Shown: in pieces, positions 1 to 64,000 of the stretch
Numbering within the stretch: the stretch's first letter is position 1
Layout of the letters: every line of letters starts with the position of its first letter
NCBI RefSeq assembly: GCF_003605575.1
Contig: NZ_QKNY01000010.1
Location: 1 to 64,000 of the forward strand
DNA length: 64,000 bases
From: Halonotius aquaticus
Lineage (GTDB): Archaea > Halobacteriota > Halobacteria > Halobacteriales > Haloferacaceae
Direction: 5' to 3'
Translations under genes and position numbers: made by a program
The notes under the pieces: generated by a model
Told to the model about the DNA's origin: nothing
Seen by the model: only the letters and a program-made list of their open reading frames with translations
The model's database searches: none

Positions 1-112
1 CGACAAGCTCGGGATCGATATGGTCGCCGGGTGTGATCATCTCCGTGTTGATCTTGTCGGTGTGGTGCCGCGTTTTGAGCACTGCCGCAAGCTCCTCGTC
101 TGATATCGACAT
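1..112 (-). CDS. 5' end of an unidentified protein, cut by the window edge
   Basis: An open frame reads leftward from an ATG at 112 to the window edge, giving 37 codons beginning MSISDEELAAVLKTRHHTDK. The composition (Asp/Glu-rich, Thr-Asp-Lys) is normal for a haloarchaeal protein and no stop interrupts it. The 165 bp upstream hold a 12-bp tandem repeat and then one of the 42-bp inverted repeats, so it could be regulated from there. Too little is visible to name a family. Confidence 0.55.
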   Translation of the reverse strand, partial: MSISDEELAAVLKTRHHTDKINTEMITPGDHIDPELV

Positions 113-182
113 ACACCACCGTCGAAACCGAACGATAATAGTGATTTCGGCGTTCTCAAGCCATCTACTGAATGAATCGTTA

Positions 183-207
183 GTCTCACTAATCGGTCTC
201 ACTAATC
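183..207. repeat. Tandem 12-bp direct repeat upstream of the truncated gene
   Basis: GTCTCACTAATC occurs at 183-194 and again at 196-207, a period of 13 bp. It lies 71-95 bp upstream of the start codon at 112, where a regulator could bind, but nothing else shows a function. Confidence 0.5.
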
Positions 208-277
208 AGCTTCACTCGTCAGGAAAACTCGTGTGGCTGGTTAGTAATACTCAGTACGGCTCGGTGATAGGTTCTAT

Positions 278-319
278 CTAACCAACACAATCAGATTGAA
301 TAACCTCGTTGTTGGATAG
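278..319. repeat. 42-bp inverted repeat, copy 1 (one mismatch)
   Basis: CTAACCAACA at 278-287 and TGTTGGATAG at 310-319 enclose a 22-nt spacer. The right arm differs by one base from the family consensus TGTTGGTTAG. The element overlaps the stop codon of the large gene ending at 291, and the next minus-strand gene starts at 112. The spacer contains CAATCAGATTG, which resembles part of the spacer of copy 2 and of a separate 31-bp repeat at 27111 and 53134. Confidence 0.75.
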
Positions 320-3128
320 TTTCTCTTGGTGACTGTATGCTGGTCTGTTTTGGGGGCGTACCGAAGGCGACAGTTGCCTCAGACGGATGAGACTCCTCGA
401 CAGTGGCAAGCATTGACCGTTCATCGAGGACAGCCTCGAAGATATCGACCCAGGGATCAAGCCATTCCCAATAATCGATCAGCGGTCGTAGATCGGGCAA
501 CCCCTTGTCCGTCAGCGAGAGCCAGCAGCCACAGACAGGATCACCGGGATCGCCCCACCTCGTCGGATCGTCGACGAGTTCCTGTGCTGCCTCGTAGAAG
601 ATGTCTCGGACAGCGACCTGCTCAGCTTCGTTAATGACCCACGGTACAGTCTCGTCGTAACGCTCCTCATCGTTGTTGAACGCTATCGGGAGTCGCCACC
701 CGTCGTCAGTTTGCTCCAAGAGGCCGAGTGCCTGCAATCGGTCACCAGCAGCGTCCCCACCACGGGAGATCGTCGATCGGGCAATGTCAGCAGCTTCGGC
801 TAGCTCGGTTGTCGACAACGGTTCGTCGACGGCAAGCAACGTCTTGACGATAGCCTGAGCCCCTGGCGTACAGTGCGGCACCAGTCGGTCGGTAGGGAGT
901 TTCGATAGAGCATAGCGGATCTCGCTCACCCGGAGATCGCGGAGATGACTTTCACTTCCCAACCAGTTGATTGCAGTCGCCGCATCGTATGGATTCCCGA
1001 CGAACAACCGCAGTAGGGAGACAGCTTCACGAGTTGGTCGGAGATTTTTCACGTCGGCCATCTTCGCTGTGGCAAGGGCAAACTGCTCTCGGTCGAACTC
1101 GAAGGCGCGAATCGGGATATCGACGGTGAACTCGGGGGCATCATCTCGAACTTCAGACGGTGACTGCAGTTCGGTTTCTAGATCCTCGACGAACGCCGCC
1201 CGTTTGTCGCCATCGCGGTCGCCGAAATTACCCACCAGGACGAACGACCCGATCATCTCACCAACCGGGTCGGCAGCATCAACGTCGACGAAGATCGTCC
1301 AGTCCAGCTTCTGCTCTCGCTGCTCGAACAGCTGTCGGTACGCCGAGAACTGACCATATCGGCTCTGGATCGCGGCACCAACAGCCAGTGTCTGAGTTAG
1401 ATCCTCCCACCGATCCGCGTCGAAATCAGAGCTGAACGTCGGGAGTCGGAGCTCACGAACAACGTCGACGTCGACGAGATCCATGAGATGAACCATCGTC
1501 CCGGCCAACCCGAGAGCTTCACGGAGAATATCACCCCGGAACCGATCTTCATCGTCAAAGTCCCCGTTGTGGAGTTGCGATGTGAGATCTTCGAGGTCGC
1601 TGCGGGCATCCTGCAGGGCGTCGATAAAGTCCTCGACAGTATCATGGTCGTCAGGGAGATGGCCCAAGCAACGGGACGATCGAAGCACCTCGCGATGCTC
1701 CTCGAACAGATCGATAAAGGAGTGGTCGGCCGACTCCAACCGCTCCGGAGTAAGACAGTATTCGAAGATCCGACGGTGGGTTAACGATCTCGCGGTGGAC
1801 ACCCAGTACTGCATGGGGTTGACGTACTCGGTTGATGTGACGACGCGGCTGCCGGTAGGATTGACCCAGATGCCGGCTACACGGTAGTCGTCGGTCTTCT
1901 CAACAGGGTGATCAACCAAGCTAAAGCCGTTCTCACGGCGTGAGGCGATGGCTCCGTAGGCATCGCGACGAGATAGTGTGGCAACCGGGGCCAACCCATC
2001 ACCCTTCCGCCGTGGATCTCCGGTGGGGGGCTCCCCGTGCTCGCGCGGGACTACACGTCCATGCTCTGACGAATGCAACGGATCGCTAAACGCTTCATCA
2101 AGCCGCTGTTGTCTGGTGGTTTCTGTCTCGATAGTCTCAATAGCCTCTCTCCCGGCCGGCCCGAGTTCGACATGTGTCTGGCGACCAACGTCGATCGTTT
2201 CGACGAGTCCGAGCTCGGCGAGCGCGTCGTCACGGCGATGCACCCAATTCGAGATCGTGGCTGTAGAGACCATGAGGGCACTAGCAAGCGCATGATAGCT
2301 CATCACCTCATCAGGCCGGTTGTGGAGATGCCGAAGGATCTGAGTCCCTTTGCACTCTCTGTCGAGTACGTCGAGGGCCTGGTCGACACGCTCATCAATA
2401 GCTGCTGATTTACCCGGTCCACTCCACCGTTCGCTAAACGCAGCCCGGTCGACATCGTGGGCCACTGCCAGCCATCGGAGATCGACCGGCGCACCAACAA
2501 TGACGACCTCACAGTTTCGGGCGAGCTGCCTTAGCAGTTGAAGAACGGATTCACGTCGCTTCTGCGTTTGTTCTCGGAAGCTTTGCTGAACACTCACCGC
2601 GATGGTCGGTGGATCGATCTTTTGGTCACTAGTAGCCCACCCGATCAACCTCGCGGTGCCGAGGATTTGGTCAGCAGGGGCGCGTTGGGTACCCAGCCGC
2701 CGGGCCAGATACAGCAACCCATCGCGGTCGTCGCCACCGTACAACAGCTCCCGAATATATGCTTCCTCGTCGTCGGGATCATCGCGCTCGACTCCCCAGA
2801 CAACCCGCGTGATCACGCCCCGCAGCGTGTCGGCGACGCCACGAGCTTCGAGGGCGGCTTGCAACTCGCTTGCTGTCCGTCCATCGGCGAACCGATGAAT
2901 GCCCTGGACAAGTGCTGTCTGCACATCCGGTTCTCGGAGCAGGTCAGCCCAGATGCCGGGATTGTCAGCTGAGGATCTCGATACCGTCGTGTCTTCATCG
3001 AGGCTGATCTCAGCGGCTGTCGACGCTGGGTACTGATCGTCAAGGATGAGCTCGCCAACCCGTTCGTCGACGACCTCGCCAGTCTCCCACTTCAGGTGCT
3101 CTGGGCGATCTCCCACGTCGTCAGTCAC
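291..3128 (-). CDS. Large multi-winged-helix protein, candidate RepH-type plasmid replication protein
   Basis: 945 residues from a GTG start. Two winged-helix segments are visible: one about residues 265-345 (YHALASALMVSTATISNWVHRRDDALAELGLVE-type pattern) and one about 775-835 (LSTTELAEAADIARSTISRGGD-type pattern), separated by a long acidic region without an ATPase or polymerase motif that I recognise. Haloarchaeal RepH proteins are acidic and of about this size, and the neighbouring ribbon-helix-helix gene fits a replication/copy-control region; those points are the basis for the candidate name, which is an inference. The GTG overlaps the stop of a 37-codon ORF (GTGA), so translation may be coupled. 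It could instead be a large transcription regulator. Confidence 0.5.
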   Translation of the reverse strand: MTDDVGDRPEHLKWETGEVVDERVGELILDDQYPASTAAEISLDEDTTVSRSSADNPGIWADLLREPDVQTALVQGIHRFADGRTASELQAALEARGVADTLRGVITRVVWGVERDDPDDEEAYIRELLYGGDDRDGLLYLARRLGTQRAPADQILGTARLIGWATSDQKIDPPTIAVSVQQSFREQTQKRRESVLQLLRQLARNCEVVIVGAPVDLRWLAVAHDVDRAAFSERWSGPGKSAAIDERVDQALDVLDRECKGTQILRHLHNRPDEVMSYHALASALMVSTATISNWVHRRDDALAELGLVETIDVGRQTHVELGPAGREAIETIETETTRQQRLDEAFSDPLHSSEHGRVVPREHGEPPTGDPRRKGDGLAPVATLSRRDAYGAIASRRENGFSLVDHPVEKTDDYRVAGIWVNPTGSRVVTSTEYVNPMQYWVSTARSLTHRRIFEYCLTPERLESADHSFIDLFEEHREVLRSSRCLGHLPDDHDTVEDFIDALQDARSDLEDLTSQLHNGDFDDEDRFRGDILREALGLAGTMVHLMDLVDVDVVRELRLPTFSSDFDADRWEDLTQTLAVGAAIQSRYGQFSAYRQLFEQREQKLDWTIFVDVDAADPVGEMIGSFVLVGNFGDRDGDKRAAFVEDLETELQSPSEVRDDAPEFTVDIPIRAFEFDREQFALATAKMADVKNLRPTREAVSLLRLFVGNPYDAATAINWLGSESHLRDLRVSEIRYALSKLPTDRLVPHCTPGAQAIVKTLLAVDEPLSTTELAEAADIARSTISRGGDAAGDRLQALGLLEQTDDGWRLPIAFNNDEERYDETVPWVINEAEQVAVRDIFYEAAQELVDDPTRWGDPGDPVCGCWLSLTDKGLPDLRPLIDYWEWLDPWVDIFEAVLDERSMLATVEESHPSEATVAFGTPPKQTSIQSPRETIQQRGYSI

Positions 3129-3238
3129 GGGGCGATCACTCCCAAGCCAGGTGTGAGACTGACAGCTGTGTGGGCGTCTGCAAACTGGCCTCTGGCGATC
3201 CGACCGCTATTGGGTCGGCTATGTGTCTTGTTGGTCAT
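3125..3238 (-). CDS. 37-aa leader ORF overlapping the start of the large protein
   Basis: ATG at 3238 is preceded by GGAG eight bases upstream. The frame runs 37 codons and its TGA overlaps the downstream GTG start as GTGA. The product is small and basic-to-neutral with no recognisable domain. The overlap suggests a coupling peptide that sets translation of the large downstream protein, as leader peptides do for some plasmid initiators; that role is an inference. A TATA-like TTATAG lies at about 3317 on the minus strand. Confidence 0.4.
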   Translation of the reverse strand: MTNKTHSRPNSGRIARGQFADAHTAVSLTPGLGVIAP

Positions 3239-3601
3239 GGGCGTGCTCCGAAATGGAACACGCACCGCTCAGGCTCGCCTCGAAGGACAGAGAAGCCTCT
3301 GACTGAGGGAGCAAACTATAAGTAACCGGCCGAAGAAGGGAATGATGTCCAATCGATCCCCTTCTGCGGTCGCGGTCACATCGGCGAGCGATGCGTATCG
3401 CGGTTAGCTTGTCATACCTGTTACCACTAGCTCGGCCGTGTTTAATCATTGCGGGTAGTTCCCCGCTGTCTGTGGGTAATCGGGGCCCCAATGACCTGAA
3501 ACACCCCGCGGATTGATCTCCAAACGGCGACCTCACTACCGATTCTGCACCCTTATCGACGGGATGTCTGACGGGCGCGCGCGGCTTGCAGCTGTATTCG
3601 A
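3239..3601. other. Intergenic region upstream of the candidate replication gene
   Basis: I see no convincing gene in these 363 bp. AGAAGGG at 3334-3340 and CCCTTCT at 3359-3365 form a 7-bp inverted repeat with an 18-nt spacer. A TATA-like stretch is at about 3315-3322. There is no AT-rich tract or regular iteron, so an origin cannot be claimed here. Confidence 0.4.
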
Positions 3602-3982
3602 TCATCCTCGCCCCTCCAAAGACCGAGCCATTGACGAGCCCGATCCACTCGCGTGATTAATCTCAGTTCCCGGATCACACCCACGGCAAAGATTGAGGTG
3701 AGCGACGCGCTCGGCTGGAACTGACATCATTCTCTCGTCGTCGACACGCGTGCAGAGGGTGCCACCGTCACCATCGGGCAGATGCTTCCGTTCCCTGCCA
3801 CCGGTTGACTTCTTGGAGATCAACACGGCCCCCTGTTCGAGGACATCGTCGACGCCGGCGCGCAGCGCGGCCGACCGGTGCTCGAAGTGGCCCGCGTCGA
3901 CAAGCGCATCAAGAGCCTCAACATACTCTGTCGAGAGCCGCAGCGTGATTCGCTCGGTGAGTGAGTCGTCTGTCTCGCTCAC
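3602..3982 (-). CDS. Ribbon-helix-helix (CopG-like) DNA-binding protein
   Basis: 126 residues from a GTG start. Residues 8-45 (SLTERITLRLSTEYVEALDA and onward) have the beta-strand plus two helices of a CopG/Arc ribbon-helix-helix dimer. The C-terminal half contains Cys residues at about 77, 99 and 102 (TLCTR, LNLCRGCD), possibly metal-binding. RHH proteins of this kind are typical copy-number or partition regulators of plasmids. It is the last gene of an overlapping minus-strand operon (GTGA overlap with the gene at 3979-4107) and lies directly upstream of the candidate replication gene, so repression of that gene is a reasonable guess. Confidence 0.75.
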   Translation of the reverse strand: MSETDDSLTERITLRLSTEYVEALDALVDAGHFEHRSAALRAGVDDVLEQGAVLISKKSTGGRERKHLPDGDGGTLCTRVDDERMMSVPAERVAHLNLCRGCDPGTEINHASGSGSSMARSLEGRG

Positions 3983-4107
3983 TGTCCGACACCTCCCGAA
4001 TCGACGAGATCATAGCCACAGTGCTGGCAGCGATAGCAGCTCCCTGCCGGGCTTCCACAACAGGGGCACTCACCATGCCCGTCGGAGGGTGGGCTCCTCG
4101 CGCTCAT
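3979..4107 (-). CDS. 42-aa zinc-ribbon microprotein
   Basis: ATG at 4107, TGA at 3981-3979. It has two metal-binding knuckles, ECPCCG at residues 13-18 and CYRCQHCG at 24-31, the CxxC-x(n)-CxxC arrangement of a zinc ribbon. The start overlaps the stop of the upstream gene (4104-4107) and the stop overlaps the GTG of the ribbon-helix-helix gene, so it sits within one translationally linked operon. Such microproteins are common in haloarchaea; the role is unknown. Confidence 0.65.
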   Translation of the reverse strand: MSARSPPSDGHGECPCCGSPAGSCYRCQHCGYDLVDSGGVGQ

Positions 4108-4358
4108 GCTGTGGCCTCCCGACACGCGTTTATCGTTGCCCGGAGATCCGCCGTCACATCACGCGCGTCGTAAACGGTGACCAACACTGTCCCACGGCGG
4201 AACAGCACGGTCTCCGATTGCCGATGGTATCGGCCCTCATCGAAATCTTCGACCGCTTCGAGTGGCGTGGCGACTTCCCACGCAAGCTGGGGATCGAGAC
4301 CGGGTGTATCCCCCCGCCGTCGCCACTGTCGACGCGCATGGTTGGAGATCTCGATCAC
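4104..4358 (-). CDS. Small conserved-type haloarchaeal protein, possible RelE/DUF4258-like fold
   Basis: 84 residues from GTG at 4358, overlapping the upstream stop as GTGA. The pattern ISNHARRQWRRRGD near the N-terminus, then RYHRQSETVLFRRGTVLVTVYDA, resembles short haloarchaeal proteins with a basic helix followed by a beta-sheet, like RelE or DUF4258 proteins. No antitoxin partner is obvious beside it, so I do not call it a toxin. Confidence 0.65.
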   Translation of the reverse strand: MIEISNHARRQWRRRGDTPGLDPQLAWEVATPLEAVEDFDEGRYHRQSETVLFRRGTVLVTVYDARDVTADLRATINACREATA

Positions 4359-4783
4359 GGTGGCTCACCTCCCGTCGTTGGGAGGGCCTCCTCGCGATCA
4401 GCGTCGACGGCCTCGATCTGCTGTTCGATATCCGCGATCAGCTCATCCTCGATGCTCGTCGGGCCGTCGAGAGTCTCCTGGACAACAACAGTCCCACTGA
4501 ACGGCGTACAGACGCCGGCGGGGACGGTACCCAGCCAGACGGTCACACTGCCGGCTCGCAATGATGGCGTGTCGCCCTGCGCTGGGAAGTCCTCGATTGT
4601 GTGTTCGGCACCAGTATCGCAGTTCATCGCGACGTTCCAATCGGACTCACGATTGGGTGCCGGCACCGTCGTTGTCCACACACCGTCGATCCCAGAGCCA
4701 TCTTCGGGGGCCGCGCCGGCAGCTGCGGCGAGCTCTGCAAGCCTAACGAACAACTCGGCGACTTGCTCAGGCATCTGGCTCAC
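4355..4783 (-). CDS. Hypothetical acidic protein
   Basis: 142 residues from a GTG at 4783. ATG at 4774 (MPEQVAELF) would give an 8-bp overlap with the upstream gene like the two other overlaps in this operon, and may be the true start. The N-terminus is an Ala-rich helix, the middle is a beta-rich domain with WTTTVPAPN and CTPFSGTVVVQE, and the end is an acidic helix. No family recognised. It lies mid-operon in the eight-gene series 6940 to 3602. Confidence 0.6.
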   Translation of the reverse strand: MSQMPEQVAELFVRLAELAAAAGAAPEDGSGIDGVWTTTVPAPNRESDWNVAMNCDTGAEHTIEDFPAQGDTPSLRAGSVTVWLGTVPAGVCTPFSGTVVVQETLDGPTSIEDELIADIEQQIEAVDADREEALPTTGGEPP

Positions 4784-5987
4784 CCCCGAGTTCGTCTTCC
4801 AGGCCGATCGTCTCGACCATCAGCCGGAGTTCCTCGGGATCTCCCCACCCGAGGTTCTCGGCGAAGTCGTCGCTGCTGTCGGACAGCTCCAGTGCGATGT
4901 GGAACGATTTCGCTAGCAACCAATCGGGGGTCGCCAGGTCGCTGAACTCGGTGGCATCCTCTGGATCGTCGACGACAATCACGTCATGAATCCGGTCGTC
5001 GTCGACGGCGCCCATGGACTGGTCGGGATCGGACTCACTACTTCGGGCACCTTCGGGGGACTCGTCGTCGGGCTCGCTCTCTGTGCTGTCGTCGTCATCC
5101 CGCTGCTCGGTGCCTACGTCGTGGGGGTTGGTGTCTTCCGCGTCGACACCTGGATCGTCGGGGTCGACCGACTCCTCGCCGGCGTCGTCGGTTTCCCCAT
5201 CCGTCTCGTTTGATTCGCGCTGCTCGGGATCGTGGATTCCGACTTTTTTCAGCGTGTTGACGAGCGTTGTGTAGGCCACATCGACCTCGTCTTCGCGTTC
5301 GATTCGGCGGTGCATCTCCGAGATGTTCCCACCAGCCGCCTCGTAGTGCTCTTGCAGCCACTCACGATCGCGGTACTTTGGGCCGTCTCCATCACTACTC
5401 GCTTGCGGTGTCACGTCGTGAATCCCGAATTCAACGAGGTAGTGCCGCACCCGGCCAGGCGATACCTCGAAATCGTGAGCCCGACACATCGCGGTGTAGT
5501 TCCCGTCGTGCTCGTCGTAGAGCTCGGCGAGTAGCTCGGGATCTTTGTGGTCTGGGCGTTTGTCGGGCGCAACGAGATCTTCCCGATCGGGAACCTCCGA
5601 CAGTCGGATCGGCTCGCCCTCGTGGTCGGAACTACCGTGATGGGCGTTGATGCCACGCCAATTGGTCGGGCCGTACCCACAGTAGCCACACCAAAAGTTG
5701 CCCTCAGGAACATCGAGGGCGTGTTCACTCGATCCAAGGTGCCCGCGGCGTTCCGCTCGCGTAGGGAATGTCCGGTCACAGTCGTCGTGTGGACAGTCGA
5801 GCTCGCCGTCTTCGTCAAGTGTCTCGTCGATCAGTCGCTTCGTTGCCTCCTCGACGAATGCCTCGGCGGACTCGAACTCTGAGACTGTGGCCGCCCGATT
5901 GAGCCGCGTTTTCGTATCGTCGTCAAGCTGGACGGCGACATCAATGATCGGCTGTGGCACCCCAGTGGAATCAGCGGCGTTAGACAT
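4767..5987 (-). CDS. DNA-binding protein with RHH-like N-terminus and two C2H2 zinc fingers
   Basis: 406 residues from ATG at 5987; this start gives an 8-bp overlap with the upstream gene. Residues 12-53 look like a ribbon-helix-helix segment. Two C2H2 fingers follow: C65, C70, H83, H89 and C100, C103, H116, H122. Residues about 155-265 contain two helix-turn-helix-like repeats (HDGNYTAMCRAHDFEVSPGR and AAGGNISEMHRRIERE), and the rest is very acidic linker. Such a combination suggests a sequence-specific regulator or a DNA-organising protein of the replicon. The exact target is unknown. Confidence 0.7.
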   Translation of the reverse strand: MSNAADSTGVPQPIIDVAVQLDDDTKTRLNRAATVSEFESAEAFVEEATKRLIDETLDEDGELDCPHDDCDRTFPTRAERRGHLGSSEHALDVPEGNFWCGYCGYGPTNWRGINAHHGSSDHEGEPIRLSEVPDREDLVAPDKRPDHKDPELLAELYDEHDGNYTAMCRAHDFEVSPGRVRHYLVEFGIHDVTPQASSDGDGPKYRDREWLQEHYEAAGGNISEMHRRIEREDEVDVAYTTLVNTLKKVGIHDPEQRESNETDGETDDAGEESVDPDDPGVDAEDTNPHDVGTEQRDDDDSTESEPDDESPEGARSSESDPDQSMGAVDDDRIHDVIVVDDPEDATEFSDLATPDWLLAKSFHIALELSDSSDDFAENLGWGDPEELRLMVETIGLEDELGGEPDA

Positions 5988-6504
5988 CCCGATCACCGTC
6001 CAGTGGGTCGATATCGTCGTTTTCGTGGGCCGCCGTCGCGGCAGCCTCATAGATCTGATCGGCGATTCCGGCCATCACTTCAGGGCTGCCCTCGATGACG
6101 GCGTCGACAGTGCGGTCACCCGTTTCAGTTGCTTCAAGGCGCACCTGTCCGTGATCGGGCCGTGCCTGTACGGTCGCGTTCTTATCAGGCGAATTCACCC
6201 GGACTGACCCATCATCAAACAGGAGCGACAGCCGGGGGGATTCGGCCTCTGTATCCGGGCTGTCGGCTGTTCCCTGTCCGCCGTCGCTGCGGATCTCGTT
6301 GCCAGTGGCGTCGATGAGCCTGATTAGGCCAATCCCGTGATCAAATTCGAAGGCCTCGTCCGAATCTGCAGCTTCAACGACCTCTCGTTCGCTCAACGAT
6401 GTCCGACCGATGACGGATCTGACCGGCAGTTCTTCGTGGTCACTCTGTGTGATCGTCTCCCGGATCTGGGCGGCTGGATCACGGTTGGGATCGGGATCAC
6501 TCAC
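5980..6504 (-). CDS. Hypothetical acidic protein
   Basis: 174 residues from GTG at 6504, overlapping the upstream gene by 8 bp. An acidic N-terminal helical part (ELPVRSVIGRTSLSEREVVE) is followed by a beta-rich part (LSLLFDDGSVRVNSPDKNAT) and a helical C-terminus. No recognised domain. It lies second in the overlapping minus-strand operon. Confidence 0.6.
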   Translation of the reverse strand: MSDPDPNRDPAAQIRETITQSDHEELPVRSVIGRTSLSEREVVEAADSDEAFEFDHGIGLIRLIDATGNEIRSDGGQGTADSPDTEAESPRLSLLFDDGSVRVNSPDKNATVQARPDHGQVRLEATETGDRTVDAVIEGSPEVMAGIADQIYEAAATAAHENDDIDPLDGDRDV

Positions 6505-6940
6505 TGGCGGTCACCTCCGCGGTTTCCAGCAGTGCGTCCGTCTCCGCGTCGCTGTACCCGCCGTCGTCAAACCGAATGGTGACAACAGATTCTTCTTCGA
6601 TCTCGGCCGCAACGATACGCCCGGTCTTGGCGATCGTCGTCGCCCAGGTGGTCACGGCTATATGGCCGATGATGGCCGGCGAAAGGTGTGTGGCAGTTTC
6701 CCGGCACATCTCGGTGCGCCCATCCCCGATTGGGATCGTGACCTCGACACAGTGGCCGTCGCGTTCGCGAGCGAAGGGGCCGTCGTAGGAAATGTGGTGG
6801 GCGGTCTTGGGGTCGATAATCGCGATAGAGTCGATGCTGCCTCGACCACCGTCCGTGCGAATGAGATTGGTCGGTGAGTGAGCTTGCTGTCGCTGTTCGT
6901 GAGGTAAAGGCTCTTTACCCCGTGAGCTTACTTTTCGCAT
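6497..6940 (-). CDS. Hypothetical protein, first gene of the small-protein operon
   Basis: 147 residues when started at ATG 6940 (MRKVSSRG). An in-frame extension to 6994 would run through a strong GC-rich hairpin and is unlikely to be coding. It contains a beta-rich region (SIDSIAIIDPKTAHHISYDG) and a hydrophobic stretch around IIGHIAVTTWATTIAKTG. No family recognised. It appears to head the eight-gene operon that ends with the ribbon-helix-helix gene at 3602. Confidence 0.6.
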   Translation of the reverse strand: MRKVSSRGKEPLPHEQRQQAHSPTNLIRTDGGRGSIDSIAIIDPKTAHHISYDGPFARERDGHCVEVTIPIGDGRTEMCRETATHLSPAIIGHIAVTTWATTIAKTGRIVAAEIEEESVVTIRFDDGGYSDAETDALLETAEVTASE

Positions 6941-6977
6941 GGTCGGATTGGATACTCTCGTAGGAGTTGACCCGACC

Positions 6978-6999
6978 CCGGCGTGTCCCAGCACGCCGG
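6978..6999. other. Perfect GC-rich hairpin in the leader of the 6940 operon
   Basis: CCGGCGTG at 6978-6985 and CACGCCGG at 6992-6999 form an 8-bp perfect stem with a 6-nt loop. On the plus strand it is followed by TCTTT. On the minus strand it would be in the 5' leader of the operon starting at 6940. It could be a terminator for an upstream plus-strand transcript or an RNA structure in the leader. Confidence 0.45.
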
Positions 7000-7069
7000 T
7001 CTTTGGCCGGATGGGGCCGGATCACTCTACCCTTCAAACCGCTCTTACTAATATTTTGGTGCTAACTAA

Positions 7070-7113
7070 GCACTATACGATGCTGATATAGCCATAAATA
7101 TATACAGTATAGC
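7070..7113 (+). promoter_or_regulatory. Promoter and dyad-rich operator of the PhiH1-repressor-like gene
   Basis: CTATA at 7073-7077 and TATAG at 7087-7091 form an inverted repeat with a 9-nt spacer, next to the AT-rich box ATAAATATA at about 7094-7102 and the palindrome TATACAGTATA at 7101-7111. The gene starts at 7141. The clustered dyads over the TATA region suggest autoregulation. Confidence 0.45.
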
Positions 7114-7140
7114 ACCGTACAACCACCTATCGGTACTACT

Positions 7141-7440
7141 ATGAGTTTTAGGACCCAGAGGGATGGCGTGGTTCGCCAACGGGCTGAATGGATGCGTCCA
7201 GTTGATGAGCGCATCCTTGAGACGATGAGAGATGAGGGAAACCTCACGCCCAGAGCGGTGGCCGAGTTCGATGTAACTTCGCAGAGCCATGCGAGTGATC
7301 GGCTCTCGAAGCTGGCGAAGTATGGGCTCGTCGAGCGCATTTCTCGCGGTCTTTATCGACTGTCTGATGACGGCCAGCTGTTTCTGAACGAGCAGCTCGA
7401 CGCCAGTGAACTCGAACCGATCGACTCGACGGACTCTTGA
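7141..7440 (+). CDS. Winged-helix regulator of the phage PhiH1-repressor type
   Basis: 99 residues. The pattern WMRPVDERILETMRDEGNLT, a recognition helix around TSQSHASDRLSKLAKYGLVE and the wing RISRGLYRLSDDG is the one seen in haloarchaeal PhiH1-repressor-like winged-helix proteins. It is transcribed away from the small-protein operon at 6940, with dyad repeats over its promoter, so it probably controls itself and perhaps the divergent operon. Confidence 0.8.
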   Translation: MSFRTQRDGVVRQRAEWMRPVDERILETMRDEGNLTPRAVAEFDVTSQSHASDRLSKLAKYGLVERISRGLYRLSDDGQLFLNEQLDASELEPIDSTDS

Positions 7441-7448
7441 TTGCATTT

Positions 7449-7691
7449 TCACGCGGGCGTAGCAAGGTGACTGAGATTATCGGTTAGCCAGTCTGGCGTT
7501 TCGAGATCTGCCGGTGAACCGTCTTGCCGTCCAATCTCGACGTTCACCTCACCACTCTTGACGTCGACGACGCAGATCCACTCCCGGTCGTCATGGCTGA
7601 CCTTGACGCGAGGGCCGCTTTCTGTCCGTTCTAGGTGGCGTACGTCAGCCCGATCACCACCATACGTGGGGATGCTTGTTTGTGGAGGCAT
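7449..7691 (-). CDS. Small haloarchaeal hypothetical protein
   Basis: 80 residues from ATG at 7691. It has a central beta-hairpin (PRVKVSHDDREWICVVDVKSGEVNVEIGR, given here in parts) and ends with LETPDWLTDNLSHLATPA. Proteins of this length and pattern are frequent on haloarchaeal plasmids and have no assigned function. It is convergent with the winged-helix gene, and inverted-repeat copy 2 lies 62 bp upstream of its start. Confidence 0.6.
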   Translation of the reverse strand: MPPQTSIPTYGGDRADVRHLERTESGPRVKVSHDDREWICVVDVKSGEVNVEIGRQDGSPADLETPDWLTDNLSHLATPA

Positions 7692-7752
7692 GCAATCACT
7701 GCCGAGGGTCGATATCTGCTTAAAAACCCCTTACATTTCCGCGAGAATTAGG

Positions 7753-7794
7753 CTAACCAACTTTATAACCAATCTGATTTGATCTGTTGGTTAG
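7753..7794. repeat. 42-bp inverted repeat, copy 2
   Basis: CTAACCAACT at 7753-7762 and TGTTGGTTAG at 7785-7794 with a 22-nt spacer. The spacer contains TTATAACC, a TATA-like stretch on either strand. It lies between the divergent genes starting at 7691 (minus) and 7916 (plus), and forms the left border of an AT-rich two-gene module whose right border is copy 3. Confidence 0.85.
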
Positions 7795-7915
7795 TTCGAA
7801 TATAGGTGGCAATTTACAATAATGACGCGACTGCAATTGCGACATCTACCAATAATGCTGATTGAGCAGAAACAACTAACTTAATCCACTAACAGGCTTT
7901 ATCAAGTGAAGGTTC

Positions 7916-9022
7916 ATGTCCACCTCCCAGCCAATTTCCAGCCGTTCGGAGATGCACCAAATCTTTGAGGAGCGTCTCCAGAACGTTCACTCTGATCTCT
8001 TAGAAAATACCCGGTTGGATGTTGGGAGGAATATGTTGAAAACTGCCCTGATAGAAACTAATCTTTCAACAGATGAATTCTCTGAGAAGCCTGTACTTGA
8101 GGAGATATTTGAAATTGATAATGACCTGTTGATGGTTAAGACAATAAACCGAGAGGGAGAAGGGTGGCTGTTCGTTGATGTGCATGACAATCGGTTATGG
8201 TCAATTTATTCACTAACATCCTCAGCTTTTTTCAAAAAATCGATAGATGATCTATTGAAAAGCGAGGGAGGAGGTTTAGATCGGCTCTGGCTACCGAGTG
8301 GTCATATTGAAACAATCGGAGATATGGGGAAATATGAGGGTGTTAAAATGAGCTTTGAGGCAGAGAATATTTTCCCTGAAGAATTCTTAAACGACAACGA
8401 AAGTCTTCGCTTCACCGATTTGAATATCAATGGCTCTGGGCGGAATTCTCGGGAGCTATACGATATTCTACGTCAAACAGAGGAGGTGGCTGACTATATC
8501 TCTCTCACTCGTGTTCAAATTCGTCGTGAACGGGATGGACACTTTGTCCGCGAGCGGGTGACCAACGACGGAAAATTCACGACCCGTGGCGGGGACAGTA
8601 TCAGACTTCATCTTTCTACAGTTGAGGAGATTAAGAAAAGGTACGAAAAATTACTCAACCAGATTGAGACTCACCATCGGATCAATGCGATAGATCGCGA
8701 CCATGGAGCTCGAGCTAGGGGAGGGCCCGTTGTTATTGATTTTAGTCACCCTATCGAAGATGTAGAACGATTTCTTTCCTATGTTGTGAATGCTAAGGAT
8801 CCGTTCCGACTAACTGGACATATTAGATCAGTCGGTGAAAATGCGTGTAAAGTCGATGCTGTTGATGGTCATAACGGTGACCGGCTAACACTTGAGGTTG
8901 CTAATGAATGGCTTCGTATCTATCTTCACGGTGATGCTTGCGGGAATACTGCTCTCAGGTTGTTCTCAAATTTGCAACACTATTACGATCCAGCGGCAGA
9001 ACTGGTGATCAGAAATGAGTAG
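7916..9022 (+). CDS. Unknown AT-rich cargo protein, first gene of a two-gene module
   Basis: 368 residues, no signal peptide or membrane segment. The middle contains a basic, possibly nucleic-acid-binding stretch (SLTRVQIRRERDGHFVRERV) and the C-terminal third starts with a beta-rich segment (GGPVVIDFSHPIEDVERFLSYVV). I do not recognise the family. Base composition is clearly AT-richer than the neighbours. It overlaps the nuclease-like gene by 8 bp, so the two proteins are made together. The arrangement, a large unknown protein plus a nuclease-like partner, is what one expects of a defence or conflict module, but that is inferred from context only. Confidence 0.65.
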   Translation: MSTSQPISSRSEMHQIFEERLQNVHSDLLENTRLDVGRNMLKTALIETNLSTDEFSEKPVLEEIFEIDNDLLMVKTINREGEGWLFVDVHDNRLWSIYSLTSSAFFKKSIDDLLKSEGGGLDRLWLPSGHIETIGDMGKYEGVKMSFEAENIFPEEFLNDNESLRFTDLNINGSGRNSRELYDILRQTEEVADYISLTRVQIRRERDGHFVRERVTNDGKFTTRGGDSIRLHLSTVEEIKKRYEKLLNQIETHHRINAIDRDHGARARGGPVVIDFSHPIEDVERFLSYVVNAKDPFRLTGHIRSVGENACKVDAVDGHNGDRLTLEVANEWLRIYLHGDACGNTALRLFSNLQHYYDPAAELVIRNE

Positions 9023-9956
9023 TCTGAACCTGTCGTCACACACTCATCAGATCAACCTCTGGATTGCTCTCTCTCAATTCGAGCCCTCATTCTCTAAAAC
9101 TCTCGGTGAGTTGGGGTATGTATGTGATGTAATTGAGGATCAGTTCTTTATTACAGATGCTGAAGGTTCAAACATCATACATCCCGATGTGGTTCTCACT
9201 AATGTTGATGCAGAGCACTCTCTGATTGTTGACTGTAAAAGCTCGAAGTTGGAAAGTGATCAGTTGATGCGTTACCTGACTGTCTACGATCACGAAGAAC
9301 AGCTTGTCACTCAAGATGTCATTGATACGGTTTCCGCTGGAAAACTATCAACAGATATCACACTTTCTTCGTTCAATGATTTGAGCAAACAAGAGGTGCC
9401 AGAGGATATTGCAATCGTCCACTTTGATCATAATCCTCATAGTGGGTTGGCGATTTGGAACCCTGAAAATCATAAATTTATTGATCAAGCTACTAGAGAA
9501 GGCTTTCCAATCAATGTAGAACCGAGTGAACCGCTGCCGACTGGGTATTACCCCTTTGATGTGTATGAAGCGGACAAAGAGGCCATGGTCTCAAGCATTC
9601 TTAATTCTATAATTTCTCTTGCTATGAAACAGGGGCAATATACGTTTGAAGAGGTTCTTGACCAAGCCCATCCCTTCTGGGACAAAATTGGCTCTGATAA
9701 ACAAGATGAGTTATTGCAGCGAACCGAAACTATACATTCCGAACTATTGGAAGCTGGCCTTGATGAGCACGTCGAGAAAATCGCGGGCACAAATGAACAG
9801 GCATGGGGACAAATATCGGCCACGATGCAGGCTATTCATGATAGAACAGACTACTACATTGACAGAGTGATGGATCGACTTCCGCAAAGCCGACTGGACA
9901 GCGACGCTTGGAAGTCATCTACAGATGATTCTGACAATGAGGGCGATACTGTTTAA
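9015..9956 (+). CDS. Probable PD-(D/E)XK nuclease-like protein
   Basis: 313 residues. Near the N-terminus E32, then HPD with D58, a hydrophobic strand, and D73-C-K75 (SLIVDCKSS) match the acidic-x-lysine core of PD-(D/E)XK restriction-type nucleases, with the following helix SDQLMRYLTVY as in that fold. The C-terminal half is helical, with a possible coiled coil around residues 225-270. It overlaps the preceding unknown gene and ends 18 bp before inverted-repeat copy 3. A role in cutting invading DNA is plausible; a substrate cannot be named. Confidence 0.6.
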   Translation: MSSLNLSSHTHQINLWIALSQFEPSFSKTLGELGYVCDVIEDQFFITDAEGSNIIHPDVVLTNVDAEHSLIVDCKSSKLESDQLMRYLTVYDHEEQLVTQDVIDTVSAGKLSTDITLSSFNDLSKQEVPEDIAIVHFDHNPHSGLAIWNPENHKFIDQATREGFPINVEPSEPLPTGYYPFDVYEADKEAMVSSILNSIISLAMKQGQYTFEEVLDQAHPFWDKIGSDKQDELLQRTETIHSELLEAGLDEHVEKIAGTNEQAWGQISATMQAIHDRTDYYIDRVMDRLPQSRLDSDAWKSSTDDSDNEGDTV

Positions 9957-9974
9957 AACAAAATAGTTCCTAAT

Positions 9975-10017
9975 CTAACCAACATAGGATCTCGAACCTG
10001 GGGGATTTGTTGGTTAG
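9975..10017. repeat. 43-bp inverted repeat, copy 3
   Basis: CTAACCAACA at 9975-9984 and TGTTGGTTAG at 10008-10017 with a 23-nt spacer. It begins 18 bp after the stop codon of the nuclease-like gene, so it could act as an RNA hairpin at the end of that transcript or as a DNA site. Confidence 0.85.
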
Positions 10018-10420
10018 TAAAAGCGGATGAGTGTATCTAGCCAGGATTATCTATTCACTACAGATGCATCTCAGCTGTTTCCGGGCAAAGGGTGGGGGAC
10101 GGACGTTCTTTGGATGAATCCAATGTACGTGATGAGTGCTAGGATAACCGGAAGCACCACACCGGCATTTTCGAAGACGATTCCTGATAGGCCAGAGGTT
10201 ATTATTGCTAACATAGTCTGATGAACTAGATTTAGAACGCTACTCTTTAGCCCGGTTTGACCATATCCCCCCGAGGAATTGAACCTCGAAAGTACCAAAG
10301 TTCACGTCTACTGGCTAGCTCATCGAATCGTCTGCGGTCACTAGGAAAATAGCAAGTGACTATTTGAAATTTTCCCATGTCTTGCTGGAAGCGTTTAGAC
10401 TGTTCGCAATCAAAAATATC
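10018..10420. other. AT-rich intergenic stretch, no convincing gene
   Basis: Two overlapping small frames exist: 10027-10221 on plus, and 10071-10298 on minus, whose C-terminal half is hydrophobic (AGVVLPVILALITYIGFI) and could be a tiny membrane protein. Neither has a clear ribosome site. CGAGGAATTGAACCTCG at 10272-10288 reads on the minus strand as a perfect tRNA T-arm (5-bp stem, TTCAATT loop) but the rest of a tRNA is missing. Confidence 0.35.
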
Positions 10421-11476
10421 TCACACAATGAACCGCTCTGGAAAATCGAAGGTCATCGCTGGAGTGACCGCTTCGTCAGCCACTCGATATTCCCGATGCC
10501 GGTTTGCACCGACTATTGTAATCAGCCCGTATTCGTCGAGCTTCCGGAGCTTGTTTCGGCGAGCTCGCTTTCCAATCGGGACTCGATCTCGATTCTCGTA
10601 CACCGTTTCTGACACAGCTTCATACCGCTGATGCAGTTCCTGGGGTGGCACCGATCCCGACTCTCGGATCAGCTCGTACAACACCTGGTGGTGCAGCGGA
10701 AGGGACTCCAAATTCGACTGTCGAATCCACTGCATTGCTCGGTCGTAGGCGTCCGCAATCGCCACCGACTCAACTGCAGATTCCTCCTCACTGGCGATCT
10801 CGCTGGCCGCCCGCAGCGTCTGAATGCCCTCTCTTGCGACACCGCCGACGTGGTCGGCAATCGACTCCAGATACGTCCGTTCCACGTCGACAGTCAATCC
10901 GTGGCGTACCCGCGGTTCGAGGATATCGGCAAGTTCGGTGTTGGCGTATCGCGATAGTTCGAGTTCCTGGCCAACAAGTCGCTGGTGAATCCGGTCATCG
11001 TCGACGCGTGCTAGAAGGGCTTCGGGTTGGTGGACGATTACCACGACCGCCAAGCGTGGGATCTCGACGAGCTTCGACAGTGCGTCAGTATGGAGATCGT
11101 CGCCCTCGTCGAGGACAACAATCAGCGGTCGGTCAACTCGTTTGCGGAGTCGTCGCCACAGCTCCTCTTCGGGGGTAGTGGTTGCGGGGTCACCGCCGAG
11201 TGCTTCGAGGACACCACGGGCGATGCCCGCCGGCGACTTCCCGAGTGAGCGAATATGTGCCCATTCAACGGCTGCTCGCCGTTGGAGTCGTTCGAAGGTA
11301 TGCCGTGCGAGGACTGTTTTCCCGACGCCACTGGGGCCGTGAATTACAACGTCGGCTGGTCGGTCGCCGGCGACTGCAGGTTCGAACGCGTCAGCAAGGA
11401 CATTCACCTCGGCGTCGCGATGGAGGAGCCGATCGGGGAGATAGGCATCAGTGAAGACGTGTTCGTCGACAATCAC
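10421..11476 (-). CDS. Orc1/Cdc6-family replication initiator ATPase
   Basis: 351 residues from a GTG start. Walker A is HGPSGVGKT at about residue 48 and Walker B is IVVLDEGDD at about 122, followed by the AAA+ lid and a C-terminal winged helix (PPQELHQRYEAVSETVYENR, then RKLDEYGLITIVG). This is the order of archaeal Orc1/Cdc6 proteins, which bind origin repeats and load the MCM helicase. It is a little shorter than chromosomal paralogues, as is usual for plasmid-borne ones. A TATA box 25-28 bp upstream points to a leaderless transcript. It stands alone between cargo and the defence locus; I found no clear origin repeats next to it. Confidence 0.85.
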   Translation of the reverse strand: MIVDEHVFTDAYLPDRLLHRDAEVNVLADAFEPAVAGDRPADVVIHGPSGVGKTVLARHTFERLQRRAAVEWAHIRSLGKSPAGIARGVLEALGGDPATTTPEEELWRRLRKRVDRPLIVVLDEGDDLHTDALSKLVEIPRLAVVVIVHQPEALLARVDDDRIHQRLVGQELELSRYANTELADILEPRVRHGLTVDVERTYLESIADHVGGVAREGIQTLRAASEIASEEESAVESVAIADAYDRAMQWIRQSNLESLPLHHQVLYELIRESGSVPPQELHQRYEAVSETVYENRDRVPIGKRARRNKLRKLDEYGLITIVGANRHREYRVADEAVTPAMTFDFPERFIV

Positions 11477-11500
11477 AATAGCGAGTTGCTACGTCAGAGT

Positions 11501-11507
11501 ATATAAA
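11501..11507 (-). promoter_or_regulatory. TATA box of the Orc1/Cdc6 gene
   Basis: TTTATAT on the minus strand is centred 28 bp upstream of the GTG at 11476, which is where transcription would start at the start codon itself, typical of leaderless haloarchaeal genes. The whole gap to the defence helicase stop is 72 bp. Confidence 0.6.
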
Positions 11508-11548
11508 TGGAGCTTGTATTTCCGGGAGCGAAGCTGATCAATAACAGT

Positions 11549-14500
11549 TTAATGACTTTTTGCTGACAACCATGTGAGAACAGTCTCTTCAGCGGTCTCA
11601 ACATCTTGAATCGCAGTATCCCCACCGAGCAAATTTTGTGCCTGATCAGTCGTAACTGCTGGTTCCACGACTACAGCGTCGTTGCTATCTACTATACGGT
11701 TACTCCGTGTAACTGTAGAGCCGCCTTCACCGTGTTTTCCACAAATAAGCTTCAGACTCTCCAACTGCTCTGGTGTCGCCTGTTGCACTAGGAGCTCGAA
11801 TAATGGGTCGTTCGGGAGTAACAATCGAATTGAGGGATATTGCTCGGCAATCTCCGGTGTAAACGTTACCACGATACCTTCTCCTTCACCAAGTTCGGCT
11901 TGAGCTGTGTTACTGAGTGATTCTGGCACCGATATGTTATCTACATCTGGGAGCTCTAAGACATATGTGTCATCGACGACAGCCTCGAACGCTTCTGCTT
12001 GGGGGTGGTTGCGGAGTGCAGTAAACGTCCAGCCAGCATCATCCAATGGTTCACTCTGGGTGAGCTGCGTCTCGATCGTCTCAAGACTCACCAGCGGTTC
12101 GTATGCTTTCCCACCGGTTCCGATCTCATCGAATGCGGGATGACAATGTGGCTCCCATCCCTCAAGCCCAGCACTTTCGATGATCTCAGATTCCGTGGCA
12201 GAATCCTCCGCACTGTCTGTCAACCCAGTCTCCTCAGCCTTCTGTTTGGCTTGTTTTGCCCGTGAGTCTGCTTCTTCGACAACCCGCTCGCTAGCATCCG
12301 AGTTTGCGTCACCTGTGCTACCCATCACTGCACTTTTGATATCCTGTTCGATGCTATTCAGCACCGGCCGCATTGGCCCAACAACATTTTCGAAGAGTTT
12401 CAATCGATCCTCCAGTTCCTCGTAGATATCGCCATCGATGCTGTCTGTGTAGGCGTAATTGATGATCTTGACGACCTCGTTCTTCTGCCCAATTCGATCA
12501 ATGCGGCCGATCCGTTGTTCAACCCGCATCGGATTCCACGGAAGATCGAAATTAATCAACGCGTCTGCAGTCTGGAGATTAAGTCCCTCACTGGCACTAT
12601 CAGTGCAAATGAGTATATTGGTCGCGCCGTCGGTGAAATCGCGTTTAATCGCTTCCTTTCCGACATCTACCCATTCGTCAGCTGCCTCATCGTATTGCAT
12701 TCCCCCACCGCCACTGTAGGTGCCGACATTCGGATGGGTGTCGGTCAAGGTGTTTCGAATGTGCTCAAGTGTATCGTGATACTGTGTGAAGATGATGACG
12801 TTGTCTCGGGCACTTTGCCGGAGTGATCGAATATCTCGCCGTAGCTGAGCAATCTTCGGATCAGCACGTGCTTGCTTAAGATCGTCAACGAACGCGTCGA
12901 GGGCATCTCGCTCGGCTTCGACAACATCTGTCGCATCCTGACTGCTTGGCTGGTATGCATCCAGTGAGGCTTGCCCAACCGCCTCGTCGATCGTGGCCTC
13001 CATGACACCGGTATCATCACTCAGATCGGAGACCTCGTCAGTCATATCTGCAACCCGTTGGTCGAGTTTTTCGCGGCGCCGTTGGAGACTCTGTGTGATT
13101 GCGTGGAGACTACTCGTGAGCCGTTGTCGGTAGGTGGTCATCACGAACCCCAAGGCGAGCTTTTCCTTTCCAGTGAGCACCTTCTGAGATTGCTTGTAGG
13201 TCTCATCAATATACTTCTCGACCTGCTCGTACAGTGGTTTCGCGTCTCCTAATTCGATCCGTTTGGTGGTCACATTCCGTGTCGGGACGGTATCTTTGAG
13301 GAGTCCGATTTCCTGGCATTTCTCTAAGACAGCCCGTGTATTCCGGAAGATACGTGATTGGACAGGGGTGGCCCATTGGGAGGCCTCGACGAGAGCTTGC
13401 CAGCTTGTAGGCCCACAATCAAACGTTAGCGAGCGTGGATCGTCGAACCGTGAAGATGTCTCACGCACGCCGAGGAGCTTCTCCAGAGCCTTCCGCTGTT
13501 GAATCCCTGGTGTATCAGTTGACTCAATGAGGGATTCAGCTTGATCGTCATAGCCGGGATTAGACGTGAGGTGCTCATGGATCAGTTGGCCGAACCGTTC
13601 GATTTTCGGACGGCCTTCGCCTTCTTCGAGCTCAAGCTGTTTCTGGAACTGTTGGAGGACTTGCTCTCGTCCGTCCTGTAGGTTCTGGTACCGACTCCCG
13701 ACACTGTTGAGACTCGTTTCAAGTGCTTGCCGTGTCTCGAAGAATTCCTCAAACCGTTCCTTATCGTCCCACCCCTCAGAGAGATCACACAAGCGGAGTA
13801 GGTCGTAGAGTTCGCCCACGTTCAGCTGCATCGGCGTTGCGGTAAGCGCGTACAGACACTCTGAGACAGCTTCGACCTGGCCCAGAAGCTCATAGAGTTT
13901 CGTCTCCTCGCGAGCACTGTGTGCCTCGTCGACGACGGTGAGATCCCAGGCATTTCCATCTACTGCCGGGGCGACATGTGTTTGATTACCCTCCCGACGG
14001 GCGGTATGCCATGATTCAATCACGACGGTGGGCTTGTCTCGATCAGTGACAAACGAGCCGATTGGTGTGTTCGCCCAGTTTTCGGCATCGACACCCCCAC
14101 GTGTCGGGATACGATTGTCTTCGCTACTCCCGAAGGGGCCAACCATGTAATCACCGTCGTGAGATCGCTCGTGGTAGTACGCGTGAATGTTGAACCGCTC
14201 TAAGAGCTCAGTCTGCCACTGTTGTACCAGCCCAGCAGGAACCAAAAATAAGGCGGTGTCCACATCGCCGACCTGCATGAGTCGTGACAATGTCAGCCCG
14301 GCTTCGATGGTTTTGCCGAGTCCAACTTCGTCACAAAAGAGTAGATTGTTTGGGTAAATACTGACCGCTGTGTCGGAGATCGTCCGCTGGTGGGGCCAGG
14401 GGGTGACCGTACTGATTTCCTCCGCGAGATGTATTCCGCCAGGTGTTCGCCCGGCTAGCGAGATAACCCCAGCAGTATCGTCTTCAGGAACAGTCGTCTG

Positions 14501-15178
14501 GGGATCGTGGTTTCTGACGCGTTCGACGTGGTCATCGAGTGACCCATCTGTGTCCTTCCAGTCGATGAGATTCTCACGGGCTGCCTCATCAAGTTGGTAC
14601 ACATCGACAGAGGGGTGGAAACCGTTCCAAAGTGCATTGAACGTCGAGACATCTTCCTCTACGTACTTTGCTTCGCCGCGGCTCCACGAGCGATGCACTT
14701 TGAAGCGTTCGTAATTGTACTGCCACGCACTGAGCGTCTCGTTGATGCTTCCTTCGAAGCTGATCTTGTTGCCTTTGCGGTCAACCCCGATCCCAAGCTT
14801 TGGGTGGAAGAGCCCGTCACCACCCTTCGGGTCGCCGACCTTGATTTTGAGATCACCACGGTCGAGGAGTGTCGCGATGATGGTGAGCTGTGATTCAACC
14901 CACGGTTCAAGCGGTTCATCGGCATCGGGAAACATCGCGCCTTTCTCACGCTTTTGGAGATCGGCTCCAGCAATCACACGTACTGTCCCGTCTGTCTCTA
15001 GAAGGGAGTCAACTCCTTCGAGGGCGTGTGCCAAGCTTCGGAGACTCAGATAGCCAGCCAGCCGATCATAGCGGATGACCTCGTTAAGGAATGGCCGGTA
15101 AAACGTCTCCATGAGCGTTCGATTTGTTTCGAACTTGCTCTCGTACACCGGCTCCCAAGAGACATCCTGCAGTGACAT
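11549..15178 (-). CDS. Defence-type SNF2 helicase with N-terminal PLD-like nuclease domain
   Basis: 1209 residues. The N-terminal 200 residues contain HPK (FHPKLGIGVD) at about 125 and GSINE at about 143, the HxK...GS/N signature of a phospholipase-D-type nuclease domain. The SNF2/SF2 motor follows: Walker A DEVGLGKTIEAG at about 284, DEAH at about 416, ALTATPMQ, and the C-terminal SEGLNLQTADALINFDLPWN and QRIGRIDRIGQ at about 893. Such PLD-SNF2 proteins translocate on DNA and occur in several restriction-like defence loci. The start overlaps the methylase stop (TAATG). It is the last gene of the four-gene operon. Confidence 0.88.
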   Translation of the reverse strand: MSLQDVSWEPVYESKFETNRTLMETFYRPFLNEVIRYDRLAGYLSLRSLAHALEGVDSLLETDGTVRVIAGADLQKREKGAMFPDADEPLEPWVESQLTIIATLLDRGDLKIKVGDPKGGDGLFHPKLGIGVDRKGNKISFEGSINETLSAWQYNYERFKVHRSWSRGEAKYVEEDVSTFNALWNGFHPSVDVYQLDEAARENLIDWKDTDGSLDDHVERVRNHDPQTTVPEDDTAGVISLAGRTPGGIHLAEEISTVTPWPHQRTISDTAVSIYPNNLLFCDEVGLGKTIEAGLTLSRLMQVGDVDTALFLVPAGLVQQWQTELLERFNIHAYYHERSHDGDYMVGPFGSSEDNRIPTRGGVDAENWANTPIGSFVTDRDKPTVVIESWHTARREGNQTHVAPAVDGNAWDLTVVDEAHSAREETKLYELLGQVEAVSECLYALTATPMQLNVGELYDLLRLCDLSEGWDDKERFEEFFETRQALETSLNSVGSRYQNLQDGREQVLQQFQKQLELEEGEGRPKIERFGQLIHEHLTSNPGYDDQAESLIESTDTPGIQQRKALEKLLGVRETSSRFDDPRSLTFDCGPTSWQALVEASQWATPVQSRIFRNTRAVLEKCQEIGLLKDTVPTRNVTTKRIELGDAKPLYEQVEKYIDETYKQSQKVLTGKEKLALGFVMTTYRQRLTSSLHAITQSLQRRREKLDQRVADMTDEVSDLSDDTGVMEATIDEAVGQASLDAYQPSSQDATDVVEAERDALDAFVDDLKQARADPKIAQLRRDIRSLRQSARDNVIIFTQYHDTLEHIRNTLTDTHPNVGTYSGGGGMQYDEAADEWVDVGKEAIKRDFTDGATNILICTDSASEGLNLQTADALINFDLPWNPMRVEQRIGRIDRIGQKNEVVKIINYAYTDSIDGDIYEELEDRLKLFENVVGPMRPVLNSIEQDIKSAVMGSTGDANSDASERVVEEADSRAKQAKQKAEETGLTDSAEDSATESEIIESAGLEGWEPHCHPAFDEIGTGGKAYEPLVSLETIETQLTQSEPLDDAGWTFTALRNHPQAEAFEAVVDDTYVLELPDVDNISVPESLSNTAQAELGEGEGIVVTFTPEIAEQYPSIRLLLPNDPLFELLVQQATPEQLESLKLICGKHGEGGSTVTRSNRIVDSNDAVVVEPAVTTDQAQNLLGGDTAIQDVETAEETVLTWLSAKSH

Positions 15179-18051
15179 TACTGGTGATCACCGAGTTCGG
15201 TTTGTCTGTCAGCTCCAGACATGTCGATGTGGCTCGTATTAATATTTAGATACTCCCCGGTTTCACCTGAGATGATATCTAAAAGCGTTGAATGCATCTC
15301 TGTTTTCGAAGGCAAAACCTCTAGAAGTGCAGTTAGAGCAATTTCAAAAGCATCATCAGATTTTAATCCACGTTCTCTCATCCATTCCCAGGCGAATCTT
15401 GGCCCCTCACGCTCATAGACATGTAATAACGCATGAATTGTATCAATAGTATAAGTAAATCGGGTGTCTGTTGGGTTTACAGGATATTTTCGTGAAGAGG
15501 GATTGTCTGCGCTCTCGTTTCTAAGGAGGACAATATCTTGAACCCGGTCATTATGATTTTTAATTTGAATGTCGCCTCTAGATTTCCCCCAAATCTTGGT
15601 AGAGCGTTTAATTTTATCAATATCTATTCCAGCAGCAACACCGAGTTGTCGACCTTCATCATAAGGGAAGGTATCGTTTTCATAAACAAGCCATGCAAGC
15701 ACATACCATCGTGTAAGAGGATCAAGCTCGTCCACCCCTTCGGTATCCAAATATCGTTCTGCTAATACACTAGTAACCGCTTTTCGGGCTTCACTGAGTG
15801 CTTCTCTCGGCCTGATTTCATCGCCTTTCTTGTTTACAACTGGATATTCCTCAGCGTATTTTTGAAGGGTAGGCCCGTATGCGGAGATAGCGGTGTCCGT
15901 TTTTGAGATATTGTAACCAGAGTCGAGAATCTCTTTAGCTCGTTGTTTTGCCACATAACTGATTTGATCTTTTACATCTTCCCATAGAGTAGCCTTTTCA
16001 TCTGAATTATGACTACGTTTTCGACCGACCAGGAATATTGAGCTATCAGCACTGGCATTTCCTCTCATGCTGATTCTATCTGATTTTTCAGTTTTTATTG
16101 GGTGTGTGGCTGTGATCTTAAACCCTGAATTTATTAGAGCTGTTGTCAACGTATCCCAGGCGTCCATGTCTCGATGAGTAAACATAACTGTCATAATCCC
16201 TCCTTCAGTAAGCAATTCAAATATTTCAGAAAATATATCCTCCATCTTCTGTTCATAAAAATCATCAGCGAGTTGTTCTTTTGATTCCTCTCCTTGTGCT
16301 ATGTCATCAAATCGAGATTGGTTTGCCACAGCCTCATCATCTTTATTAGTCAATTTGGATTCAAACAGGTCAGAGTGAATATCCTCTAGATATTCTTTCT
16401 GTATAACATAAAACACATCAGCCAATTCTGCATACATTACACTGCTATAATAAGGTGGATCTACTACTGCAACGTCTATACTCTCATAATCCCATTTGTT
16501 AGTAAGTGTAGCAGCATCTTGACAGGTGGTCTCAGCATCGGCAAATGTTTCGTATGAGGCTAAGTCTTCGTATGATTCTATAACATGGCTTGAACATTTC
16601 TTATATCCCCGCCGTGGAGCAGCTAAATTATTATCAACAAACATTTTCTTAAGAGCAAAATTATTCTCTGCAAACATATTGCTTCCAGTTCCTTTTTTAT
16701 CATACCATTGAGTTAAACGTGAATTGAAATTAATAGATCTTGTAGCTATAAACGAAAGTACCGTGAGAATTGCTTCGGCCTTTTTTGTCTCATATCGTGT
16801 TTTAATTTCAGATTTAAAATGCTCATAGGCTTTGAGATATTCATAATGCACAACAAGTTGTCTTGGTGTGAAAATATCGCGCCATTCTTCCATTCCATAA
16901 TTTCTCGGATCGTTGATTCTACTGCTAGCCTCAATCGGTTCACTAAGAAAAGTTAGTAATTCGAAGTCAGAATTTATTCGTTCTTCGGCTTTTTCGATTC
17001 CTTGAATATCAATATCTTCTCCGGCGCGAAATGACTGCTCCCCATCTACGGATTCATAATTTACTCCATACACAGTATATTCAAATTCGCCTTGTTTCAG
17101 CTTCTCTTGGATGGTTTCTTCTTCTGTTGGGACTCCACAGTGTGGACATTCTGCACTACCACCTTTTACAGGGCCATCATTCGGGTCGTATTTATTATCT
17201 GATACATCCTCTACTTTAACGTGTTTATATTCCACTTCTCCATCAATATATTTTGGTTTAATTGCATCACCTCCTTTGGATGTTTTATTCAGCCACCATT
17301 TTTTCGTGAGTGGAATACTACCACCGCAAGAATCACATCGTATTATATAACTACAGGCTGAATTCAATATTTGTCTATCTTTTTCTTTGGTAGGATAGTA
17401 GGATTTAATATTTGATTTTGCTTTATCATGGATTTTGTTACACCATTCGCTAATATCTGGTTCAATTGAACCTACTTCTGGTGCATATTCTAAAACAGCA
17501 CGTATTATGATTGAAGGTACTGGATTAAGTTCATTAGCTTTTGCTGGGAGGCCGTATCGAATCGCCTCGAACGGAATAACCCCCCTACCAGCTGTAGGAT
17601 CAAGTACTGTTGGAACTTTTCCACCCCAACCTTCTGCCAATTCAGCGTGTAGATTCTCTATTTCAGCTTGAGTAGGTGATTGCGTATTGGGATTAGGATA
17701 ACCATAGTGGTCATCGACAGTACCACTGGTTCTTTTCTCCGCGAATTTTCCCTGCACGTATGATGATATATCTGAGTCGATTTCCTTCGGCCCTATCTGC
17801 ATAAGTTGCAAAAGGTGATCTGGATCTATTTCACCTGGATAAACTGATGCAAGAATGGCTAATCTGACAGCTGGTGTGGGTCGTGATGCGAACCATTTTT
17901 GTAGACTCTGTATTTTATGATATCTTCCAGATTCCATGTCTTTTTGACTCTCGATGTCAATCGGAGTCAAAGGCAAATTCGATTCTATGGCTACTTTGTT
18001 TGGTACATTAGATTCCGGATCGTCTATGTTTTCATTACTATTTATTGTCAT
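15178..18051 (-). CDS. DUF1156-type adenine-specific DNA methyltransferase of a defence locus
   Basis: 957 residues from ATG at 18051, seven bp after the upstream stop; an earlier in-frame start at 18150 would overlap that gene. The N-terminal GRYHKIQSLQKWFASRPTPA segment is the DUF1156 signature. DPTAGRGVIPFEA at about 150 is the AdoMet-binding motif, and DPPYYSS at about 530 is the catalytic DPPY motif of N6-adenine methylases. Two CxxC knuckles (CDSCGGSIPL about 240, CPHCGVP about 303) make a zinc ribbon insert. It probably marks self DNA for the system. Its base composition is far more AT-rich than the ATPase and helicase genes on either side. Confidence 0.88.
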   Translation of the reverse strand: MTINSNENIDDPESNVPNKVAIESNLPLTPIDIESQKDMESGRYHKIQSLQKWFASRPTPAVRLAILASVYPGEIDPDHLLQLMQIGPKEIDSDISSYVQGKFAEKRTSGTVDDHYGYPNPNTQSPTQAEIENLHAELAEGWGGKVPTVLDPTAGRGVIPFEAIRYGLPAKANELNPVPSIIIRAVLEYAPEVGSIEPDISEWCNKIHDKAKSNIKSYYPTKEKDRQILNSACSYIIRCDSCGGSIPLTKKWWLNKTSKGGDAIKPKYIDGEVEYKHVKVEDVSDNKYDPNDGPVKGGSAECPHCGVPTEEETIQEKLKQGEFEYTVYGVNYESVDGEQSFRAGEDIDIQGIEKAEERINSDFELLTFLSEPIEASSRINDPRNYGMEEWRDIFTPRQLVVHYEYLKAYEHFKSEIKTRYETKKAEAILTVLSFIATRSINFNSRLTQWYDKKGTGSNMFAENNFALKKMFVDNNLAAPRRGYKKCSSHVIESYEDLASYETFADAETTCQDAATLTNKWDYESIDVAVVDPPYYSSVMYAELADVFYVIQKEYLEDIHSDLFESKLTNKDDEAVANQSRFDDIAQGEESKEQLADDFYEQKMEDIFSEIFELLTEGGIMTVMFTHRDMDAWDTLTTALINSGFKITATHPIKTEKSDRISMRGNASADSSIFLVGRKRSHNSDEKATLWEDVKDQISYVAKQRAKEILDSGYNISKTDTAISAYGPTLQKYAEEYPVVNKKGDEIRPREALSEARKAVTSVLAERYLDTEGVDELDPLTRWYVLAWLVYENDTFPYDEGRQLGVAAGIDIDKIKRSTKIWGKSRGDIQIKNHNDRVQDIVLLRNESADNPSSRKYPVNPTDTRFTYTIDTIHALLHVYEREGPRFAWEWMRERGLKSDDAFEIALTALLEVLPSKTEMHSTLLDIISGETGEYLNINTSHIDMSGADRQTELGDHQ

Positions 18052-18058
18052 TATTATT

Positions 18059-18676
18059 TTAAATATGATCAGCAAGCAATACTCGAAGAGCTTTGCAGCC
18101 TCCCGGGGAATTCGGTGATCGAGCTTTAGCGTGCCAATAATAGCATTCACCGAGACTCATTTGATCGACCCCCTTTGCGATGGCTCGCAACCGATCTCGT
18201 CGTCGCATCGGCTTCATCGCCCGAAACGCAATCGATAGGCGCACGCCAGCCGCCTCTGTAAGGCTCACACTGGCTGGATCGCCCGTACAGACGATTTCGG
18301 GATCAAGATCTAACTCCCGGAACGTCGATTCAATTAAGAATGATACTTCATTGAAGGCCCCACCACGTAGCGTCGCAATTCGAATCCCAGACCACCCATC
18401 CCAGTCATAGGCTGTGTCGTCCGCACCTGGTAGCTCAGATGGTGTATGGTCTCCGATAATCGTCTCCGACAGCTCACAAACCGTAATTTTCACTGACTTC
18501 TGGGCCCGATCGAAACGTTCCTGGCGAGCGGTGGCAATGTCTTCTGGCACCAACTCATACAGTGTGATCTCGTGTTGGTCGTCAACTCGCCGGCGGGTTA
18601 GTACGAATGTAGGCCGGTTTCCGTAGGCTCCAGTGGTAAAGGCAAACGAGTTGCCCTCTGTTATCCCGTGGCTCAT
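18059..18676 (-). CDS. Small accessory protein of the DUF499-DUF1156 defence locus
   Basis: 205 residues from ATG at 18676, overlapping the ATPase stop as ATGA. It is a mixed alpha/beta protein ending in a conserved-looking segment (GECYYWHAKARSPNSPGGCK, KALRVLLADHI). DUF499-DUF1156 loci often have a small protein in this position (DUF3780 or a similar unnamed family); I cannot assign the exact family by eye. Its position between ATPase and methylase implies it is an integral component of the system. Confidence 0.7.
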   Translation of the reverse strand: MSHGITEGNSFAFTTGAYGNRPTFVLTRRRVDDQHEITLYELVPEDIATARQERFDRAQKSVKITVCELSETIIGDHTPSELPGADDTAYDWDGWSGIRIATLRGGAFNEVSFLIESTFRELDLDPEIVCTGDPASVSLTEAAGVRLSIAFRAMKPMRRRDRLRAIAKGVDQMSLGECYYWHAKARSPNSPGGCKALRVLLADHI

Positions 18677-21600
18677 ATGTTAGTTACCTCACTACTCTCG
18701 ATAACTCGTAGTTGTGCGTGCATTGTGACGGTAAAGGCATTGTCGACTGCAAGGAGATCATCAAGCTCGTCGAAGGTATCCCCGTAAAGCCGATTGTCGT
18801 CATCTGCGAATTCTATAGCGAATTCGGCTTCTGCAGTCCGGCCTCCATCGGGAGTTGCGAGATCTTCGGGCTCCATATTAAATCGCAGATGGCTTGCGAA
18901 TACGTCTGGTCGCCCCTCGAAGTCGACTTCGAACTGCGAGGTTGAATCTGCTCCATCAGTGGCCTCATAATCGAATTCCATCGCCGTGTCGTCTGCAAAT
19001 GCGGTTTCATTACTGAGTTTATTCGCAGTAAACCATGCTCCTTTCCATGCGTCGGCTCCGTCGATCTTGATCCATACCCCTTCAACAATCGGCGTTAGCT
19101 CATCGGGATGACCATCATATTCGTCACGCGCTTCGGTAAGCGAATCAGCGATATCGGCTCGCATCTCCTGCAGCGCACGGGAGACGTGAGCTGGCTCAGA
19201 GGTACGGACTTCGATCAGCTTGCTGAACGGCTTTGGCTCGTCGATCTCTGTGGGGCCGGTGTCATCATCTGAACCACCACCCGTATCTGAACTACCACTC
19301 TCACCTGACCCCTTGTCATCCTCTGTTTCGTCCGGCTCTTCAGGCTCTTCCCAGTCGATTTCGTTCGCGATATCCGCCACCAGTTCGTCGATAGAGGTAT
19401 ACAGCGTCTGAGACTGTGAGAGCTTGACATCTTGATATCCAACGCCTGCGTGCAGATTCTTCGCGTCGTCGAGTTCGTGATCAGTCGCAGTGAGCGTCGC
19501 CTCGGACGAGTAGTACCCGGTCTTCTGCTCCTCATCCCAGTAGGCATACCCGTCGTCACGAACGAGCTGAGCAATCGTTTTCCTGAGTGGAATTGGCGAG
19601 AGTAAGATTTCTGCGTCCTGCCGCTTCCCGAATTGCTCTTCGAGGGCGCGTGTTGTCATTGCGCTCGCGCCGACGTTCCAGATCGTTGCTTCGAACCAAT
19701 CGACGCCATAGGCATCTTCCCCTTCGGGAATGATCGCGCCTGCTTCATCGAGTTTCTCGATTACACTCTGGTGGATCGTACTATCGGTCGTGACGTTACG
19801 ATGGGCAAGGCCATCTGCCGCTGGGAAATAGAGATGTGTATAGGCTTTCTTGATATCCTGATCGAGCGTGCCTTTCGCGCTGTCAAGCCGCTCGCCGAGC
19901 TTGTCCTGCTGATCTCCGTTCAGCTCGTATTGGTCACCAAGATTCGCCTGAATGTGTTTGATCGCAGCGACGCGTTCGGCCGTTCGCTTTGCGTCAGTTA
20001 CGTCGTTCGCACTGGCAGCAAGGAAGACAACGTTGTTCTTGAACACTCTGGGGGTCTTCTGGCCGCCACTGGAGGACGCAGTATTCTTGAATAGTGTTTG
20101 GATGGTGTCTGGAACGGTCTCATAATCGTCGATAGTGACCGTATCAAAGTCCATCACACAGAGATGGGCCTCATCGGCTGTGTCGGGAATCTCGTGGGGC
20201 TCCTCCGGGCCGACGATGACATTGAGGCTCCCCTGTCCGAGTGCTTCGTCGAGGGCTTCCTCAAGATGTCGTCGGGACAACCCGTCCTGCAGCTGCTCGA
20301 CGACGGAGTCGACGAGTTTCGTCAGGTTCGGTTCGGATTTGAATTGGATTTTCTCGCCGTTGTCACCATGGAGATAGAAACAGGCTGATCGACGCCCTTC
20401 TCCCAGCAGGTTGTTGAGGGCGTCATCGTAGTGGGCTAATTCTACCCCCGTGTTTGCAATTGCATGTCGCAATGGCCGTCTGGTGGTGCCCCGCCCATCG
20501 GCACCCTTGACAATGCTCTTCCAGAGAATAGTGGTTGTCAGTTGTGTTCCCAGTGGGGGATGGCCGTTTGGCAGCCAGTTGCGATCTTCCTCTTCTGCGT
20601 TGGCTGTCCCATCTTCAGAGTAGATATCGGCCTTGATCGCGGCCTCAAAGTCCATATCGACCGACGAAAACAGTCTGAGGAGCTGGGATCGAACGTCACC
20701 ATCTGCTGGATGGAGATCGAATAACCGTACGAAGTGTCGCCCTTGACTCTCGCTTTGTTCTTGCCAGAGCCGATAGACGCCCCTAGAGAGTAGCTTCAGC
20801 GCGCCACGCGTCCGTTGGAACGATGGCAATGAGTCTAGCTCTTCGGTGAGCGTGTCGATAACGGTCGGATGAATCGGGTAACTCTCCTCGAGGCGAGTCC
20901 GATGCTCTGGGTTACTTGCACTGTCTGGGAAGGAATCGTTATCCCCTGTGTAGAACGATATGTATGTGTCTACAGTAGCGTCACGACCCTCTTTTTCGAC
21001 TGTTTCGAACAGTCGGTGGCGGAGGACTGCTGCAATTTCGTTGTCTTCAGTCGGCGTGATCGAGCCCTCGACCCGGTCACTGATACTGTTGAACTCGGCG
21101 ATGGTCTCCGATACGAGACCACGGACATCTTCGGCCTGATCTGCGAATGCTGTATCTGCAATACTGAGTACGACCGTCGCCTTGTCGTTGTTCTGCGTCG
21201 CGGATAGCAACGACATCAAGAACGTATTCGTCTGCTTTGCGAGCGTTGAGTCTCCAATTTCGACCGCAGCCGCCTGTTCAAGATAGGCGGCGATCTCGTC
21301 GATGAGGATGAGCGAGGGGTTGTCGTTTCGATCAAAGAGCCGTTCGAGTTTCGTCGTTCCTGGTGGTGTCCGATTCTCGTCGTTCTCCCGGAGGAATTCG
21401 TATCCGTCCCGGCCGAAGAGCTGGTAGGCTAGTTCGCCCCACATCGTCTTCGTCGCCGGTGCATCTGGATCCTCGTAGTTTGAACGCGCTTCTTCGGCAT
21501 CCACGTGGGTTCCGACAAACACTGCCGTATTCACATCTAAACCGAGCGCAGCTGCATCGGTGTATTCGGCCGCAATATCGTCGTCGAGGATGAATTCGGA

Positions 21601-21978
21601 AAGATCTGGGACGGCTGTCGGCGATTCAGCGAGGTGATAGGCTGCGATCTGGTTGTGCGTTTTCCCACCGCCGAAACTGGTGTCTAAGCGAAGAATGCCG
21701 TTCGTCCCAGTGTAATCGTTGGTATGGGCACCGACAAACCGCGTTGCAAGTCGTGTCAGTAAATCTTGGAGGCCACCTGTCGGATAGGTCTTCTCGAAGA
21801 ACAATTGCGGATCAGCGTAGACAGCCGGGGCATCACTACTGTGGGCGACATCTGCGAGACTTGCTGCGAATTGTTCTTCAGCCAGCTCACCCGTGAGAAC
21901 ATCTTGACGGGGTTCACAGGCGTCAAAGACGTTTGGAGGTTGATTCGCCGCGCCAGCCGTTGTTGGTGTTTCACTCAT
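18673..21978 (-). CDS. DUF499-type AAA ATPase, first gene of the defence operon
   Basis: 1101 residues. Walker A is DTSFGGGKTHN at about residue 100 (the unusual SFGGGKTH form typical of DUF499 proteins) and Walker B is LILIDEIAAYLE at about 225. An acidic Ser/Gly/Asp linker near residue 900 separates a C-terminal beta-rich domain. DUF499 ATPases accompany DUF1156 methylases and SNF2 helicases in predicted antiviral loci and probably act as the sensor or motor subunit. It is followed by an ATGA overlap. The 190-bp upstream gap contains AT-rich ATATCATATC about 55 bp before the start, a likely promoter. The set resembles the helicase-methylase-ATPase (Hma) class of predicted defence systems. 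Confidence 0.87.
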   Translation of the reverse strand: MSETPTTAGAANQPPNVFDACEPRQDVLTGELAEEQFAASLADVAHSSDAPAVYADPQLFFEKTYPTGGLQDLLTRLATRFVGAHTNDYTGTNGILRLDTSFGGGKTHNQIAAYHLAESPTAVPDLSEFILDDDIAAEYTDAAALGLDVNTAVFVGTHVDAEEARSNYEDPDAPATKTMWGELAYQLFGRDGYEFLRENDENRTPPGTTKLERLFDRNDNPSLILIDEIAAYLEQAAAVEIGDSTLAKQTNTFLMSLLSATQNNDKATVVLSIADTAFADQAEDVRGLVSETIAEFNSISDRVEGSITPTEDNEIAAVLRHRLFETVEKEGRDATVDTYISFYTGDNDSFPDSASNPEHRTRLEESYPIHPTVIDTLTEELDSLPSFQRTRGALKLLSRGVYRLWQEQSESQGRHFVRLFDLHPADGDVRSQLLRLFSSVDMDFEAAIKADIYSEDGTANAEEEDRNWLPNGHPPLGTQLTTTILWKSIVKGADGRGTTRRPLRHAIANTGVELAHYDDALNNLLGEGRRSACFYLHGDNGEKIQFKSEPNLTKLVDSVVEQLQDGLSRRHLEEALDEALGQGSLNVIVGPEEPHEIPDTADEAHLCVMDFDTVTIDDYETVPDTIQTLFKNTASSSGGQKTPRVFKNNVVFLAASANDVTDAKRTAERVAAIKHIQANLGDQYELNGDQQDKLGERLDSAKGTLDQDIKKAYTHLYFPAADGLAHRNVTTDSTIHQSVIEKLDEAGAIIPEGEDAYGVDWFEATIWNVGASAMTTRALEEQFGKRQDAEILLSPIPLRKTIAQLVRDDGYAYWDEEQKTGYYSSEATLTATDHELDDAKNLHAGVGYQDVKLSQSQTLYTSIDELVADIANEIDWEEPEEPDETEDDKGSGESGSSDTGGGSDDDTGPTEIDEPKPFSKLIEVRTSEPAHVSRALQEMRADIADSLTEARDEYDGHPDELTPIVEGVWIKIDGADAWKGAWFTANKLSNETAFADDTAMEFDYEATDGADSTSQFEVDFEGRPDVFASHLRFNMEPEDLATPDGGRTAEAEFAIEFADDDNRLYGDTFDELDDLLAVDNAFTVTMHAQLRVIESSEVTNI

Positions 21979-22170
21979 CCGTTTATTTTGGGGTGCTGCG
22001 TGTCTGTCTGCTGTTCAGTTGATTGATGCAAATACAGATATGATATGGTTCTCATGACTTGTTTATTACTCTGAGTTTTCTGCGTTCTTGGATATCTGGC
22101 TGTAGAGATACGACCAACTTAGTCATGTGGTATTAGTGAAGCTACAACCCAAGATCACGCGTTAACTCTC

Positions 22171-22419
22171 TTATTGGGGTGAATCGTCTTGCAGCAGAAA
22201 TTCACTCGGATGATCAGACCCACGCTCTGCCGCGATCTCACATAATATCGCGTAAATTCGCTCTACGTGGGCGTCGTCTCGATCTCGCCACAGATCGTAC
22301 ACGGCTAGTGCTCCGATGATGGTAATCCGATCCTGTGGGTGAAAATTATGTATATTTCGCCGTGGTCGCGGTCTCCAATATAATCTTTTGGAAGCTCTAC
22401 CTACGAGTTCAGAACCCAT
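22171..22419 (-). CDS. Hypothetical small protein behind inverted-repeat copy 4
   Basis: 82 residues from ATG at 22419, six bp downstream of the 42-bp inverted repeat. The N-terminus MGSELVGRASKRLYWRPRPRR is matched, with one frame change, at the beginning of the gene at 22827-23075, because about 120 bp of promoter and gene start are duplicated. The rest (DRITIIGALAVYDLWRDRDDAHVERIYAILCEIA) is helical. No function known. Confidence 0.55.
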   Translation of the reverse strand: MGSELVGRASKRLYWRPRPRRNIHNFHPQDRITIIGALAVYDLWRDRDDAHVERIYAILCEIAAERGSDHPSEFLLQDDSPQ

Positions 22420-22485
22420 ACAAAGCTAACCAACATTATCGACCATACCCAGTTCAGTGTTGGTTAGCTATATCTCTCCGACATC
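22361..22485. repeat. Imperfect ~120-bp duplication, left copy
   Basis: This segment, holding inverted-repeat copy 4 and the first 20 codons of the gene ending at 22171, matches 23034-23154. Shared blocks include CCTACG(A/G)GTTC, CAAAGCTAACCAACA and CAGTGTTGGTTAGCTA. Confidence 0.6.
22426..22467. repeat. 42-bp inverted repeat, copy 4
   Basis: CTAACCAACA at 22426-22435 and TGTTGGTTAG at 22458-22467 with a 22-nt spacer. On the minus strand the spacer holds GGTATGG about 27-33 bp before the ATG at 22419, so the arms flank a candidate TATA box of a leaderless gene. Confidence 0.88.
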
Positions 22486-22539
22486 GCTCTCCAAGCGCGT
22501 CGGGACATCCGAAGCACGTGCCAACGGCGGCGACGTGAA

Positions 22540-22830
22540 TTAGAACCGGTTTGTTTCTTCCAGTACTAACCCTCCGGCCACAGCTAATTCAATAGTTCCT
22601 GGAGCCGCTATCATTGCGACCAGCCGTAGCAAGGGAGAGAGACTCGAATCAAGCGGACTACCAACTGCGAGAATCTGGAATACGATTAATGCGGCGAGAA
22701 TTCGTCCTGCAACCCAAATCGCACCGGCACGGATCGCATTCATTTCGACTGGCAGATTGACACGCCGTATGATAAGTACCGGGGCGCAACGCGAGTGAAT
22801 ACGTCGCGTCGTATTCTCTTCGTTTGTCAC
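22540..22830 (-). CDS. Small membrane protein with two predicted helices
   Basis: 96 residues from 22830, overlapping the preceding gene as ATGA; a start at ATG 22743 (MNAIRAGAIW) would leave only the membrane part. Hydrophobic segments are AGAIWVAGRILAALIVFQIL and LLRLVAMIAAPGTIELAVAG. No family recognised. It ends 72 bp before inverted-repeat copy 4. Confidence 0.5.
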   Translation of the reverse strand: MTNEENTTRRIHSRCAPVLIIRRVNLPVEMNAIRAGAIWVAGRILAALIVFQILAVGSPLDSSLSPLLRLVAMIAAPGTIELAVAGGLVLEETNRF

Positions 22831-23075
22831 CGGCTCATCGGCGTGTTTTCGGATGCCTGTTGACCATACCTGCCGTGAGAGCTGTTCAATACGATCCCCT
22901 CACAATTTTCGAGGTGGTGGTTAGCGAGCAATTCCGATCGACGAACACCATTGGAAGGTCGAACCCGTCGCATTCGAGCTCGTAGTGCATCCGCTGTACT
23001 TTCGATCCACGGGTCGTGGGTTCCCATGGCGCGACGTGGCCGCGGCTCCCGGTATAAACTCTCGGAGACTCCCAC
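22827..23075 (-). CDS. Hypothetical protein with a duplicated, frame-shifted 5' end
   Basis: 82 residues from a GTG at 23075. The first 17 residues (GVSESLYREPRPRR) parallel the start of the gene at 22171-22419, but a one-base difference near the 5' end moves the frame, so the equivalent ATG is lost and the reading starts later. The remainder is unlike the other copy. A competing frame (22886-23092) begins with TTG right after the inverted repeat. It may be a decayed gene. Confidence 0.35.
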   Translation of the reverse strand: MGVSESLYREPRPRRAMGTHDPWIESTADALRARMRRVRPSNGVRRSELLANHHLENCEGIVLNSSHGRYGQQASENTPMSR

Positions 23076-23154
23076 CTACGGGTTCTGTGCAAAGCTAACC
23101 AACAATCTAAACTATAACCTGCTCAGTGTTGGTTAGCTAAATCTCACCGGCATC
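23034..23154. repeat. Imperfect ~120-bp duplication, right copy
   Basis: Matches 22361-22485 (see there), including its own copy of the 42-bp inverted repeat; the coding part has diverged and gained an indel. Confidence 0.6.
23095..23136. repeat. 42-bp inverted repeat, copy 5
   Basis: CTAACCAACA at 23095-23104 and TGTTGGTTAG at 23127-23136 with a 22-nt spacer. It begins directly after the stop codon of the zinc-ribbon gene ending at 23137 and precedes the next start. The minus-strand spacer contains GGTTATAG, a good TATA box at the distance expected for transcription starting near 23092. Confidence 0.88.
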
Positions 23155-23301
23155 CGGCACCTCGACGCGTGGGGTGTCACTGTTGTCAGCTCCAACACCG
23201 TAGTCTGCACATCGAGGACACATCGCTGTCTGGGGTTTTGGATGTCCTTGCCACGTGTACCCGCATTCCGGACAGGGCCCGATCTCTACAGAGCGGGTCA
23301 C
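23137..23301 (-). CDS. 54-aa zinc-ribbon microprotein
   Basis: GTG start at 23301 overlapping the upstream stop as GTGA, and TAG at 23139-23137. The sequence carries CPECGYTWQGHPKPQTAMCPRC at residues 10-31 (two CxxC knuckles, spacing 14), a compact zinc ribbon. It is the second gene of a unit starting at 23936, and its stop touches inverted-repeat copy 5. Confidence 0.65.
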   Translation of the reverse strand: MTRSVEIGPCPECGYTWQGHPKPQTAMCPRCADYGVGADNSDTPRVEVPDAGEI

Positions 23302-23936
23302 GTCTCGATACCGGCTTCTTCGAGGTCTCGTTTCCGATCTTTCGCTCGCCGAACGTTCTTTTCGACCATCTCCTGGCTGCGGTTGTGCTCTTGGGCCACG
23401 TCAGCTGGATCGCGATCGTTGATCACGACTTCGCGATAGTCGCGGCCGGCCTCCGGGCCGAGCAGCTCGATGATGTCGACGTCGGCGTCGATGGTGATCT
23501 CTCGAACTTCGGGCTTGCCGAGTGCAATCACGCCATCGCCGGCGAAGAGGTTGACGAGCCCACCTTCGGGATCGTCGGGATCGATATCGAGCGTTTCCAG
23601 CACTTCATCGCTGAGCTCGACGCGGAACGAGGAGTATTCGTCCGTCCCGGTCTGCTCGACAGATCGCCAGCGGCCACCGGAGCGGCCGTCTTTGGCCATC
23701 TCGCCGAACATCAGCTGGACGGGGATCAGTCCCATCTGATCGTACTCTTCGGGAATGAAATACAGCGATGCGTCTTTTGGATCCTCGTCAGGGAACGTCG
23801 CGTCTTGGATCGCCTTGGAAATGTTGATGACGGCCTGTTCACCGTCCCGAGCGAGGTAGACTGGGACAGTACCGTACTCACGTATCTCGACTGGTTCGTC
23901 GTTTGGTTCGGTCGTCTCGTTGGGTGTGTTGGTCAT
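23298..23936 (-). CDS. Hypothetical acidic protein with C-terminal helix-turn-helix-like end
   Basis: 212 residues from ATG at 23936. A beta-rich middle (EYSSFRVELSDEVLETLDID) precedes NLFAGDGVIALGKPEVREIT, and residues about 175-205 (DRDPADVAQEHNRSQEMVEK) look like a helix-turn-helix of the sigma-4 type, suggesting DNA binding. It follows a half-copy of the inverted repeat (23954-23963) and is followed by the zinc-ribbon gene with a GTGA overlap. No family recognised. Confidence 0.6.
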   Translation of the reverse strand: MTNTPNETTEPNDEPVEIREYGTVPVYLARDGEQAVINISKAIQDATFPDEDPKDASLYFIPEEYDQMGLIPVQLMFGEMAKDGRSGGRWRSVEQTGTDEYSSFRVELSDEVLETLDIDPDDPEGGLVNLFAGDGVIALGKPEVREITIDADVDIIELLGPEAGRDYREVVINDRDPADVAQEHNRSQEMVEKNVRRAKDRKRDLEEAGIET

Positions 23937-23953
23937 TATAGGGATCGAACGGC

Positions 23954-23963
23954 TGTTGGTTAG
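23954..23963. repeat. Half-site of the inverted-repeat family
   Basis: TGTTGGTTAG is present once, overlapping the stop codon of the gene ending at 23960 and 18 bp before the start at 23936. No partner arm occurs within 60 bp. Confidence 0.6.
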
Positions 23964-24349
23964 TTAGTTGCTGCTGTCTCGATCGGGATTTGAAGCCGGG
24001 AGACAGGATATCGGTACTTCTGGATAGCGACACTCCACTCGCGTTTGAACCATGCGAGATATTCGTCGAGCGTGTCGAGATTATCCGTCCAGTCGGGTGT
24101 GCGGGCATTGAGGTCGGCCTCGAAGACAACCGCGATGACACGGTCGTCAGCCGGATGCTGATCGTTCGGGGGTATCTCGGCAACTGGCGTTTCGTCGACG
24201 ATCACCTCACTGGCTGGGCCGAGATCATCGTCGACGACGCGCATCGGTCGGCACTCCTCGATTGAATCTGGGCTCTCTGGCAGCTCGGCGTGTCTGTCGA
24301 CAACACGAGAGCCGACCGGGAGGTGGCCGTCGACAGCGCGGAACTGCAT
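23960..24349 (-). CDS. Hypothetical protein behind cassette gene 24349-24495
   Basis: 129 residues when started at ATG 24349 (MQFRAVDGHLPVG), whose A is shared with the upstream stop (TGATG). A longer frame to 24430 would overlap the zinc-ribbon gene and is rejected. It contains VIAVVFEADLNARTPDWTDN and ends with SRLQIPIETAATN. No family recognised. It is co-transcribed from promoter cassette 1. Confidence 0.55.
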   Translation of the reverse strand: MQFRAVDGHLPVGSRVVDRHAELPESPDSIEECRPMRVVDDDLGPASEVIVDETPVAEIPPNDQHPADDRVIAVVFEADLNARTPDWTDNLDTLDEYLAWFKREWSVAIQKYRYPVSRLQIPIETAATN

Positions 24350-24495
24350 CACAATCCTCCTGGTGAGCTGACGACAGCACTCGCGCGCTGCTGGCCGCTG
24401 TGTCGGCTGGTGGTGTTGCAATCGTCGCACAGTAGGTCACCGGTGTCGGTGAGGGTCGTCGCTGGATCTCCGCAGCGGGAGCAAGTGTATGCCAT
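24349..24495 (-). CDS. 48-aa zinc-ribbon microprotein, cassette gene 1
   Basis: ATG at 24495, TGA at 24351-24349, beginning MAYTCSRCGDPATTLTDTGD and continuing LLCDDCNT. CSRC at residues 5-8 and CDDC at 23-26 form a zinc ribbon. The start lies in the shared promoter-leader cassette (GGAAACCACAATGGC context), although this copy is the most divergent one. The stop overlaps the next start as TGATG. Confidence 0.65.
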   Translation of the reverse strand: MAYTCSRCGDPATTLTDTGDLLCDDCNTTSRHSGQQRASAVVSSPGGL

Positions 24496-24547
24496 TGTGG
24501 TTTCCCTCTAAACCTTACTATAAGATGCAATGGGAAAAAGTTGTTGG
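24491..24547 (-). promoter_or_regulatory. Promoter-operator-leader cassette, copy 1 (divergent)
   Basis: Read on the minus strand it keeps CTTATAGTAAGG around the operator position and GGGAAACCACAATGGC at the start codon, but the left operator arm has several changes and the TATA region is degenerate. Confidence 0.6.
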
Positions 24548-24653
24548 CTCGTGTTGATAACGTCCGAAAAGTACTAAATGAGATTTGAGGGGTAAATCTG
24601 GCCACTCCGTATTCAGGTGGTCTAGCCGTAGGTAGTCTCTATCATTGGCTACT

Positions 24654-24917
24654 CTAATGATCGTGCAGCCAATCGGTGCAGTTATCAGAAAATGTGGTGG
24701 CCCATACACCACTCTTCTTGAACACAAACAGCTCGTCGTTATTATCAATATGCGTTTTCAATTCATCCCGAACGTCAGAGACAGAATCATCCGTGTCTAC
24801 TAACCAGCACGATTCAAGTATATGGCAGAAATCCCCATAGCTCTCAATGGCGTCATGGAGATCGCTGTAATCTTGTCCCGGGTCATTGAGGTCGTATGTG
24901 ATGAGATAAACGCTCAT
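24654..24917 (-). CDS. Stand-alone Cas2-like / SinR-family protein
   Basis: 87 residues from ATG at 24917. MSVYLITYDLNDPGQDYSDL, then CHILESCWLVDTDDSVSDVR and NDELFVFKKSGVWAT follow the ferredoxin-like fold of Cas2 relatives known as SinR-family proteins (first strand, acidic YDL turn, middle strand with WLV). There is no cas1, repeat array or other cas gene in the window, so it is not evidence for CRISPR adaptation. It may be a small nuclease or a toxin-like protein of the VapD/Cas2 fold. AT-rich relative to its neighbours. Confidence 0.65.
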   Translation of the reverse strand: MSVYLITYDLNDPGQDYSDLHDAIESYGDFCHILESCWLVDTDDSVSDVRDELKTHIDNNDELFVFKKSGVWATTFSDNCTDWLHDH

Positions 24918-25288
24918 GTAGGTGTGATTAACCAGAATGGTATTCAAATTTCGCCATCTGTAGTGAAAGTAAAACAAAAACTAACCACAATCAATTTCGT
25001 ATCGGTCTGGGCTTCCATTAGGAATATCTCTCCTTACAACCATTTCGGAGTGTTGAACGCGGGTTTGTCAGTGATTTCCTACATGTGGCTAATGAATCTG
25101 AACCCTAAATTCCCGATTCGAAGACGTACTCTGCAAGTAGGAGAAGCCAAGGAAACCACAATGGCTGTTGAAGCTTCGTTGGCTTCCCCACCGATGGCGT
25201 GATTCGGCCGATGTATAAAGACACCGTCTCTGCTGTTACTCTATACCCTTCTGGGTGTTTTATTTCCCTGTAACCCCTCTGCGTTGAT
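24918..25288. other. Intergenic stretch with a detached copy of the cassette leader
   Basis: No convincing gene. GGAAACCACAATGGC at 25151-25165 on the plus strand is identical to the leader-start of the promoter cassettes, but no operator palindrome precedes it and the frame stops after 13 codons. GTTTTATTTC at about 25257 could be the promoter of the gene at 25289. Confidence 0.4.
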
Positions 25289-25735
25289 ATGTCGTATGGA
25301 CGGTTGATCCTCGGTGCGGCCGGGGCTATCGGAGTGGCAGAAGCGTATCGACGATGGACTACTTCGAAGCATGACCGGCTGCTAAAGAAAGCGTACAAGA
25401 AGGCCAGCCGGGCCGCCGACGATGCTGAGGTGAGGGCTGAACATGGGATCGGTGGTGACGAAGGGAATCGAGATCTCGATGAGATCGATGGTCACCCGGA
25501 TCTCGTCGTCAAAGGGTTCTCGGCAACAAACCTGATTGCTGAGGTCGAAACCCCGGATGTTCTCGATAACAATCCAGGTCACATCATCGATCAACTCGAA
25601 GGCTACGCCCGGCAAGGCTACAAGCGTGTGCTGGTTGTTCCTTCCGGAGCAACCGAGGCTGCGAAAGAGCTGTGTCAGGATATCGAAGGCGATGTTGTCG
25701 TATCAACACCGAGCGGTGTCGCCGATCTAGTTTAG
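25289..25735 (+). CDS. Small membrane-anchored protein with a PD-(D/E)XK-like core
   Basis: 148 residues. Residues 5-20 (RLILGAAGAIGVAEAY) form a weak N-terminal hydrophobic segment, followed by a basic stretch. PDLVVKG (D71) and NLIAEVET (E85, E87) with the following helix HIIDQLEGYARQGYKRVLVV resemble the central strands of PD-(D/E)XK proteins, but the usual lysine is a glutamate, so activity is doubtful. Convergent with the gene at 25755. Confidence 0.55.
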   Translation: MSYGRLILGAAGAIGVAEAYRRWTTSKHDRLLKKAYKKASRAADDAEVRAEHGIGGDEGNRDLDEIDGHPDLVVKGFSATNLIAEVETPDVLDNNPGHIIDQLEGYARQGYKRVLVVPSGATEAAKELCQDIEGDVVVSTPSGVADLV

Positions 25736-25754
25736 TCGATGATCTGCTGAAGTG

Positions 25755-26315
25755 CTACGCCCATTTCTCGACTGTTGTCTGCGTGGAGGTGGCTGTCTCA
25801 CAGTCAATCAAGCCTTCCATCTTGGCGGCCTCGATCCGCTCGGCGTGAGGTTTTCGGATTCGGTGACAACTTGGACGCTCACATTTCTGGCCAGGTGTGG
25901 CTCCACAGTGCGGACAGGCGATTTTTCGAGCTTGTAGCTCATCCTCTGTGGGTTGGAGATCTCGGCCATCCTGTTCGTCGACGATGTCTGCAACGCGGTC
26001 TCGAAACTCGGCCCGGCGGCTGCCGTTTGTTCCTTCGAATCCCTCTGGTGATTCCCACATGGTAGTTCCGTACCAGCCGTCGGCGGCTCTCTCTAGCGTA
26101 AGCCACTGCCGGGGGCTCGGATCATTGGCGTAGATGTTTACCAAGTGATCTACTGTCTCGTGTGGTTCGTCGTCGACATCAACAAGTGGTTCAACACAGT
26201 TGCAACCGACTACGAACCCACCGTCGCCGATCCGCATGATCCGTACGTCGGGGCCGGGGACGGCGTGGTTGTCGCCTGTAACGTGACACTCGTATTCAAG
26301 AACGATCTCGACCAT
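25755..26315 (-). CDS. Protein with C-terminal zinc-finger of the CPxCxAxPGxxC type
   Basis: 186 residues. The first 120 residues are an unrecognised acidic domain. The C-terminus has CPHCGATPGQKC followed by C and H residues (PSCHRIRKPHAERIEAA), a pattern found in small phage and plasmid zinc-finger proteins. It is the third gene of the unit beginning with promoter cassette 2, starting 6 bp after the previous stop. Confidence 0.65.
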   Translation of the reverse strand: MVEIVLEYECHVTGDNHAVPGPDVRIMRIGDGGFVVGCNCVEPLVDVDDEPHETVDHLVNIYANDPSPRQWLTLERAADGWYGTTMWESPEGFEGTNGSRRAEFRDRVADIVDEQDGRDLQPTEDELQARKIACPHCGATPGQKCERPSCHRIRKPHAERIEAAKMEGLIDCETATSTQTTVEKWA

Positions 26316-26321
26316 GATGCC

Positions 26322-26723
26322 CTACTCTCGCTGGCTATTTTGCTTGGGCTTGAGCTCGATCTCAGAGAAGCCCGTCCTCTCGACGATGTGGAACGAACGC
26401 GTCCCGTCGTCCTCGATCACCTCGAAGACATCAGTCGGAGAGGCTGAGGGGACACCGTGGCGGGCCCGCTGTTCACGGTTAACGACCTGTCCTTGGGCGC
26501 GGTGATAGGCGGCTTCTATGTCGGTCGTACCGACGATGCTCTCAACTGGGCGGTAGAGTGTATCAATATCCGCTAGCGAAACCGCCTGGTCACCGCGGCG
26601 AATGTCGTCTTTCGTAAACTTGTACTCACGGTCGCTGTCGAACGCACTCCGATCCAACTGGTGGATTGTAACCGCACCGGCTGGTGGTGTCGCCGTCGGG
26701 AGTGTCGGTGTTAGTGTCGTCAT
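26322..26723 (-). CDS. Hypothetical protein in cassette unit 2
   Basis: 133 residues from ATG at 26723, which leaves an 11-bp gap to the previous stop; an earlier start at 26738 would overlap that stop. It has a Pro/Thr-rich beginning, then DREYKFTKDDIRRGDQAVSL, and a C-terminal strand FEVIEDDGTRSFHIVERTGF. No family recognised. Confidence 0.6.
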   Translation of the reverse strand: MTTLTPTLPTATPPAGAVTIHQLDRSAFDSDREYKFTKDDIRRGDQAVSLADIDTLYRPVESIVGTTDIEAAYHRAQGQVVNREQRARHGVPSASPTDVFEVIEDDGTRSFHIVERTGFSEIELKPKQNSQRE

Positions 26724-26734
26724 GCTTGGCTCCC

Positions 26735-27034
26735 TCACTCCGTGGTCGGGTCGACTGCGCCCGATTCGTCGAACACTTCGTAGCCAAGGTTGGCGATGTT
26801 ATCCATGATGGTCTTGACATTCCGGTAAACCTGCGTTTGGTCGTCGGCGAACGCTGGGGTATCGCAGACGAACACGTCCCGCGTATCGCCGTAGCCGTTT
26901 TTGATGGTCGTTCGTTCTCGAACGATCCCAAGTCCGAGCCCGCGACCGGGATGGAAAATCTGGTAGCCGAGTAGATCCTCCGGCTGAAGCTCGTTCTCGT
27001 AGTTGTCGGCCTTGACCGTGAGGTTGTGTGCCAT
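26735..27034 (-). CDS. Hypothetical protein, cassette gene 2
   Basis: 99 residues, MAHNLTVKADNYENELQPED, with a beta-rich middle (GYQIFHPGRGLGLGIVRERT) and an acidic C-terminus. FHPGRGLGLGIV is a beta-turn motif like those of small CarD/SH3-like domains, but this is a weak resemblance. The gene starts within promoter cassette 2 and leads a three-gene unit. Confidence 0.6.
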   Translation of the reverse strand: MAHNLTVKADNYENELQPEDLLGYQIFHPGRGLGLGIVRERTTIKNGYGDTRDVFVCDTPAFADDQTQVYRNVKTIMDNIANLGYEVFDESGAVDPTTE

Positions 27035-27085
27035 TGTGGTTTCCTCGTATATCTTATTATAAGATGTATCAGTAAAAGTGTTTCG
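27030..27085 (-). promoter_or_regulatory. Promoter-operator-leader cassette, copy 2
   Basis: Minus strand: CGAAA (BRE), CTTTTAC (TATA), the 15-bp palindrome ATCTTATTATAAGAT at 27051-27065, GAGG and ACCACA before ATG-GC. This order fits a repressor site between TATA box and start of transcription. Confidence 0.75.
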
Positions 27086-27110
27086 GAATCAGGAGAGACT
27101 CTAACCTAAC

Positions 27111-27141
27111 TGAGTGAAACAACAATCAGATTGGCTATATT
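27111..27141 (+). repeat. 31-bp dispersed repeat, copy A
   Basis: Matches 53134-53164 (opposite strand) at 30 of 31 positions; core CAACAATCAGATTGGC. It lies between the divergent genes starting at 27034 and 27241. Confidence 0.7.
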
Positions 27142-27240
27142 ATTAATAGCTGACACACAATGTGCGTCTTTCCATTCTAATCCCCCGGTTAGGTATGTAA
27201 TCCTCCGAGGGTTTTTAAATAGCGAATTGTGATAATTAAT

Positions 27241-27585
27241 ATGCGCTCAATTGGGTCATGGGCCTTCGGCCTTGTCTTTTTCAACGGGAAGATCCATATC
27301 CGATTGCCGTTGGAAATTCATAACGCTGTCAAAATTTGGTTGAGTAAGATTCAAATCTGGTGGTCTGACCTGCCAATTCCCTCACAAGAAATATCGATAC
27401 CAACGCTTGAGTTATTCAATCAGATTAGCCCCACGGGAGAGATTAGTGAGACGATCCCCTGGGTCATCGTGATAGTACCGTTACTAATCAATCTGAAAAA
27501 CCGAATCAACAGTAAATTTGGAATCTGCACACGTGCCGAACCCGGAGAGAAAATCTCCGCTGGTATAGTACGAGTGAAAGAATGA
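27241..27585 (+). CDS. AT-rich small protein with a hydrophobic segment
   Basis: 114 residues from ATG at 27241; GTG at 27229 is an alternative. It has an amphipathic beginning (GSWAFGLVFFNGKIHIRLPL) and a membrane-like segment IPWVIVIVPLLINL near residue 80. Unrecognised. AT-rich, in a small island between two cassette units; probably cargo. Confidence 0.5.
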   Translation: MRSIGSWAFGLVFFNGKIHIRLPLEIHNAVKIWLSKIQIWWSDLPIPSQEISIPTLELFNQISPTGEISETIPWVIVIVPLLINLKNRINSKFGICTRAEPGEKISAGIVRVKE

Positions 27586-27772
27586 GAAGTGAATGATGGA
27601 TGGCACTGCTTACTAATCCCCTATTTTTGTAGTCGCTCGAATCTCATGTCTAAATCCATCACAGTAATGAGCAATAAACAGCGAGATTGTTGTATTCTAT
27701 AAATAATATCAGATAATGTCTAACAGTATATCAATGAAAAGAATTAATTCTCAATAAGAACGATCTTGAACT

Positions 27773-28000
27773 ATGACAGCAGGAGATATAATCGACGGAC
27801 TACTGGCAAAGAAGTCGATCAGCTTGATTATTTCATTTCTAATACCGCTCTTGCTTGGAGGTGTTTTGCTTGGTATACCAGCTCTGGGGCCTGAACTGAG
27901 TATAATACCACCTGTGTTAATTGGTGTATTGGTCTCTTGGATGCTGGGGTCTGCATATGGAAAAAGGAAAATCTATCGTAAAGTAGGAAACAAACGGTAG
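27773..28000 (+). CDS. Small two-helix membrane protein
   Basis: 75 residues: two hydrophobic helices (ISLIISFLIPLLLGGVLLGI and IIPPVLIGVLVSWMLGSAY) and a basic tail GKRKIYRKVGNKR. No family recognised. Followed after 11 bp by a short palindrome that may terminate the transcript. Confidence 0.55.
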   Translation: MTAGDIIDGLLAKKSISLIISFLIPLLLGGVLLGIPALGPELSIIPPVLIGVLVSWMLGSAYGKRKIYRKVGNKR

Positions 28001-28011
28001 TGTCACTTTGG

Positions 28012-28024
28012 GAGATTTAATCTC
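28012..28024 (+). terminator. Possible terminator palindrome
   Basis: GAGATTTAATCTC is a perfect 6+1+6 palindrome, followed by TTATCTT, 11 bp after the stop of the small membrane protein. Archaeal termination needs mainly T-runs, so this is tentative. Confidence 0.35.
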
Positions 28025-28119
28025 TTATCTTGCACAGCTCAAACTCTTAGTTTTGAGACAGGTATCGCTGTTTCACATCTTCGGTAAGAGCCTCGGTTGC
28101 AAGCGATACGAGATAGCAG

Positions 28120-28509
28120 CTATTCGGTGAAGGAACTGAGGTCTACCTGTCCGGATGAATTGGCGTCAGTCGTGTCGTTGTTCGGCTCGTCGTTGAAGTC
28201 ATCGCTATGCTCAGCATCCGGATCGGGTCGGTTGGGCTCCCGGTAGGCTACCGGCTCGACGTCGTCGCCGTCCATGATCTGGCTAGCTGTCGACAGCGCG
28301 GTTTCGCGGTCGACGTTCTCTGCGAAGATCGGGCTCGGATTCTCAAAACCGGCGACCCCAAGCACATTCCACTGTCCGGCTGCTGGATTCTCACTTGTCA
28401 TGATCGCAATCGACCGGCCGGTGTCGGATTCGACAAACGAAACGTGGTGATCGATTGCTGTCGACGTAACCCAGCCGGCGGGTGGGTCGGTGATCGTTGG
28501 ATGGCTCAT
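28120..28509 (-). CDS. Hypothetical protein in cassette unit 3
   Basis: 129 residues from ATG at 28509 (MSHPTITDPPAGWVTS). The N-terminal half is beta-rich (HHVSFVESDTGRSIAIMTSE) and the last 45 residues are an acidic Asp/Asn-rich tail. No family recognised. Starts 2 bp after the zinc-ribbon gene. Confidence 0.6.
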   Translation of the reverse strand: MSHPTITDPPAGWVTSTAIDHHVSFVESDTGRSIAIMTSENPAAGQWNVLGVAGFENPSPIFAENVDRETALSTASQIMDGDDVEPVAYREPNRPDPDAEHSDDFNDEPNNDTTDANSSGQVDLSSFTE

Positions 28510-28511
28510 CG

Positions 28512-28667
28512 TTACTTGTGATCTTCCCATCTAATCCATTCGGCTCCACACTTCGGGCAGGTGAGACAGACCTTCACGCGTGGCCCCTCATCTTTTTCGT
28601 AGCCGACCGGTTCCGTGTCACCACACTGCGGGCAGTCATATCCCGGTCGTACACTAGCTAGAGCCAT
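28512..28667 (-). CDS. 51-aa zinc-ribbon microprotein
   Basis: ATG at 28667 shares its A with the upstream stop (TAATG), TAA at 28514-28512. CPQC at residues 12-15 and CPKC at 37-40 form a zinc ribbon; the product ends EWIRWEDHK. The layout is like the other microproteins at 3979, 23137 and 24349, each placed behind or between small unknown genes. Confidence 0.65.
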   Translation of the reverse strand: MALASVRPGYDCPQCGDTEPVGYEKDEGPRVKVCLTCPKCGAEWIRWEDHK

Positions 28668-29164
28668 TAGTTCTCCTCCTCTGTAATGTCGTTGGGATCG
28701 GTCGCTCGCGGGGCCAGCAATACACGGCCGTCGTCCATCTCGAAGACAACAGGGGCCTCATTTTTCGAGTTGTGCATCCGGGCTTGGGAAAGGATCGGCT
28801 TGATGGTCGTGTCGCCGGCGTCGGCCAACCGTTCGACCAGCTCGGCTTTGAGGACATGGGCCACGTCGTCCAGCGTAAGGACGAATACGTCGATCTCGTC
28901 GCCGTCGGCTTCCTCAATCCCGCGCCACCAATCGCCGACCGGCCGTTCTGCGTACTCTTCGACCGACATTATGATCGGGAGGTCGGCGTCTTCGGGAACC
29001 CACATCGCAGTGTGAGCCTCGTTAACTGCACATCCCGGTACCCGATCCCGTGAGGATAGCGTGCCGTCGTTGTCGAAGTGCTCAATGAATTGATTCCGGG
29101 TTTGACTGTCAACCGATTCGAACCGATCTAATGCAGCCTGCCGACTTGTGAAACTGGTTGCCAT
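28667..29164 (-). CDS. Hypothetical protein, cassette gene 3
   Basis: 165 residues from ATG at 29164 (MATSFTSRQAALDRFESVDS). An upstream in-frame start would lie inside the operator palindrome. It contains PIIMSVEEYAERPVGDWWRG and a C-terminal beta strand PVVFEMDDGRVLLAPRAT. No family recognised. First gene of a three-gene unit. Confidence 0.6.
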   Translation of the reverse strand: MATSFTSRQAALDRFESVDSQTRNQFIEHFDNDGTLSSRDRVPGCAVNEAHTAMWVPEDADLPIIMSVEEYAERPVGDWWRGIEEADGDEIDVFVLTLDDVAHVLKAELVERLADAGDTTIKPILSQARMHNSKNEAPVVFEMDDGRVLLAPRATDPNDITEEEN

Positions 29165-29215
29165 TGTGGTTTCCTCGTACATCTAAGTATAAGATGTATC
29201 GGTATAAGTATTTTG
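29160..29215 (-). promoter_or_regulatory. Promoter-operator-leader cassette, copy 3
   Basis: Same order of elements as copy 2; one arm of the palindrome has a mismatch (ACATCTAAGTATAAGATGT on plus) and the TATA region is slightly changed (TACTTATAC). Confidence 0.7.
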
Positions 29216-29269
29216 ATTTCCACTCTCTTCACAGAGAGAGCTGGTGCTCTCCAATTCAAAATATGTAAT

Positions 29270-30079
29270 TCATGGAGGGATATCTAACCCTGGGCCATCA
29301 CCGCCAGCACGGACTGCGATATCGCAGGCTATCTCAAGTGATTCAACGAGAGCTGAAACATCTTCCTTGCTAGAAATTACGGTTCGGTTCCCGTGCATCA
29401 CCTTATTTCGGTACTTCTCAACCGTGTCAAACGCTTCTTTACATTGTGTCTTCGAGGGAAAATCTAGCTTATCTAGGAGATCTTTGTTATTTCTAACTAC
29501 CTCTTTCAGATCCGCGATAGACATAAACTCAACAGGATGAAGATTCACGTTTTCGTCGACTGCGTTACTCCATCTGTCTATTGCGCCCCCTCTTGGACGG
29601 GCCTCTTCGTAGATTTCTTCGATTTCATCGATATCATAGTGCTCACTAATCAATTCGGATACTGCTTTCGCCATCTCAGCATAATAGGTAAACAAGAATT
29701 CCTTCGCAGTCCTTGTATTCAAATCTGCAGGTGTGACAATCCGCCAAGAATCTCTATCGGGATGTGTCGCTAACGCAAATGGATGTTCAGTCAAGATATT
29801 AATGCAGTACAGCATTATTTGATTGTACCTGACGTACTGATCTTCATCGATAGGGTGGATTTCTCTGGTCTCTACCTCATAGTATTCGCGAGAATTGTAA
29901 GGTCTGAGCGGTGCGTAATCGAATCCCTCTTTCTCAAGATCGCTGAGTATATCTTCTATCAAATCATCCTGTCCGATCTCATTCTGCCCAATAAAGTAGA
30001 TTAGAGAACCAAGTTCTTTTGAACTCCCCTCACTCGGGTAGCGAATATAGTCCTCAACCTCTTCCTCGCTCCAATACAT
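29270..30079 (-). CDS. AT-rich protein with a HEPN-like R-x4-H motif
   Basis: 269 residues, soluble, mainly helical. YRNKVMHGNRTV at about residues 224-235 contains R-x4-H, the active-site motif of HEPN ribonucleases, within a helical C-terminal domain as expected. The N-terminal half has acidic helices (MYWSEEEVEDYIRYPSEGSS). It stands alone between cassette units and is AT-rich, so it is likely cargo. It could be a defence or toxin RNase; many HEPN-like proteins are inactive, so this is only a candidate. Confidence 0.5.
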   Translation of the reverse strand: MYWSEEEVEDYIRYPSEGSSKELGSLIYFIGQNEIGQDDLIEDILSDLEKEGFDYAPLRPYNSREYYEVETREIHPIDEDQYVRYNQIMLYCINILTEHPFALATHPDRDSWRIVTPADLNTRTAKEFLFTYYAEMAKAVSELISEHYDIDEIEEIYEEARPRGGAIDRWSNAVDENVNLHPVEFMSIADLKEVVRNNKDLLDKLDFPSKTQCKEAFDTVEKYRNKVMHGNRTVISSKEDVSALVESLEIACDIAVRAGGDGPGLDIPP

Positions 30080-30184
30080 ATAGAATAACAGTGAAGTCGA
30101 GAATCAAAACATTTCTGTCCACTGATCTTATATTTGTTAGATGTTCAAGAATCTACTCAGGAGCATATTCGGCCCTTTCCGTGA

Positions 30185-30628
30185 TTACAGCCGGCGGGCC
30201 TCCTTCTTCTGTTCATACAGGCGGTCGGGATTGACATAGTCACGCCGCCGGGCATCATGTTCTGCGATTTGCTGGTGAAGCCCGCGTTCGGTCAGCTCCA
30301 CATCAGCCATAATTTTGTCGACGTAGGAATCGACTATCTCAGCAGCTCGATCATAGGCGTGTCCGTCCAAGTCGTCGGGTGCCTGATCCTCTTCGACTGC
30401 GTCAAGTAGGACATCCTCCGCCGTCCATCGGATTTCCTCGTTCAGCGTATCGACATCGGGACTTGTATCGATATCGCCGTTTGGTGCGTGTAATTCCGTG
30501 TCGATGAGTTCGTTCCGTTTCCGTTCGGCGGCTAGCTGAGCCTCTTGCAGTACCTCTTCGGTGATAACGGCCTTGACGGCCTCAGCGATCTGCTCTTGGT
30601 CGGTGGATTCGGTAAGGTCGGGTGCCAT
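30185..30628 (-). CDS. Acidic helical protein, cassette gene 4
   Basis: 147 residues from ATG at 30628 (MAPDLTESTDQEQIAEAVKA). It is nearly all helix with many Glu/Asp and ends in DARRRDYVNPDRLYEQKKEA, a basic tail. No family recognised. Single-gene unit under promoter cassette 4. Confidence 0.6.
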   Translation of the reverse strand: MAPDLTESTDQEQIAEAVKAVITEEVLQEAQLAAERKRNELIDTELHAPNGDIDTSPDVDTLNEEIRWTAEDVLLDAVEEDQAPDDLDGHAYDRAAEIVDSYVDKIMADVELTERGLHQQIAEHDARRRDYVNPDRLYEQKKEARRL

Positions 30629-30677
30629 TGTGGTTTCCTCACATCTTAGTATAAGATGTATCGGTAAAAGTGTTTCG
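30624..30677 (-). promoter_or_regulatory. Promoter-operator-leader cassette, copy 4
   Basis: Has the perfect 19-bp palindrome ACATCTTAGTATAAGATGT at 30641-30659, CTTTTAC as TATA box and CGAAAC as BRE on the minus strand, then GAGG and ACCACA before ATG-GC. This is the best consensus copy. Confidence 0.8.
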
Positions 30678-30726
30678 ACTCGTAGCTACCGACCAACTCC
30701 GAATCCCACCGATAGGGGAACCAAAC

Positions 30727-31722
30727 CTATCGTTCGGCTTCGATAGCGTCGATAATCGTGCTGGCTGTCGACGTGATACGATCTAGTCGCTCTTCGATTT
30801 CTTCCGGTTCGTCGTCGGTCCATGCAGCCACGTAGAACGCGCTGCCAGAGGCGTCAAGGCCGAGCTTGCGACTGACGACGTAGGCAACAGCTTCAGCCTC
30901 AAGCTCTCGTGCAGCCTCCTCCTGGCCATCTATGCTGGGACTGTGCAGCTCGGCGTGGGCGATCTCGTGAACGAGGATACTGACAGCCGCGGCGTGAGTT
31001 TCGACCTTCGCCCGGATCGTCGCCGGATCGTCGTATCGACAAAAGCCGTCTTCGGGTCGGTTCCACTCACTGGCTGGAACGGCCTCGACGTTGTAGCCGA
31101 GGGCTTCGCCGGCGGCGATGGTCGGCTCGAACAGCTCGCCGGCGTCGCCGGTCGCGTCCGTCGGTAGCTCCGGCAGCGGCTCGCCTTCGGTCTGGCTCAC
31201 GTCGAACACAGGGGCGGGGCTGAATCCGCAAAGGATCTCGCCTTTCTCCCATTCCTCGTTGGGGTCGATCTCCCACGTCTCGGGGTCGGTGCCGGCGCGG
31301 TCACACGCTAGATCATCGTTCCATTCGTGGTAGCTGGGAGCATTGCCACACTGCGGGCACTTGTGCGATGTAACCGTATTGGGCCGCCAAATCCAAATTG
31401 CGGATTCATCTTCCTTGACATGGCGGTCGAATTCGTTTTGCCACGTATGGAAGCCTGCAACCCGCGTAGCGTTGGGCTTCTGCATCTTGATGAGCATCGC
31501 GTTCCGGCTGCTGTAGTCGTGGAAAGCGGCCTGTGCATCAAGCCACTGCTGGAACACGTCGGACTCTCGGGCCTCGTCAGCTGCGGCGATGAGGTCGTCG
31601 ATCATCGCCCCCATTTCGGCCTCCATCTCGTCGTCGCGACTGTCCGTGTCCTCGAAGGTGACCGGCGACCGCTGTTCGACTTCCGTACTGAGTGATTCGA
31701 GGGTTGCCTGATTCGTTGCCAT
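30727..31722 (-). CDS. ArdC-like antirestriction protein with metallopeptidase motif
   Basis: 331 residues, cassette gene 5. The N-terminal domain (FQQWLDAQAAFHDYSSRNAM, then MQKPNATRVAGFHTWQNEFD) is the ArdC single-stranded-DNA-binding domain. A zinc-ribbon-like insert starts with CPQC at about 122. The C-terminal peptidase domain has HEIAHAELH at about 253 and a downstream E in EAEAVAYVVSRKLGLD. ArdC proteins are carried by conjugative plasmids and protect incoming DNA from restriction. Here it fits the conjugation cluster at 35-51 kb. A single-gene unit under a shared operator, so it may be induced together with the other cassette genes. Confidence 0.85.
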   Translation of the reverse strand: MATNQATLESLSTEVEQRSPVTFEDTDSRDDEMEAEMGAMIDDLIAAADEARESDVFQQWLDAQAAFHDYSSRNAMLIKMQKPNATRVAGFHTWQNEFDRHVKEDESAIWIWRPNTVTSHKCPQCGNAPSYHEWNDDLACDRAGTDPETWEIDPNEEWEKGEILCGFSPAPVFDVSQTEGEPLPELPTDATGDAGELFEPTIAAGEALGYNVEAVPASEWNRPEDGFCRYDDPATIRAKVETHAAAVSILVHEIAHAELHSPSIDGQEEAARELEAEAVAYVVSRKLGLDASGSAFYVAAWTDDEPEEIEERLDRITSTASTIIDAIEAER

Positions 31723-31773
31723 TGTGGTTTCCTCGTATATCTTAGTATAAGATGTAGTGGTATAAGTGTTTCG
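31718..31773 (-). promoter_or_regulatory. Promoter-operator-leader cassette, copy 5
   Basis: Palindrome core ATCTTAGTATAAGAT at 31739-31753, CTTATAC TATA region, CGAAAC BRE and the common leader before the ArdC-like start. Confidence 0.78.
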
Positions 31774-31850
31774 GATTGGGATGGTGATCTCGATTACTGG
31801 CTGCGGAATCGCTCGAAAAATACGGATCGCTCGACTAGCCGCCGGCCGTC

Positions 31851-32132
31851 TTAGGCGGGTAGTTCGTCGATATCGAACACTGGTAGGTTCGTCGTTGCTC
31901 CGACACCAAGCCCGCGGGCTCGGAGTGCGTCACGGATCGCTCCCCAGTCGCTTACGTCGGCGAATCCGGCTAGCTCTTTCCCCGGCAAGTCGGCCTCGAC
32001 GAAAACAAGCAGGCCTGCACCCGTGTCGGCGACGGTGATTTCGTCAGGTTTTGCTGGTGGGGCAGCTGCCGGCTGGTTTGCGGTAAATGCGGTCGTTGTT
32101 TCGCGTCGTTCGCTAGTGAGGTTAGTTGCCAT
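31851..32132 (-). CDS. Hypothetical small protein, cassette gene 6
   Basis: 93 residues from ATG at 32132 (MATNLTSERRETTTAFTANQ), with an Ala/Pro-rich linker and a compact end ADVSDWGAIRDALRARGLGV. No family recognised. Its first four residues are the same as those of the ArdC-like protein, reflecting shared cassette sequence rather than homology of the body. Confidence 0.6.
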   Translation of the reverse strand: MATNLTSERRETTTAFTANQPAAAPPAKPDEITVADTGAGLLVFVEADLPGKELAGFADVSDWGAIRDALRARGLGVGATTNLPVFDIDELPA

Positions 32133-32181
32133 TGTGGTTTCCTCACATCTTAGTATAAGATGTAGTTGTAAAAGTGTTTCG
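32128..32181 (-). promoter_or_regulatory. Promoter-operator-leader cassette, copy 6
   Basis: Perfect palindrome ACATCTTAGTATAAGATGT at 32145-32163 with TATA CTTTTAC, BRE CGAAAC and the common GAGG leader. Confidence 0.8.
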
Positions 32182-32200
32182 ACTTGCCGCGGGTGTTGGC

Positions 32201-32491
32201 CTAGATCACGCCGAGCTTCACCGCGGCCCCTCGAACCCGGCTCGCCGTATTGAGCCAGTGGGGATTTGTCGATTCCACGTCGCCGACGGCCTCCATCAGT
32301 CGCTCGACCTCCGCGGCTGTTACCGTGATTTCGTCCATGATACCAGCGTCGGCGATCTTCTGGTAGATCGGTTCATCCGGGCGGAGATATCGCAGGTACG
32401 TTTCCCGCCCGGCGGCGTTGATTTTCACTGTGGCTGTTCGGCCCGTTGGTTGATTTCGTTCGGGCTGGTGGACTGCCGACATCTCGATCAC
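32201..32491 (-). CDS. Hypothetical small protein in cassette unit 7
   Basis: 96 residues from GTG at 32491, overlapping the upstream stop as GTGA; ATG at 32482 is the alternative. It contains ATVKINAAGRETYLRYLRPD and EITVTAAEVERLMEAVGDVE. No family recognised. Follows the SWIM-finger gene. Confidence 0.6.
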   Translation of the reverse strand: MIEMSAVHQPERNQPTGRTATVKINAAGRETYLRYLRPDEPIYQKIADAGIMDEITVTAAEVERLMEAVGDVESTNPHWLNTASRVRGAAVKLGVI

Positions 32492-32898
32492 TCCATGTCA
32501 GGGGTGCCGGCGATAACCCCCTCGGCTGGGGTAATCTCGATTTCCGCGTCCGTGTGTTCCCCAAGACTGGGATCGATATCGTACCGTTCGGCCACGTTCG
32601 CCGGGATCGGCCACCGACCGAGCGCAAACCGCGCCCGCCGTAGGTGCTTACATCCGAGCGTTGGATCACGGTGTTCACTATCCGGGCACTCACAAGTGTT
32701 CGACTGTAGATCGACAAGGTAGCTACTGCCGGATTCACTGGTTGCCAAGACGAGGTCATCGGCTCCTGCCGCCCGGCCAATGTCCGGCGTAATCGTAATG
32801 TACTGTTCTAGGGCCCGCTGAGTGCGGTCGGGAAGATCGACTGCTTCGGGGTTGCTGTCCGACTCGTTGTTTTCGCTACGTCGGGAACTGATTGCCAT
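32488..32898 (-). CDS. SWIM zinc-finger protein, cassette gene 7
   Basis: 136 residues from ATG at 32898 (MAISSRRSENNES). C69-x-C71 and C83-x-H85 (YLVDLQSNTCECPDSEHRDP and LGCKHLRRARFALG) are a classic SWIM domain, which binds DNA or proteins. Haloarchaeal SWIM proteins are common on plasmids and viruses. Two-gene unit under cassette 7. Confidence 0.78.
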   Translation of the reverse strand: MAISSRRSENNESDSNPEAVDLPDRTQRALEQYITITPDIGRAAGADDLVLATSESGSSYLVDLQSNTCECPDSEHRDPTLGCKHLRRARFALGRWPIPANVAERYDIDPSLGEHTDAEIEITPAEGVIAGTPDME

Positions 32899-32947
32899 TG
32901 TGGTTTCCTTACATCTTAGTATAAGATGTAGTGGTAAAAAGGTTCCG
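32894..32947 (-). promoter_or_regulatory. Promoter-operator-leader cassette, copy 7
   Basis: Perfect palindrome at 32911-32929; the BRE/TATA end is slightly changed (GGAACCTTTTTACC on the minus strand). Leader AAGGAAACCACA-ATG-GC. Confidence 0.78.
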
Positions 32948-33130
32948 ATTTTGGATATTGATCTATTGGAGTCAATCCCGATGCTGTGAAGGAGTTTTGA
33001 GTCTTCTCCCGGCGGTACACTCAGGAGATCAGGTGAGAGCTTCGATATGAAATAGAGCAATCTTACAACAGAAGTTGCTGACGTGACAGCGGAAACAGCA
33101 GCAAAAACAGTTGATAGCTAATTACAAAAT

Positions 33131-33412
33131 CTAAATGTTATCTATCACCGAGACATCGCCCCGTTCTATGGCCTCTCTAACGTGGATATTGTCAGTCATT
33201 GTCTCAGATGTTTTTTTATTTTTACGAGTACCACGTAAATTCAGAGCCTGTGGCCAGTTACCGTTAGCATCAGTGCCACTCACTTCGGTAATTTCGATCG
33301 TTTGAGGAGTTTCGTATGCATTTCCCGGGACAATCTCTCCCCCTTCGTGCAACCTTAGTTGTCTACCGGTCTGGAATATCTGATCCCAGTCATAGTTATT
33401 GCTCATAAACAT
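33131..33412 (-). CDS. Hypothetical small protein
   Basis: 93 residues from ATG at 33412 (MFMSNNYDWDQIFQTGRQLR). TTTATATATC on the minus strand 20-27 bp upstream makes a leaderless start likely; a longer frame to 33520 would cross this promoter. It has a beta-rich middle (TPQTIEITEVSGTDANGNW) and a basic patch RGTRKNKKTSE, perhaps nucleic-acid-binding. No family recognised. Confidence 0.55.
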   Translation of the reverse strand: MFMSNNYDWDQIFQTGRQLRLHEGGEIVPGNAYETPQTIEITEVSGTDANGNWPQALNLRGTRKNKKTSETMTDNIHVREAIERGDVSVIDNI

Positions 33413-34707
33413 GTTAATGTATGTTGATATATAAACCCGATTATTATCCAACCGATCTGGTTTGGCGTGCGGCGTATGGTCGCCGGCGGCACCGCGGCCC
33501 GCGTTCGGCGGTGGGGACACCGGCTAGAGCGCAACTGATGGGGTGTCGATCGTCGTCGACAGTGGGGTGTCACCTGGTCATCGCACGGGCGAGTGTCGGT
33601 TCTGTCGTCGATAGTCTGGGTGTCAGGCCTGTACTCCAACAACAGAGAGTAACAATATCGTCCACACTGGGTGTCCCACCGGAAGCGACACCGGGTGTCA
33701 AACCAGTTTTCAAGCTCAGTCGGGGATCGGGCTTCACATCGTCAGTTCGGATACCGGCCCTGTCGTCGACGACGCCTGTGGAGACGGGTGTCGGCCTGAG
33801 ACCGGCCTGACTCTTGGCCGCCAGAAAGAACCGGCCTGGCGGGCCTCGACGCTGACTGTGGCAGCCACACTGCGGAGGTCGGGCAGTGACGGGGTCGTCG
33901 GTCAGTGAGCTGTTTCGGTGCTGGTGGGTGGCTGGCTGTGGTGCAGTGCTGTGTGAGAAGTCGTCGGTTTGTGAGGCGGTGCTGTGCTGTCGCTGTTGCT
34001 GTTGTTGTCGCGGTACGGTGTGAGGAGTCGTCGGTTTGTGAGCTGGGCTGAGCTGTTGCTGTCGCCGGCGGCCACCGCAGAAATCGTGACCGGGGCTTGT
34101 CGTCACCAACGCCGCTATCAACCCTGTCGGCCACACCGGGCTGTCGGCATCGTCGACGCCGCCGCTGTCCACACTGTCGAGGCACTCGACACCCACACCT
34201 GTCGCTGGCAAGATCGACACCCCACTGTCGCCACCAGGAGTCCTGCCCAGTCGATCGTTGAGGCCGCTGTCCACACCAGAGAGCTCGTCGGGATTGACCT
34301 CGTCGTCGACGCCGCAGCGGGCCACGCTGAGATGCCAGGTGGGACACCCAGACTGTGGTCGTCGAAGCCGGCGGTACCACCACTTCCTTCGGGGTCGACA
34401 GCCCTGTGGTCGCTATATACACTTCCTGATAGGTCGGTGTCGACACAGCCGGCTTGCTGTGTGTTGTTGGCTGGCCACTGTCGGCAGTAGTACTCGGCAG
34501 TAATCCTATCGGGCCACCCTTGAGTGGCTCATTTCCCTGGTGGGATCGCCTCGAAGAGTAGTCTGTCGGGCTCACCACGCTACGCGGCTTTTCTCACTTT
34601 GCTTTCATGCTTGTTTGTCGGCCTTGCCTCCCTCGGGTGGGTATCCAGCCACTGCTGTTAGAACTACTCGATCCCCCTCTATTTCCGACGCAGTGCGGTA
34701 TCGATGC
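33413..34707. other. Long repeat-rich region without a convincing gene
   Basis: About 1.3 kb. GGGTGTC occurs six times in 33541-33792 (at 33541, 33565, 33618, 33669, 33693, 33786), often after TCGTCGA and before CCTG. The reverse motif GACACCC appears at about 34187, 34213 and 34347, and the 15-mer CGACAGTGGGGTGTC near 33557 recurs inverted near 34212. The left part is G/T-rich and the right part C/A-rich on the plus strand. GCCAC...GTGGC hairpin near 34512-34527. Long frames exist on both strands but their translations are low-complexity and contradict each other. It could be an origin, a transfer origin or a degraded repeat gene. Confidence 0.45.
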
Positions 34708-34791
34708 GGATAATTTCGGATAATTCGACTGAATAATTATCTTGAAAGTTAGCCTTCAGGGCAATATAGTTCAGGATAATTTTGGATAATT
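34708..34791 (+). promoter_or_regulatory. Four GGATAATT sites upstream of the winged-helix gene
   Basis: GGATAATT at 34708, 34718, 34774 and 34784: two pairs, each with a 10-bp period (one DNA turn), 66 bp apart. The second pair abuts the TATA-like TTTTATT about 27 bp before the ATG at 34821. This is the layout expected for cooperative autoregulation. Confidence 0.6.
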
Positions 34792-34820
34792 TTATTAGGC
34801 ACTAAAATCTGATAGTAATT

Positions 34821-35516
34821 ATGTCTGAATCTGAGAGTCGATTGAGTACGCTGGATCAGTTGGGGATTGATATTCTAACAGCACTGGTCGACCATGATGG
34901 GGAAGCTGACAGCACTGCACTGAGAAAGTATCTCGGGATGAGTGATGATTCAGCACGGTCGAGATTTAATTATCGAGTTACTGAATATTTAGAACCAGAA
35001 GGGCTTATAGAAACCCACCAACCAGACCCTGAGCCGGGGAAGTTTCCACCTAAGATATTGAGGCTCACAGAAGAAGGTCAAGAGTTGTTAGAAGATCTTA
35101 ATTCAGAGTCTGCAAGTAGTGGTATCGCTGATCGACTACAACGGTTAGAAGAACAAGTTGATGGGCTCCGACAGGAGAATCAGAAACTTCGCGAGGAAAA
35201 CCGGGAATTGAAAGAGTTAATTGAAGAATCTGGTGTTGAAGCAGTAACCAACCGGGTAACGGAGCTTACTGAGAACGTAGATCGGCTCCAAGCCAAGATG
35301 AGCAATATGCGGGACACTATCGAAGAAACCCAGACCCACCCTCTCATACAATCCACAGAAACGGCTGAAGGGTTCGATGCTATGTTGGTAACAATGAACG
35401 CTTGTCGCCGGATTATCGAAGAAGAGATTGAAGATGGAGAAGAACGAGTCAAACAGGAGCGGGCTGATGTTCGAGAAACACTTTCAGAACGCGGCCGCTT
35501 GCTCACCAACGACTAG
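34821..35516 (+). CDS. Winged-helix coiled-coil DNA-binding protein
   Basis: 231 residues. Residues 8-75 form a winged helix (LDQLGIDILTALVDHDGEAD, then STALRKYLGMSDDSARSRFN and a wing ending in KILRLTEEGQELLEDL). Residues about 95-170 are a long coiled coil (RLQRLEEQVDGLRQENQKLR and onward), and the C-terminus is helical. Such proteins occur in haloarchaeal plasmids near conjugation genes; a partition or regulatory role is possible. Four GGATAATT sites cover its promoter. Convergent with the coupling ATPase gene, only 4 bp apart. Confidence 0.75.
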   Translation: MSESESRLSTLDQLGIDILTALVDHDGEADSTALRKYLGMSDDSARSRFNYRVTEYLEPEGLIETHQPDPEPGKFPPKILRLTEEGQELLEDLNSESASSGIADRLQRLEEQVDGLRQENQKLREENRELKELIEESGVEAVTNRVTELTENVDRLQAKMSNMRDTIEETQTHPLIQSTETAEGFDAMLVTMNACRRIIEEEIEDGEERVKQERADVRETLSERGRLLTND

Positions 35517-35520
35517 GGCC

Positions 35521-38500
35521 CTACGCTAGCCATCTATCCTCTTTCCCATCGGAGTCACCCACTTCATCATCGGTCTCGGTATCATCTCCGTTGTCACTGG
35601 ATCGGTTAGGAGATTGTGAGCTCCCAGCAGTCCCGACGCCCATGACGGTCGGGATATCCTCGGGTTGATCGAGATAATCAGCAGCCGCGGGAGTAACATT
35701 CTCAACGGCGTCGACGAACTTCTCGAAGCCATCACCACGGGGGAGAGCTGTTCCACTTGCCCACGTTTTCAGTATCCCGAGATCGATGCTATCGAGTTCG
35801 TCGGTCAGCTCGTGAGGGTTGATCGTCGCCTCTGAAGGTGGGGTTTGCGTCGACGACTCGGCAGGATCGGGACTCGATTCGGGGGTGGGTGTCGGGTCAG
35901 ACGGCTCTTCCGAAGACTCGGGGGCTCTGTCCTCGGTATCGGGAGACTGTGTGTTGGTTTCGACAGCCTCCACATCATCCTCAACGTACTCTGAGAGCTT
36001 CGTCGCCCGACCGTGTTCGACGATGACGGGCTCGTCGTGGTCTTGATTATCGTCGTCAGGGAACACCATGAACGTGAAGTCATCGTCCTCGACGGGTCGG
36101 GGGAACTCTACCTCGGGGATGAACGGCTCGTAGAGGTCGATATAATCCTCTTGGAGTGCATCGAGCTCGTCGTAGACGTCTTCGACTTCCGCATCGTCAC
36201 CCTCACCAGTCTTGACCACCCACTTGTCGTTGACCTTCTCGCGATGAAGTGTCGTTTCGACCGGTGGGTCAACGGCAAGTTCGGGATCGCTGAACTGGGT
36301 GATGGTTTTGTCCTCGCTGCCGGATCGTTTCGAGACGACAGCAACGACATTCCCCTGTTCACGCCAGACAAGCGATTGGTGATCGTCGTGATCAGGGGCG
36401 ACAGCGATCCGATTACCGCTGTCAAACCGGAGTTTGTTCGTCTTGTTGTAGAACACCCGCTCGCCGGTATCGAAGGTCTCCGAGACGCAGGTGATCGTGC
36501 TGTAGTCGACGGTTTGCCCGTCAGTATCGTAGATGACTTTCTCCCCACGCTTCGGCCAGTAGGTGATCCCGTGACTCTCTGTGTCGTCGCTGGTGGCATC
36601 CTTACAGGTGAATATGCAGGTGCGACCGGCTTCGATGGCTTTCCGAAGGTTGGTGAGCGTCTGCTGAGGTTTCTTGATCGTCGACGTTTCAGCTTCAATC
36701 GAGATATCCCGACCGTTCGAGAGCTCCCACAGCTGGGGGTAGTCCTCGATCATTTGCTCGCGGATCTCATTAGCCTCGGCGACCGTGTCGGCTTCATCCA
36801 TCGGGTCACGGGGGAGATCGGCAACCCCATCGGGGAGTTCGTCACCCTCCTGTGTCGGCAGGGATGTGAGCGCACCGAGTTTCGTGAACACCTGGTAGGA
36901 TTCATTCAGTATTCGTCGATGGTCGTCACCGCCACCCGACGCTGATGATCCAGTGTCGTGGCTCAAGACGGTGTTCAGGCCGTGATCGGTGAGGCTGACC
37001 GCTAACTCACCATCGACTTTTCCTTCGCGTTTGACCATGTTGTTGGACTCGAAGGCGTTGCTGATCTCCGAAGAGAAGCCGACATCACCGACACGTTTCT
37101 CCAATTCATCCTCGACGAGTGACTTCGGAACGGCCGTCTCGGTGTCGGCGTGCTGGACTTGAGCAGCGTAAATTGCCTCCAAGAAGACGTCCTCCGGTAC
37201 CATCTCCAAGACCATCTCAGCGTCAGTAGCCATCTCTTCGGGGGCCTCACCATCCATCGCAGCTGCGGGGTTAACGAGGTCGCCGATATGGCCGAATTTG
37301 AGCTCATTGCGGATCTGCTGTTCGGAGAGGGTCGGCGTCCCATACTGTTGGAGCGAGTGTTCGATAGCCTGCTGGGCCTGTTGTTCATCCCACAGCGGCG
37401 GGTACGGTGGGAAGGTCTTGACATTGATCGGGTCGCCCTCTTTCCCGCCTTCGAGCAGCACTTTCGTCCACGTCCGGAAGGCATCGAGTGACTGGAGGTC
37501 GCTGTTGTCGTAGCCGTCGTAATTGGACATCAAGATATTCGCATCCTCTCGGCCGGGGGTTCGCATCGAGAGGATCGTGTTGCAGTTGTTGTCCATCGCC
37601 CGGAGTGTCTTCGGATGACTCTCACCGATCTGGCCGGGGTACTGCGTCCCGATCGTCACTGACAACCAAAACGACCGCGCTCGAACCAGCATATCCTCCA
37701 TTGCAAGGTTGTCGTTGGCGACTTTCTCGAACTCATCGAGATGGAGGAAATACGGCTCTTTGTCACGGTCAGGGTCACGCACTTGCCGCTTTTTCGCCGA
37801 CCAGAGGTTACGCAGGACGGTCAGCGTAATCATCTGGTGGACGTCCTCGTTGTCGACAGGAATCCGAACTAAGAGGATCTTCCCTTCGTCGACAATCTGA
37901 TCCCAGTCGATTGAGGAATCACGTTCGGCGATGATCTTTCGCACAACACCGTTTTCGACCCAGCGTTTGATCCGCTTGAGTAGCGGCCACAGCTTCTCAT
38001 CTTCCATCTCGGCGATTGACTCCAGAAATTCGGAGACGTAGGGGTCAGAAACGTCAGCAGCGAACTCCTCGCGACGTTCCTGATTCAGCAAAATGAAGAA
38101 CATATCGATAATGCTGTACTTTTCGCTGGGATCAGCCGCCGGATCAGCGGCGACCTCGGCGTTGTGTTTCAGCATTGCCCGCCCCATCGACTCGGTGACA
38201 GCTGCCATTGTCGGGCCCCAGTAGTCGTCGTTGTGGAAAATCGCCGTGAGGTTCTGAAGTCGGCTTTCGATCTCTTTCTCACGTTCCATCTCGTCATCGA
38301 GGGGCGGCATATCGAGCATGTTGATCCCGATATTCCGGTCGAAATCCGATGAGCCGGGCTCTAGGAACACTACGTCTTTGAGCCGATGGCTCGGTAGTGA
38401 ACGAAGAAGATCAATCGTATCACCGTCTGCCTTCGGATCAACGTGGCAGAATCCATGCCCGGCGAATGCATGGTGAACAGCCTTGTTCTGGAGGAACGTA

Positions 38501-38958
38501 GTTTTTCCAGAGCCAGTCGTTCCCGAGATCCAGACGTGTTTCCGCATGGCTTCATGCCGGATCGGGGCGGCCGCAAAGCCACCGTGGCCGGTTTCGTCAT
38601 AGCCGAACCAAAACTCCTTCTCGGAGTTGTACTGGGCACTCTCCCAGACCTCACGGGCGTCTTTGCCCGCAATCGGGCCATTGCTCACTGTTTCCGATTT
38701 TACCTGCTCACCGCCGGCGTACTCACGCTCGGTTACACGAACCTGATAGGCATGACCGTCAGGGAGGTAGTCTGACTCGGGCTGTTCTGGTTCATCAAGT
38801 GCTCCGGCTTGCACCTCCCGCACCATGTCATCGTCAAACTCATCAGCGAAGTTGACCGTCGGCGCACTATTCGACGCGCTCGAATCGGTGGCCCCTTTCG
38901 CCTCGCCGTCGGTTGATGTCGATTCGTCGGTATTGTCGGAGTTTCCAAAGCCGAACAT
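35521..38958 (-). CDS. VirD4/TraD-like coupling ATPase of the conjugation cluster
   Basis: 1145 residues. Walker A ISGTTGSGKTTFL at about 146 is followed by CHVDPKADGDTIDLLRSLP. Walker B FLHLDEFEKVA is at about 404, and then MRTPGREDANIL. This matches the HerA/TraD-type motors that bring DNA to a type IV secretion channel. About 650 residues follow the ATPase core, including long acidic linkers and a beta-rich region (GERVFYNKTNKLRFDSGNRI), an extension well beyond usual VirD4 size (600-700 aa). No membrane helix at the N-terminus. Starts 2 bp after the partner gene at 38961; last gene of the cluster. Confidence 0.82.
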   Translation of the reverse strand: MFGFGNSDNTDESTSTDGEAKGATDSSASNSAPTVNFADEFDDDMVREVQAGALDEPEQPESDYLPDGHAYQVRVTEREYAGGEQVKSETVSNGPIAGKDAREVWESAQYNSEKEFWFGYDETGHGGFAAAPIRHEAMRKHVWISGTTGSGKTTFLQNKAVHHAFAGHGFCHVDPKADGDTIDLLRSLPSHRLKDVVFLEPGSSDFDRNIGINMLDMPPLDDEMEREKEIESRLQNLTAIFHNDDYWGPTMAAVTESMGRAMLKHNAEVAADPAADPSEKYSIIDMFFILLNQERREEFAADVSDPYVSEFLESIAEMEDEKLWPLLKRIKRWVENGVVRKIIAERDSSIDWDQIVDEGKILLVRIPVDNEDVHQMITLTVLRNLWSAKKRQVRDPDRDKEPYFLHLDEFEKVANDNLAMEDMLVRARSFWLSVTIGTQYPGQIGESHPKTLRAMDNNCNTILSMRTPGREDANILMSNYDGYDNSDLQSLDAFRTWTKVLLEGGKEGDPINVKTFPPYPPLWDEQQAQQAIEHSLQQYGTPTLSEQQIRNELKFGHIGDLVNPAAAMDGEAPEEMATDAEMVLEMVPEDVFLEAIYAAQVQHADTETAVPKSLVEDELEKRVGDVGFSSEISNAFESNNMVKREGKVDGELAVSLTDHGLNTVLSHDTGSSASGGGDDHRRILNESYQVFTKLGALTSLPTQEGDELPDGVADLPRDPMDEADTVAEANEIREQMIEDYPQLWELSNGRDISIEAETSTIKKPQQTLTNLRKAIEAGRTCIFTCKDATSDDTESHGITYWPKRGEKVIYDTDGQTVDYSTITCVSETFDTGERVFYNKTNKLRFDSGNRIAVAPDHDDHQSLVWREQGNVVAVVSKRSGSEDKTITQFSDPELAVDPPVETTLHREKVNDKWVVKTGEGDDAEVEDVYDELDALQEDYIDLYEPFIPEVEFPRPVEDDDFTFMVFPDDDNQDHDEPVIVEHGRATKLSEYVEDDVEAVETNTQSPDTEDRAPESSEEPSDPTPTPESSPDPAESSTQTPPSEATINPHELTDELDSIDLGILKTWASGTALPRGDGFEKFVDAVENVTPAAADYLDQPEDIPTVMGVGTAGSSQSPNRSSDNGDDTETDDEVGDSDGKEDRWLA

Positions 38959-38960
38959 GA

Positions 38961-40778
38961 TCAGACGTACTCGAAAGCACCAGTATTCGTTCGCCGCTCG
39001 TTGGTCGGAGTGTACTGTTTGTTGTACTGATCAACAACAGCGTACTCTGCCGGCTGACCTCTCGCGGTGTCTGCTTCGGTGACAGTAGGCAGGTGTCCAC
39101 GGGCAGCCATTCGGAGATATTCTTCGTCGGGATGTCCCTCACCGTCCCACTCCTCATGTGCTTGCGTGGCGATCTCGGCAGCTCGTGTCTTGTCGACAAG
39201 TGGAGTTTCAGTCCACGTTCCCTCACCGACAGCACCCTCGACGAACGCTTCGGAGTTGTGGATGAGACCCTGTGTTGAGGACTGCGTCGATGGGGGTTCT
39301 GAACCGTCAATCGGTGGATCAGTCTCCTGTGACGCAGCTGCTGCGGGCTCTGCAGGCGTGAAGGTCTGTTCGGGGGCATCCGCCGAACTAGTCGTCGGTT
39401 CGGCCTCTGCACCCATCCCATCGCCGGAAATGAGCGAGTCAGTCGGGGCGTTCTCTTCAGCCCCCTCTTCGGTTACATCGTCGTCGTAACTGTCGATAAA
39501 CGACGGCTGTTCCGGTTGTGACTCGGATTCTGCTTGCTTTTGATCACGAGTACCCTGGTGGAGGGTGTCAGCCGTTTCTGACTGCAGATCGGCGTGTGAC
39601 TGTGATGTGTCCCGTTGCGGGTTGGTGTCTGGTTGATACTCTGCGACTTGGGAGCTGATCTGCCCACCTGACTGGGTCTTCTTGAACGGCATCTCGGGGA
39701 GGCTCGTACTCTTATCAGGGATGTGAGCCACGCCGGCGAGCTCGTCGGTCGTCAAGATCATATCATCAACTGAATCATCGTAGTAGCGTTCAACCATCTC
39801 GCGGTAGATCCGTGGGAGGCGATCAGGGGAGACTGGATGATGATGGAAGCCCTGCTCGACGGGTGTGTTGTAGTATTTGGAGAAGATGTCGCCGATCCCG
39901 TAGGCTCGTTCCATCGCTTCTAATGGATCATGAGAGGCGGTCAGAATCCGGATGTTGGCGTGGAATGCCTGCTCGCCACGTTGGTTCTGAACGATCTTCG
40001 CGGCCTGTTTGTCCTTCTCTTGTGGCTCTCGAACCTCTAACTCACCATCGGCAAAGTAGTGCCACCAGGACGACGGGCTCGTTAGTGACTCAACATCGCC
40101 CTGCATGATCTCCTCGCTCACCTCGGCAATTGAGCGACCATCTGGCCCGTTTTGATACCACTGTCCGCTAGCTGGTTTGAAGACGACCTGGAGAACAGTG
40201 AGTGAATCTTTGATCGTCAGCATTTCCCGTAACACATCGCCGTAGGGGTCGCCATGCGGGAAGCCCTCCGAGGTGCTGTAATGTCTGATCGGATGGAACG
40301 TGTGTTTCTTCAACCGCAGGTTCGCCGCTGAGACATGATGGCCTTTCTCGATCGGCGGGAGCGCGTGACCTTCTTCGATAGCCTCAACCCCCGTATTAGG
40401 GTAGCTGGCTTCGACCTTCCGCTGGAATCGTTCTTGGGCCCGCGGATTGGCAGCATACAGCCTGAAGTTGAATCCGGCTTCACTGCTCGTTCGCGGGTCA
40501 TACCACACCTCGAAGGAATGGGCCGACGAGACGTTGCTGTTGTTACGGATACGAACACCATGCAGCGATTGCAGCAGGTTCGCTGCCGCCTCGATTCCAG
40601 GGTTGTCCTCGTATGGCTGAATCTCAAGTAAAGCACCATCAAGCGATCGAACTGGAATCTCAACCCGTGTATCGTGTTGGACAGTCTCGTATTCGGGTCG
40701 GTCATCGTCAGTGAATGCGTTACTGAGTGAGCGTTCCAGCGATCCGATCAGGTCTTCGGCTGTGAGGTCTCCAAACAT
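38961..40778 (-). CDS. Conjugation-cluster partner protein of the coupling ATPase
   Basis: 605 residues, soluble. The first 350 residues look like a folded domain (EIPVRSLDGALLEIQPYEDN, VVFKPASGQWYQNGPDGRSI), the last 250 are disordered (Ser/Thr/Pro/Gln-rich) and end with a short folded tail. The order resembles the N-terminal part of long HerA/TraD proteins split into a separate gene, but I see no Walker motif. It lies 2 bp from each neighbour, so it probably works with the ATPase. Confidence 0.6.
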   Translation of the reverse strand: MFGDLTAEDLIGSLERSLSNAFTDDDRPEYETVQHDTRVEIPVRSLDGALLEIQPYEDNPGIEAAANLLQSLHGVRIRNNSNVSSAHSFEVWYDPRTSSEAGFNFRLYAANPRAQERFQRKVEASYPNTGVEAIEEGHALPPIEKGHHVSAANLRLKKHTFHPIRHYSTSEGFPHGDPYGDVLREMLTIKDSLTVLQVVFKPASGQWYQNGPDGRSIAEVSEEIMQGDVESLTSPSSWWHYFADGELEVREPQEKDKQAAKIVQNQRGEQAFHANIRILTASHDPLEAMERAYGIGDIFSKYYNTPVEQGFHHHPVSPDRLPRIYREMVERYYDDSVDDMILTTDELAGVAHIPDKSTSLPEMPFKKTQSGGQISSQVAEYQPDTNPQRDTSQSHADLQSETADTLHQGTRDQKQAESESQPEQPSFIDSYDDDVTEEGAEENAPTDSLISGDGMGAEAEPTTSSADAPEQTFTPAEPAAAASQETDPPIDGSEPPSTQSSTQGLIHNSEAFVEGAVGEGTWTETPLVDKTRAAEIATQAHEEWDGEGHPDEEYLRMAARGHLPTVTEADTARGQPAEYAVVDQYNKQYTPTNERRTNTGAFEYV

Positions 40779-40780
40779 AC

Positions 40781-42538
40781 TCAGTCACTCCCGAAGCTGC
40801 CGACTTCTCGACCCGTGCTGTTGCGGTCATAGGTGGTGTCACGACTGATCTGATCCGTGCTCGAATAGTCCTCGATGAACATTCCAGCGCTAGCGTCGCT
40901 TTCTCCTGGTGCTGGTTCATCAACACCTCCGCCACCGTCTAGATCACTCCATAGGCCACCATCGCCTGATTCATCTTCCCAGAGAGACCCGGTCGCCCCA
41001 CTAGCCATTTCCCCGAGTTCAGTTTCAGCCGGCGGGAGCGCGGGGAGGTCAGCCTCAGCAAGCTCACCAGACGCGTTTGACCACTGTGTCGCACTATCGT
41101 GACCCCACTTCTCGGTGAACTCCTGACTCCGGCGAGCCATGTTATCCCGAGCTCGCTGCATTCGCTTGCTCATCCCTTTGACGGGTGACTTCGCTGCGCC
41201 GGCTGCCTTCTTTCCAAGCTGTTTGCCACGCCGCTTCGCGCCTTGTTTCGCATCGCTCGCAATCCCCTTCGCCGTGCTCCCGTCCTTCGTATAGTTCTTG
41301 TAGGCGGTTCCGGCTGCAGTTTCGGTGGCAGATCCGCTGGCACTGACGGTCTTTGCGGCCGCACCATGCAACTTCGCTCCGGCTTTTCGACCGCCAACGC
41401 CCACCTTCGCAGCCCGTTCTCGCCGTCGACGAGACTTACTCGCTTTCGGGTGTGCGAACGTGTTACTGTGGGTCGATTCTTGAAGCGATTCACCAGAACC
41501 AGAGTCAGCATCGCCTGCGTCGGAAGACCCACCCCCGAATTCGCCTAATCCGCTTTGAGCAGCTGTGGATGATCCACCTCCACCGCCTGCGGCCGACGTC
41601 GTTGCTCCACCAGGTGTCGAACCTGTAGCCGCACCAGCAGCCGCATATCGGGCTCCACGAGCTGCTGTCGACAATGACGATCCAAGGTTCATCGATAGCA
41701 TTGATTTCGGCAGATACGCCGCGATGGCCAACACGATCAATCCGATAATCATATCGAAGATCTCCCCCGCCCCGGGAACGCCACTAAATGCCACGGTAGA
41801 GACATCGATCACCGCAAACATCGAGAGCAGAAACGCTACAGGAATCGGTATCAACGTTATGGGGACGAATTTCTTGATCAGACTCTCAGCCCAATTACTG
41901 AACGGGCCAACGGGAATACACCAAATCGCTATGAGTAGCGGCATTCCAGCCATGTAGAGATGGATCGAAATCCAACGGATCAGATAGATAGCAAGTACAG
42001 CAGCGATCGGCAGGATTCCCACGACATACAGAACTAAGACTACGACTACGCCGCCAGCAATATCCCCAGGATCGTTGATGAGCAGATTGTCAGTCGCGGA
42101 TTGTTGCATCCCAATCTGCATGAGTAAATCAGTGAATGCCTGGACGAACTGCAAATACCAGCCCGCAATGTACCACCACATCAGGATCGCTGGAATCGCA
42201 AACATTAGCCGTCGAATTGCTGTTACCCGCTCTTTCTTCGCCGACCAGATCCCAGTGAACAAGAACACCGCCAGACCAAGCATCACTAACAGCGTCGAGA
42301 TCGGGAGAATAGCATCGTGGTAGATATTATACAAGCTGTAGAATGAGCTGTCCGTTGGGGGAGCTCCAAAGATACCACCGCTAGCGGGCGAAGGGTACGG
42401 AGTGCCCGTCATAATCCCAACTGCCCAGTTGATGATAGGGCCAAGAACCGTATCTAAAGCAGATACGACAGTTTCCAAGAAACCGTCAAATGCCCCTGTC
42501 AGGGCTTTGTATAATCCCCCTTCGCCACCTTCAGTCAT
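40781..42538 (-). CDS. Polytopic membrane protein, TrbL/VirB6-like channel component
   Basis: 585 residues. About six membrane segments lie in the first 300 residues (for example ILPISTLLVMLGLAVFLFTG, VVVVLVLYVVGILPIAAVLA, FVPITLIPIPVAFLLSMFAV), followed by a long Gly/Ala/Ser-rich and basic tail with KSRRRRERAAK. This is the architecture of TrbL/VirB6 channel proteins. It follows the lipoprotein gene and precedes the ATPase partner. The family assignment is from topology and position, not from motifs. Confidence 0.68.
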   Translation of the reverse strand: MTEGGEGGLYKALTGAFDGFLETVVSALDTVLGPIINWAVGIMTGTPYPSPASGGIFGAPPTDSSFYSLYNIYHDAILPISTLLVMLGLAVFLFTGIWSAKKERVTAIRRLMFAIPAILMWWYIAGWYLQFVQAFTDLLMQIGMQQSATDNLLINDPGDIAGGVVVVLVLYVVGILPIAAVLAIYLIRWISIHLYMAGMPLLIAIWCIPVGPFSNWAESLIKKFVPITLIPIPVAFLLSMFAVIDVSTVAFSGVPGAGEIFDMIIGLIVLAIAAYLPKSMLSMNLGSSLSTAARGARYAAAGAATGSTPGGATTSAAGGGGGSSTAAQSGLGEFGGGSSDAGDADSGSGESLQESTHSNTFAHPKASKSRRRRERAAKVGVGGRKAGAKLHGAAAKTVSASGSATETAAGTAYKNYTKDGSTAKGIASDAKQGAKRRGKQLGKKAAGAAKSPVKGMSKRMQRARDNMARRSQEFTEKWGHDSATQWSNASGELAEADLPALPPAETELGEMASGATGSLWEDESGDGGLWSDLDGGGGVDEPAPGESDASAGMFIEDYSSTDQISRDTTYDRNSTGREVGSFGSD

Positions 42539-42591
42539 AGAGATGGCTTCCTAAACAGTATTTAAAATGATTTTGTGGATTGTGTACCACT

Positions 42592-43371
42592 TCACAGTTT
42601 AGTTATATTTTGAACAGCTGCCTCAGAACAGACATCACCACTTGGGGTGGGATCAACTTCGCCGCCCATCGTCAGGGTTACCTCAAAAGTAACTGGGTTA
42701 CGGTTCTCGAACTCAATAGCACCAGTAAGTTGGTAGTCAGAACCATCACAACTGCCTTCTGGTGGGCGAAGTAGGGTTCCCGAGCTCCCCGTTATAGACA
42801 CAACATTGTTGTCTCGATACGGATCAATCTCAGCAAGGCCAAGAGCTTCACCAGCTCGGTCATCCTCTTCACCAACAACGTAACCATCAGTAAGGTATGC
42901 AGCGGTTGGGGTAAGAGGGATAGATCCGGTTGGCTCAACTTCGATAATTAGCTGTTCATTGAAGTTACCAACGCTACCCCCAGTGATATCGATTCCAGTC
43001 TCAGGTGTCCACTCTATCTGATCTACAACACTGTCCCCGCTGTAGGCAACGATTGTGTACGTATCATCACGAACTGAGCGGCCCTGTCCGTGAATGAACA
43101 GCTCAGCTTGGGTCTGTGCAGGATCGACAGTAGCGTCAGCGACAACATCACCGTCCGGAGATTGTAGCGTGAGTTCATCGATACCATGCTCATCAACGAG
43201 ATCGACAGCAAGATTGAGTTGATCAGGGATTTGCTCATCCTCAACGACTTCAGTACCAGTGATAACGTTGCTTCCCTGCGATCCGCCACCCCCGGTGGAA
43301 CAGCCGGCAAGGGCGACAGTTCCAGCAGCAACGACAGTAGTGAGCACGCTTCGACGTGTTGTGTCACTCAT
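42592..43371 (-). CDS. Tat-exported lipoprotein
   Basis: 259 residues. The N-terminus DTTRRSVLTTVVAAGTVALAGC has twin arginines, a hydrophobic segment and a LAGC lipobox; haloarchaeal lipoproteins are usually exported by Tat in this way. The mature part is beta-rich, with a Gly/Ser spacer right after the cysteine. Probably a surface component of the conjugation apparatus. Inverted-repeat copy 6 lies 79 bp upstream, so this gene and the channel genes downstream may form a separately controlled unit. Confidence 0.8.
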   Translation of the reverse strand: MSDTTRRSVLTTVVAAGTVALAGCSTGGGGSQGSNVITGTEVVEDEQIPDQLNLAVDLVDEHGIDELTLQSPDGDVVADATVDPAQTQAELFIHGQGRSVRDDTYTIVAYSGDSVVDQIEWTPETGIDITGGSVGNFNEQLIIEVEPTGSIPLTPTAAYLTDGYVVGEEDDRAGEALGLAEIDPYRDNNVVSITGSSGTLLRPPEGSCDGSDYQLTGAIEFENRNPVTFEVTLTMGGEVDPTPSGDVCSEAAVQNITKL

Positions 43372-43449
43372 GCGTCATTCAAATAATATATTATACAAAA
43401 ACCCACTGGAGAGATAGTGTGCTATTTCACACATTCTCTTAGCTACAAG

Positions 43450-43491
43450 CTAACCAACAAAATAGAACGGTCACTGCCGAATGTTGGTTAG
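43450..43491. repeat. 42-bp inverted repeat, copy 6
   Basis: CTAACCAACA at 43450-43459 and TGTTGGTTAG at 43482-43491 with a 22-nt spacer. It lies 4 bp after the stop of the gene ending at 43496 and 79 bp before the lipoprotein start, so it divides the conjugation cluster in two. Confidence 0.88.
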
Positions 43492-43495
43492 TATT

Positions 43496-44023
43496 TCACT
43501 GGTAGATTAGAGATACGACGAGCGAAAGAATCGAGATCACGACAGCACACAATGATACTGTAATAACCAACCTGGTATTTGCCGTATTCCGTTTCGCGTC
43601 GATTCGTTGTCCGATACGCGCGGAAACTTCCTCTAACCGCTGGTGAATCTTCATGAAATCGTCTTGGTGCCGATAGAGGTGTTGTTGAGATCGGTGGTGC
43701 CAATCCTCTCCTGGATTTCGGTCGAGGCGGTTTGCCTTGCCTTTGACGATCGCTGAATGCGTTTCTCGAATCTCCTCGGCAAGAGAAAGTTGGCGGGTTT
43801 CCAAGGCAGACAGCGTTTTACTTGCACGCCATCCAGTGGCATCGAGCTCGTGTTTTGATACATCGGCTTCCAGCTCCACCAAATCATCTTCAAGATCACA
43901 TAGACAAAGCATGAACTCACGAACACCTTTGTCAATCTCATTGTAGTCGCCAGAATAGGTCAGATACTCACTGGCTCTGGGATGGTACTTGTCGAGGGTA
44001 GATTCAGGGGGATTGTCAGTCAT
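43496..44023 (-). CDS. Coiled-coil protein with C-terminal membrane anchor
   Basis: 175 residues from ATG at 44023 (MTDNPPESTLDKYHPRASEY). Long helices (VELEADVSKHELDATGWRAS, LSLAEEIRETHSAIVKGKAN) end in a single membrane helix VITVSLCAVVISILSLVVSL. A tail-anchored structural protein of the transfer apparatus is likely from context. An extended frame to 44131 would overlap the upstream gene and is rejected. Confidence 0.62.
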   Translation of the reverse strand: MTDNPPESTLDKYHPRASEYLTYSGDYNEIDKGVREFMLCLCDLEDDLVELEADVSKHELDATGWRASKTLSALETRQLSLAEEIRETHSAIVKGKANRLDRNPGEDWHHRSQQHLYRHQDDFMKIHQRLEEVSARIGQRIDAKRNTANTRLVITVSLCAVVISILSLVVSLIYQ

Positions 44024-44105
44024 GAATATAGCTGGGAGTTTTGTTGGAAAATAACTACTGCAGTGACATAAATCAACAACGATACGGCTGATATATTTAC
44101 CCAAC

Positions 44106-44648
44106 CTAGAGCAATCGAAGAGCTGCAACACTCACTGTCGTTATTACACCTAACGCTAATAGCAGCAAATTCGCCACATAGCTGTCGGCCCGACACAGTT
44201 GAATCGGCACTTCATAGTTCGGCCAGACAGGCCAGAGTGGTTGAACACCATATTCCCCTTCGCCAACAGTGAGAAAATCAGCCACCAAGTGACTCACTAT
44301 CCCGAGCACCGTCCCACCGGCGACGATACCGAACAGATACCATGGTTCAGGGTACACCGCTCGAAGGTCTGTGACGAACTCGGCCCGCTGGAAGCCGGCA
44401 AGATAGATGTCACCAACAGCGGCGACAACTGCAGCCATGGCACCGAAGATCACAGCCACCAGTAGTGCGAACCACACGGTGTGGCTGAACCCCCGATGGC
44501 TCAACAGATCCGTTCGGAGGTCGTAGTCGGGGATTCGCTCCGTCGCGACGATCAACAGAGCGATCACAAAACCGGTTGGCGTCGGGGCGATCCCCACGGT
44601 CACCGCCGCGAAAACAAGCGCAACGCCGAGATGGCCACTTCGGTACAT
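44106..44648 (-). CDS. YdjM/DUF457-like integral membrane protein
   Basis: 180 residues from ATG at 44648, whose first base is shared with the upstream stop (TGATG). MYRSGHLGVALVFAAVTVGI, ERIPDYDLRTDLLSHRGFSH and GIVSHLVADFLTV are the membrane His/Asp motifs (HxG, PDxD, HRGxTH-like, H-x-x-x-D) of the YdjM/DUF457 family of predicted metal-dependent membrane hydrolases. Such a gene inside a conjugation cluster is common in haloarchaeal elements, though its role there is unknown. Confidence 0.78.
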   Translation of the reverse strand: MYRSGHLGVALVFAAVTVGIAPTPTGFVIALLIVATERIPDYDLRTDLLSHRGFSHTVWFALLVAVIFGAMAAVVAAVGDIYLAGFQRAEFVTDLRAVYPEPWYLFGIVAGGTVLGIVSHLVADFLTVGEGEYGVQPLWPVWPNYEVPIQLCRADSYVANLLLLALGVITTVSVAALRLL

Positions 44649-46417
44649 CACCAGATCCCCCGCCACGGCGGCCAATAGTCACCAGCAAACGCTCGATCGA
44701 GGAGCCAAAACGGCGTCCAAAAGAAGACCAGTAGCCCGATAATCCGGATGATAGGGCTCACAAAAAACGACAGCGACAGCGTACTCCCGACCCGTGTCGA
44801 TGCTGCAGTGTAGGCTGTCTCGCCACGATCCCAGAAGTACGTCGGTTGGTAGTAGACCTGGGTCGGGAGCTGACCCTGCGGGAGCGTGATCGACGCCTCA
44901 CCATTGGCGTCAGTCTCAACGGCCTCGCCGGCGACCGTGAGAGAGTCATCAGTAAGATCTGTTTGGATCGGCGTGCCATCCGGCTCTCTCAGGCTAATAT
45001 CGAGGCGGACGTTCGGGGACTCCTCAAGTGCTGTTGTCTCAACGTCGATCGTCGGTTCTTTCGTCGGTATCTCCCGGTAGAACGTATCGCCAGGCGAGAG
45101 ATCGGCGTCTGTCCCTCTCACAATACCCTCGATCTCGACGGCGTCGGGGTCGTTGACAGGGTGTGAGACAGCGATCTCACTGGACGTGTTGTAGGTTCCA
45201 TTTGGAACGTCGACAGAGACGGTATCTGGAAGCGTCGGTGCGATATAGCTGCCGCCAGACCGATAGTAGATAGTCGCCTCACCGGGATCGATCGTCGTGT
45301 TCGTGTGATGGGCACCGATTGTGCCAATCCCACTGCGAGACGGGTAGGCGTGGACTTGGACTGGCAGGATTGTCGTCCCGAACTGAGACGTATCGCCACG
45401 ATCTGAGACAGTCAATGCGTCCCACGTCGTATCCCGAGCTGTGTAGTAATTCCATACTCCGAGTGCGCGATCACCTTCAGGGAGCCGGATGCTGTTGAAG
45501 GGTGTCCCGGTTCCGGTAACAACTTTGAACTCCTGGTCGATTGGGTTGTAGGTGTAGTAGTTGTTCGACTGCACTGTGTAGTAGGTCGCATCAACGTAGT
45601 CGTCGACGACGACACTCTCGGACGGATACGAATAGGAGCTTGACCAGTCCGAACACGTGGTATCTCCGTCGTCGTCAGTACTGCAGCTCCGGGTTTCGAC
45701 ATGTTTCTCCAGTGTGACAGTAATCTCGGCTTCGACACCGAGTTCAGTCATTCCTCGCTCAGCTCCGGTGAAATTGCCGTGGATCGTATGCCCAGGAGTG
45801 GCGTCGTCGAGGCGTTGGCGGCCGAACGAATTGTCGACGTTCCCACCGATCATGATACGAGCCGTCTCGACCTCGTGGCTATCAATCGACCAACTCACAC
45901 GCCGCTCTTGTGAGGAGCTACCGTCAGGAACCTCAATGCGGTAGTCGGAAGTAGCGAGCAATTCTCCCTCAGCACCGACGTAATGTGTCGTCTGGTCTGT
46001 CGCACGATGTAACACCGTCGAGGGTTGTACCGCGAACACGGAGACGTAGCCGTCTTTGATCCACTGTCCATCGGTGAGCGTTGCATCAGGTGGGTAGATC
46101 GACGTATCAGTATCATCGCCGCCTTTGAACCGCTCAATCTCGTTTCGATTCCAGATTGCAGGCGTTTCTGGCGGGGAGACGAACGTGCTATCAGTCTGAT
46201 TGCGACGTTCTTCAGCGACAGTCTCGGGCGACTCAACGCTTCCCTCGGCCTCTAGCGACCAAAGTGCATGAAACGCCGACTCATTCAAGCCATTTCGTGG
46301 CTCAGACGGTGGGACATACGCTGAATTAGCGGCTCCAACAGCCCCGACAGTGACCGTAAGAAGAAGCGCGATCCCAACCAGTGTGACGAGAAGTCGCCGC
46401 TGCTGATTACCCAGCAC
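44648..46417 (-). CDS. Large surface-exposed protein of the conjugation cluster
   Basis: 589 residues with an N-terminal signal segment (LLVTLVGIALLLTVTVGAVG), a Thr/Ser/Asp-rich beta-sheet body of about 520 residues, and a C-terminal membrane helix (IIRIIGLLVFFWTPFWLLDR). Residues 235-255 contain two cysteines (RSCSTDDDGDTTCSDWSSSY). Residues about 470-530 (VRLDISLREPDGTPIQTDLT) look Ig-like. It overlaps the VirB4 gene by 11 bp. Likely an extracellular part of the transfer machine, perhaps a contact protein. Confidence 0.65.
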   Translation of the reverse strand: MLGNQQRRLLVTLVGIALLLTVTVGAVGAANSAYVPPSEPRNGLNESAFHALWSLEAEGSVESPETVAEERRNQTDSTFVSPPETPAIWNRNEIERFKGGDDTDTSIYPPDATLTDGQWIKDGYVSVFAVQPSTVLHRATDQTTHYVGAEGELLATSDYRIEVPDGSSSQERRVSWSIDSHEVETARIMIGGNVDNSFGRQRLDDATPGHTIHGNFTGAERGMTELGVEAEITVTLEKHVETRSCSTDDDGDTTCSDWSSSYSYPSESVVVDDYVDATYYTVQSNNYYTYNPIDQEFKVVTGTGTPFNSIRLPEGDRALGVWNYYTARDTTWDALTVSDRGDTSQFGTTILPVQVHAYPSRSGIGTIGAHHTNTTIDPGEATIYYRSGGSYIAPTLPDTVSVDVPNGTYNTSSEIAVSHPVNDPDAVEIEGIVRGTDADLSPGDTFYREIPTKEPTIDVETTALEESPNVRLDISLREPDGTPIQTDLTDDSLTVAGEAVETDANGEASITLPQGQLPTQVYYQPTYFWDRGETAYTAASTRVGSTLSLSFFVSPIIRIIGLLVFFWTPFWLLDRAFAGDYWPPWRGIW

Positions 46418-49175
46418 GGCTGTACTCCCGTAGGTTGCTCACAATTGCCGGGCCAACACCGTCGACAGCTTCGAGCTCTGCGTCAGTCGCTTCCCGGATC
46501 GATTCAAGCGTCGTATAGCCGGCTGTTGAAAGGTTGGCTGCCGTGACATCGTCGACGTACGGTACAGCCGTCCAATCAACTGCAGATCGATCAGAATCAG
46601 CATCGTGTGTATCCTGGCCGCCATCTGGGACTGGTACCTCATTCTCGACCGCCTCGATCTCCACATCGAGTTCGTCAGCGATCTCGGCGAACGTCCCATC
46701 CGCATTGAAGATCCGCTCGCGGTCGACGACAGCCACTTCGTCACCGTCTGCATCGGTAAAGACCACCTCAGGGATGCCCTCAGTCTTGTGAACACGGGTT
46801 TGAATTGTCTCGCTGTATTGCTCGCTGATCTGTCTGGTGAGTTCCTCGACCTGCGGCGGGATCTCGTCAACATCGTTCATCCCCGGTAGCTCACTCGCCG
46901 GTTGACCAGGCTCCCAGTCGACGACTGCCGCTTCGGTATCGCTCGCTGAGATGTGAATCGGCGTCCAGCCATGCCCTGAAATACCGAGGACGCCTTCACT
47001 GTACCCACGTTCCTCGTCGCCCTCCTTTGCTGTCCGCGCAAAGTTGGCCTGAGCAGGGTTCATCCCAATCAAATCAGCGTACTCGTTGGTGAGCCCTTCC
47101 GTCCTGAAGATCAGCTTGTGGGCACAGTTATCGGCGATATATTTCGCCTCCTCGTGCTGGAAGAACTCATCGACAGTCTGTGTGATCAGTTGGATCGAGA
47201 GGTTGTGATGCCGGGAGTGACGCGTCCGCTGTTCGATAAACGAGAGCGCGGATTTGTCTTTCATGATGTAGCGGGCCTCGTCGATTGCGAAGATCACCTT
47301 CTTGTCGGTGGTTTTCGCCCGCTCATAGACCGACGAGAACAGCAGTTTCATCATCAGTCCAAGGGTGTCTCGACCCTCCTGGAGCTGGAGATCGAGCCAG
47401 ACGATGTCCTCCTCGCCAATATTGAACTCGGACTCCCCGCCGAGATGATCCATCGCCCCACCCTCGGCGAAGGGTTGCATCCCAAGCAAGAGCTGGACGG
47501 CTCGGCGACGTTCCTCGTCCAAGGCAGCCTCCACACCCTCGGTATCCATGATTGCCTCGACGTCGTAGCCCTCACGACCAGCAATGAGATCTCGCACAGC
47601 ACTGTTGTCTTTGACGTCGACAATCCGATCTAGCAACACCGGGATCAGGTGCTCTCTGATCGTGGGGTTGGGATTGTCGAAGGTCGTCGGATCATCGAGG
47701 TTGATCCCTTGGAGGGCGTACGCATCACGAATCGCAGACTCCAGCGTGTTCCAGAGCTCGCCAAGCCCGCTGTCCCGGCCACGCATCTCCCAGTGAGAGG
47801 TGAAAAACGATTTGAGGTCTTTCAGCTTGGCCCCACCAGGATCGAGCTGTGGGTTCGCCTCAAGTTTCTCCTCGGAGACGGGTTCAACTTCAAGCGGATT
47901 GAGGCCGAGATTCCCGCCGACAAGGATATGCTGGCCGTCTAAGGCTTCACACGGCCCAGCAAACCCTTCCAGTGGATCGAGCCAAATGAGAATCGTATCG
48001 TCATCGCGAGCGCGTCGACGAACGTGGTGGGTCTTCGTCGAGAATGATTTCCCGGCACCGATGTTCCCGATGGTCAACCAGTTGTACCCATTGCCGTGGG
48101 TGAATCGGTCGTAGAGAATCGGCGTCCGGTTCTGTGCGTTTTCACCGAGTGGAATCCCGCCCTCTTGCAGGATCGTCGACCCAACGAAGGGGAACAACGC
48201 CCCAACGTGTTCGTCCATCATCGACCGCTTCATGTCGATCTCATCGACTGGAACGGGCGATGCAGACCGGTGGGTTGCCTCCTGATCCTTCTTTTTCAGA
48301 ACCGGTTTGAAGCCTTTATCGCGGAGCTTCTGTTCGACCTCGTCACTGACCCGATCAAGTTCGTCCAGTGACGACGCCTCAACGGTGATGTAGAACCCGA
48401 CATCAACCATCCGCTTGCCGTAATCTCGCACCGAATCGCGGAGGGTTTCGTATTCCTGGAGCTTCCGATTGATGTCCTTCGCTGCCGTTCTGTTCCCGTC
48501 GTCGTCAAGTCGATCACGTTCAGCTCGTAGATCGCCGATCGTCGATTTGAGATCGGAAAGAGCCTGCTCCTTATCGACAGGATCGACTTGGATGGCCGTA
48601 TCAACGTCCAAGCCACTCTGTGTGAAGTAATCCTCCATGATGCCGGCGCGGAGACGTTCGGGCCACTCGGCGATGAAATACTCACGGGTGAACGACCGGT
48701 CAAGTTGGAGGTGTTCGTGATTGTCCGGATCTTCCTCGACGTAACTTGGGGCGAGTGCGGATTTATGCCGTTCAGCTGGCTCGTCAAGCACGCGCCCGGA
48801 TTCAGAAGACGTTGGGGTCGCGACGACTTCTGGTGATGTTGCCTCACCCGTAGGTGTGGTCTCCGCCGGCGTCTCGGAAGATTCAGTGTCCAATTCAGAT
48901 TGCTGCTCGGAGGGCGGCGTACTATCAGGATCACTAGCGGGGCTGTCACCCCACAACGGTTGGTCATCGGCTTCGGTATGCTGAAATTGGGGTGTGTCCG
49001 TCGACGGTGGAGTGGGCGACGGCGTGTCAGTTGATTCCGTATCGGACTGACGCATGATCGCAATCCCGATCCCAGCGATGAGACTGACGACACCTAACCC
49101 GATAATCAACAACGTCGATGGCGATACTGGGAGTGCCTCGATACTACCCGGAAGGATCGTTGCTAGAAGGTGCAT
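46407..49175 (-). CDS. VirB4/TraC-like conjugation ATPase with C-terminal helix-hairpin-helix
   Basis: 922 residues from ATG at 49175. An N-terminal membrane helix (TLLIIGLGVVSLIAGIGIAI) is followed by a disordered Pro/Ser/Thr stretch. The VirB4 motor has Walker A IGNIGAGKSFSTK at about 375, LIWLDPLEGFAGPCEALDG, and Walker B VIFAIDEARYI at about 630, then RTRHSRHHNLSIQLITQTVD. The last 60 residues (VPYVDDVTAANLSTAGYTTL, VDGVGPAIVSNLREY) are a helix-hairpin-helix DNA-binding domain, unusual on VirB4. VirB4 proteins power pilus and channel assembly. The following start is 2 bp from the PrgI-like stop. Confidence 0.88.
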   Translation of the reverse strand: MHLLATILPGSIEALPVSPSTLLIIGLGVVSLIAGIGIAIMRQSDTESTDTPSPTPPSTDTPQFQHTEADDQPLWGDSPASDPDSTPPSEQQSELDTESSETPAETTPTGEATSPEVVATPTSSESGRVLDEPAERHKSALAPSYVEEDPDNHEHLQLDRSFTREYFIAEWPERLRAGIMEDYFTQSGLDVDTAIQVDPVDKEQALSDLKSTIGDLRAERDRLDDDGNRTAAKDINRKLQEYETLRDSVRDYGKRMVDVGFYITVEASSLDELDRVSDEVEQKLRDKGFKPVLKKKDQEATHRSASPVPVDEIDMKRSMMDEHVGALFPFVGSTILQEGGIPLGENAQNRTPILYDRFTHGNGYNWLTIGNIGAGKSFSTKTHHVRRRARDDDTILIWLDPLEGFAGPCEALDGQHILVGGNLGLNPLEVEPVSEEKLEANPQLDPGGAKLKDLKSFFTSHWEMRGRDSGLGELWNTLESAIRDAYALQGINLDDPTTFDNPNPTIREHLIPVLLDRIVDVKDNSAVRDLIAGREGYDVEAIMDTEGVEAALDEERRRAVQLLLGMQPFAEGGAMDHLGGESEFNIGEEDIVWLDLQLQEGRDTLGLMMKLLFSSVYERAKTTDKKVIFAIDEARYIMKDKSALSFIEQRTRHSRHHNLSIQLITQTVDEFFQHEEAKYIADNCAHKLIFRTEGLTNEYADLIGMNPAQANFARTAKEGDEERGYSEGVLGISGHGWTPIHISASDTEAAVVDWEPGQPASELPGMNDVDEIPPQVEELTRQISEQYSETIQTRVHKTEGIPEVVFTDADGDEVAVVDRERIFNADGTFAEIADELDVEIEAVENEVPVPDGGQDTHDADSDRSAVDWTAVPYVDDVTAANLSTAGYTTLESIREATDAELEAVDGVGPAIVSNLREYSRAG

Positions 49176-49176
49176 A

Positions 49177-50307
49177 TTAGTCAGGCGAAAGTTTCGTTCC
49201 CGTCGGTGTTGGTTCGAGTTCCCCACCCGGTTCGTAGTCGGTTCGCTGCCATGATTCAGCGATCAATGCGGCGTGATCTTCGGCCGGCAGGATCGTTCCT
49301 TCAACGCCCTCGATCTTTCGTACCTGCTGTTCGACAGCCTCTAACCGGCGATACAGTTGCTCGCGTTGTCGTCCGCGGATCACCGACTCGTGGAGCTCCT
49401 CATCATCGGATGAGAAAATGAACGAGAAGCCCGGCATGTCGGCGAGTTGGTCAATGACGCCCTCAGATCGAGCAGTCGATTTGACCTCAGCCTCGGAGAC
49501 CCCAACAACGACGTAGAACTCTGACTGCTTGGTGCCCTGCATCTCAAGCTCTCGAGGATACCACTCAAGGAAATCACGCAGGACAGCATCAAGGACTGGT
49601 GAGGAGCGGACATCGTCATCATTGAGGCGATTGACGAACGGGTCGAGATACTCCTCGACATCGAAATCCCGCGTTGTGTGGTAGATTTTGATAGAGTGAT
49701 CAACAGTGTTGACGATTCCAGTGAGCTCGCCGACGACACTGCCCCATTGTTGCCCGGTTGCCAATGAGAGATTCGTCGGCTCGACTTTGACTGCACCAGC
49801 GACATCGCCATTAGTGAGACGAACGACGCCGGATGATTCACTAACGGAAGCGGGGAGGATCTCCTCTACATGGGTGACATCCTGTGTCCGTTGGGTACTC
49901 CCGACCGCACTTGCGATGAAGCCCATCTCCTGGTCTTCAGTCGTCTCCCGGTTCTTTTGATCATAGTTGGCCTCCTGGTGGATCACCTCACTCGGCCGTA
50001 CCCGATGTCGGAGGTGCAGCGAAGCCCACTCACGCGGGGAATAGTGCGATGGCGTTGTTAGGAGCGTTACCACGCCGATGAGCGCACACAGAACCGAAAC
50101 GCCGATTCCTGGCCCGAGCAGGATGTACTGGTTGACACTGATCGGAAGCCGAGCGATGATCTCGGGGATGAACACAGCTGACGCGATAAACACCAGTCCA
50201 GCGGGGGCGAACAACAGTGCGTCTTTGACCGTGTATCCCCTGAAGATCGTGAATGAATCTTCTTCCTCTTGGGGGATCGGCTGTGTCTGATTCCGTTGGG
50301 CACTCAT
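49177..50307 (-). CDS. PrgI/VirB3-like protein with cytoplasmic domain
   Basis: 376 residues. Two membrane helices at residues 28-90 (DALLFAPAGLVFIASAVFIP and YILLGPGIGVSVLCALIGVV) are followed by a 270-residue soluble domain (LTNGDVAGAVKVEPTNLSLA, FYVVVGVSEAEVKSTARSEG) resembling the N-terminal domain of VirB4/TraC. Position directly before VirB4 fits the PrgI/VirB3 role of anchoring the ATPase to the membrane. Sequence similarity is not provable by eye. Confidence 0.75.
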   Translation of the reverse strand: MSAQRNQTQPIPQEEEDSFTIFRGYTVKDALLFAPAGLVFIASAVFIPEIIARLPISVNQYILLGPGIGVSVLCALIGVVTLLTTPSHYSPREWASLHLRHRVRPSEVIHQEANYDQKNRETTEDQEMGFIASAVGSTQRTQDVTHVEEILPASVSESSGVVRLTNGDVAGAVKVEPTNLSLATGQQWGSVVGELTGIVNTVDHSIKIYHTTRDFDVEEYLDPFVNRLNDDDVRSSPVLDAVLRDFLEWYPRELEMQGTKQSEFYVVVGVSEAEVKSTARSEGVIDQLADMPGFSFIFSSDDEELHESVIRGRQREQLYRRLEAVEQQVRKIEGVEGTILPAEDHAALIAESWQRTDYEPGGELEPTPTGTKLSPD

Positions 50308-50309
50308 GC

Positions 50310-50480
50310 TCAGTGGGTAGTCGACTCTGTCTGTGCAGTATCGGTCGCAAGCGATTCGACACCGGCCTCCAGCACCTCTTTCCAGCCAGCATCGAGCTCC
50401 TCGTAGCGATCATACACCGTTTGGTACCGCTCAGTATCGTAGAACTCAGCCAGTACCCGGTGCGGTGGGCTTTCATCCAT
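50310..50480 (-). CDS. 56-aa protein between pilin-like and PrgI-like genes
   Basis: ATG at 50480, TGA at 50312-50310. The product (MDESPPHRVLAEFYDTERYQ, then TVYDRYEELDAGWKEVLEAG) is acidic and helical. It ends 2 bp before the PrgI-like start and begins 7 bp after the pilin-like stop, so it belongs to the transfer operon. No family recognised. Confidence 0.6.
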   Translation of the reverse strand: MDESPPHRVLAEFYDTERYQTVYDRYEELDAGWKEVLEAGVESLATDTAQTESTTH

Positions 50481-50487
50481 CTGTCTA

Positions 50488-50910
50488 TCAGACGCAGGCG
50501 ACGCCGCCAGGGATCAGCCCACTGCCAAGGGCTAGGAGTCCGAACACGAGCGTCGCACCCGCGCCGTAGACGATTGCTTGAGTGATGTTCTCCCGGTGCT
50601 GTTTCGTCTTATCACTCTTGCTGGTCGTTCCAGCCCGGAACATATGCCACGAGACAAACGCCCCAGTTCCAAGCGGAGCCAACCCGCTCATGAGCAACAT
50701 GAAGTTGTTGAACAGGGCCGCCACGTCGGTATCACAGACATCGACACTACCTTCGCCAGCAGTTGTTGCCATCGCAGGATCGATGGCGAATACCGCAACC
50801 ACGGCGAGGGTAAGCAGCCCTGTCCCGAACCGTACCTGAGTAATTGACTGTCGCGTCCACAGCCACGACCGAATTGTGGCAGCGAACAAACTGATTTGGG
50901 ATTGGATCAT
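50488..50910 (-). CDS. VirB2/TrbC-like pilin-type membrane protein
   Basis: 140 residues from ATG at 50910. An N-terminal segment (FGTGLLTLAVVAVFAIDPAMA) looks like a signal peptide with a cleavage site after AMA; two further hydrophobic helices (FNNFMLLMSGLAPLGTGAFV and TQAIVYGAGATLVFGLLALG) match the two-helix layout of VirB2/TrbC pilins, with a small Gly-rich end. It heads the transfer operon, upstream of VirB3- and VirB4-like genes as in classical order. A TATA box lies 29-34 bp upstream. Confidence 0.72.
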   Translation of the reverse strand: MIQSQISLFAATIRSWLWTRQSITQVRFGTGLLTLAVVAVFAIDPAMATTAGEGSVDVCDTDVAALFNNFMLLMSGLAPLGTGAFVSWHMFRAGTTSKSDKTKQHRENITQAIVYGAGATLVFGLLALGSGLIPGGVACV

Positions 50911-50938
50911 ACCTCTGGGAGCAGCGATCCATGATACA

Positions 50939-50944
50939 ATATAA
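50939..50944 (-). promoter_or_regulatory. TATA box of the conjugation operon
   Basis: TTATAT on the minus strand is centred 32 bp before the ATG of the pilin-like gene, giving a very short leader that contains AGAGGT just before the start. Confidence 0.5.
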
Positions 50945-51177
50945 GAACTTTTGCCGACTCTGTGGGGCTAAATGTAATAGACAGAAATATTATAATTCAG
51001 AGAGCGCGAGAGCCGATGGAGGCTCTTCCCGAAGATAGTGAACCAGCTGTATCTGTTCCAAATTTGGGTAATCAAGCTGTGCAAGATGAAGAGTATCAAT
51101 ACAGTAATCCAATTTTGGTTATTCTGACTGAGTGTGGTAAATCAGCAGGTTACTACAACTGCCTATTTGCCATTTAG

Positions 51178-51525
51178 CTATGATCTGGTTGTGGCCCACT
51201 CTAAGAGTGATTCAAGTCGCTCTTGCACTTCATTTCCTTCCTTCGTAAGGGCGTATTCAACCCGAGGCGGAATTTCGTCGTACTGGGTTCTTGTCACAAG
51301 GTCTGCTTCTTCGAACTCATCCAACCGCTTCGATATCGTTGATGTACTCGCATCTGAGAGATGGGCTTCGATCTCAGCAAACCGCATAGTTTGATGTGCG
51401 CCAATAATGCTGATCAGTTGCATTGCGTACTTCCTACTTAATGTGTTGATAATCCCCGTTAGTGGACAATAACACATTCCATCAACATCACATGTTGGCG
51501 ACTGCTGTGGGGTTGAATCTGCCAT
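51178..51525 (-). CDS. HxlR-family regulator of the mercury cassette
   Basis: 115 residues. Winged helix with TGIINTLSRKYAMQLISIIG, a recognition helix DASTSTISKRLDEFEEADLV and the wing RTQYDEIPPRVEYALTKEGN is the HxlR fold. Cysteines C12, C18 and C20 (SPTCDVDGMCYCPLTG) lie before it and could bind Hg(II) or Cu(I). It is divergent from the mercuric reductase with a 74-bp gap, so it probably represses or activates that gene. No MerR-type protein is present, so this is a likely mercury sensor of the archaeal kind. Confidence 0.82.
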   Translation of the reverse strand: MADSTPQQSPTCDVDGMCYCPLTGIINTLSRKYAMQLISIIGAHQTMRFAEIEAHLSDASTSTISKRLDEFEEADLVTRTQYDEIPPRVEYALTKEGNEVQERLESLLEWATTRS

Positions 51526-51554
51526 TTCTTTGAGGCCTCGAACCTACTCTATAG

Positions 51555-51592
51555 CTTTGGACTTCACAGTATAAACACTTCACTCTCCAAAG
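51555..51592 (+). promoter_or_regulatory. merA promoter with operator arms around the TATA box
   Basis: CTTTGGA at 51555-51561 and TCCAAAG at 51586-51592 are a perfect inverted repeat with a 24-nt spacer. The TATA box GTATAAAC (51569-51576) lies within the spacer, 24-31 bp before the ATG at 51600. Arm centres are 31 bp apart, close to three DNA turns. ACTTCAC also occurs twice, just after the left arm and before the right one. Confidence 0.65.
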
Positions 51593-51599
51593 TCCTCTC

Positions 51600-53057
51600 A
51601 TGACACAACAGCAGTCATATGATCTTATCATTCTCGGTGGCGGAGCAGCTGCCTTCGCAGCAATTACTGAAGCCAGTTCACGAGGCCTCTCGACTGCGCT
51701 CGTCAATACAGGCCTCCCGCTCGGTGGGACGTGTGTCAACGTTGGGTGTGTTCCAAGCAAGCACTTACTCGCACTGGCTGAGACCGCATCTACCCCGGCT
51801 CACAACCCCTTTGATGCTATCAAGTATACCGAGGGAGAACCATCGGTTAATTGGGAAGCAGCACTTGACGGGACAGATCGTCTGGTTGAACAATTCCGAC
51901 AAGAGAACTACGTCTCCGTCGCTGAGCACTTCGAGACAGATATCTACGAGGGATATGGAAGGCTTGTCGGCGATACAACAATTGAAATCACTGATGGAGA
52001 AGATGAAGGATCCCGCATTGAAGGCGAGAAAGCATTGATTGCAACGGGAAGTTCCCCACAGGCGGCCCCTATTGATGGGCTTGACAGTATTGATTATGAG
52101 ACAAGTGAGACGATTCTTGAGCGTCGTGAACTTCCAGAGAGTATTGTTATTATCGGCGGGGGATACATTGCACTGGAGTGGGGACAGATTCTCCATCGTG
52201 TTGGCGTCGATATAACGATCCTCCAGCGTTCCGAGCGTGTGCTATCACAGATGGAAGGCCAACTTGGCAGGGAAATACAGCGGTGTTTCCATGAGGAAGG
52301 AATCAATGTAATCACCGGAACTAATTTCCAACAAGTTCGGTCCAAAAGTGCGGATACTGGCGTCACTGATACTGAAACAAGTGTGGTTGTCGAAACAACG
52401 CTTGATGGTAAAAATCGACAATTTTGTGCAGAAGAATTGTTCGTTGCGACTGGTGTCAAGCCTAATAGCGAAAATATCGGGCTGGATATTGTCGGCATTG
52501 AAACGAACGAGCGTGGCTCAATAGTCGTCGATGATCACTTCCAAACAGCGAATCCAGATGTCTACGCAGCGGGCGATGTCATCGGAAAACCAGAGTTGGA
52601 GACCGTCGCTGCCAAAGAAGGTAATCACGCAATAAAGAATGCCTTCGGAAATGAGGGAAAAACTATCGATTATAACGCCGTGCCTGCGGTCGTATTTACG
52701 AGTCCGGAGGTTGCTGCGGTCGGGACAACGGAACTCGAATATATGGATGAACATGGGACGTGTTCATGCCGGACGGTTCAGATGGAGGATGTACCTAGAG
52801 CGAAAGCAGTGAAAGACACGCGAGGATTACTCCAAGTCGTCAAACATCACGAGACAGACGAAATTGTGGGGGTTCATATGGTCGGGCCTCGGGCTGCCGA
52901 TATGATACCGGAGGCGACGCTTGCTGTGAAATTTGGGCTCACAGTTGACGATATAATCGACACTATCCATCCTTTCCCGAGTTTCAGTGAGGCATTCAAA
53001 CACGCCTGTCAAGCCTTCCGCCGGGATACGTCCACGATGAGTTGTTGTGTTGAATAG
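51600..53057 (+). CDS. merA: Mercuric reductase
   Basis: 485 residues. FAD-binding ILGGGAAAFAA near the N-terminus, the redox-active disulfide GGTCVNVGCVPSK at about 42-54, the NAD(P)H-binding VIIGGGYIALEWGQ, FVATGVKPNS and a C-terminal cysteine pair C482-C483 (SCCVE) are diagnostic of MerA, which reduces Hg(II) to Hg(0) with NADPH. There is no N-terminal heavy-metal-associated domain, as in archaeal forms. Transporter and lyase genes (merT, merP, merB) are not present here. The GC content is lower than in the conjugation genes, consistent with a transferred cassette. Confidence 0.93.
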   Translation: MTQQQSYDLIILGGGAAAFAAITEASSRGLSTALVNTGLPLGGTCVNVGCVPSKHLLALAETASTPAHNPFDAIKYTEGEPSVNWEAALDGTDRLVEQFRQENYVSVAEHFETDIYEGYGRLVGDTTIEITDGEDEGSRIEGEKALIATGSSPQAAPIDGLDSIDYETSETILERRELPESIVIIGGGYIALEWGQILHRVGVDITILQRSERVLSQMEGQLGREIQRCFHEEGINVITGTNFQQVRSKSADTGVTDTETSVVVETTLDGKNRQFCAEELFVATGVKPNSENIGLDIVGIETNERGSIVVDDHFQTANPDVYAAGDVIGKPELETVAAKEGNHAIKNAFGNEGKTIDYNAVPAVVFTSPEVAAVGTTELEYMDEHGTCSCRTVQMEDVPRAKAVKDTRGLLQVVKHHETDEIVGVHMVGPRAADMIPEATLAVKFGLTVDDIIDTIHPFPSFSEAFKHACQAFRRDTSTMSCCVE

Positions 53058-53092
53058 CGTATCAGGAGCGACTACTCACTCCACTAATTCTG

Positions 53093-53119
53093 TGCAAGAT
53101 ACGCGCCTTCCATCTTGCA
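53093..53119. terminator. Hairpin between convergent merA and surface-protein genes
   Basis: TGCAAGAT at 53093-53100 and ATCTTGCA at 53112-53119 form a perfect 8-bp stem with an 11-nt loop, 36 bp after merA. It may serve as a bidirectional terminator. Confidence 0.45.
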
Positions 53120-53133
53120 AGTGAACCAATAAC

Positions 53134-53164
53134 AATATCGCCAATCTGATTGTTGTTTCACTCA
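53134..53164 (-). repeat. 31-bp dispersed repeat, copy B
   Basis: Opposite-strand match (30 of 31) to 27111-27141; lies between the merA hairpin and the stop of the surface-protein gene at 53166. Confidence 0.7.
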
Positions 53165-53165
53165 A

Positions 53166-54332
53166 TTAGAGAGCGCGGGAGCCGATGATATATCCTCCAC
53201 CGAATCCGCCAATCAGAACCATGACTCCCAGCAACGGGTATACAGGAAAACCGTCTCCACTGGATTCCTGTTGAGGAGGATTTGATTGGGGGAGATCTTT
53301 ACTCGGCGCAAGATTGTCGCTCGTTTCAATGAACGTATCGTGGATTGTATGCGTCGTTGTGTTCGGAAAGGCAGCCGCTTCACCGTCGACAATCAGATTC
53401 GTTAGCGACAGGCTCCAGTGACCACGCCCGATCTCGAAATCGGTGGTCGAAACGTTCACCCGTTCTGTAGCTCCTGGATCAAGATCGATAGCCTGTTGTG
53501 CGACGTTGGTGGTGGCAGCCCCGACACCAGGATCACGAGTGAGTCGGAGGAACGCCTGTGCTGGCTCCTCGCGAGTGTTCTTGAGTGTGAGGATGAGTTG
53601 GTCATCGGATGGGTCGTAGGCAACAATCGACGCCGTCACAGGTGCCTCAGTCGCCATGACGGTCGCCTCAGCCCCGTCACTCCCCGACTGCCGCGTCAGC
53701 GATACTGTTGTCTCACCGGTTTGAGGGGCTGTCACTGCTGCCGATTCGACAGTGCTCTCACCACCGCTGAGGGTGACGGTTCGCTTGCGAGTCGATTCGC
53801 CGTCGTCGAGCTCGAACGTGGCCGTCGTTTCGGTGTCGCCCTGATTGATAATTTCGAAGCCCACAGTCGCTGGTTCGCCGGCGGCAACTGCCTGTCTCGC
53901 CGTCAGTGGACGGACAGTAAGCTGGCTGCCTGATTGGAGTGTTGTCGCATCCACTGTGAGGCGATCGGCGACGAAGGGAACCCCACCATCACGCTCCCAG
54001 AGAGTGACAGCCACGTCAAAGGCTCCACGTTTCGGTGGGGCCTCGGGTTCTAACGTGACGGTTCGCTCCGAGTTTGGCCGGAGTTCGACTGTCACGGTAT
54101 GTTTTGTCGCCCCGGCGGCCTGTACCGTGACATTCGTCGGATGAGATTGTGTATTCCCAACGGTCAGCTCAATTGGTGTAGGTTCACCGACAGTGGCATC
54201 GTCAGGCGTTGTTGAATCGACGAGCGACACGGGTCTCTCAGACTGGGCAGCGACAGCAGGAACCATCACGAACCCAGCTACAGCGATTGCCAGCAACCCA
54301 AACAGAACCACCCGATACGGCATGGAAGACAT
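53166..54332 (-). CDS. Secreted membrane-anchored protein with Ig-like/CARDB-type repeats
   Basis: 388 residues. Signal peptide (RVVLFGLLAIAVAGFVMVPA, then VAAQ), three beta-sandwich domains with the pattern of CARDB/NEW3 domains (VGEPTPIELTVGNTQSHPTN; EPATVGFEIINQGDTETTAT; DQLILTLKNTREEPAQAFLR), a Pro/Gln/Ser linker and a C-terminal helix (YPLLGVMVLIGGFGGGYIIG). Likely cell-surface protein, perhaps part of an adhesion structure. It begins with a TAATG overlap after the TatA gene and is last in the operon starting at 56239. Confidence 0.72.
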   Translation of the reverse strand: MSSMPYRVVLFGLLAIAVAGFVMVPAVAAQSERPVSLVDSTTPDDATVGEPTPIELTVGNTQSHPTNVTVQAAGATKHTVTVELRPNSERTVTLEPEAPPKRGAFDVAVTLWERDGGVPFVADRLTVDATTLQSGSQLTVRPLTARQAVAAGEPATVGFEIINQGDTETTATFELDDGESTRKRTVTLSGGESTVESAAVTAPQTGETTVSLTRQSGSDGAEATVMATEAPVTASIVAYDPSDDQLILTLKNTREEPAQAFLRLTRDPGVGAATTNVAQQAIDLDPGATERVNVSTTDFEIGRGHWSLSLTNLIVDGEAAAFPNTTTHTIHDTFIETSDNLAPSKDLPQSNPPQQESSGDGFPVYPLLGVMVLIGGFGGGYIIGSRAL

Positions 54333-54538
54333 TACTCCTCTCCCTCCGAGGTGTCACCAGCAGGTGCGTTTGATCGGCCCTCCTCCCATGCGGGAATGGC
54401 CTTCCCGAGAGCATGGCCGAGTTTCGGGAGTCGGCTTGTCCCGAACAGCAACAGGAGCAGGATGAGGACAATGATGAGCTCGGGTGGAGCCGCAAACAAC
54501 ACGACCGAATCACTCAACATCGACTTCAACACCTCCAC
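54332..54538 (-). CDS. TatA/E-family twin-arginine translocase subunit
   Basis: 68 residues. PPELIIVLILLLLLFGTSRL, then PKLGHALGKAI at residues 18-48, is the short membrane helix, FG hinge and amphipathic LPxLGxALGKAI helix of TatA. The tail is short and acidic. TatA forms the pore of the Tat route that haloarchaea use for most secretion. It overlaps the upstream gene by 29 bp. A TatA encoded beside a Tat-signal substrate on a mobile element suggests the operon brings its own export help; there is no TatC here, so it must use the host's. Confidence 0.82.
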   Translation of the reverse strand: MEVLKSMLSDSVVLFAAPPELIIVLILLLLLFGTSRLPKLGHALGKAIPAWEEGRSNAPAGDTSEGEE

Positions 54539-55544
54539 TCGCGCCGATATCGTACTGTGACGTGGCGATGAAGTTCAACCGGTTCTGAGCGAGTGTCCCA
54601 TCTTCATCCGAGACGTACAACGCGCTGTCTGGATTCCCGGCCACGCTGACGCGGCCGTTCTCATCAACCTCGATCTCGAAGGGGACTGTCGATGCACTAT
54701 CGGTGTAGGCATAGATCTCGTAGGTGCCGGCTTCCAAGTGTTCCTCAAGCTCGTACTCCCCGTTGCTATCGGCCTCGATGGTACGGCCGTCGTCGGCAAA
54801 CACGATGGTGCCGCCGGAGTAAGGATTCTCGTCTTCGTCGACGATGGTACCATGCAGATAGTTGATCGTCGACAATCGCTCGCCACCGTCAGAAATATTC
54901 AGGTCGGTTTCGTTGAATTGCCATTCCGTTCCACTGAGGTACGCTTCTAAGCGGTCGCCACCAACTTCAGGCGACTCATACGTACAGACCGACGCGATAT
55001 CTGCTGGGTTCTCAGGGAGCTCTCGAACACCATCATGGCAGAGAATCGCTGTCTCGTTGGCGATAATGTACCCGTCGCCGCCGCCAGCCCTATCGCCAAG
55101 ATCGACGACATTCCAGCCGCCCTCGGTGCTCACGACTTGGGTACCGTCGTATGGGGTATCACCTCCATCTTGAAATCCCGCCCCGCCACCGTCGATAGCT
55201 GCCATCCCGACCGTCGGGATGACGACGAACACGAAGATCGCCGCAAAGAAGCCGGCTGCATACTTGAGTGCAGAACGCGAAACTGAGCCTCGAAGCCAGC
55301 TGAGGTCAAACGAGAGGCTCCCGATCCCGAATTGCTTCGGCTTGAGCATCGTTCGTACCGTTTCGGGTGGTACCCGCTCATCGCACTGCGGGCATTTCGT
55401 CCCGTGAATCAACTGCTGGCGTGGGTCGTCGTAGTCGCGTGCGAAGGCTGGATACGGCGCAAGACCCTGCTCGAAACACCGGGGACAGACCATTTCGTGT
55501 CGGGTTTCTGCCTCAATATCCTCGGGCGTGTAGATATCCGACAT
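54510..55544 (-). CDS. Membrane protein with cytoplasmic zinc ribbon and extracellular carboxypeptidase-regulatory-like domain
   Basis: 344 residues. N-terminal CPRC (residues 20-23) and CPQC (about 51-54) form a zinc ribbon; a membrane helix is at about 93-113 (YAAGFFAAIFVFVVIPTVGM). The outer part contains GTIVDEDENPYSGGTIVFAD and GEYELEEHLEAGTYEIYAYT, the CarboxypepD_reg-like beta-sandwich. The start overlaps the stop of the Tat-signal protein by one base (TGATG-type, at 55544). It may connect cytoplasmic events to a surface structure. Confidence 0.68.
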   Translation of the reverse strand: MSDIYTPEDIEAETRHEMVCPRCFEQGLAPYPAFARDYDDPRQQLIHGTKCPQCDERVPPETVRTMLKPKQFGIGSLSFDLSWLRGSVSRSALKYAAGFFAAIFVFVVIPTVGMAAIDGGGAGFQDGGDTPYDGTQVVSTEGGWNVVDLGDRAGGGDGYIIANETAILCHDGVRELPENPADIASVCTYESPEVGGDRLEAYLSGTEWQFNETDLNISDGGERLSTINYLHGTIVDEDENPYSGGTIVFADDGRTIEADSNGEYELEEHLEAGTYEIYAYTDSASTVPFEIEVDENGRVSVAGNPDSALYVSDEDGTLAQNRLNFIATSQYDIGASGGVEVDVE

Positions 55545-56239
55545 CAGCTATCCCCTTCCTGTGGGAGCAGCTCGTTCATCGCTTCAACCCCAGCACTGTA
55601 GGAATCGATTTGGATCGCAAAGTCGCTCCACTCACCGTCGAAATCGACGTGATCCTTGCGGGAGAAATCGGGGTAGCGAAGCCCGAAGTTGGCACCAAGA
55701 TTGTACCCCATCCCGGTATCGAGAATATTGAGGACCTGGAAGGAATCGGTGAGGTACCCAACACTACCGAGCGATGACGCACGCACCTCAACGCGGGCAT
55801 CGTAGGTTCGGGCCTTACACGGGGGGTCAACGCCAGGGGTGATCGCGAGATCGGCAGTCGATATCTCTGAATGCTGTGTGAGGTCGCCGCCGCTCGCGAA
55901 GAGTTCGTCGTGGGTCACCGTGCGGCTGTCGTTGCTGCCACCTGGTGTGAACGAGTAGGTATCGAGGGTTTCCCAACTCCCGCTCGATCCAGCAGGCCGG
56001 ACATCGAAGATGACGGTCAGTTCCTCGTTGCTGGGGATCGATCCCCACTCTATCGAGATCGCCGTATCTTCGGCAACCTGCATCTGCTCAGGTTGGTGCT
56101 CGATATCGAAGGTCGCCGTATCTGAGGCAGTGAGGCCGTCGTCGGCCGCAGCGACCGGCGTGGCGACCGTCGGGAGAAGTACGCTCGCGGTGAAGCCCGC
56201 ACGGAGCGCGTCCCGGCGGGTGAGGGTATGTTCAGACAT
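55544..56239 (-). CDS. Tat-signal secreted protein
   Basis: 231 residues. TLTRRDALRAGFTASVLLPT is a clear twin-arginine signal (RRDAL) with cleavage after VAA. The mature part is beta-rich (FDIEHQPEQMQVAEDTAISI; TYDARVEVRASSLGSVGYLT) without known catalytic motif. It heads a four-gene operon with the zinc-ribbon membrane protein, TatA and the Ig-like protein. A 14-bp palindrome lies exactly 38 nt upstream of its ATG. Confidence 0.78.
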   Translation of the reverse strand: MSEHTLTRRDALRAGFTASVLLPTVATPVAAADDGLTASDTATFDIEHQPEQMQVAEDTAISIEWGSIPSNEELTVIFDVRPAGSSGSWETLDTYSFTPGGSNDSRTVTHDELFASGGDLTQHSEISTADLAITPGVDPPCKARTYDARVEVRASSLGSVGYLTDSFQVLNILDTGMGYNLGANFGLRYPDFSRKDHVDFDGEWSDFAIQIDSYSAGVEAMNELLPQEGDS

Positions 56240-56276
56240 GCCCGGTGGTCGAAACAGATTCCGCTTAACGATTTTC

Positions 56277-56290
56277 TGTATTCAAACACA
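56277..56290 (-). promoter_or_regulatory. 14-bp operator upstream of the Tat-signal protein
   Basis: TGTGTTTGAATACA on the minus strand, beginning 38 nt before the ATG at 56239; differs by one base from the site at 57799-57812, which has the same distance to its gene. Confidence 0.65.
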
Positions 56291-56433
56291 GTTGTTTGTT
56301 AGTTTATGATATGAGTATTTTCAAAGTCAGAGGGAAGCACCTCAGAATCCGGTACTGAGGCAGTTTATTTCAACAACCCCACTCGCCTCGATCGTGGTGG
56401 TCGATTTTGGGGGAATGGGACGCCTTCTTGTGA

Positions 56434-57186
56434 TTATTTGAATAGCGTAACAGAATTTTGAGGGCCACCAGTGGTTTGTGATACTACAGTCGCAGCGTCT
56501 TGTCTAGTGATTACTCCCCCATCTTCAGCTTCATCATGAGTGTTAATGTTCTGCCCACGATTCCAGTATGTTGTATACGAACCACCATTGCCACCAGCTG
56601 TAGTCCCAGTTGGCCCACCTTCACCACCTGAAGCCCCCCTAATCCAGCCGTAGCCATCATCTGTGTAGGTTCCGTAGTCAGCTTCCCCTCCACCGCCACC
56701 AGCAATGGCTATCACATTGCCTTGCCCATCCCGAATAGCAGTTCCACTACCACCCGCACCGGTTGAATAGCTGTATCTATCAATGTATTGATCCTCTTGG
56801 CTCGAAGTCTCGCCTTCAAGACTTCCAGGTCGTAGTTTTAGTGTATTATACGAAGAAAGATCGACTTCGATGGTACCTCTACCGGCTTCTCCTCCCGGAG
56901 ACCAACGTCCAGTTCCCTCACCGCTTTCTCCGACTATTCCGATCCGAACAGTCTCATTTATACCCGATACATCAACCTCAGCATTAGAGGTGTATGTTTG
57001 AGTATCCGGAACATTAGTACCTGTAATAAGTGTCGCCCACCCGCTATCTCCCAAATAAATTTTTTTCGCTGGCGACAGATAACTCGTGTCAACCCATTCA
57101 TCACCTTTCGAAGGACTAGATGGTTGTGTATCGGAAATAATAGGCCCAACCGTCGAGCTTGTTTCTTTTTCATTCCATTCAGCCAT
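56434..57186 (-). CDS. Glycine-rich appendage or tail-fibre-like protein
   Basis: 250 residues from ATG at 57186 (MAEWNEKETSSTVGPIISDT). A short domain with SKGDEWVDTSYLSPAKKIYLG-type phage-fibre pattern (given in part) leads to a beta-rich middle and a Gly-rich region (AIAGGGGGEADYGTYTDDGY, IRGASGGEGGPTGTTAGGNG) typical of phage-tail or appendage tips. No signal peptide. Starts 2 bp after the companion gene. It may be a tip or adhesin of the transfer apparatus or a remnant of viral tail genes. Confidence 0.55.
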   Translation of the reverse strand: MAEWNEKETSSTVGPIISDTQPSSPSKGDEWVDTSYLSPAKKIYLGDSGWATLITGTNVPDTQTYTSNAEVDVSGINETVRIGIVGESGEGTGRWSPGGEAGRGTIEVDLSSYNTLKLRPGSLEGETSSQEDQYIDRYSYSTGAGGSGTAIRDGQGNVIAIAGGGGGEADYGTYTDDGYGWIRGASGGEGGPTGTTAGGNGGSYTTYWNRGQNINTHDEAEDGGVITRQDAATVVSQTTGGPQNSVTLFK

Positions 57187-57188
57187 AG

Positions 57189-57761
57189 TTAGACCTCCCA
57201 CGTTTTCCCGTCACCACGGGTTTTGATTTCGCTGCCTGTTTTGAAGTGATCAGGTGACGGGAGAGCCGATTTCCCAGACCCGTCAGTTGTGGCCCGCCCC
57301 TCGATCTCGAACTTCCCGCCGTCCCCATCGTATTGGACAGCTGTATCGAGCTCGGCGACGAAGTAGCGGTCTCCGTCCTCAGGTTCTGAAATATCGGCGA
57401 TCGTCCCGACGCTATTGAGCGTTTGAGCGTTGACGGACTGCACTTCATCAGAAACCGATTGAACTTGATCGGAGACGGAACTCGATAACGTCTTGAGTTG
57501 CTTGCCGGTCGGAATCGCCTGATCTGGCAGCTCACCCGGCGATTGATTATTGCCTTTGATCACGTAGGGGAGATCCGAACCCTCGACGTTTTCGAGGTCA
57601 TCAAGACTGTCTATGGCTGGTACTGTCTCAGCGTCCAATGCATCAAGAATCGCCTGCATTGCCGCAGGACTGTGTTCGCCCCAGGACTCTATTGACTCGA
57701 ACACCTCAACAAGCCGTGACCGTGTCGTCGGTGGATCGAGTGCTGGCGGATCAGTTGCCAT
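57189..57761 (-). CDS. Fibre-like protein with coiled coil
   Basis: 190 residues from ATG at 57761 (MATDPPALDPPTTRSRLVEV). A helical N-terminus, a short coiled coil (SSVSDQVQSVSDEVQSVNAQ) and a domain ISEPEDGDRYFVAELDTAVQYDG-type (in part) that is common in phage tail fibre and collar proteins. Companion to the Gly-rich protein; together they look like a trimeric fibre plus tip. The operator TGTGTTTGAACACA lies 38 nt upstream. Confidence 0.55.
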   Translation of the reverse strand: MATDPPALDPPTTRSRLVEVFESIESWGEHSPAAMQAILDALDAETVPAIDSLDDLENVEGSDLPYVIKGNNQSPGELPDQAIPTGKQLKTLSSSVSDQVQSVSDEVQSVNAQTLNSVGTIADISEPEDGDRYFVAELDTAVQYDGDGGKFEIEGRATTDGSGKSALPSPDHFKTGSEIKTRGDGKTWEV

Positions 57762-57798
57762 GACATAGCCTGTCAAAAACAGGTATTTCAATCATTTC

Positions 57799-57812
57799 TG
57801 TGTTTGAACACA
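57799..57812 (-). promoter_or_regulatory. 14-bp perfect palindrome upstream of the fibre operon
   Basis: TGTGTTTGAACACA, two 6-bp arms, begins 38 nt before the ATG at 57761, the same distance as the near-identical site before 56239. Confidence 0.7.
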
Positions 57813-57894
57813 CTTGACAGATTTGATAGAATTATACAGATCCAGAAAGAGTGGAGAAGCAGCTCAACTACTAGAATACCAAGCTGAAAATGAT

Positions 57895-58728
57895 CTACAA
57901 GCAGGAAGTGAAGTCGCAGTACGGATCGTCACTGGCAGCCTCAATGCCAGCTTCTGTGAGGACGATACAGGTTGGTTGATCAGCGTCGACGTGGGTGAGA
58001 TCGAACCACTCGGATCGAGCGTCAATAGCGTCGGTACACATCCGGTGTGTTGTAGTCAAAAGATCGGCTGCGTCTGGGAGGGTGATCGTCTCACCGTCGG
58101 TCGTCGCAAGGTGATTCCGCAGCGACTTCGCAACACCGTACGCACGGGTAGATCGCACCATCGGCGCCGACGATGGAGTCACACTCCCACCATCAGATCG
58201 CATTGTCTGCCCGGTATGGCCATTACCAGATTCGGAATCATCCCCTGGCCGACCCAGCGAAAAAGGAGGGAGTGAAGTATTGTCGATCGATCCGGGCCGA
58301 GCAGTTGCGACCTGGCTGTAGCGTGTGGCAAGGGCATCAAGAACGGCCATGCCACGGTTCGTTGGCTGGTACTCGTTGGCTCGGCCATCAGATTCCGAGG
58401 GAGAACTCTCAACGAGGTCGTGGTTTTCCAGCCAGCGGAGGGTTTGATACGTATACGAGCGGTTGATTTCTGATGTGTCAGCGCGAATCGCTGTCAGGCG
58501 ATCATAGATGTCACAGCCGAGCGGTGGGCTGGACTCATCACTGAGGCGTGTTAGCGTTGCGACGACAGTCAACACATCACGTTGGGTCGCGGTGAGATCA
58601 CAGACATCGCGAGCCGAGAGTTCATTCTCGGCAGGACTTGTACGGTCGTCTCCGGGCTGAGAAGCCCCTCGTTCCAGACACGAGGTTCCTTCGGCAGTCG
58701 TCAGCTGTTCGTGACCGCTCTTTTCCAT
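57895..58728 (-). CDS. PadR-like winged-helix regulator
   Basis: 277 residues. Residues about 42-130 are a winged helix (LTATQRDVLTVVATLTRLSD, YTYQTLRWLENHDLVESSPS) of PadR-like type as in haloarchaeal regulators; a linker of 60 residues leads to a C-terminal helical domain with TLPDAADLLTTTHRMCTDAI. It is adjacent to the fibre operon and its own promoter carries TGTGTTTG, so it is the best candidate to bind the 14-bp operator. Divergent from the gene at 58822. Confidence 0.72.
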   Translation of the reverse strand: MEKSGHEQLTTAEGTSCLERGASQPGDDRTSPAENELSARDVCDLTATQRDVLTVVATLTRLSDESSPPLGCDIYDRLTAIRADTSEINRSYTYQTLRWLENHDLVESSPSESDGRANEYQPTNRGMAVLDALATRYSQVATARPGSIDNTSLPPFSLGRPGDDSESGNGHTGQTMRSDGGSVTPSSAPMVRSTRAYGVAKSLRNHLATTDGETITLPDAADLLTTTHRMCTDAIDARSEWFDLTHVDADQPTCIVLTEAGIEAASDDPYCDFTSCL

Positions 58729-58743
58729 GTTATCATATCATAT

Positions 58744-58784
58744 TGTGTTTGCAATAAAATTTGCTATTAGCAAAGCTATAAGCT
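58744..58784. promoter_or_regulatory. Dyad-rich region between divergent regulators
   Basis: TGTGTTTGCAATA at 58744-58756 resembles half of the 14-bp operator. TTGCTATTAGCAA at 58761-58773 and AGCTATAAGCT at 58774-58784 are perfect palindromes. They cover the promoters of both the PadR-like gene (58728) and the gene at 58822. Confidence 0.5.
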
Positions 58785-58821
58785 AAGCTGATAAATTGGC
58801 AGCATCTGAACCCAAAAGTAA

Positions 58822-59124
58822 ATGCAAAACGTGGTGCAATCGGAGGGTATGACACTCGACCCCGACGATCTGGATGGCCTGGATGAGGCTATCCTCGATT
58901 ATTTTACCGAGGGTCGGGATGCCGACGACGAACCGTGGGGGAAGGCGACGCCGACAGAGGTATTTCGAACACTCAAGGAACGTGGCGTTCTAGACGACCT
59001 TGGTAACCCGGTTCGACAGACAATCCAACACCGCATTCAACGGTTCGAGGTGGCTGATCACCTCGAAAACATCCATGATACCGGGAGCTATCGGTTTGTC
59101 TCTGATCCCCGCACCGAAGACTAA
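58822..59124 (+). CDS. Small winged-helix-like haloarchaeal plasmid protein
   Basis: 100 residues from ATG at 58822, with GATAAATT about 30 bp upstream (leaderless); ATG at 58849 (MTLDPDDLDGLDEAILDYFT) with GGAGG before it is the alternative. The body KATPTEVFRTLKERGVLDDL and VRQTIQHRIQRFEVADHLEN is a winged helix widespread on haloarchaeal plasmids and viruses. Its stop codon TAA lies inside the left arm of inverted-repeat copy 7. Confidence 0.7.
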   Translation: MQNVVQSEGMTLDPDDLDGLDEAILDYFTEGRDADDEPWGKATPTEVFRTLKERGVLDDLGNPVRQTIQHRIQRFEVADHLENIHDTGSYRFVSDPRTED

Positions 59125-59162
59125 CCAACAGTGGCCGTGGTTTGCTATCGTTTGTTGGTTAG
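59121..59162. repeat. 42-bp inverted repeat, copy 7
   Basis: CTAACCAACA at 59121-59130 and TGTTGGTTAG at 59153-59162 with a 22-nt spacer. Overlaps the stop codon of the preceding plus-strand gene and borders the small unit 59330-59928 together with copy 8. Confidence 0.88.
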
Positions 59163-59329
59163 CATCGTGAGAATGATGAAAGGGTGGAGAGGCAAAGCGA
59201 GGAGTGCCCGGACAACCCGGCATCACCAGTTGGGTGGCGATTAGTAGGGCCGCTTGGGTTGGGAAGCGGCCACTCAAAAGACGACTAGCAGTCTAGAAAA
59301 GTGTAGCGACAGGTGCGACATTTCCACGG

Positions 59330-59782
59330 TTACTCGTTGTCCGCGGGGACGACTGGTGCAACATACTGCGACTTGATTTTGGAACCCTCACGCCACTGCA
59401 GGTACCAGTAATCTCGACCGTCGATCGTCTTCGTCGTGAGTGTACCCTTCGAGGCTGGAATGTCGGCATCTTCGCGAGCGTCGTCGACGGCATCCTCCCA
59501 CTCGTCGTCCTCCCATTCATCGGGCGTCTCTGTGGCCGATTGATCCGCTCGTTGTTCGAGCTCGCGTTGGGCCTCGGCTTCCATCCACTCAGCCATCCGC
59601 TCGGCGTAAGCGGCGAGATCGCGGAGATCCTCAGGTGATTGCTTCTCCACGCCGGTGCTGATATACTGCGGGAGGTTCGATGGTGCGTTGGGTTTCGTCG
59701 GTGGTTCACTTCCCCCGTCAGTTGTCGCCTTCCGGTTGGGCTGTTCGTCTTGGTCGATCTCTTTTCGAGGGTCGTCAGTCAT
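59330..59782 (-). CDS. Acidic haloarchaeal protein with C-terminal WYLQWREG motif
   Basis: 150 residues from ATG at 59782. The N-terminus is disordered, then a helix (SPEDLRDLAAYAERMAEWME) and a C-terminal beta-hairpin SKGTLTTKTIDGRDYWYLQW, REGSKIKSQYVAPV. This hairpin, found in many haloarchaeal and viral small proteins, has a nucleic-acid-binding look but no assigned function. Overlaps the preceding small gene as ATGA. Confidence 0.68.
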   Translation of the reverse strand: MTDDPRKEIDQDEQPNRKATTDGGSEPPTKPNAPSNLPQYISTGVEKQSPEDLRDLAAYAERMAEWMEAEAQRELEQRADQSATETPDEWEDDEWEDAVDDAREDADIPASKGTLTTKTIDGRDYWYLQWREGSKIKSQYVAPVVPADNE

Positions 59783-59928
59783 TGGCTTCCTCCTGCGGTA
59801 GCACGAAGATAGTCAGCCCGGCCGGTGAGGATCTCCTCGACCGGGAGGTCAACGGGCTGATTCGGAGTAATGTCCCCGTCGGCGACTCCGTCGTTGGTTT
59901 CGCCCACTGGGATCGTTTGGTCGGTCAT
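59779..59928 (-). CDS. 49-aa acidic protein
   Basis: ATG at 59928, TGA at 59781-59779. The product (MTDQTIPVGETNDGVADGDI, then TPNQPVDLPVEEILTGRADY) has a disordered acidic start and a short helix near the end, resembling a small antitoxin-like or adaptor protein in layout only. Coupled to the following gene by ATGA. Inverted-repeat copy 8 lies 9 bp upstream of its start. Confidence 0.55.
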   Translation of the reverse strand: MTDQTIPVGETNDGVADGDITPNQPVDLPVEEILTGRADYLRATAGGSQ

Positions 59929-59937
59929 GGCTACACA

Positions 59938-59981
59938 CTAACCAACATTGCGGGCTCGTTTCGTATAGTTTTGTTGGTTAG
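59938..59981. repeat. 44-bp inverted repeat, copy 8
   Basis: CTAACCAACA at 59938-59947 and TGTTGGTTAG at 59972-59981 with a 24-nt spacer. On the minus strand the spacer contains ACTATACG about 37 bp before the ATG at 59928, so it covers that promoter. Confidence 0.88.
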
Positions 59982-60087
59982 CTGAAGGGCGGCATAATTA
60001 AAATAACGCTTTAATTATATATCACAGAGATGTTTTACATCTGAGAACCAAAATAAATAGTCATACTACAACTGGCCATGACACCGC

Positions 60088-62616
60088 TCATTCTGAAATG
60101 CGAAAAATCACCCCGTTCTGACCTGATCCCTCAATATATGCATTATATGACAATTCAATTTGGGCATGATCTCTAATATCTTGGTCGTCGGTGAATTCTT
60201 CAATGTTCCAATTGTCCACAGATTCACCTGCTGTAACATCTACTGAGACCGAAACATCCTCACACTCCTCTATATACTCGAAATTCTCATCTAATAACAC
60301 AAAAGCGGCGAATTCGGTCGTTACATCTCTTAGTACCGGTACATTCAGGAAAGAAAAATAACTGTTGGGTACATTGTTACTGGAACGCCCACTCCGCTCA
60401 TCATCCTGAAGAATTCGCCCTACATCTCTGTGCTCACAGACAATGAGGGCAACTTCTTTATCTGAGACAAGTTCGGCAAGCGCATCGGGAATATCGGTAG
60501 CAGAATCAACCTCTCGCTCAATAATGTTCAGTTCTTCTAATACTAGACTTCGGTACCTGTCGATAAGATCACGATGGTGAGATTGAAACATCGTCTCCAT
60601 ACCATCATCTACGAAAAGTTTTCGCGGTGCTGAGGCCACTCCCGAGAACGTTACATTCGGATCTTCCTCCAGAGAATCAACCTGTGTAACATCGCCAACA
60701 GTCTCAATAGCAGTCCAGAAGTTAGCAGACTTCAATTGTGAGTTTATATTTTCTGCGTACCCAGACACATACTCATCACTGATTGGCATTTCTCGAATTC
60801 GGGCCTGCTCTTGTTCATCCAATACAGATTTAACATCCTCAAAGTAGTCAATGATTGCATCACATCGATCAACGATAGGGGCCTTACCATCTAAGAGATT
60901 TTTAAGAGGATATTCCTCTCGGTAAGTTTCGATTTGATCGATGATTCGATCTACATCAGGCTGGACTTGTTCATGTTCTGTAAGTGGACTGTTGGCTGGT
61001 GTCTGTTCTCGGAGGTTGGCTATTTTTTCGTCGTCATTAACTAGCCAGATGACAGCCGCGCAGTAAAACCGAAGTAGCCATGTGTGGACTGCCACTCCAG
61101 TCATTGCCATCCCGTAGTTTTGCTCCATTTCACGATCAATGTTCCAATGCTCCCAATAGTTCAAAGGCTCAGTCGCCTCGCGCATTGAGAAGTACACACC
61201 AGAAAGTTCAGTAACCGAACCGAATTCCTGTTCTACGTATTTTGAAAATACATGGTTAATGAAATCTTCCGAACTATCTCCCTCCTCATACAAATTAAGA
61301 GCCCACGCATAAGCCGCATATCGTAGGTGCCGAACAGACTCACGATAAATATCTGCTTGATCCTGTTTCTGAGCCGCTACTGATTCATTTGAGATATCAC
61401 GCCGGTCTCGAACATCCGGCGGCGGTGAATGCTCATATCTGCGGAATTGGTAGACGTCGTCGAGCATATGCCGTAGATAATCAAGAGCACCGACTGCCTC
61501 GTTTTCTACTGCGGTTCTCCATAACATGGTATGGGTATCCAACATTCCGTCGACAAGCTCAAATGTGTCAGATAGAAGCTCTTGATCGTTAACTCTGTCA
61601 AACTCCGAGAGAACCTCACGTTGAGCGTTCTCAAACCTGCCCAGAAGGTATTCATTCGAACCCCCTTCAGTTTCTATAGTATACCCACGTTCAAACAGAG
61701 TCGAAAAACACTCTAATGACCGGAGAGATAAATCAGTCTCTCCTTGTCGGTGTATTTTCAAATGAACCCCTGAGAGTGATTTGATCACTTCACGTTCAAG
61801 TGGTGGATTCCCCTTTGTAACACAGCGGCGATAGATAGCATCGTACTTCTCGAATACATATGCCCATATTTGGCTATCTTTCTTAACTGATGAATCAGTA
61901 GCCAGTAGTTTATCTAAAAGCTCTTCAACACCGCGGAACTGTTCATGCAACTGCTCTGGTCGATCCCGATCTACCTCGACATGACACCCATCAAAAAAGT
62001 GTCCAAGGTACTCGTCGTAATCACTCTCGGTTCCTTGAGATCTACCGGACAACGCGTCGTCGGCAAAATCAAAAACTTTCTCATCTAAGGTATTGTGAAT
62101 CAGAAGATCAAAAACAATCCAGAACCGGCGAACAGCAACTACAATACTTCCGATCAGCAATATTCCTACAGAGACACCAATAGCAGGTGTTACAGTGTCA
62201 CTGGTTGTGAGTAGCACACCTCCACCAATTAAAAGATTAGCAGCAAGTAGGAATGTGATGGTCTCAATCGAGCGGAGCCGGTACGCGATCTCCGCAATGA
62301 TAGCATCTCTGGTAGGAAGATCACGAACGGAGTTCCACGCAAAAGATAGCCCTACTAAACTCAATGATATAATTGTGGCATGGACACCCCATAAGACAGT
62401 CAAATCTCTCTGCAAAAATTGAACCGGAATGACAGAAGAAATCGCTTCAGCGAATGGCGAACCAAGTAGATAACCGCTGACAAACAGCAACAGAGCACTT
62501 GCCAACCCAATTCCGATTCCTATAGGTCTATTGTAGCGTCCAGTACGTAACTGGAATAAGATTCGACGGATTCGAATTTGATTGACTAGCTCAGTCAACC
62601 TAGAATTCATTAACAT
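60088..62616 (-). CDS. Large AT-rich membrane protein of unknown function
   Basis: 842 residues from ATG at 62616 (MLMNSRLTELVNQ); ATG at 62610 is also possible. About four membrane helices lie in the first 190 residues (IGIGLASALLLFVSGYLLGS; LWGVHATIISLSLVGLSFAW; TFLLAANLLIGGGVLLTTSD; SVGILLIGSIVVAVRRFWIV), followed by some 650 mainly helical cytoplasmic residues with no motif I recognise, and a C-terminal domain around residues 740-842. AT-rich compared with the flanking integrase. Its size and position beside a recombinase suggest cargo, possibly a membrane-linked defence sensor, but this is speculation. Confidence 0.68.
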   Translation of the reverse strand: MLMNSRLTELVNQIRIRRILFQLRTGRYNRPIGIGIGLASALLLFVSGYLLGSPFAEAISSVIPVQFLQRDLTVLWGVHATIISLSLVGLSFAWNSVRDLPTRDAIIAEIAYRLRSIETITFLLAANLLIGGGVLLTTSDTVTPAIGVSVGILLIGSIVVAVRRFWIVFDLLIHNTLDEKVFDFADDALSGRSQGTESDYDEYLGHFFDGCHVEVDRDRPEQLHEQFRGVEELLDKLLATDSSVKKDSQIWAYVFEKYDAIYRRCVTKGNPPLEREVIKSLSGVHLKIHRQGETDLSLRSLECFSTLFERGYTIETEGGSNEYLLGRFENAQREVLSEFDRVNDQELLSDTFELVDGMLDTHTMLWRTAVENEAVGALDYLRHMLDDVYQFRRYEHSPPPDVRDRRDISNESVAAQKQDQADIYRESVRHLRYAAYAWALNLYEEGDSSEDFINHVFSKYVEQEFGSVTELSGVYFSMREATEPLNYWEHWNIDREMEQNYGMAMTGVAVHTWLLRFYCAAVIWLVNDDEKIANLREQTPANSPLTEHEQVQPDVDRIIDQIETYREEYPLKNLLDGKAPIVDRCDAIIDYFEDVKSVLDEQEQARIREMPISDEYVSGYAENINSQLKSANFWTAIETVGDVTQVDSLEEDPNVTFSGVASAPRKLFVDDGMETMFQSHHRDLIDRYRSLVLEELNIIEREVDSATDIPDALAELVSDKEVALIVCEHRDVGRILQDDERSGRSSNNVPNSYFSFLNVPVLRDVTTEFAAFVLLDENFEYIEECEDVSVSVDVTAGESVDNWNIEEFTDDQDIRDHAQIELSYNAYIEGSGQNGVIFRISE

Positions 62617-62653
62617 ATATATTACCTTCTGACAGATAAAGGGATCAGAATAT

Positions 62654-63916
62654 TCACGAAGGATCCTCGCCCACCACATTCCCGAATACCGCTTCTAACT
62701 TGTCCCGCATCGATTCCCGTCTGTACCGTCGTTTCTCAGCTTCCGAGAGATAGTTCTGTGATACGATTTCCGTACTCGACGATCCTTGATCGGCAGCGAT
62801 CCCCTCAAGCCCCTCCATCATCTGTTTGACGGCCTCGTTGTAGGTCGTATACCAGAAACGTCGACCCATCTTTGCAGTCGGGGGCTCACCCTCGACTGTG
62901 ACGCCGGCGTCGACGGCGAGCCGTTTGAATCGGTTGGTGATCGTCTGCGGCGTGATGTGGCCTGTCGAAGACCGCTCAGAGGGGAACAAATATCCGTCCC
63001 ATCCGGGATCATCGAGATCGACGACGCGCTGTTTCAGGACATCAACGCCGAACAGGACAGCGACCTCACCAGGGCCGTTCTTCCGCTGCTCGAAAACGAT
63101 CCGGTTGTCCTCGTCGTCGCTGAGCTCGAACTGATCGATAGTGAGTGACGCCACTTCGTTGGGGCGCAGCCCCCACGCGCCGAGGGACAACACTAAGAGT
63201 TGAGACTCGATGCTGTCGGCGGCCTCGTAGATTGCCCGCATCCCCTCGGCATCGACAGTCTTGTTGTCACGGTTGTCTATCTCCCACCGAAACTGGTCGT
63301 TGGCTCCGTCGAGCGGATTGTACTTCGCTCCCTCGAACCGTACCTGATAGTCGTAGAACTGCTGTACGTCGCCGAGATATTTGAGGCGGGACTGATCGGT
63401 TGACAGTCGCTCTTTGAGTACGTCGAACACCTCCATGCAACGATCGTTTTCAGCTGGGCGTTCCTCGATGTCGTCGAGGTTGCGGGTAAGACTGAGCGAA
63501 CCGTGGTGCTGCTCGTATATCCGGGCATACTCCGCCAACCGGGAGCGACGACTGGTGACCGTCGAAGCTGCGAGCTCGCCGCGATCACGTTGCGTCGAGA
63601 GGTACGTCTGGATCGCCTCGATGGTCTCGTCACTGCGGATTCCCCAATCGTAGCCGGGATCATCGCCGTCGCCCCTTGGGGTGTCGTCGCCGAGACCGAC
63701 TTCCTCGACGAAGAATTCCTTGACTGTGAGGTCGTGGTGCTGTCGAAGGGTGTGTGACAAGCCGGCGAACTCGTTGGCAGCCAGCCACTCGTAACTTGGT
63801 CTGCCATGCTGTGGCTCATATCCGGCCTCTCGCATCGCCGGCCGGATCTCGCTGTAGTAGAAATCGATTAGCTCACTGAGTGACTTCCGTGCCCACTGGT
63901 ACTGAGATTCGGTCAC
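62654..63916 (-). CDS. Tyrosine recombinase (phage-integrase family)
   Basis: 420 residues from GTG at 63916. An N-terminal SAM-like core-binding domain (TIEAIQTYLSTQRDRGELAA) leads to the catalytic domain: R in GLRPNEVASL at about 251, K in QRKNGPGE at about 277, R in KMGRRFWYTT at about 351, and Y in VSQNYLS at about 388. The HxxR histidine is replaced by lysine (KMGR) and the later His/Trp position lacks histidine, as in some haloarchaeal integrases. It could integrate or excise the element or resolve dimers. No attachment site is visible next to it. Confidence 0.82.
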   Translation of the reverse strand: MTESQYQWARKSLSELIDFYYSEIRPAMREAGYEPQHGRPSYEWLAANEFAGLSHTLRQHHDLTVKEFFVEEVGLGDDTPRGDGDDPGYDWGIRSDETIEAIQTYLSTQRDRGELAASTVTSRRSRLAEYARIYEQHHGSLSLTRNLDDIEERPAENDRCMEVFDVLKERLSTDQSRLKYLGDVQQFYDYQVRFEGAKYNPLDGANDQFRWEIDNRDNKTVDAEGMRAIYEAADSIESQLLVLSLGAWGLRPNEVASLTIDQFELSDDEDNRIVFEQRKNGPGEVAVLFGVDVLKQRVVDLDDPGWDGYLFPSERSSTGHITPQTITNRFKRLAVDAGVTVEGEPPTAKMGRRFWYTTYNEAVKQMMEGLEGIAADQGSSSTEIVSQNYLSEAEKRRYRRESMRDKLEAVFGNVVGEDPS

Positions 63917-64000
63917 GGGAGCCGCCTCGCTGTGTTTCGGGGTGATTTGTTATCGACCATTCTCTTTGTGTAGCGTCTATCTTACTACTTTCTAATACTT

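Follow-up and report, generated by a model that had tools for sequence, protein, structure and literature searches.

Why do seven sets of unrelated genes, grouped on one haloarchaeal plasmid, start with the same short sequence? The DNA is from Halonotius aquaticus, and the window, which is the whole stretch analysed, covers 64,000 nt (contig NZ_QKNY01000010.1, positions 1-64,000, forward strand). The contig (69.7 kb) has 116 bp common to both ends and apparently represents a circular plasmid of ~69.5 kb. These common ends, together with T4SS-like genes (see below), bear out the plasmid location that had been proposed for the seven cassettes from the letters alone. Judged by their sequence, the cassettes appear to define a real, plasmid-specific regulon.

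Each of the seven minus-strand transcription units opens with one cassette of ~56-58 bp, in the order BRE/TATA, a 19-bp palindrome (8-3-8), a leader of the GAGGAAACCACA type and ATG-GCA. The sequence-only reading had placed seven cassettes of ~55 bp at 24495, 27034, 29164, 30628, 31722, 32132 and 32898, and all are present there. They are listed with the palindrome (putative operator) and the spacer from operator to ATG, followed by an orphan eighth copy, which is probably a remnant.

32893..32948, minus strand: cassette 1, operator 32911-32929, exact palindrome, spacer 12
32127..32182, minus strand: cassette 2, operator 32145-32163, exact, spacer 12
31717..31774, minus strand: cassette 3, operator 31737-31755 with 1 change, spacer 14
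30623..30678, minus strand: cassette 4, operator 30641-30659, exact, spacer 12
29159..29216, minus strand: cassette 5, operator 29179-29197 with 1 change, spacer 14
27029..27086, minus strand: cassette 6, operator 27049-27067 with 2 changes, spacer 14
24490..24547, minus strand: cassette 7, the most diverged, operator 24510-24528 with 4 changes, spacer 14
25149..25165, plus strand: orphan copy, leader and ATGGC without a recognisable operator, before a 13-codon ORF

The elements vary more than had been claimed. CGAAAC, read as BRE, is exact in four of the seven cassettes and CTTTTAC, read as TATA, in three; the palindrome occurs in all seven, but the 19-mer is exact only in three. The copy at 24495 is a clear outlier: its operator has 4 changes, it lacks CGAAAC, and it reads TTTTTCC instead of CTTTTAC. 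Codon 2 encodes alanine as proposed, and the conservation exceeds the proposed GC, the whole codon being GCA in 7/7. Upstream of the operator, mean pairwise identity among the seven stays at 0.22-0.31 as far as 23 nt from it and rises to 0.57 at 22-17 nt; it is 1.00 both at operator positions 3-8 and for ATG plus codon 2. It is 0.38-0.49 for codons 3-6, then 0.25-0.31. Identity is at background level before the BRE and past codon 6; the sharp ends attributed to the cassette had been placed at the BRE and after the second codon.

The palindrome lies between TATA and start codon in front of unrelated genes, the repressor-type position that had been described. TATA-operator spacing is identical in all seven cassettes, whereas the distance from operator to ATG differs (three have 12, four have 14), so that the palindrome is tied to the promoter. 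Both spacing and variation of the cassette fit a DNA site. The leader has no change in 112 positions compared and the operator 8 in 133, 4 of these in the 24495 copy (Fisher p 0.008, a comparison chosen post hoc). Since it is conserved more strictly than the operator, the leader may have a role beyond translation initiation.

Could the cassette have spread passively, by a recombination hot spot or by repeated co-option of a strong promoter, without common regulation? The leader-only copy at 25149 would fit, as would a segment between two units that is 83% identical to a Haloferax plasmid. However, the palindrome is kept in 7/7 while its flanks are at background, and recombination alone does not account for the retention of a symmetrical site at a fixed distance from TATA. 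We consider passive spread quite improbable.

The cassette is restricted to this plasmid among the DNA searched. With up to 3 mismatches allowed, we count 10 strand matches of the 19-mer in the window, where 0.01 would be expected. Across all 2.47 Mb of the genome, it has the seven sites plus one 3-mismatch match on contig C16, which is at chance level because a reversed control pattern also matches once per strand. When the window is aligned with itself (repeats of 22-160 nt, E <=0.01), the seven cassettes are the sole family with at least 3 copies. The full cassette pattern matched only the own genome among 392 genomes of the order (own included). No credible copy was found elsewhere by pattern searches in genome and viral contigs or by blastn in plasmids and phages. 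A relaxed pattern matched three bacterial records and one viral contig (G+C 0.37), with leader and ATG not in place, and these matches were attributed to chance. GAGGAAACCACNATG matched once in each of six other genomes, none with the operator, which was judged by eye to be chance. Two phage records match at the same place (32 of 90 nt, 87.5%, E 0.07). A 12-base leader match next to ArdC in one other genome (G210, locus L036) was dropped, having no ATG in place. Leader plus ATG beyond chance was absent from the examined loci of ArdC and coupling-protein relatives, which represent a minority of the matches listed.

Scans for other repeat families covered 19 ArdC regions, 11 further loci and 6 annotated regions, and flagged families with, in some cases, 5-7 copies. 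Apart from 11 families, those inspected resemble insertion-sequence ends, iterons, CRISPR or coding repeats; the 11 have at most 2 copies per family within 80 nt upstream of an ORF. Haloarcula plasmid pHH126 carries a repeated stem-loop leader, and in the scanned regions only the pHH126 leaders resemble a per-gene promoter/leader family.

The palindrome looks more like a DNA operator than like an RNA hairpin or a single-strand promoter. As single strands, the three perfect copies give good folds (z -3.1 to -4.0), and a repeated stem-loop leader is known on another haloarchaeal plasmid, both of which would suit an RNA hairpin that acts after transcription. Yet the position of BRE/TATA predicts transcription to start at or past the palindrome end, and the spacing of the palindrome tracks TATA rather than ATG. 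Compensatory changes were found in none of the 8 operator pairs (4/56 cells broken, 2 G-U), a weak test because 4 of the 8 pairs are invariant and shuffles equal the observation. No Rfam match above the gathering score was seen in the window or in loci L132, L171 and L172. We consider a role as RNA hairpin improbable. Even less probable is that the cassette works like Frpo, as a single-strand promoter on ssDNA that enters the cell. In bacteria, genes of the leading region are expressed from Frpo promoters (PMC11541004), and here a hairpin lies near a promoter on a T4SS-bearing plasmid. The TATA stretch is partly paired in 3/7 minimum-energy ssDNA folds, but in differing ways: with the leader in 24495 and 27034, and with the BRE, as a small separate hairpin, in 30628. 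In the seven centroid folds it is unpaired throughout, except for a single end base in 32898, and neither BRE nor TATA is inside the conserved palindrome.

Behind the cassettes are 13 genes, which we assign to the seven units as follows.

32488..32898, minus strand: unit 1 gene a, 136-aa SWIM-type protein with annotated relatives on haloarchaeal plasmids
32201..32491, minus strand: unit 1 gene b, 96 aa, overlaps gene a, no family
31851..32132, minus strand: unit 2, 93 aa, no family
30727..31722, minus strand: unit 3, 331-aa ArdC-like protein with HEIAH motif
30185..30628, minus strand: unit 4, 147 aa, acidic, without match in the plasmid collection
28667..29164, minus strand: unit 5 gene a, 165 aa, without match in plasmids or viral contigs
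28512..28667, minus strand: unit 5 gene b, 51 aa, zinc-ribbon-like, matches under cut-offs
28120..28530, minus strand: unit 5 gene c, 136 aa, no family
26735..27034, minus strand: unit 6 gene a, 99 aa
26322..26738, minus strand: unit 6 gene b, 138 aa, YodL-like (PF14191, 24.8 bits, cut-off 24)
25755..26315, minus strand: unit 6 gene c, 186 aa with phage zinc finger (PF24623, 1.2e-9)
24349..24495, minus strand: unit 7 gene a, 48 aa, zinc-ribbon-like, matches under cut-offs
23960..24349, minus strand: unit 7 gene b, 129-aa ORF, start at the stop of gene a

The gene bodies are unrelated, as had been stated: all-against-all phmmer of the seven first proteins gave nothing better than E 0.01. Of seven member proteins compared with the plasmid collection, four gave no match. 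The proposed SWIM finger protein of unit 1 has its annotated haloarchaeal plasmid relatives but lacks a Pfam SWIM match; it matches a PHROG of unknown function (E 9e-35). In three other plasmids, the gene following SWIM has 16-22% identity to the 96-aa gene, too little for a clear relationship. The 93-aa protein has a useless AlphaFold model (pLDDT 48) and a single relative, a partial one encoded on a Halorussus plasmid (48% over 55 residues). For the 147-aa protein, a single-sequence AlphaFold model has six helices (mean pLDDT 78) and matches nothing in the PDB at E <=0.001. Searches of plasmids, viral contigs and 391 other genomes yielded no relative of the 99-aa protein.

Unit 3 is probably an anti-restriction gene, which agrees with its earlier reading as ArdC-like: it matches a PHROG anti-restriction protein (1e-8), has the HEIAH motif and shows ~55% identity to annotated ArdC-like proteins. 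Against Pfam ArdcN it scores 22.4 bits, marginally below the 22.6 cut-off, and it has no NCBIfam or PADLOC match. Its relatives are many, viral ones being 26-35% identical. The cassette is absent upstream of 29 of these in other genomes (~55% identity; the 30th is the own gene), so the ArdC link stops short of the shared regulatory sequence. Among the 13 genes, it is the only one with a plausible establishment function.

A T4SS-like block adjoins the regulon without being a member.

35521..50307, minus strand: T4SS-like block (Pfam, NCBIfam)
35521-38958, minus strand: TrwB/VirD4-like coupling protein (Pfam TrwB above cut-off)
40781-42538, minus strand: TrbL/VirB6 mating-channel protein (Pfam TrbL_3 above cut-off)
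46407-49226, minus strand: VirB4-like ATPase (Pfam AAA_10 above cut-off)

The plasmid thus encodes the coupling protein, VirB4-like ATPase and mating-channel protein by which a conjugative plasmid is recognised; the NCBIfam scores of the VirB4/TraD matches are under cut-offs. The coupling protein has many close relatives. Pfam scans of part of the plasmid ORFs revealed neither relaxase nor oriT, so that we can only infer transfer of the plasmid; a repeat-rich stretch at ~33.5-34.8 kb is a possible oriT site.

What would the cassette do? We lean, by a little, towards an archaeal promoter with built-in operator, the units being an establishment set that is switched on at entry. TBP and TFB would bind BRE/TATA. 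The palindrome would occupy the gap from TATA to the expected transcription start, so that RNA polymerase would be shut out of all seven units at once when a dimeric repressor is in place. Moving along with the promoter would be an ordinary translation start, made up of the short GAGG leader, ATG and alanine codon. Most likely, the units would be off in a settled host and briefly on when plasmid DNA enters a repressor-free cell. The ArdC-like member, the orphan products and the T4SS-like block favour this establishment role. It is weakened by the sub-threshold Pfam score of ArdC, by the absence of the cassette from ArdC relatives elsewhere and by the lack of a regulator gene behind the operator, unlike the autoregulated Reg of plasmid p576.

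The remaining genes of the contig (69.7 kb) have no operator-like site in front, the best candidate scoring 12.3 bits compared with at least 24.4 for the seven, and no plasmid repressor gene under its own operator, as in p576, was found. No repressor fold was seen in the 12 member proteins scanned with Pfam; the 13th was scanned with NCBIfam only. Among many, though not all, plasmid ORFs (Pfam, PHROGs, NCBIfam), the only regulators are weak HTH or RHH candidates, including the following.

3602..3982, minus strand: candidate repressor, ribbon-helix-helix protein, weakly CdrS-like under cut-offs, no operator in front

Further candidate regulator genes are a PadR-like one (57895-58728), a wHTH-like one (34821-35516), the SWIM gene of unit 1 and the zinc finger gene of unit 6. 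This leaves room for a co-regulated set that does not serve establishment: the operator would belong to a regulator of host or plasmid that responds to stress, copy number or growth state, with the ArdC-like gene as one cargo among several. The weak HTH or RHH proteins elsewhere on the plasmid, the missing autoregulated repressor and the several products without known relatives would all be compatible with it. A host regulon is disfavoured because the operator is absent from other contigs bar the one chance-level match, and ArdC and orphans beside T4SS genes fit establishment better. We regard this alternative as unlikely, though deserving serious consideration.

For the preferred establishment role, we take the regulons of Bacillus plasmid p576 and of R388 as the closest working analogues. 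In p576 (EGeRS2), a similar promoter and operator precede ardC and other variable operons, and the members, mostly of unknown function besides ardC, are clustered in one plasmid region (PMC8708921). Near-identical promoter/operator sequences before several operons in one cluster are also found here, as is an ArdC-like member. p576 differs in its bacterial promoters (BRE/TATA here), in Reg operators that flank the promoter on one or both sides (here one operator between TATA and start), and in Reg (ribbon-helix-helix) controlling its own promoter, where no such repressor gene was found here. In R388, ArdK and StbA are repressors common to several promoters including that of ardC, with expression overshoot after transfer (PMC3937220). 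R388 is bacterial, and its repressor genes are known and autoregulated. EGeRS1 of pLS20 is a conserved sequence ahead of ardC and four other operons (PMC8708921). It is 420-750 bp long, with multiple inverted repeats and no strong promoter found, and is nearer to the pHH126 stem-loop leaders than to the Halonotius cassette. An archaeal case is F55 of Sulfolobus virus SSV1, an element-encoded repressor that binds several early promoters (PMC5569661). Its sites overlap BRE and start site, but it acts in virus lysogeny at tandem repeats without palindrome, with its own promoter a target. The Frpo/ssi sequences of F-like plasmids, too, are promoters present in several copies, from which anti-defence genes are expressed as the plasmid comes in (PMC11541004); there, promoter elements lie within a folded hairpin, and no consistent such fold occurs here.

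If the establishment role is true, the archaeal plasmid has a compact regulon of the establishment type, an archaeal version of what is already documented on p576 and R388. Several of its 13 genes have no recognisable relatives and would be candidates for archaeal anti-restriction or other anti-defence proteins, the operator sequence would be a handle for finding the controlling repressor, and zygotic induction in archaea would be directly testable in culturable haloarchaea. It is tempting to speculate, although we consider it doubtful, that haloarchaeal conjugative plasmids generally run their own establishment regulons. Each line would have a private switch (a DNA operator here, an RNA stem-loop leader in pHH126), copied before ArdC, SWIM and orphan genes and convergent with the two kinds of the pLS20 family; the orphans would be archaeal anti-defence proteins. 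Of the covariation results that bear on this speculation, two measures do not exceed shuffles. The alignment (A2) was hand-picked, by eye for T-run and GGGTG, from 14/19 upstream regions of locus L172 and 4/15 of L132, and for this reason its covariation figures lean upward. It has one row with misplaced coordinates, retained in later use, and another motif-bearing region of L172 (start 19665) is missing from it. As a separate observation, a TAACCAAC-N23/24-GTTGGTTA palindrome occurs in 32/38 haloarchaeal stretches examined.

Seven minus-strand genes, with starts at 24495, 27034, 29164, 30628, 31722, 32132 and 32898, are all preceded by one unit of about 56-58 bp (the cassette). It consists of a BRE/TATA-like stretch, a 19-bp palindrome ACATCTTA-TAC-TAAGATGT (the operator), then GAGGAAACCACA (with AAGG as a variant in the 32898 cassette and AGGG in the 24495 cassette) and finally ATGGCA. 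The sequence-only reading had placed seven shared cassettes at these starts, and they are indeed present: with up to three mismatches, the palindrome has 10 strand matches in the 64-kb window, against 0.01 expected. In a self-alignment of the window (repeats of 22-160 nt, E <=0.01), the cassettes are the sole repeat family with at least three copies. Of the motifs named there, CGAAAC, CTTTTAC and the palindrome occur as exact copies in four, three and three cassettes, respectively. Sharp conservation edges were also proposed. At the BRE, pairwise identity rises from a background of 0.22-0.31 upstream to 0.57; the edge after codon 2 is qualified by a slight excess (0.38-0.49 in codons 3-6), which precedes values of 0.25-0.31. 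Operator positions 3-8, as well as the ATG and codon 2, have an identity of 1.00.

The most diverged cassette is that at 24495, with four of 19 operator positions changed. Over all copies, five operator changes are in the half-site far from the TATA box, one is in the near half-site and two are central. The 16 bases GGAAACCACAATGGCA are identical in all seven cassettes (0/112 changes versus 8/133 in the operator, p 0.008), a comparison chosen afterwards and one in which half of the eight operator changes come from the 24495 copy. Because of this invariance, the leader between palindrome and ATG may be under a constraint of its own, most simply efficient translation.

Three tests favor the palindrome being a DNA operator, bound by a hypothetical protein, over an RNA or single-stranded DNA structure. 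All seven cassettes have the palindrome at one and the same distance from TATA, whereas its distance to the ATG varies (12 nt in three cassettes, 14 nt in four). None of the eight palindrome pairs has compensatory changes (among 56 cells, four are broken and two are G-U), which is a weak test, as four pairs are invariant and shuffles equal the observation. A Frpo-like single-strand promoter could draw on the minimum-energy single-stranded folds, in which part of the TATA stretch is paired in three of the seven cassettes (with the leader in 24495 and 27034, with the BRE in 30628). These pairings have no common pattern, and every one of the seven centroid folds leaves the TATA stretch free of pairing, save one end base in 32898, so that such a promoter is unlikely. 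An archaeal TATA box is located about 26-27 bp upstream of the transcription start. Transcription would therefore begin at the palindrome end or at the GAGG, and the presumed operator thus sits where a bound protein would block the polymerase.

Grouped by strand and adjacency, 13 genes make up the units that follow the seven cassettes. The ArdC-like protein (331 aa) has a HEIAH motif, scores 22.4 bits against Pfam ArdcN (cut-off 22.6) and matches a PHROG anti-restriction family (1e-8), with no match in an NCBIfam scan. The SWIM-type product is named after annotated relatives. Other recognizable products are a YodL-like protein, a phage-type zinc-finger protein and two small zinc-ribbon-like proteins (matches below cut-offs). 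A search of the plasmid collection with seven of the 13 products gave many matches for ArdC and SWIM, a single partial one for the 93-aa product and none for those of 99, 138, 147 and 165 aa. The 99-aa protein has no relative among 391 further genomes of the order or in viral contigs, and the 165-aa protein has no match in the latter. A small Cas2-like protein (24654-24977; weak Pfam match, E 0.013) is encoded between cassette units.

For the seven units, repression combined with induction upon entry is the most likely scheme by analogy. In an established host, a dimeric repressor would keep all seven units off when bound to the palindrome. When plasmid DNA enters a cell devoid of the repressor, all units would be expressed at once until it accumulates. 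On the contig, no operator precedes genes outside the seven units, and Pfam scans of 12 member proteins detected no repressor fold. The candidate repressors are:
3602-3982, CdrS-like ribbon-helix-helix protein
57895-58728, PadR-like protein
25755-26315, zinc-finger protein (regulon member)
SWIM protein (regulon member)

On the bacterial plasmid p576, the ribbon-helix-helix repressor Reg silences establishment genes in the settled host, and these are expressed on entry (PMC8708921). ArdK and StbA of R388 work by a similar repression logic (PMC3937220). F55 of SSV1 is an archaeal, element-encoded repressor acting on several promoters (PMC5569661). An autoregulated repressor is a defining feature of the p576 kind, whereas none was found under its own operator on the Halonotius plasmid. 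The system is therefore said to work like the p576 kind and is not classed as a member. It would be a regulon of the documented p576/R388 logic, of which no previous report for an archaeal plasmid occurs among the matches listed from the open-licence PMC literature. In a 2024 Nature survey of anti-defence genes in leading regions, the main text contains no word that starts with "archaea" (PMC11541004).

Elsewhere in the genome, the palindrome is absent save one match at control level. Searches of the 391 further genomes, the plasmid collection, genome_contigs (covering about 85,000 species) and viral_contigs (2.9 million) gave no additional copy of the cassette, which, within these collections, is therefore specific to this plasmid line. 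In the phage collection, there were two partial matches, both weak (E 0.07). Relatives of the ArdC-like protein are present in 85 of 139 genomes of the family (own included), and the leader differs in 29 ArdC upstream regions read from genomes other than this one. A leader-only copy at 25149-25165 (plus strand), ahead of a 13-codon ORF, seems to be a relic of a former member. Turnover in the cassette region is indicated by 29270-30125, between units 4 and 5, which matches a Haloferax gibbonsii plasmid at 83% identity over 9% of a 9.5-kb query.

On Haloarcula hispanica pHH126, many genes, including those for ArdC, SWIM and TFB, carry TTTT[CG]TG upstream, together with a stem-loop whose loop contains GGGTG. 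A Haloarcula marina plasmid has such leaders too, though less regular. Examples are:
pHH126 stretch, 11188-11215, 12407-12434 and 15230-15255, stem-loop leaders
Hal. marina stretch, 5745-5771 and 12770-12796, stem-loop leaders
A mechanical scan of the pHH126 stretch gave 13 leaders on one strand (12 of them upstream of annotated starts) and one on the other; a blind repeat scan gave two five-copy families, located at these leaders. The stem-loop, which has no Rfam match, is repeated and mostly pairing (86.5% of stem cells). Covariation is no more than suggested. Among 18 hand-picked rows, 18 stem cells are changed on both sides versus 9.3 (sd 2.1) in shuffles, and the covariation score is 0.395 versus 0.204 (0/500 shuffles reach either value), but pairs with both-side change (4 versus 3.9) and pair types (10 versus 10.4) are not above shuffles. 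The leader recalls the structured EGeRS1 of pLS20, the operator-type counterpart being EGeRS2 of p576. A bolder and less probable reading built on this parallel is that each haloarchaeal plasmid line has an establishment switch of its own.

The window covers 64,000 of the 69,659 bases of its contig (genome: 2.47 Mb, 18 contigs). Since its two ends have 116 identical bases in common, the contig is presumed to be a circular replicon (about 69.5 kb). It has a ParA-like gene; no relaxase was recognized among the plasmid proteins scanned. Further loci are:
11549-21978 (about 11.5-22 kb), defence locus with HmaB- and HmaC-like proteins
35521-38958, TrwB/VirD4-like (T4SS-like gene)
40781-42538, TrbL/VirB6 (T4SS-like gene)
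46407-49226, VirB4-like (T4SS-like gene)
The defence locus codes for a helicase (best PADLOC match BrxHI, also HmaA), a methyltransferase (HmaB-like, DUF1156), a DUF7680 protein and a DUF499 ATPase (HmaC-like), and is low in G+C at 16-18 kb. With the cassette cluster on one side and the T4SS block on the other, about 1.3 kb (33460-34800) is devoid of recognizable genes and has short direct and inverted repeats, possibly an oriT or other origin. Repeated GGATAATT motifs (34691-34791) lie ahead of a gene at 34821, whose product has a predicted coiled coil.

An inverted repeat, TAACCAAC-N23/24-GTTGGTTA, was counted at 103 sites over 847 kb and is present in 32 of the 38 haloarchaeal stretches covered; at 90 sites the spacer is 23 or 24. 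Several of these stretches come from one plasmid, and about three sites are counted twice where two of them (L074 and L176) overlap. Everted and direct controls gave 0 and 1 sites. A literature search by sequence gave nothing relevant among the matches listed. Of 25 genomes examined for the repeat, this one among them, 14 have it. Its 15 sites in the Halonotius genome are split between this contig (eight) and one other (C3, seven), with none on the other 16. Those on this contig are:
7754, 9976, 22427, 23096, 43451, 59122 and 59939, inverted repeat within the window
65258, inverted repeat on the remainder of the contig

Follow-up and report, generated by a model that had tools for sequence, protein, structure and literature searches.

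Conjugation of haloarchaea is poorly characterised. The closest counterparts of the locus described here, which lies in a 64,000-nucleotide stretch of Halonotius aquaticus DNA (contig NZ_QKNY01000010.1, positions 1 to 64,000; hereafter the window), are the type IV secretion systems (T4SS) of haloarchaeal plasmids, such as pSTJ001 of Halobacterium hubeiense and a plasmid of Halobacterium noricense. The VirB4 of the window is 52-53% identical to those of both Halobacterium plasmids, and the pilin, the PrgI-like protein, a surface protein ending in WPPWR and either VirD4 or the neighbour gene of VirD4 are conserved as well. However, these loci lack the TatA homologue, the Ig-like CARDB protein, the 231-aa Tat-signal protein and the operon for a fibre-like protein that are found in the window, and a zinc-ribbon surface protein (hereafter ZnR) is present in pSTJ001 only. 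The archaeal DNA transfer systems Ced and Ted, described as domesticated T4SS derivatives, also possess a VirB2-like pilin, a VirB6-like channel and a VirB4-like ATPase, whereas the locus in the window is of plasmid type and includes VirD4 and a surface module (PMC9905601). As for the Tat component, the TatA of the window resembles the TatA/TatE family (PF02416) in its transmembrane helix, its LFG hinge and the start of its amphipathic region, but it is short, plasmid-borne, interrupted by a proline in the helix and without an adjoining TatC. A similar arrangement on a mobile element is found in a pleolipovirus-like provirus of another genome (G219), in which a small TatA gene overlaps the gene of a Tat-signal surface protein, although the cargo there is a VP4-like spike.

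The block analysed in this study, six genes in two operons, is probably a cell-surface module for mating contact, situated at the 5′ end of the conjugation locus of a haloarchaeal plasmid. With its parA-, cdc6- and integrase-like genes, the 69.7-kb contig looks like a plasmid or an integrative element. Next to the block, and on its strand, lies a type IV secretion/conjugation cluster (35.5-50.9 kb), of which the block occupies the 5′ end (Table 1). In phmmer searches the pilin, the PrgI-like protein, VirB4, the WPPWR protein, the Tat lipoprotein, VirB6 and VirD4 all match genes of haloarchaeal plasmid T4SS. VirB4 passes the Pfam AAA_10 cut-off and has strong plasmid homologues, while the NCBIfam VirB4 models match below their cut-offs; the VirB6/TrbL assignment comes from PF19590 (E 2e-11, 43.9 vs 23 bits) and that of VirD4 from PF10412 (25.2 vs 20.5 bits), with 1148 bits to the pSTJ001 homologue. 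The pilin matches TrbC below the Pfam cut-off and is homologous, with E 4e-8 and 5e-8, to genes that hold the pilin position in two T4SS plasmids. The Tat lipoprotein is conserved in T4SS, and the PLSDB database assigns the MPF_T type to many plasmids with matching T4SS clusters.

Table 1. Features of the surface block and of the neighbouring conjugation locus (positions in the window; aa, amino acids).
Feature	Position	Strand	Basis or remark
VirD4/TrwB-like coupling ATPase	35521-38958	-	PF10412
VirB6/TrbL channel protein	40781-42538	-	PF19590
T4SS Tat-signal lipoprotein (TRRSVLTTVVAAGTVALAGC)	42592-43371	-	
Surface protein, 589 aa, C-terminal anchor, ends WPPWR	44648-46417	-	Conserved in T4SS clusters
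VirB4 ATPase	46407-49226	-	Pfam AAA_10, plasmid homologues
PrgI/VirB3-position T4SS protein	49177-50307	-	E 1e-84 to H. noricense plasmid
VirB2/TrbC-like conjugative pilin	50488-50910	-	Pfam, phmmer
Probable insert between block and T4SS	51178-53057		HxlR-family regulator 51178-51525 (-), MerA 51600-53057 (+)
Ig-like (CARDB) secreted protein, 388 aa, C-terminal membrane anchor	53166-54332	-	Pfam; hydrophobic C-terminus read directly
TatA homologue, 62 aa	54332-54520	-	PF02416; open frame from GTG 54538
ZnR, 344 aa: zinc ribbon, transmembrane helix, CarboxypepD_reg-like surface protein	54510-55544	-	Shorter than the other family members (1025-1311 aa)
Tat-signal protein, 231 aa, predicted beta-sandwich	55544-56239	-	ORF; one distant relative
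Operator-like palindrome TGTGTTTGAATACA, upstream of operon 1	56277-56290	.	
Gly-rich protein, gene 2 of operon 2	56434-57186	-	ORF, ATG 57186; without matches
Fibre-like protein, 190 aa, gene 1 of operon 2	57189-57761	-	ORF; without detectable relatives
Operator-like palindrome TGTGTTCAAACACA, upstream of operon 2	57799-57812	.	
Winged-helix (PadR-like) regulator	57895-58728	-	Weak similarity to regulators of the T4SS loci of H. hubeiense and H. noricense

The window also contains a Hma-like defence cluster (11549-21978), comprising an SNF2/PLD helicase, a DUF1156 methylase, a DUF499 ATPase and a DUF7680 protein, as well as a 945-aa protein with several winged-helix/MarR-like matches (291-3128). 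On the T4SS plasmid of H. noricense, an S-layer glycoprotein-like gene is located close to the genes for transfer (locus L021, 20562-22961).

All six open reading frames of the block are confirmed. The first operon (53166-56239, minus strand) consists of four translationally coupled genes, encoding in order the Tat-signal protein, ZnR, TatA and the CARDB protein (E 1.6e-7 to the Pfam family, with a hydrophobic stretch at the C-terminus). The stop of the Tat-protein gene and the start of ZnR overlap in TGATG, the ATG of TatA lies inside the 3′ end of ZnR and is preceded by GGAGGTG, giving a protein of 62 residues, and the stop of TatA overlaps the CARDB start in TAATG. The original prediction of a four-gene operon with a genuine TatA homologue is thus borne out by the reading frames, the overlapping junctions and the Pfam match. 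In the second operon, the ATG of the Gly-rich gene is preceded by GGGAGGT. The alternative start codons GTG 54538 and GTG 57201 are unlikely to be used.

Between the block and the pilin gene lies a probable mercuric-reductase insert which, like the T4SS beyond it, had been overlooked in the original prediction. The near-identical 25-nt match CATCGGCTC[C/T]CGCGCTCTCT-AATT is found at the 3′ end of the CARDB gene and just upstream of the pilin gene, that is, on both sides of the insert, and scores 38, compared with a maximum of 26 in 300 shuffles. Judged from these letters, the arrangement fits an insertion into a formerly continuous order from CARDB to pilin, and since the 25 nt flank the merA insert, we infer that the block was once contiguous with the T4SS.

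The 14-bp palindrome TGTGTTYRAAYACA precedes both operons, and its exact matches in the window are confined to these two sites (expected 0.02; the observed number was reached in none of 100 shuffles). Across the 2.47-Mb genome it is found at the two block promoters and at one further site, within the moaA coding sequence. This rarity in both window and genome supports well the common operator that had been proposed for both operons, which are apparently coregulated. The winged-helix protein encoded nearby is a candidate for the operator-binding protein.

ZnR ties the block to conjugation. It has a CxxC..CxxC ribbon followed by a single transmembrane helix at about residues 90-118, and it represents only the N-terminal part of a family whose other members comprise 1025-1311 aa. 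Homologues are encoded in pSTJ001 (1088 aa, 38-39% identical), in two Halorussus plasmids (1118 aa), and in the genomes G099 (four tandem copies) and G358 (1025 aa). The synteny of this family with T4SS genes is plain: in the two genomes and the two Halorussus plasmids, the conjugative pilin follows the homologue either immediately or after one intervening gene. The gene order is ZnR, pilin, WPPWR protein in the Halorussus plasmids; ZnR, pilin, a 713-aa protein, VirB6, PrgI-like protein, VirB4 in G358, where PilB, PilC and pilin genes immediately precede ZnR; and tandem ZnR, a 107-aa ORF, pilin, WPPWR protein, Tat lipoprotein, VirB6, PrgI-like protein, VirB4 in G099. In pSTJ001, ZnR is located past VirD4, near VirD4 and VirB4 and thus near the T4SS. 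Because these homologues flank the pilin or other T4SS genes, ZnR appears to be a surface part of the T4SS rather than of a separate appendage; it is an optional and not a core part, since none of the 17 T4SS plasmids unselected for ZnR carries it.

A ZnR profile run on 392 genomes was swamped by carboxypeptidase-regulatory domains, with full matches in G000, G099 and G169 only and a match over the zinc ribbon in G358; a scan of genome contigs gave a single, irrelevant match in a planctomycete. The predicted ZnR model, for which the input alignment consisted of the window protein and the G099 proteins only, is of low confidence and unusable (pLDDT 43). A comparison of the CARDB protein with the ORFs of the related loci, among them the long ZnR proteins, revealed no similarity, which leaves unsupported the idea that the CARDB gene and the short ZnR arose by the splitting of a long ZnR gene.

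Two further observations were made around the ZnR homologues. In G099, the four tandem paralogues span the ends of a contig that is likely a circular plasmid (C2:156613-170342 and 26-694), and their divergent C-terminal ends suggest surface-protein variation. Upstream of ZnR in both Halorussus plasmids (loci L015 and L016), TSP3-repeat proteins with variable C-terminal ends are followed by small genes; adjoining the ZnR, pilin and WPPWR genes, these resemble contact-dependent toxin/immunity pairs.

The role of TatA in the block can be viewed in several ways. The genome has two TatA genes, one on contig C4 and the other on this contig, and TatC is encoded only on C16. Extra Tat pore capacity from the plasmid TatA seems plausible from the gene content, given the two Tat-type substrates encoded by the plasmid and its dependence on the TatC of the host. 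The 231-aa protein, which starts MSEHTLTRRDALRAGFTASVLLPTVATPVAAA, has a twin-arginine signal before a hydrophobic stretch, TRRDALRAGFTASVLL..AAA, as read directly. Its predicted structure is a partly confident beta-sandwich (pLDDT 55 overall) without a match below E 0.01 in the PDB. One distant relative was found, in the haloarchaeal genome G372 (26-29% identity), one gene away from PilB-/PilC-type pilus genes; the pilus-gene neighbourhoods of G372 and G358 fit, if thinly, a place of the protein in extracellular filaments. The TatA gene of G372 (C8:99.6 kb) is located 41 kb away from this relative, so the pairing may be due to chance. In the G219 provirus (C3:814167-816130; locus L117, 6168-8131), the gene of a 63-aa TatA and the start of a Tat-signal gene related to pleolipovirus VP4/VP1 spikes share four bases, hence an element-borne TatA beside its Tat cargo is not unique to the window. 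An automatic scan for Tat signals around other TatA genes was too permissive, and the convincing pair is that of G219 only. A short TatA directly adjoining a tail-fibre-like gene was also noticed in a provirus-like region of G229 (C19; locus L118, 5743-5910). The literature searched, which covered few subscription papers, contained no report of an archaeal TatA carried by a mobile element or of a TatA within a conjugation locus. It may tentatively be proposed, with more doubt than confidence, that haloarchaeal conjugative plasmids and pleolipovirus-like viruses carry a private TatA coupled to their own Tat-exported surface proteins, as an element-encoded tuning of the host Tat translocase for contact machinery.

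Alternatively, TatA could be a passenger, a small gene picked up by the plasmid without effect or with some other action (e.g., that of a membrane-active peptide), the T4SS surface module being formed by the remainder of the block. In accordance with this, none of 20 other haloarchaeal plasmids carries a TatA by the Pfam profile (a tblastn search gave nothing at E 1, probably owing to masking by the low-complexity filter, and was repeated with the profile), whereas 18 of them have a relative of this VirB4, those without a VirB4 match being the two Halorussus ZnR plasmids. The T4SS therefore has no general need for TatA, which within this sample is a peculiarity of the present plasmid. The protein also falls below the NCBIfam cut-off (TIGR01411, 43.5 vs 53.9 bits), and a proline breaks its amphipathic helix (AIPAWEEG, read directly). 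Nonetheless, the Pfam cut-off is passed (E 9e-10, 38 bits vs 21), the frame is open and coding-like (GC3 0.70) with a good ribosome site and overlaps with both neighbours, and the provirus offers a parallel TatA-cargo overlap, all of which make a passenger unlikely. It is less probable still that the block is an independent, dedicated appendage or contact structure unrelated to conjugation, as had originally been suggested. This would agree with its own operator and two apparently coregulated operons. Moreover, of the six proteins ZnR alone has a counterpart in the related T4SS loci; the other five (the Tat-signal protein, TatA and the CARDB, Gly-rich and fibre-like proteins) have none, which also counts against a T4SS module. 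However, ZnR is consistently found within T4SS clusters and a same-strand T4SS adjoins the block, so that the apparently coregulated surface or contact module of that proposal holds while its stand-alone character does not.

The lowest probability is given to the capture by the plasmid of a viral or proviral remnant, comprising genes for a tail tip and for surface proteins. The Gly-rich gene is of deviating composition (GC3 0.32), TatA has a match (E 2e-4) to a viral PHROG without an assigned function, and the G229 region mentioned above has a TatA beside a tail-fibre-like gene. On the contrary, capsid, tail and packaging matches in PHROG are absent for every block protein, phage or viral-contig relatives were not found, and the ZnR family is plasmid- and T4SS-borne. 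For the second operon in particular, neither the fibre-like nor the Gly-rich protein has a match of weight in Pfam, PHROGs, phages, plasmids or viral contigs, and the fibre-like protein has no relatives among 292 genomes of the class either; a phage-tail origin was accordingly rejected. The reading frames of this operon stand, but the likeness to phage tail tips once attributed to them was a compositional impression without any tail-family match. The linkage of the two operons in other genomes, on which the original prediction had made itself depend, was not seen, as relatives of the proteins of the second operon could not be detected at all.

In the mechanism that we infer for a mating-contact module, which extends to the contact function, the membrane topology, the action of TatA and the identity of the regulator, a plasmid regulator (the winged-helix candidate) would switch both operons through the common palindrome. 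ZnR would be anchored by its one transmembrane helix, with the zinc ribbon in the cytoplasm and the carboxypeptidase-regulatory-like beta domain outside the cell, and it would take part in building or decorating the transfer channel alongside the VirB2-like pilin, the WPPWR protein, VirB6 and VirB4. Outside the membrane, adhesion or stabilisation may fall to the CARDB protein and to the beta-sandwich protein exported by Tat. The plasmid TatA would join the host TatC and increase the export of folded Tat cargo during induction of the module, this cargo being the 231-aa protein and the T4SS Tat lipoprotein.

The tandem of ZnR, pilin and WPPWR protein provides a defined surface module for haloarchaeal conjugation, and the coupling of TatA to a cargo gene connects Tat export with conjugation in a way that can be tested. 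If an element-borne TatA boosts the export of its coupled cargo, mobile elements would adjust the translocase of their host. If true, one extra TatA with one coupled cargo would also constitute a compact genetic system in which to ask whether TatA paralogues confer cargo preference.
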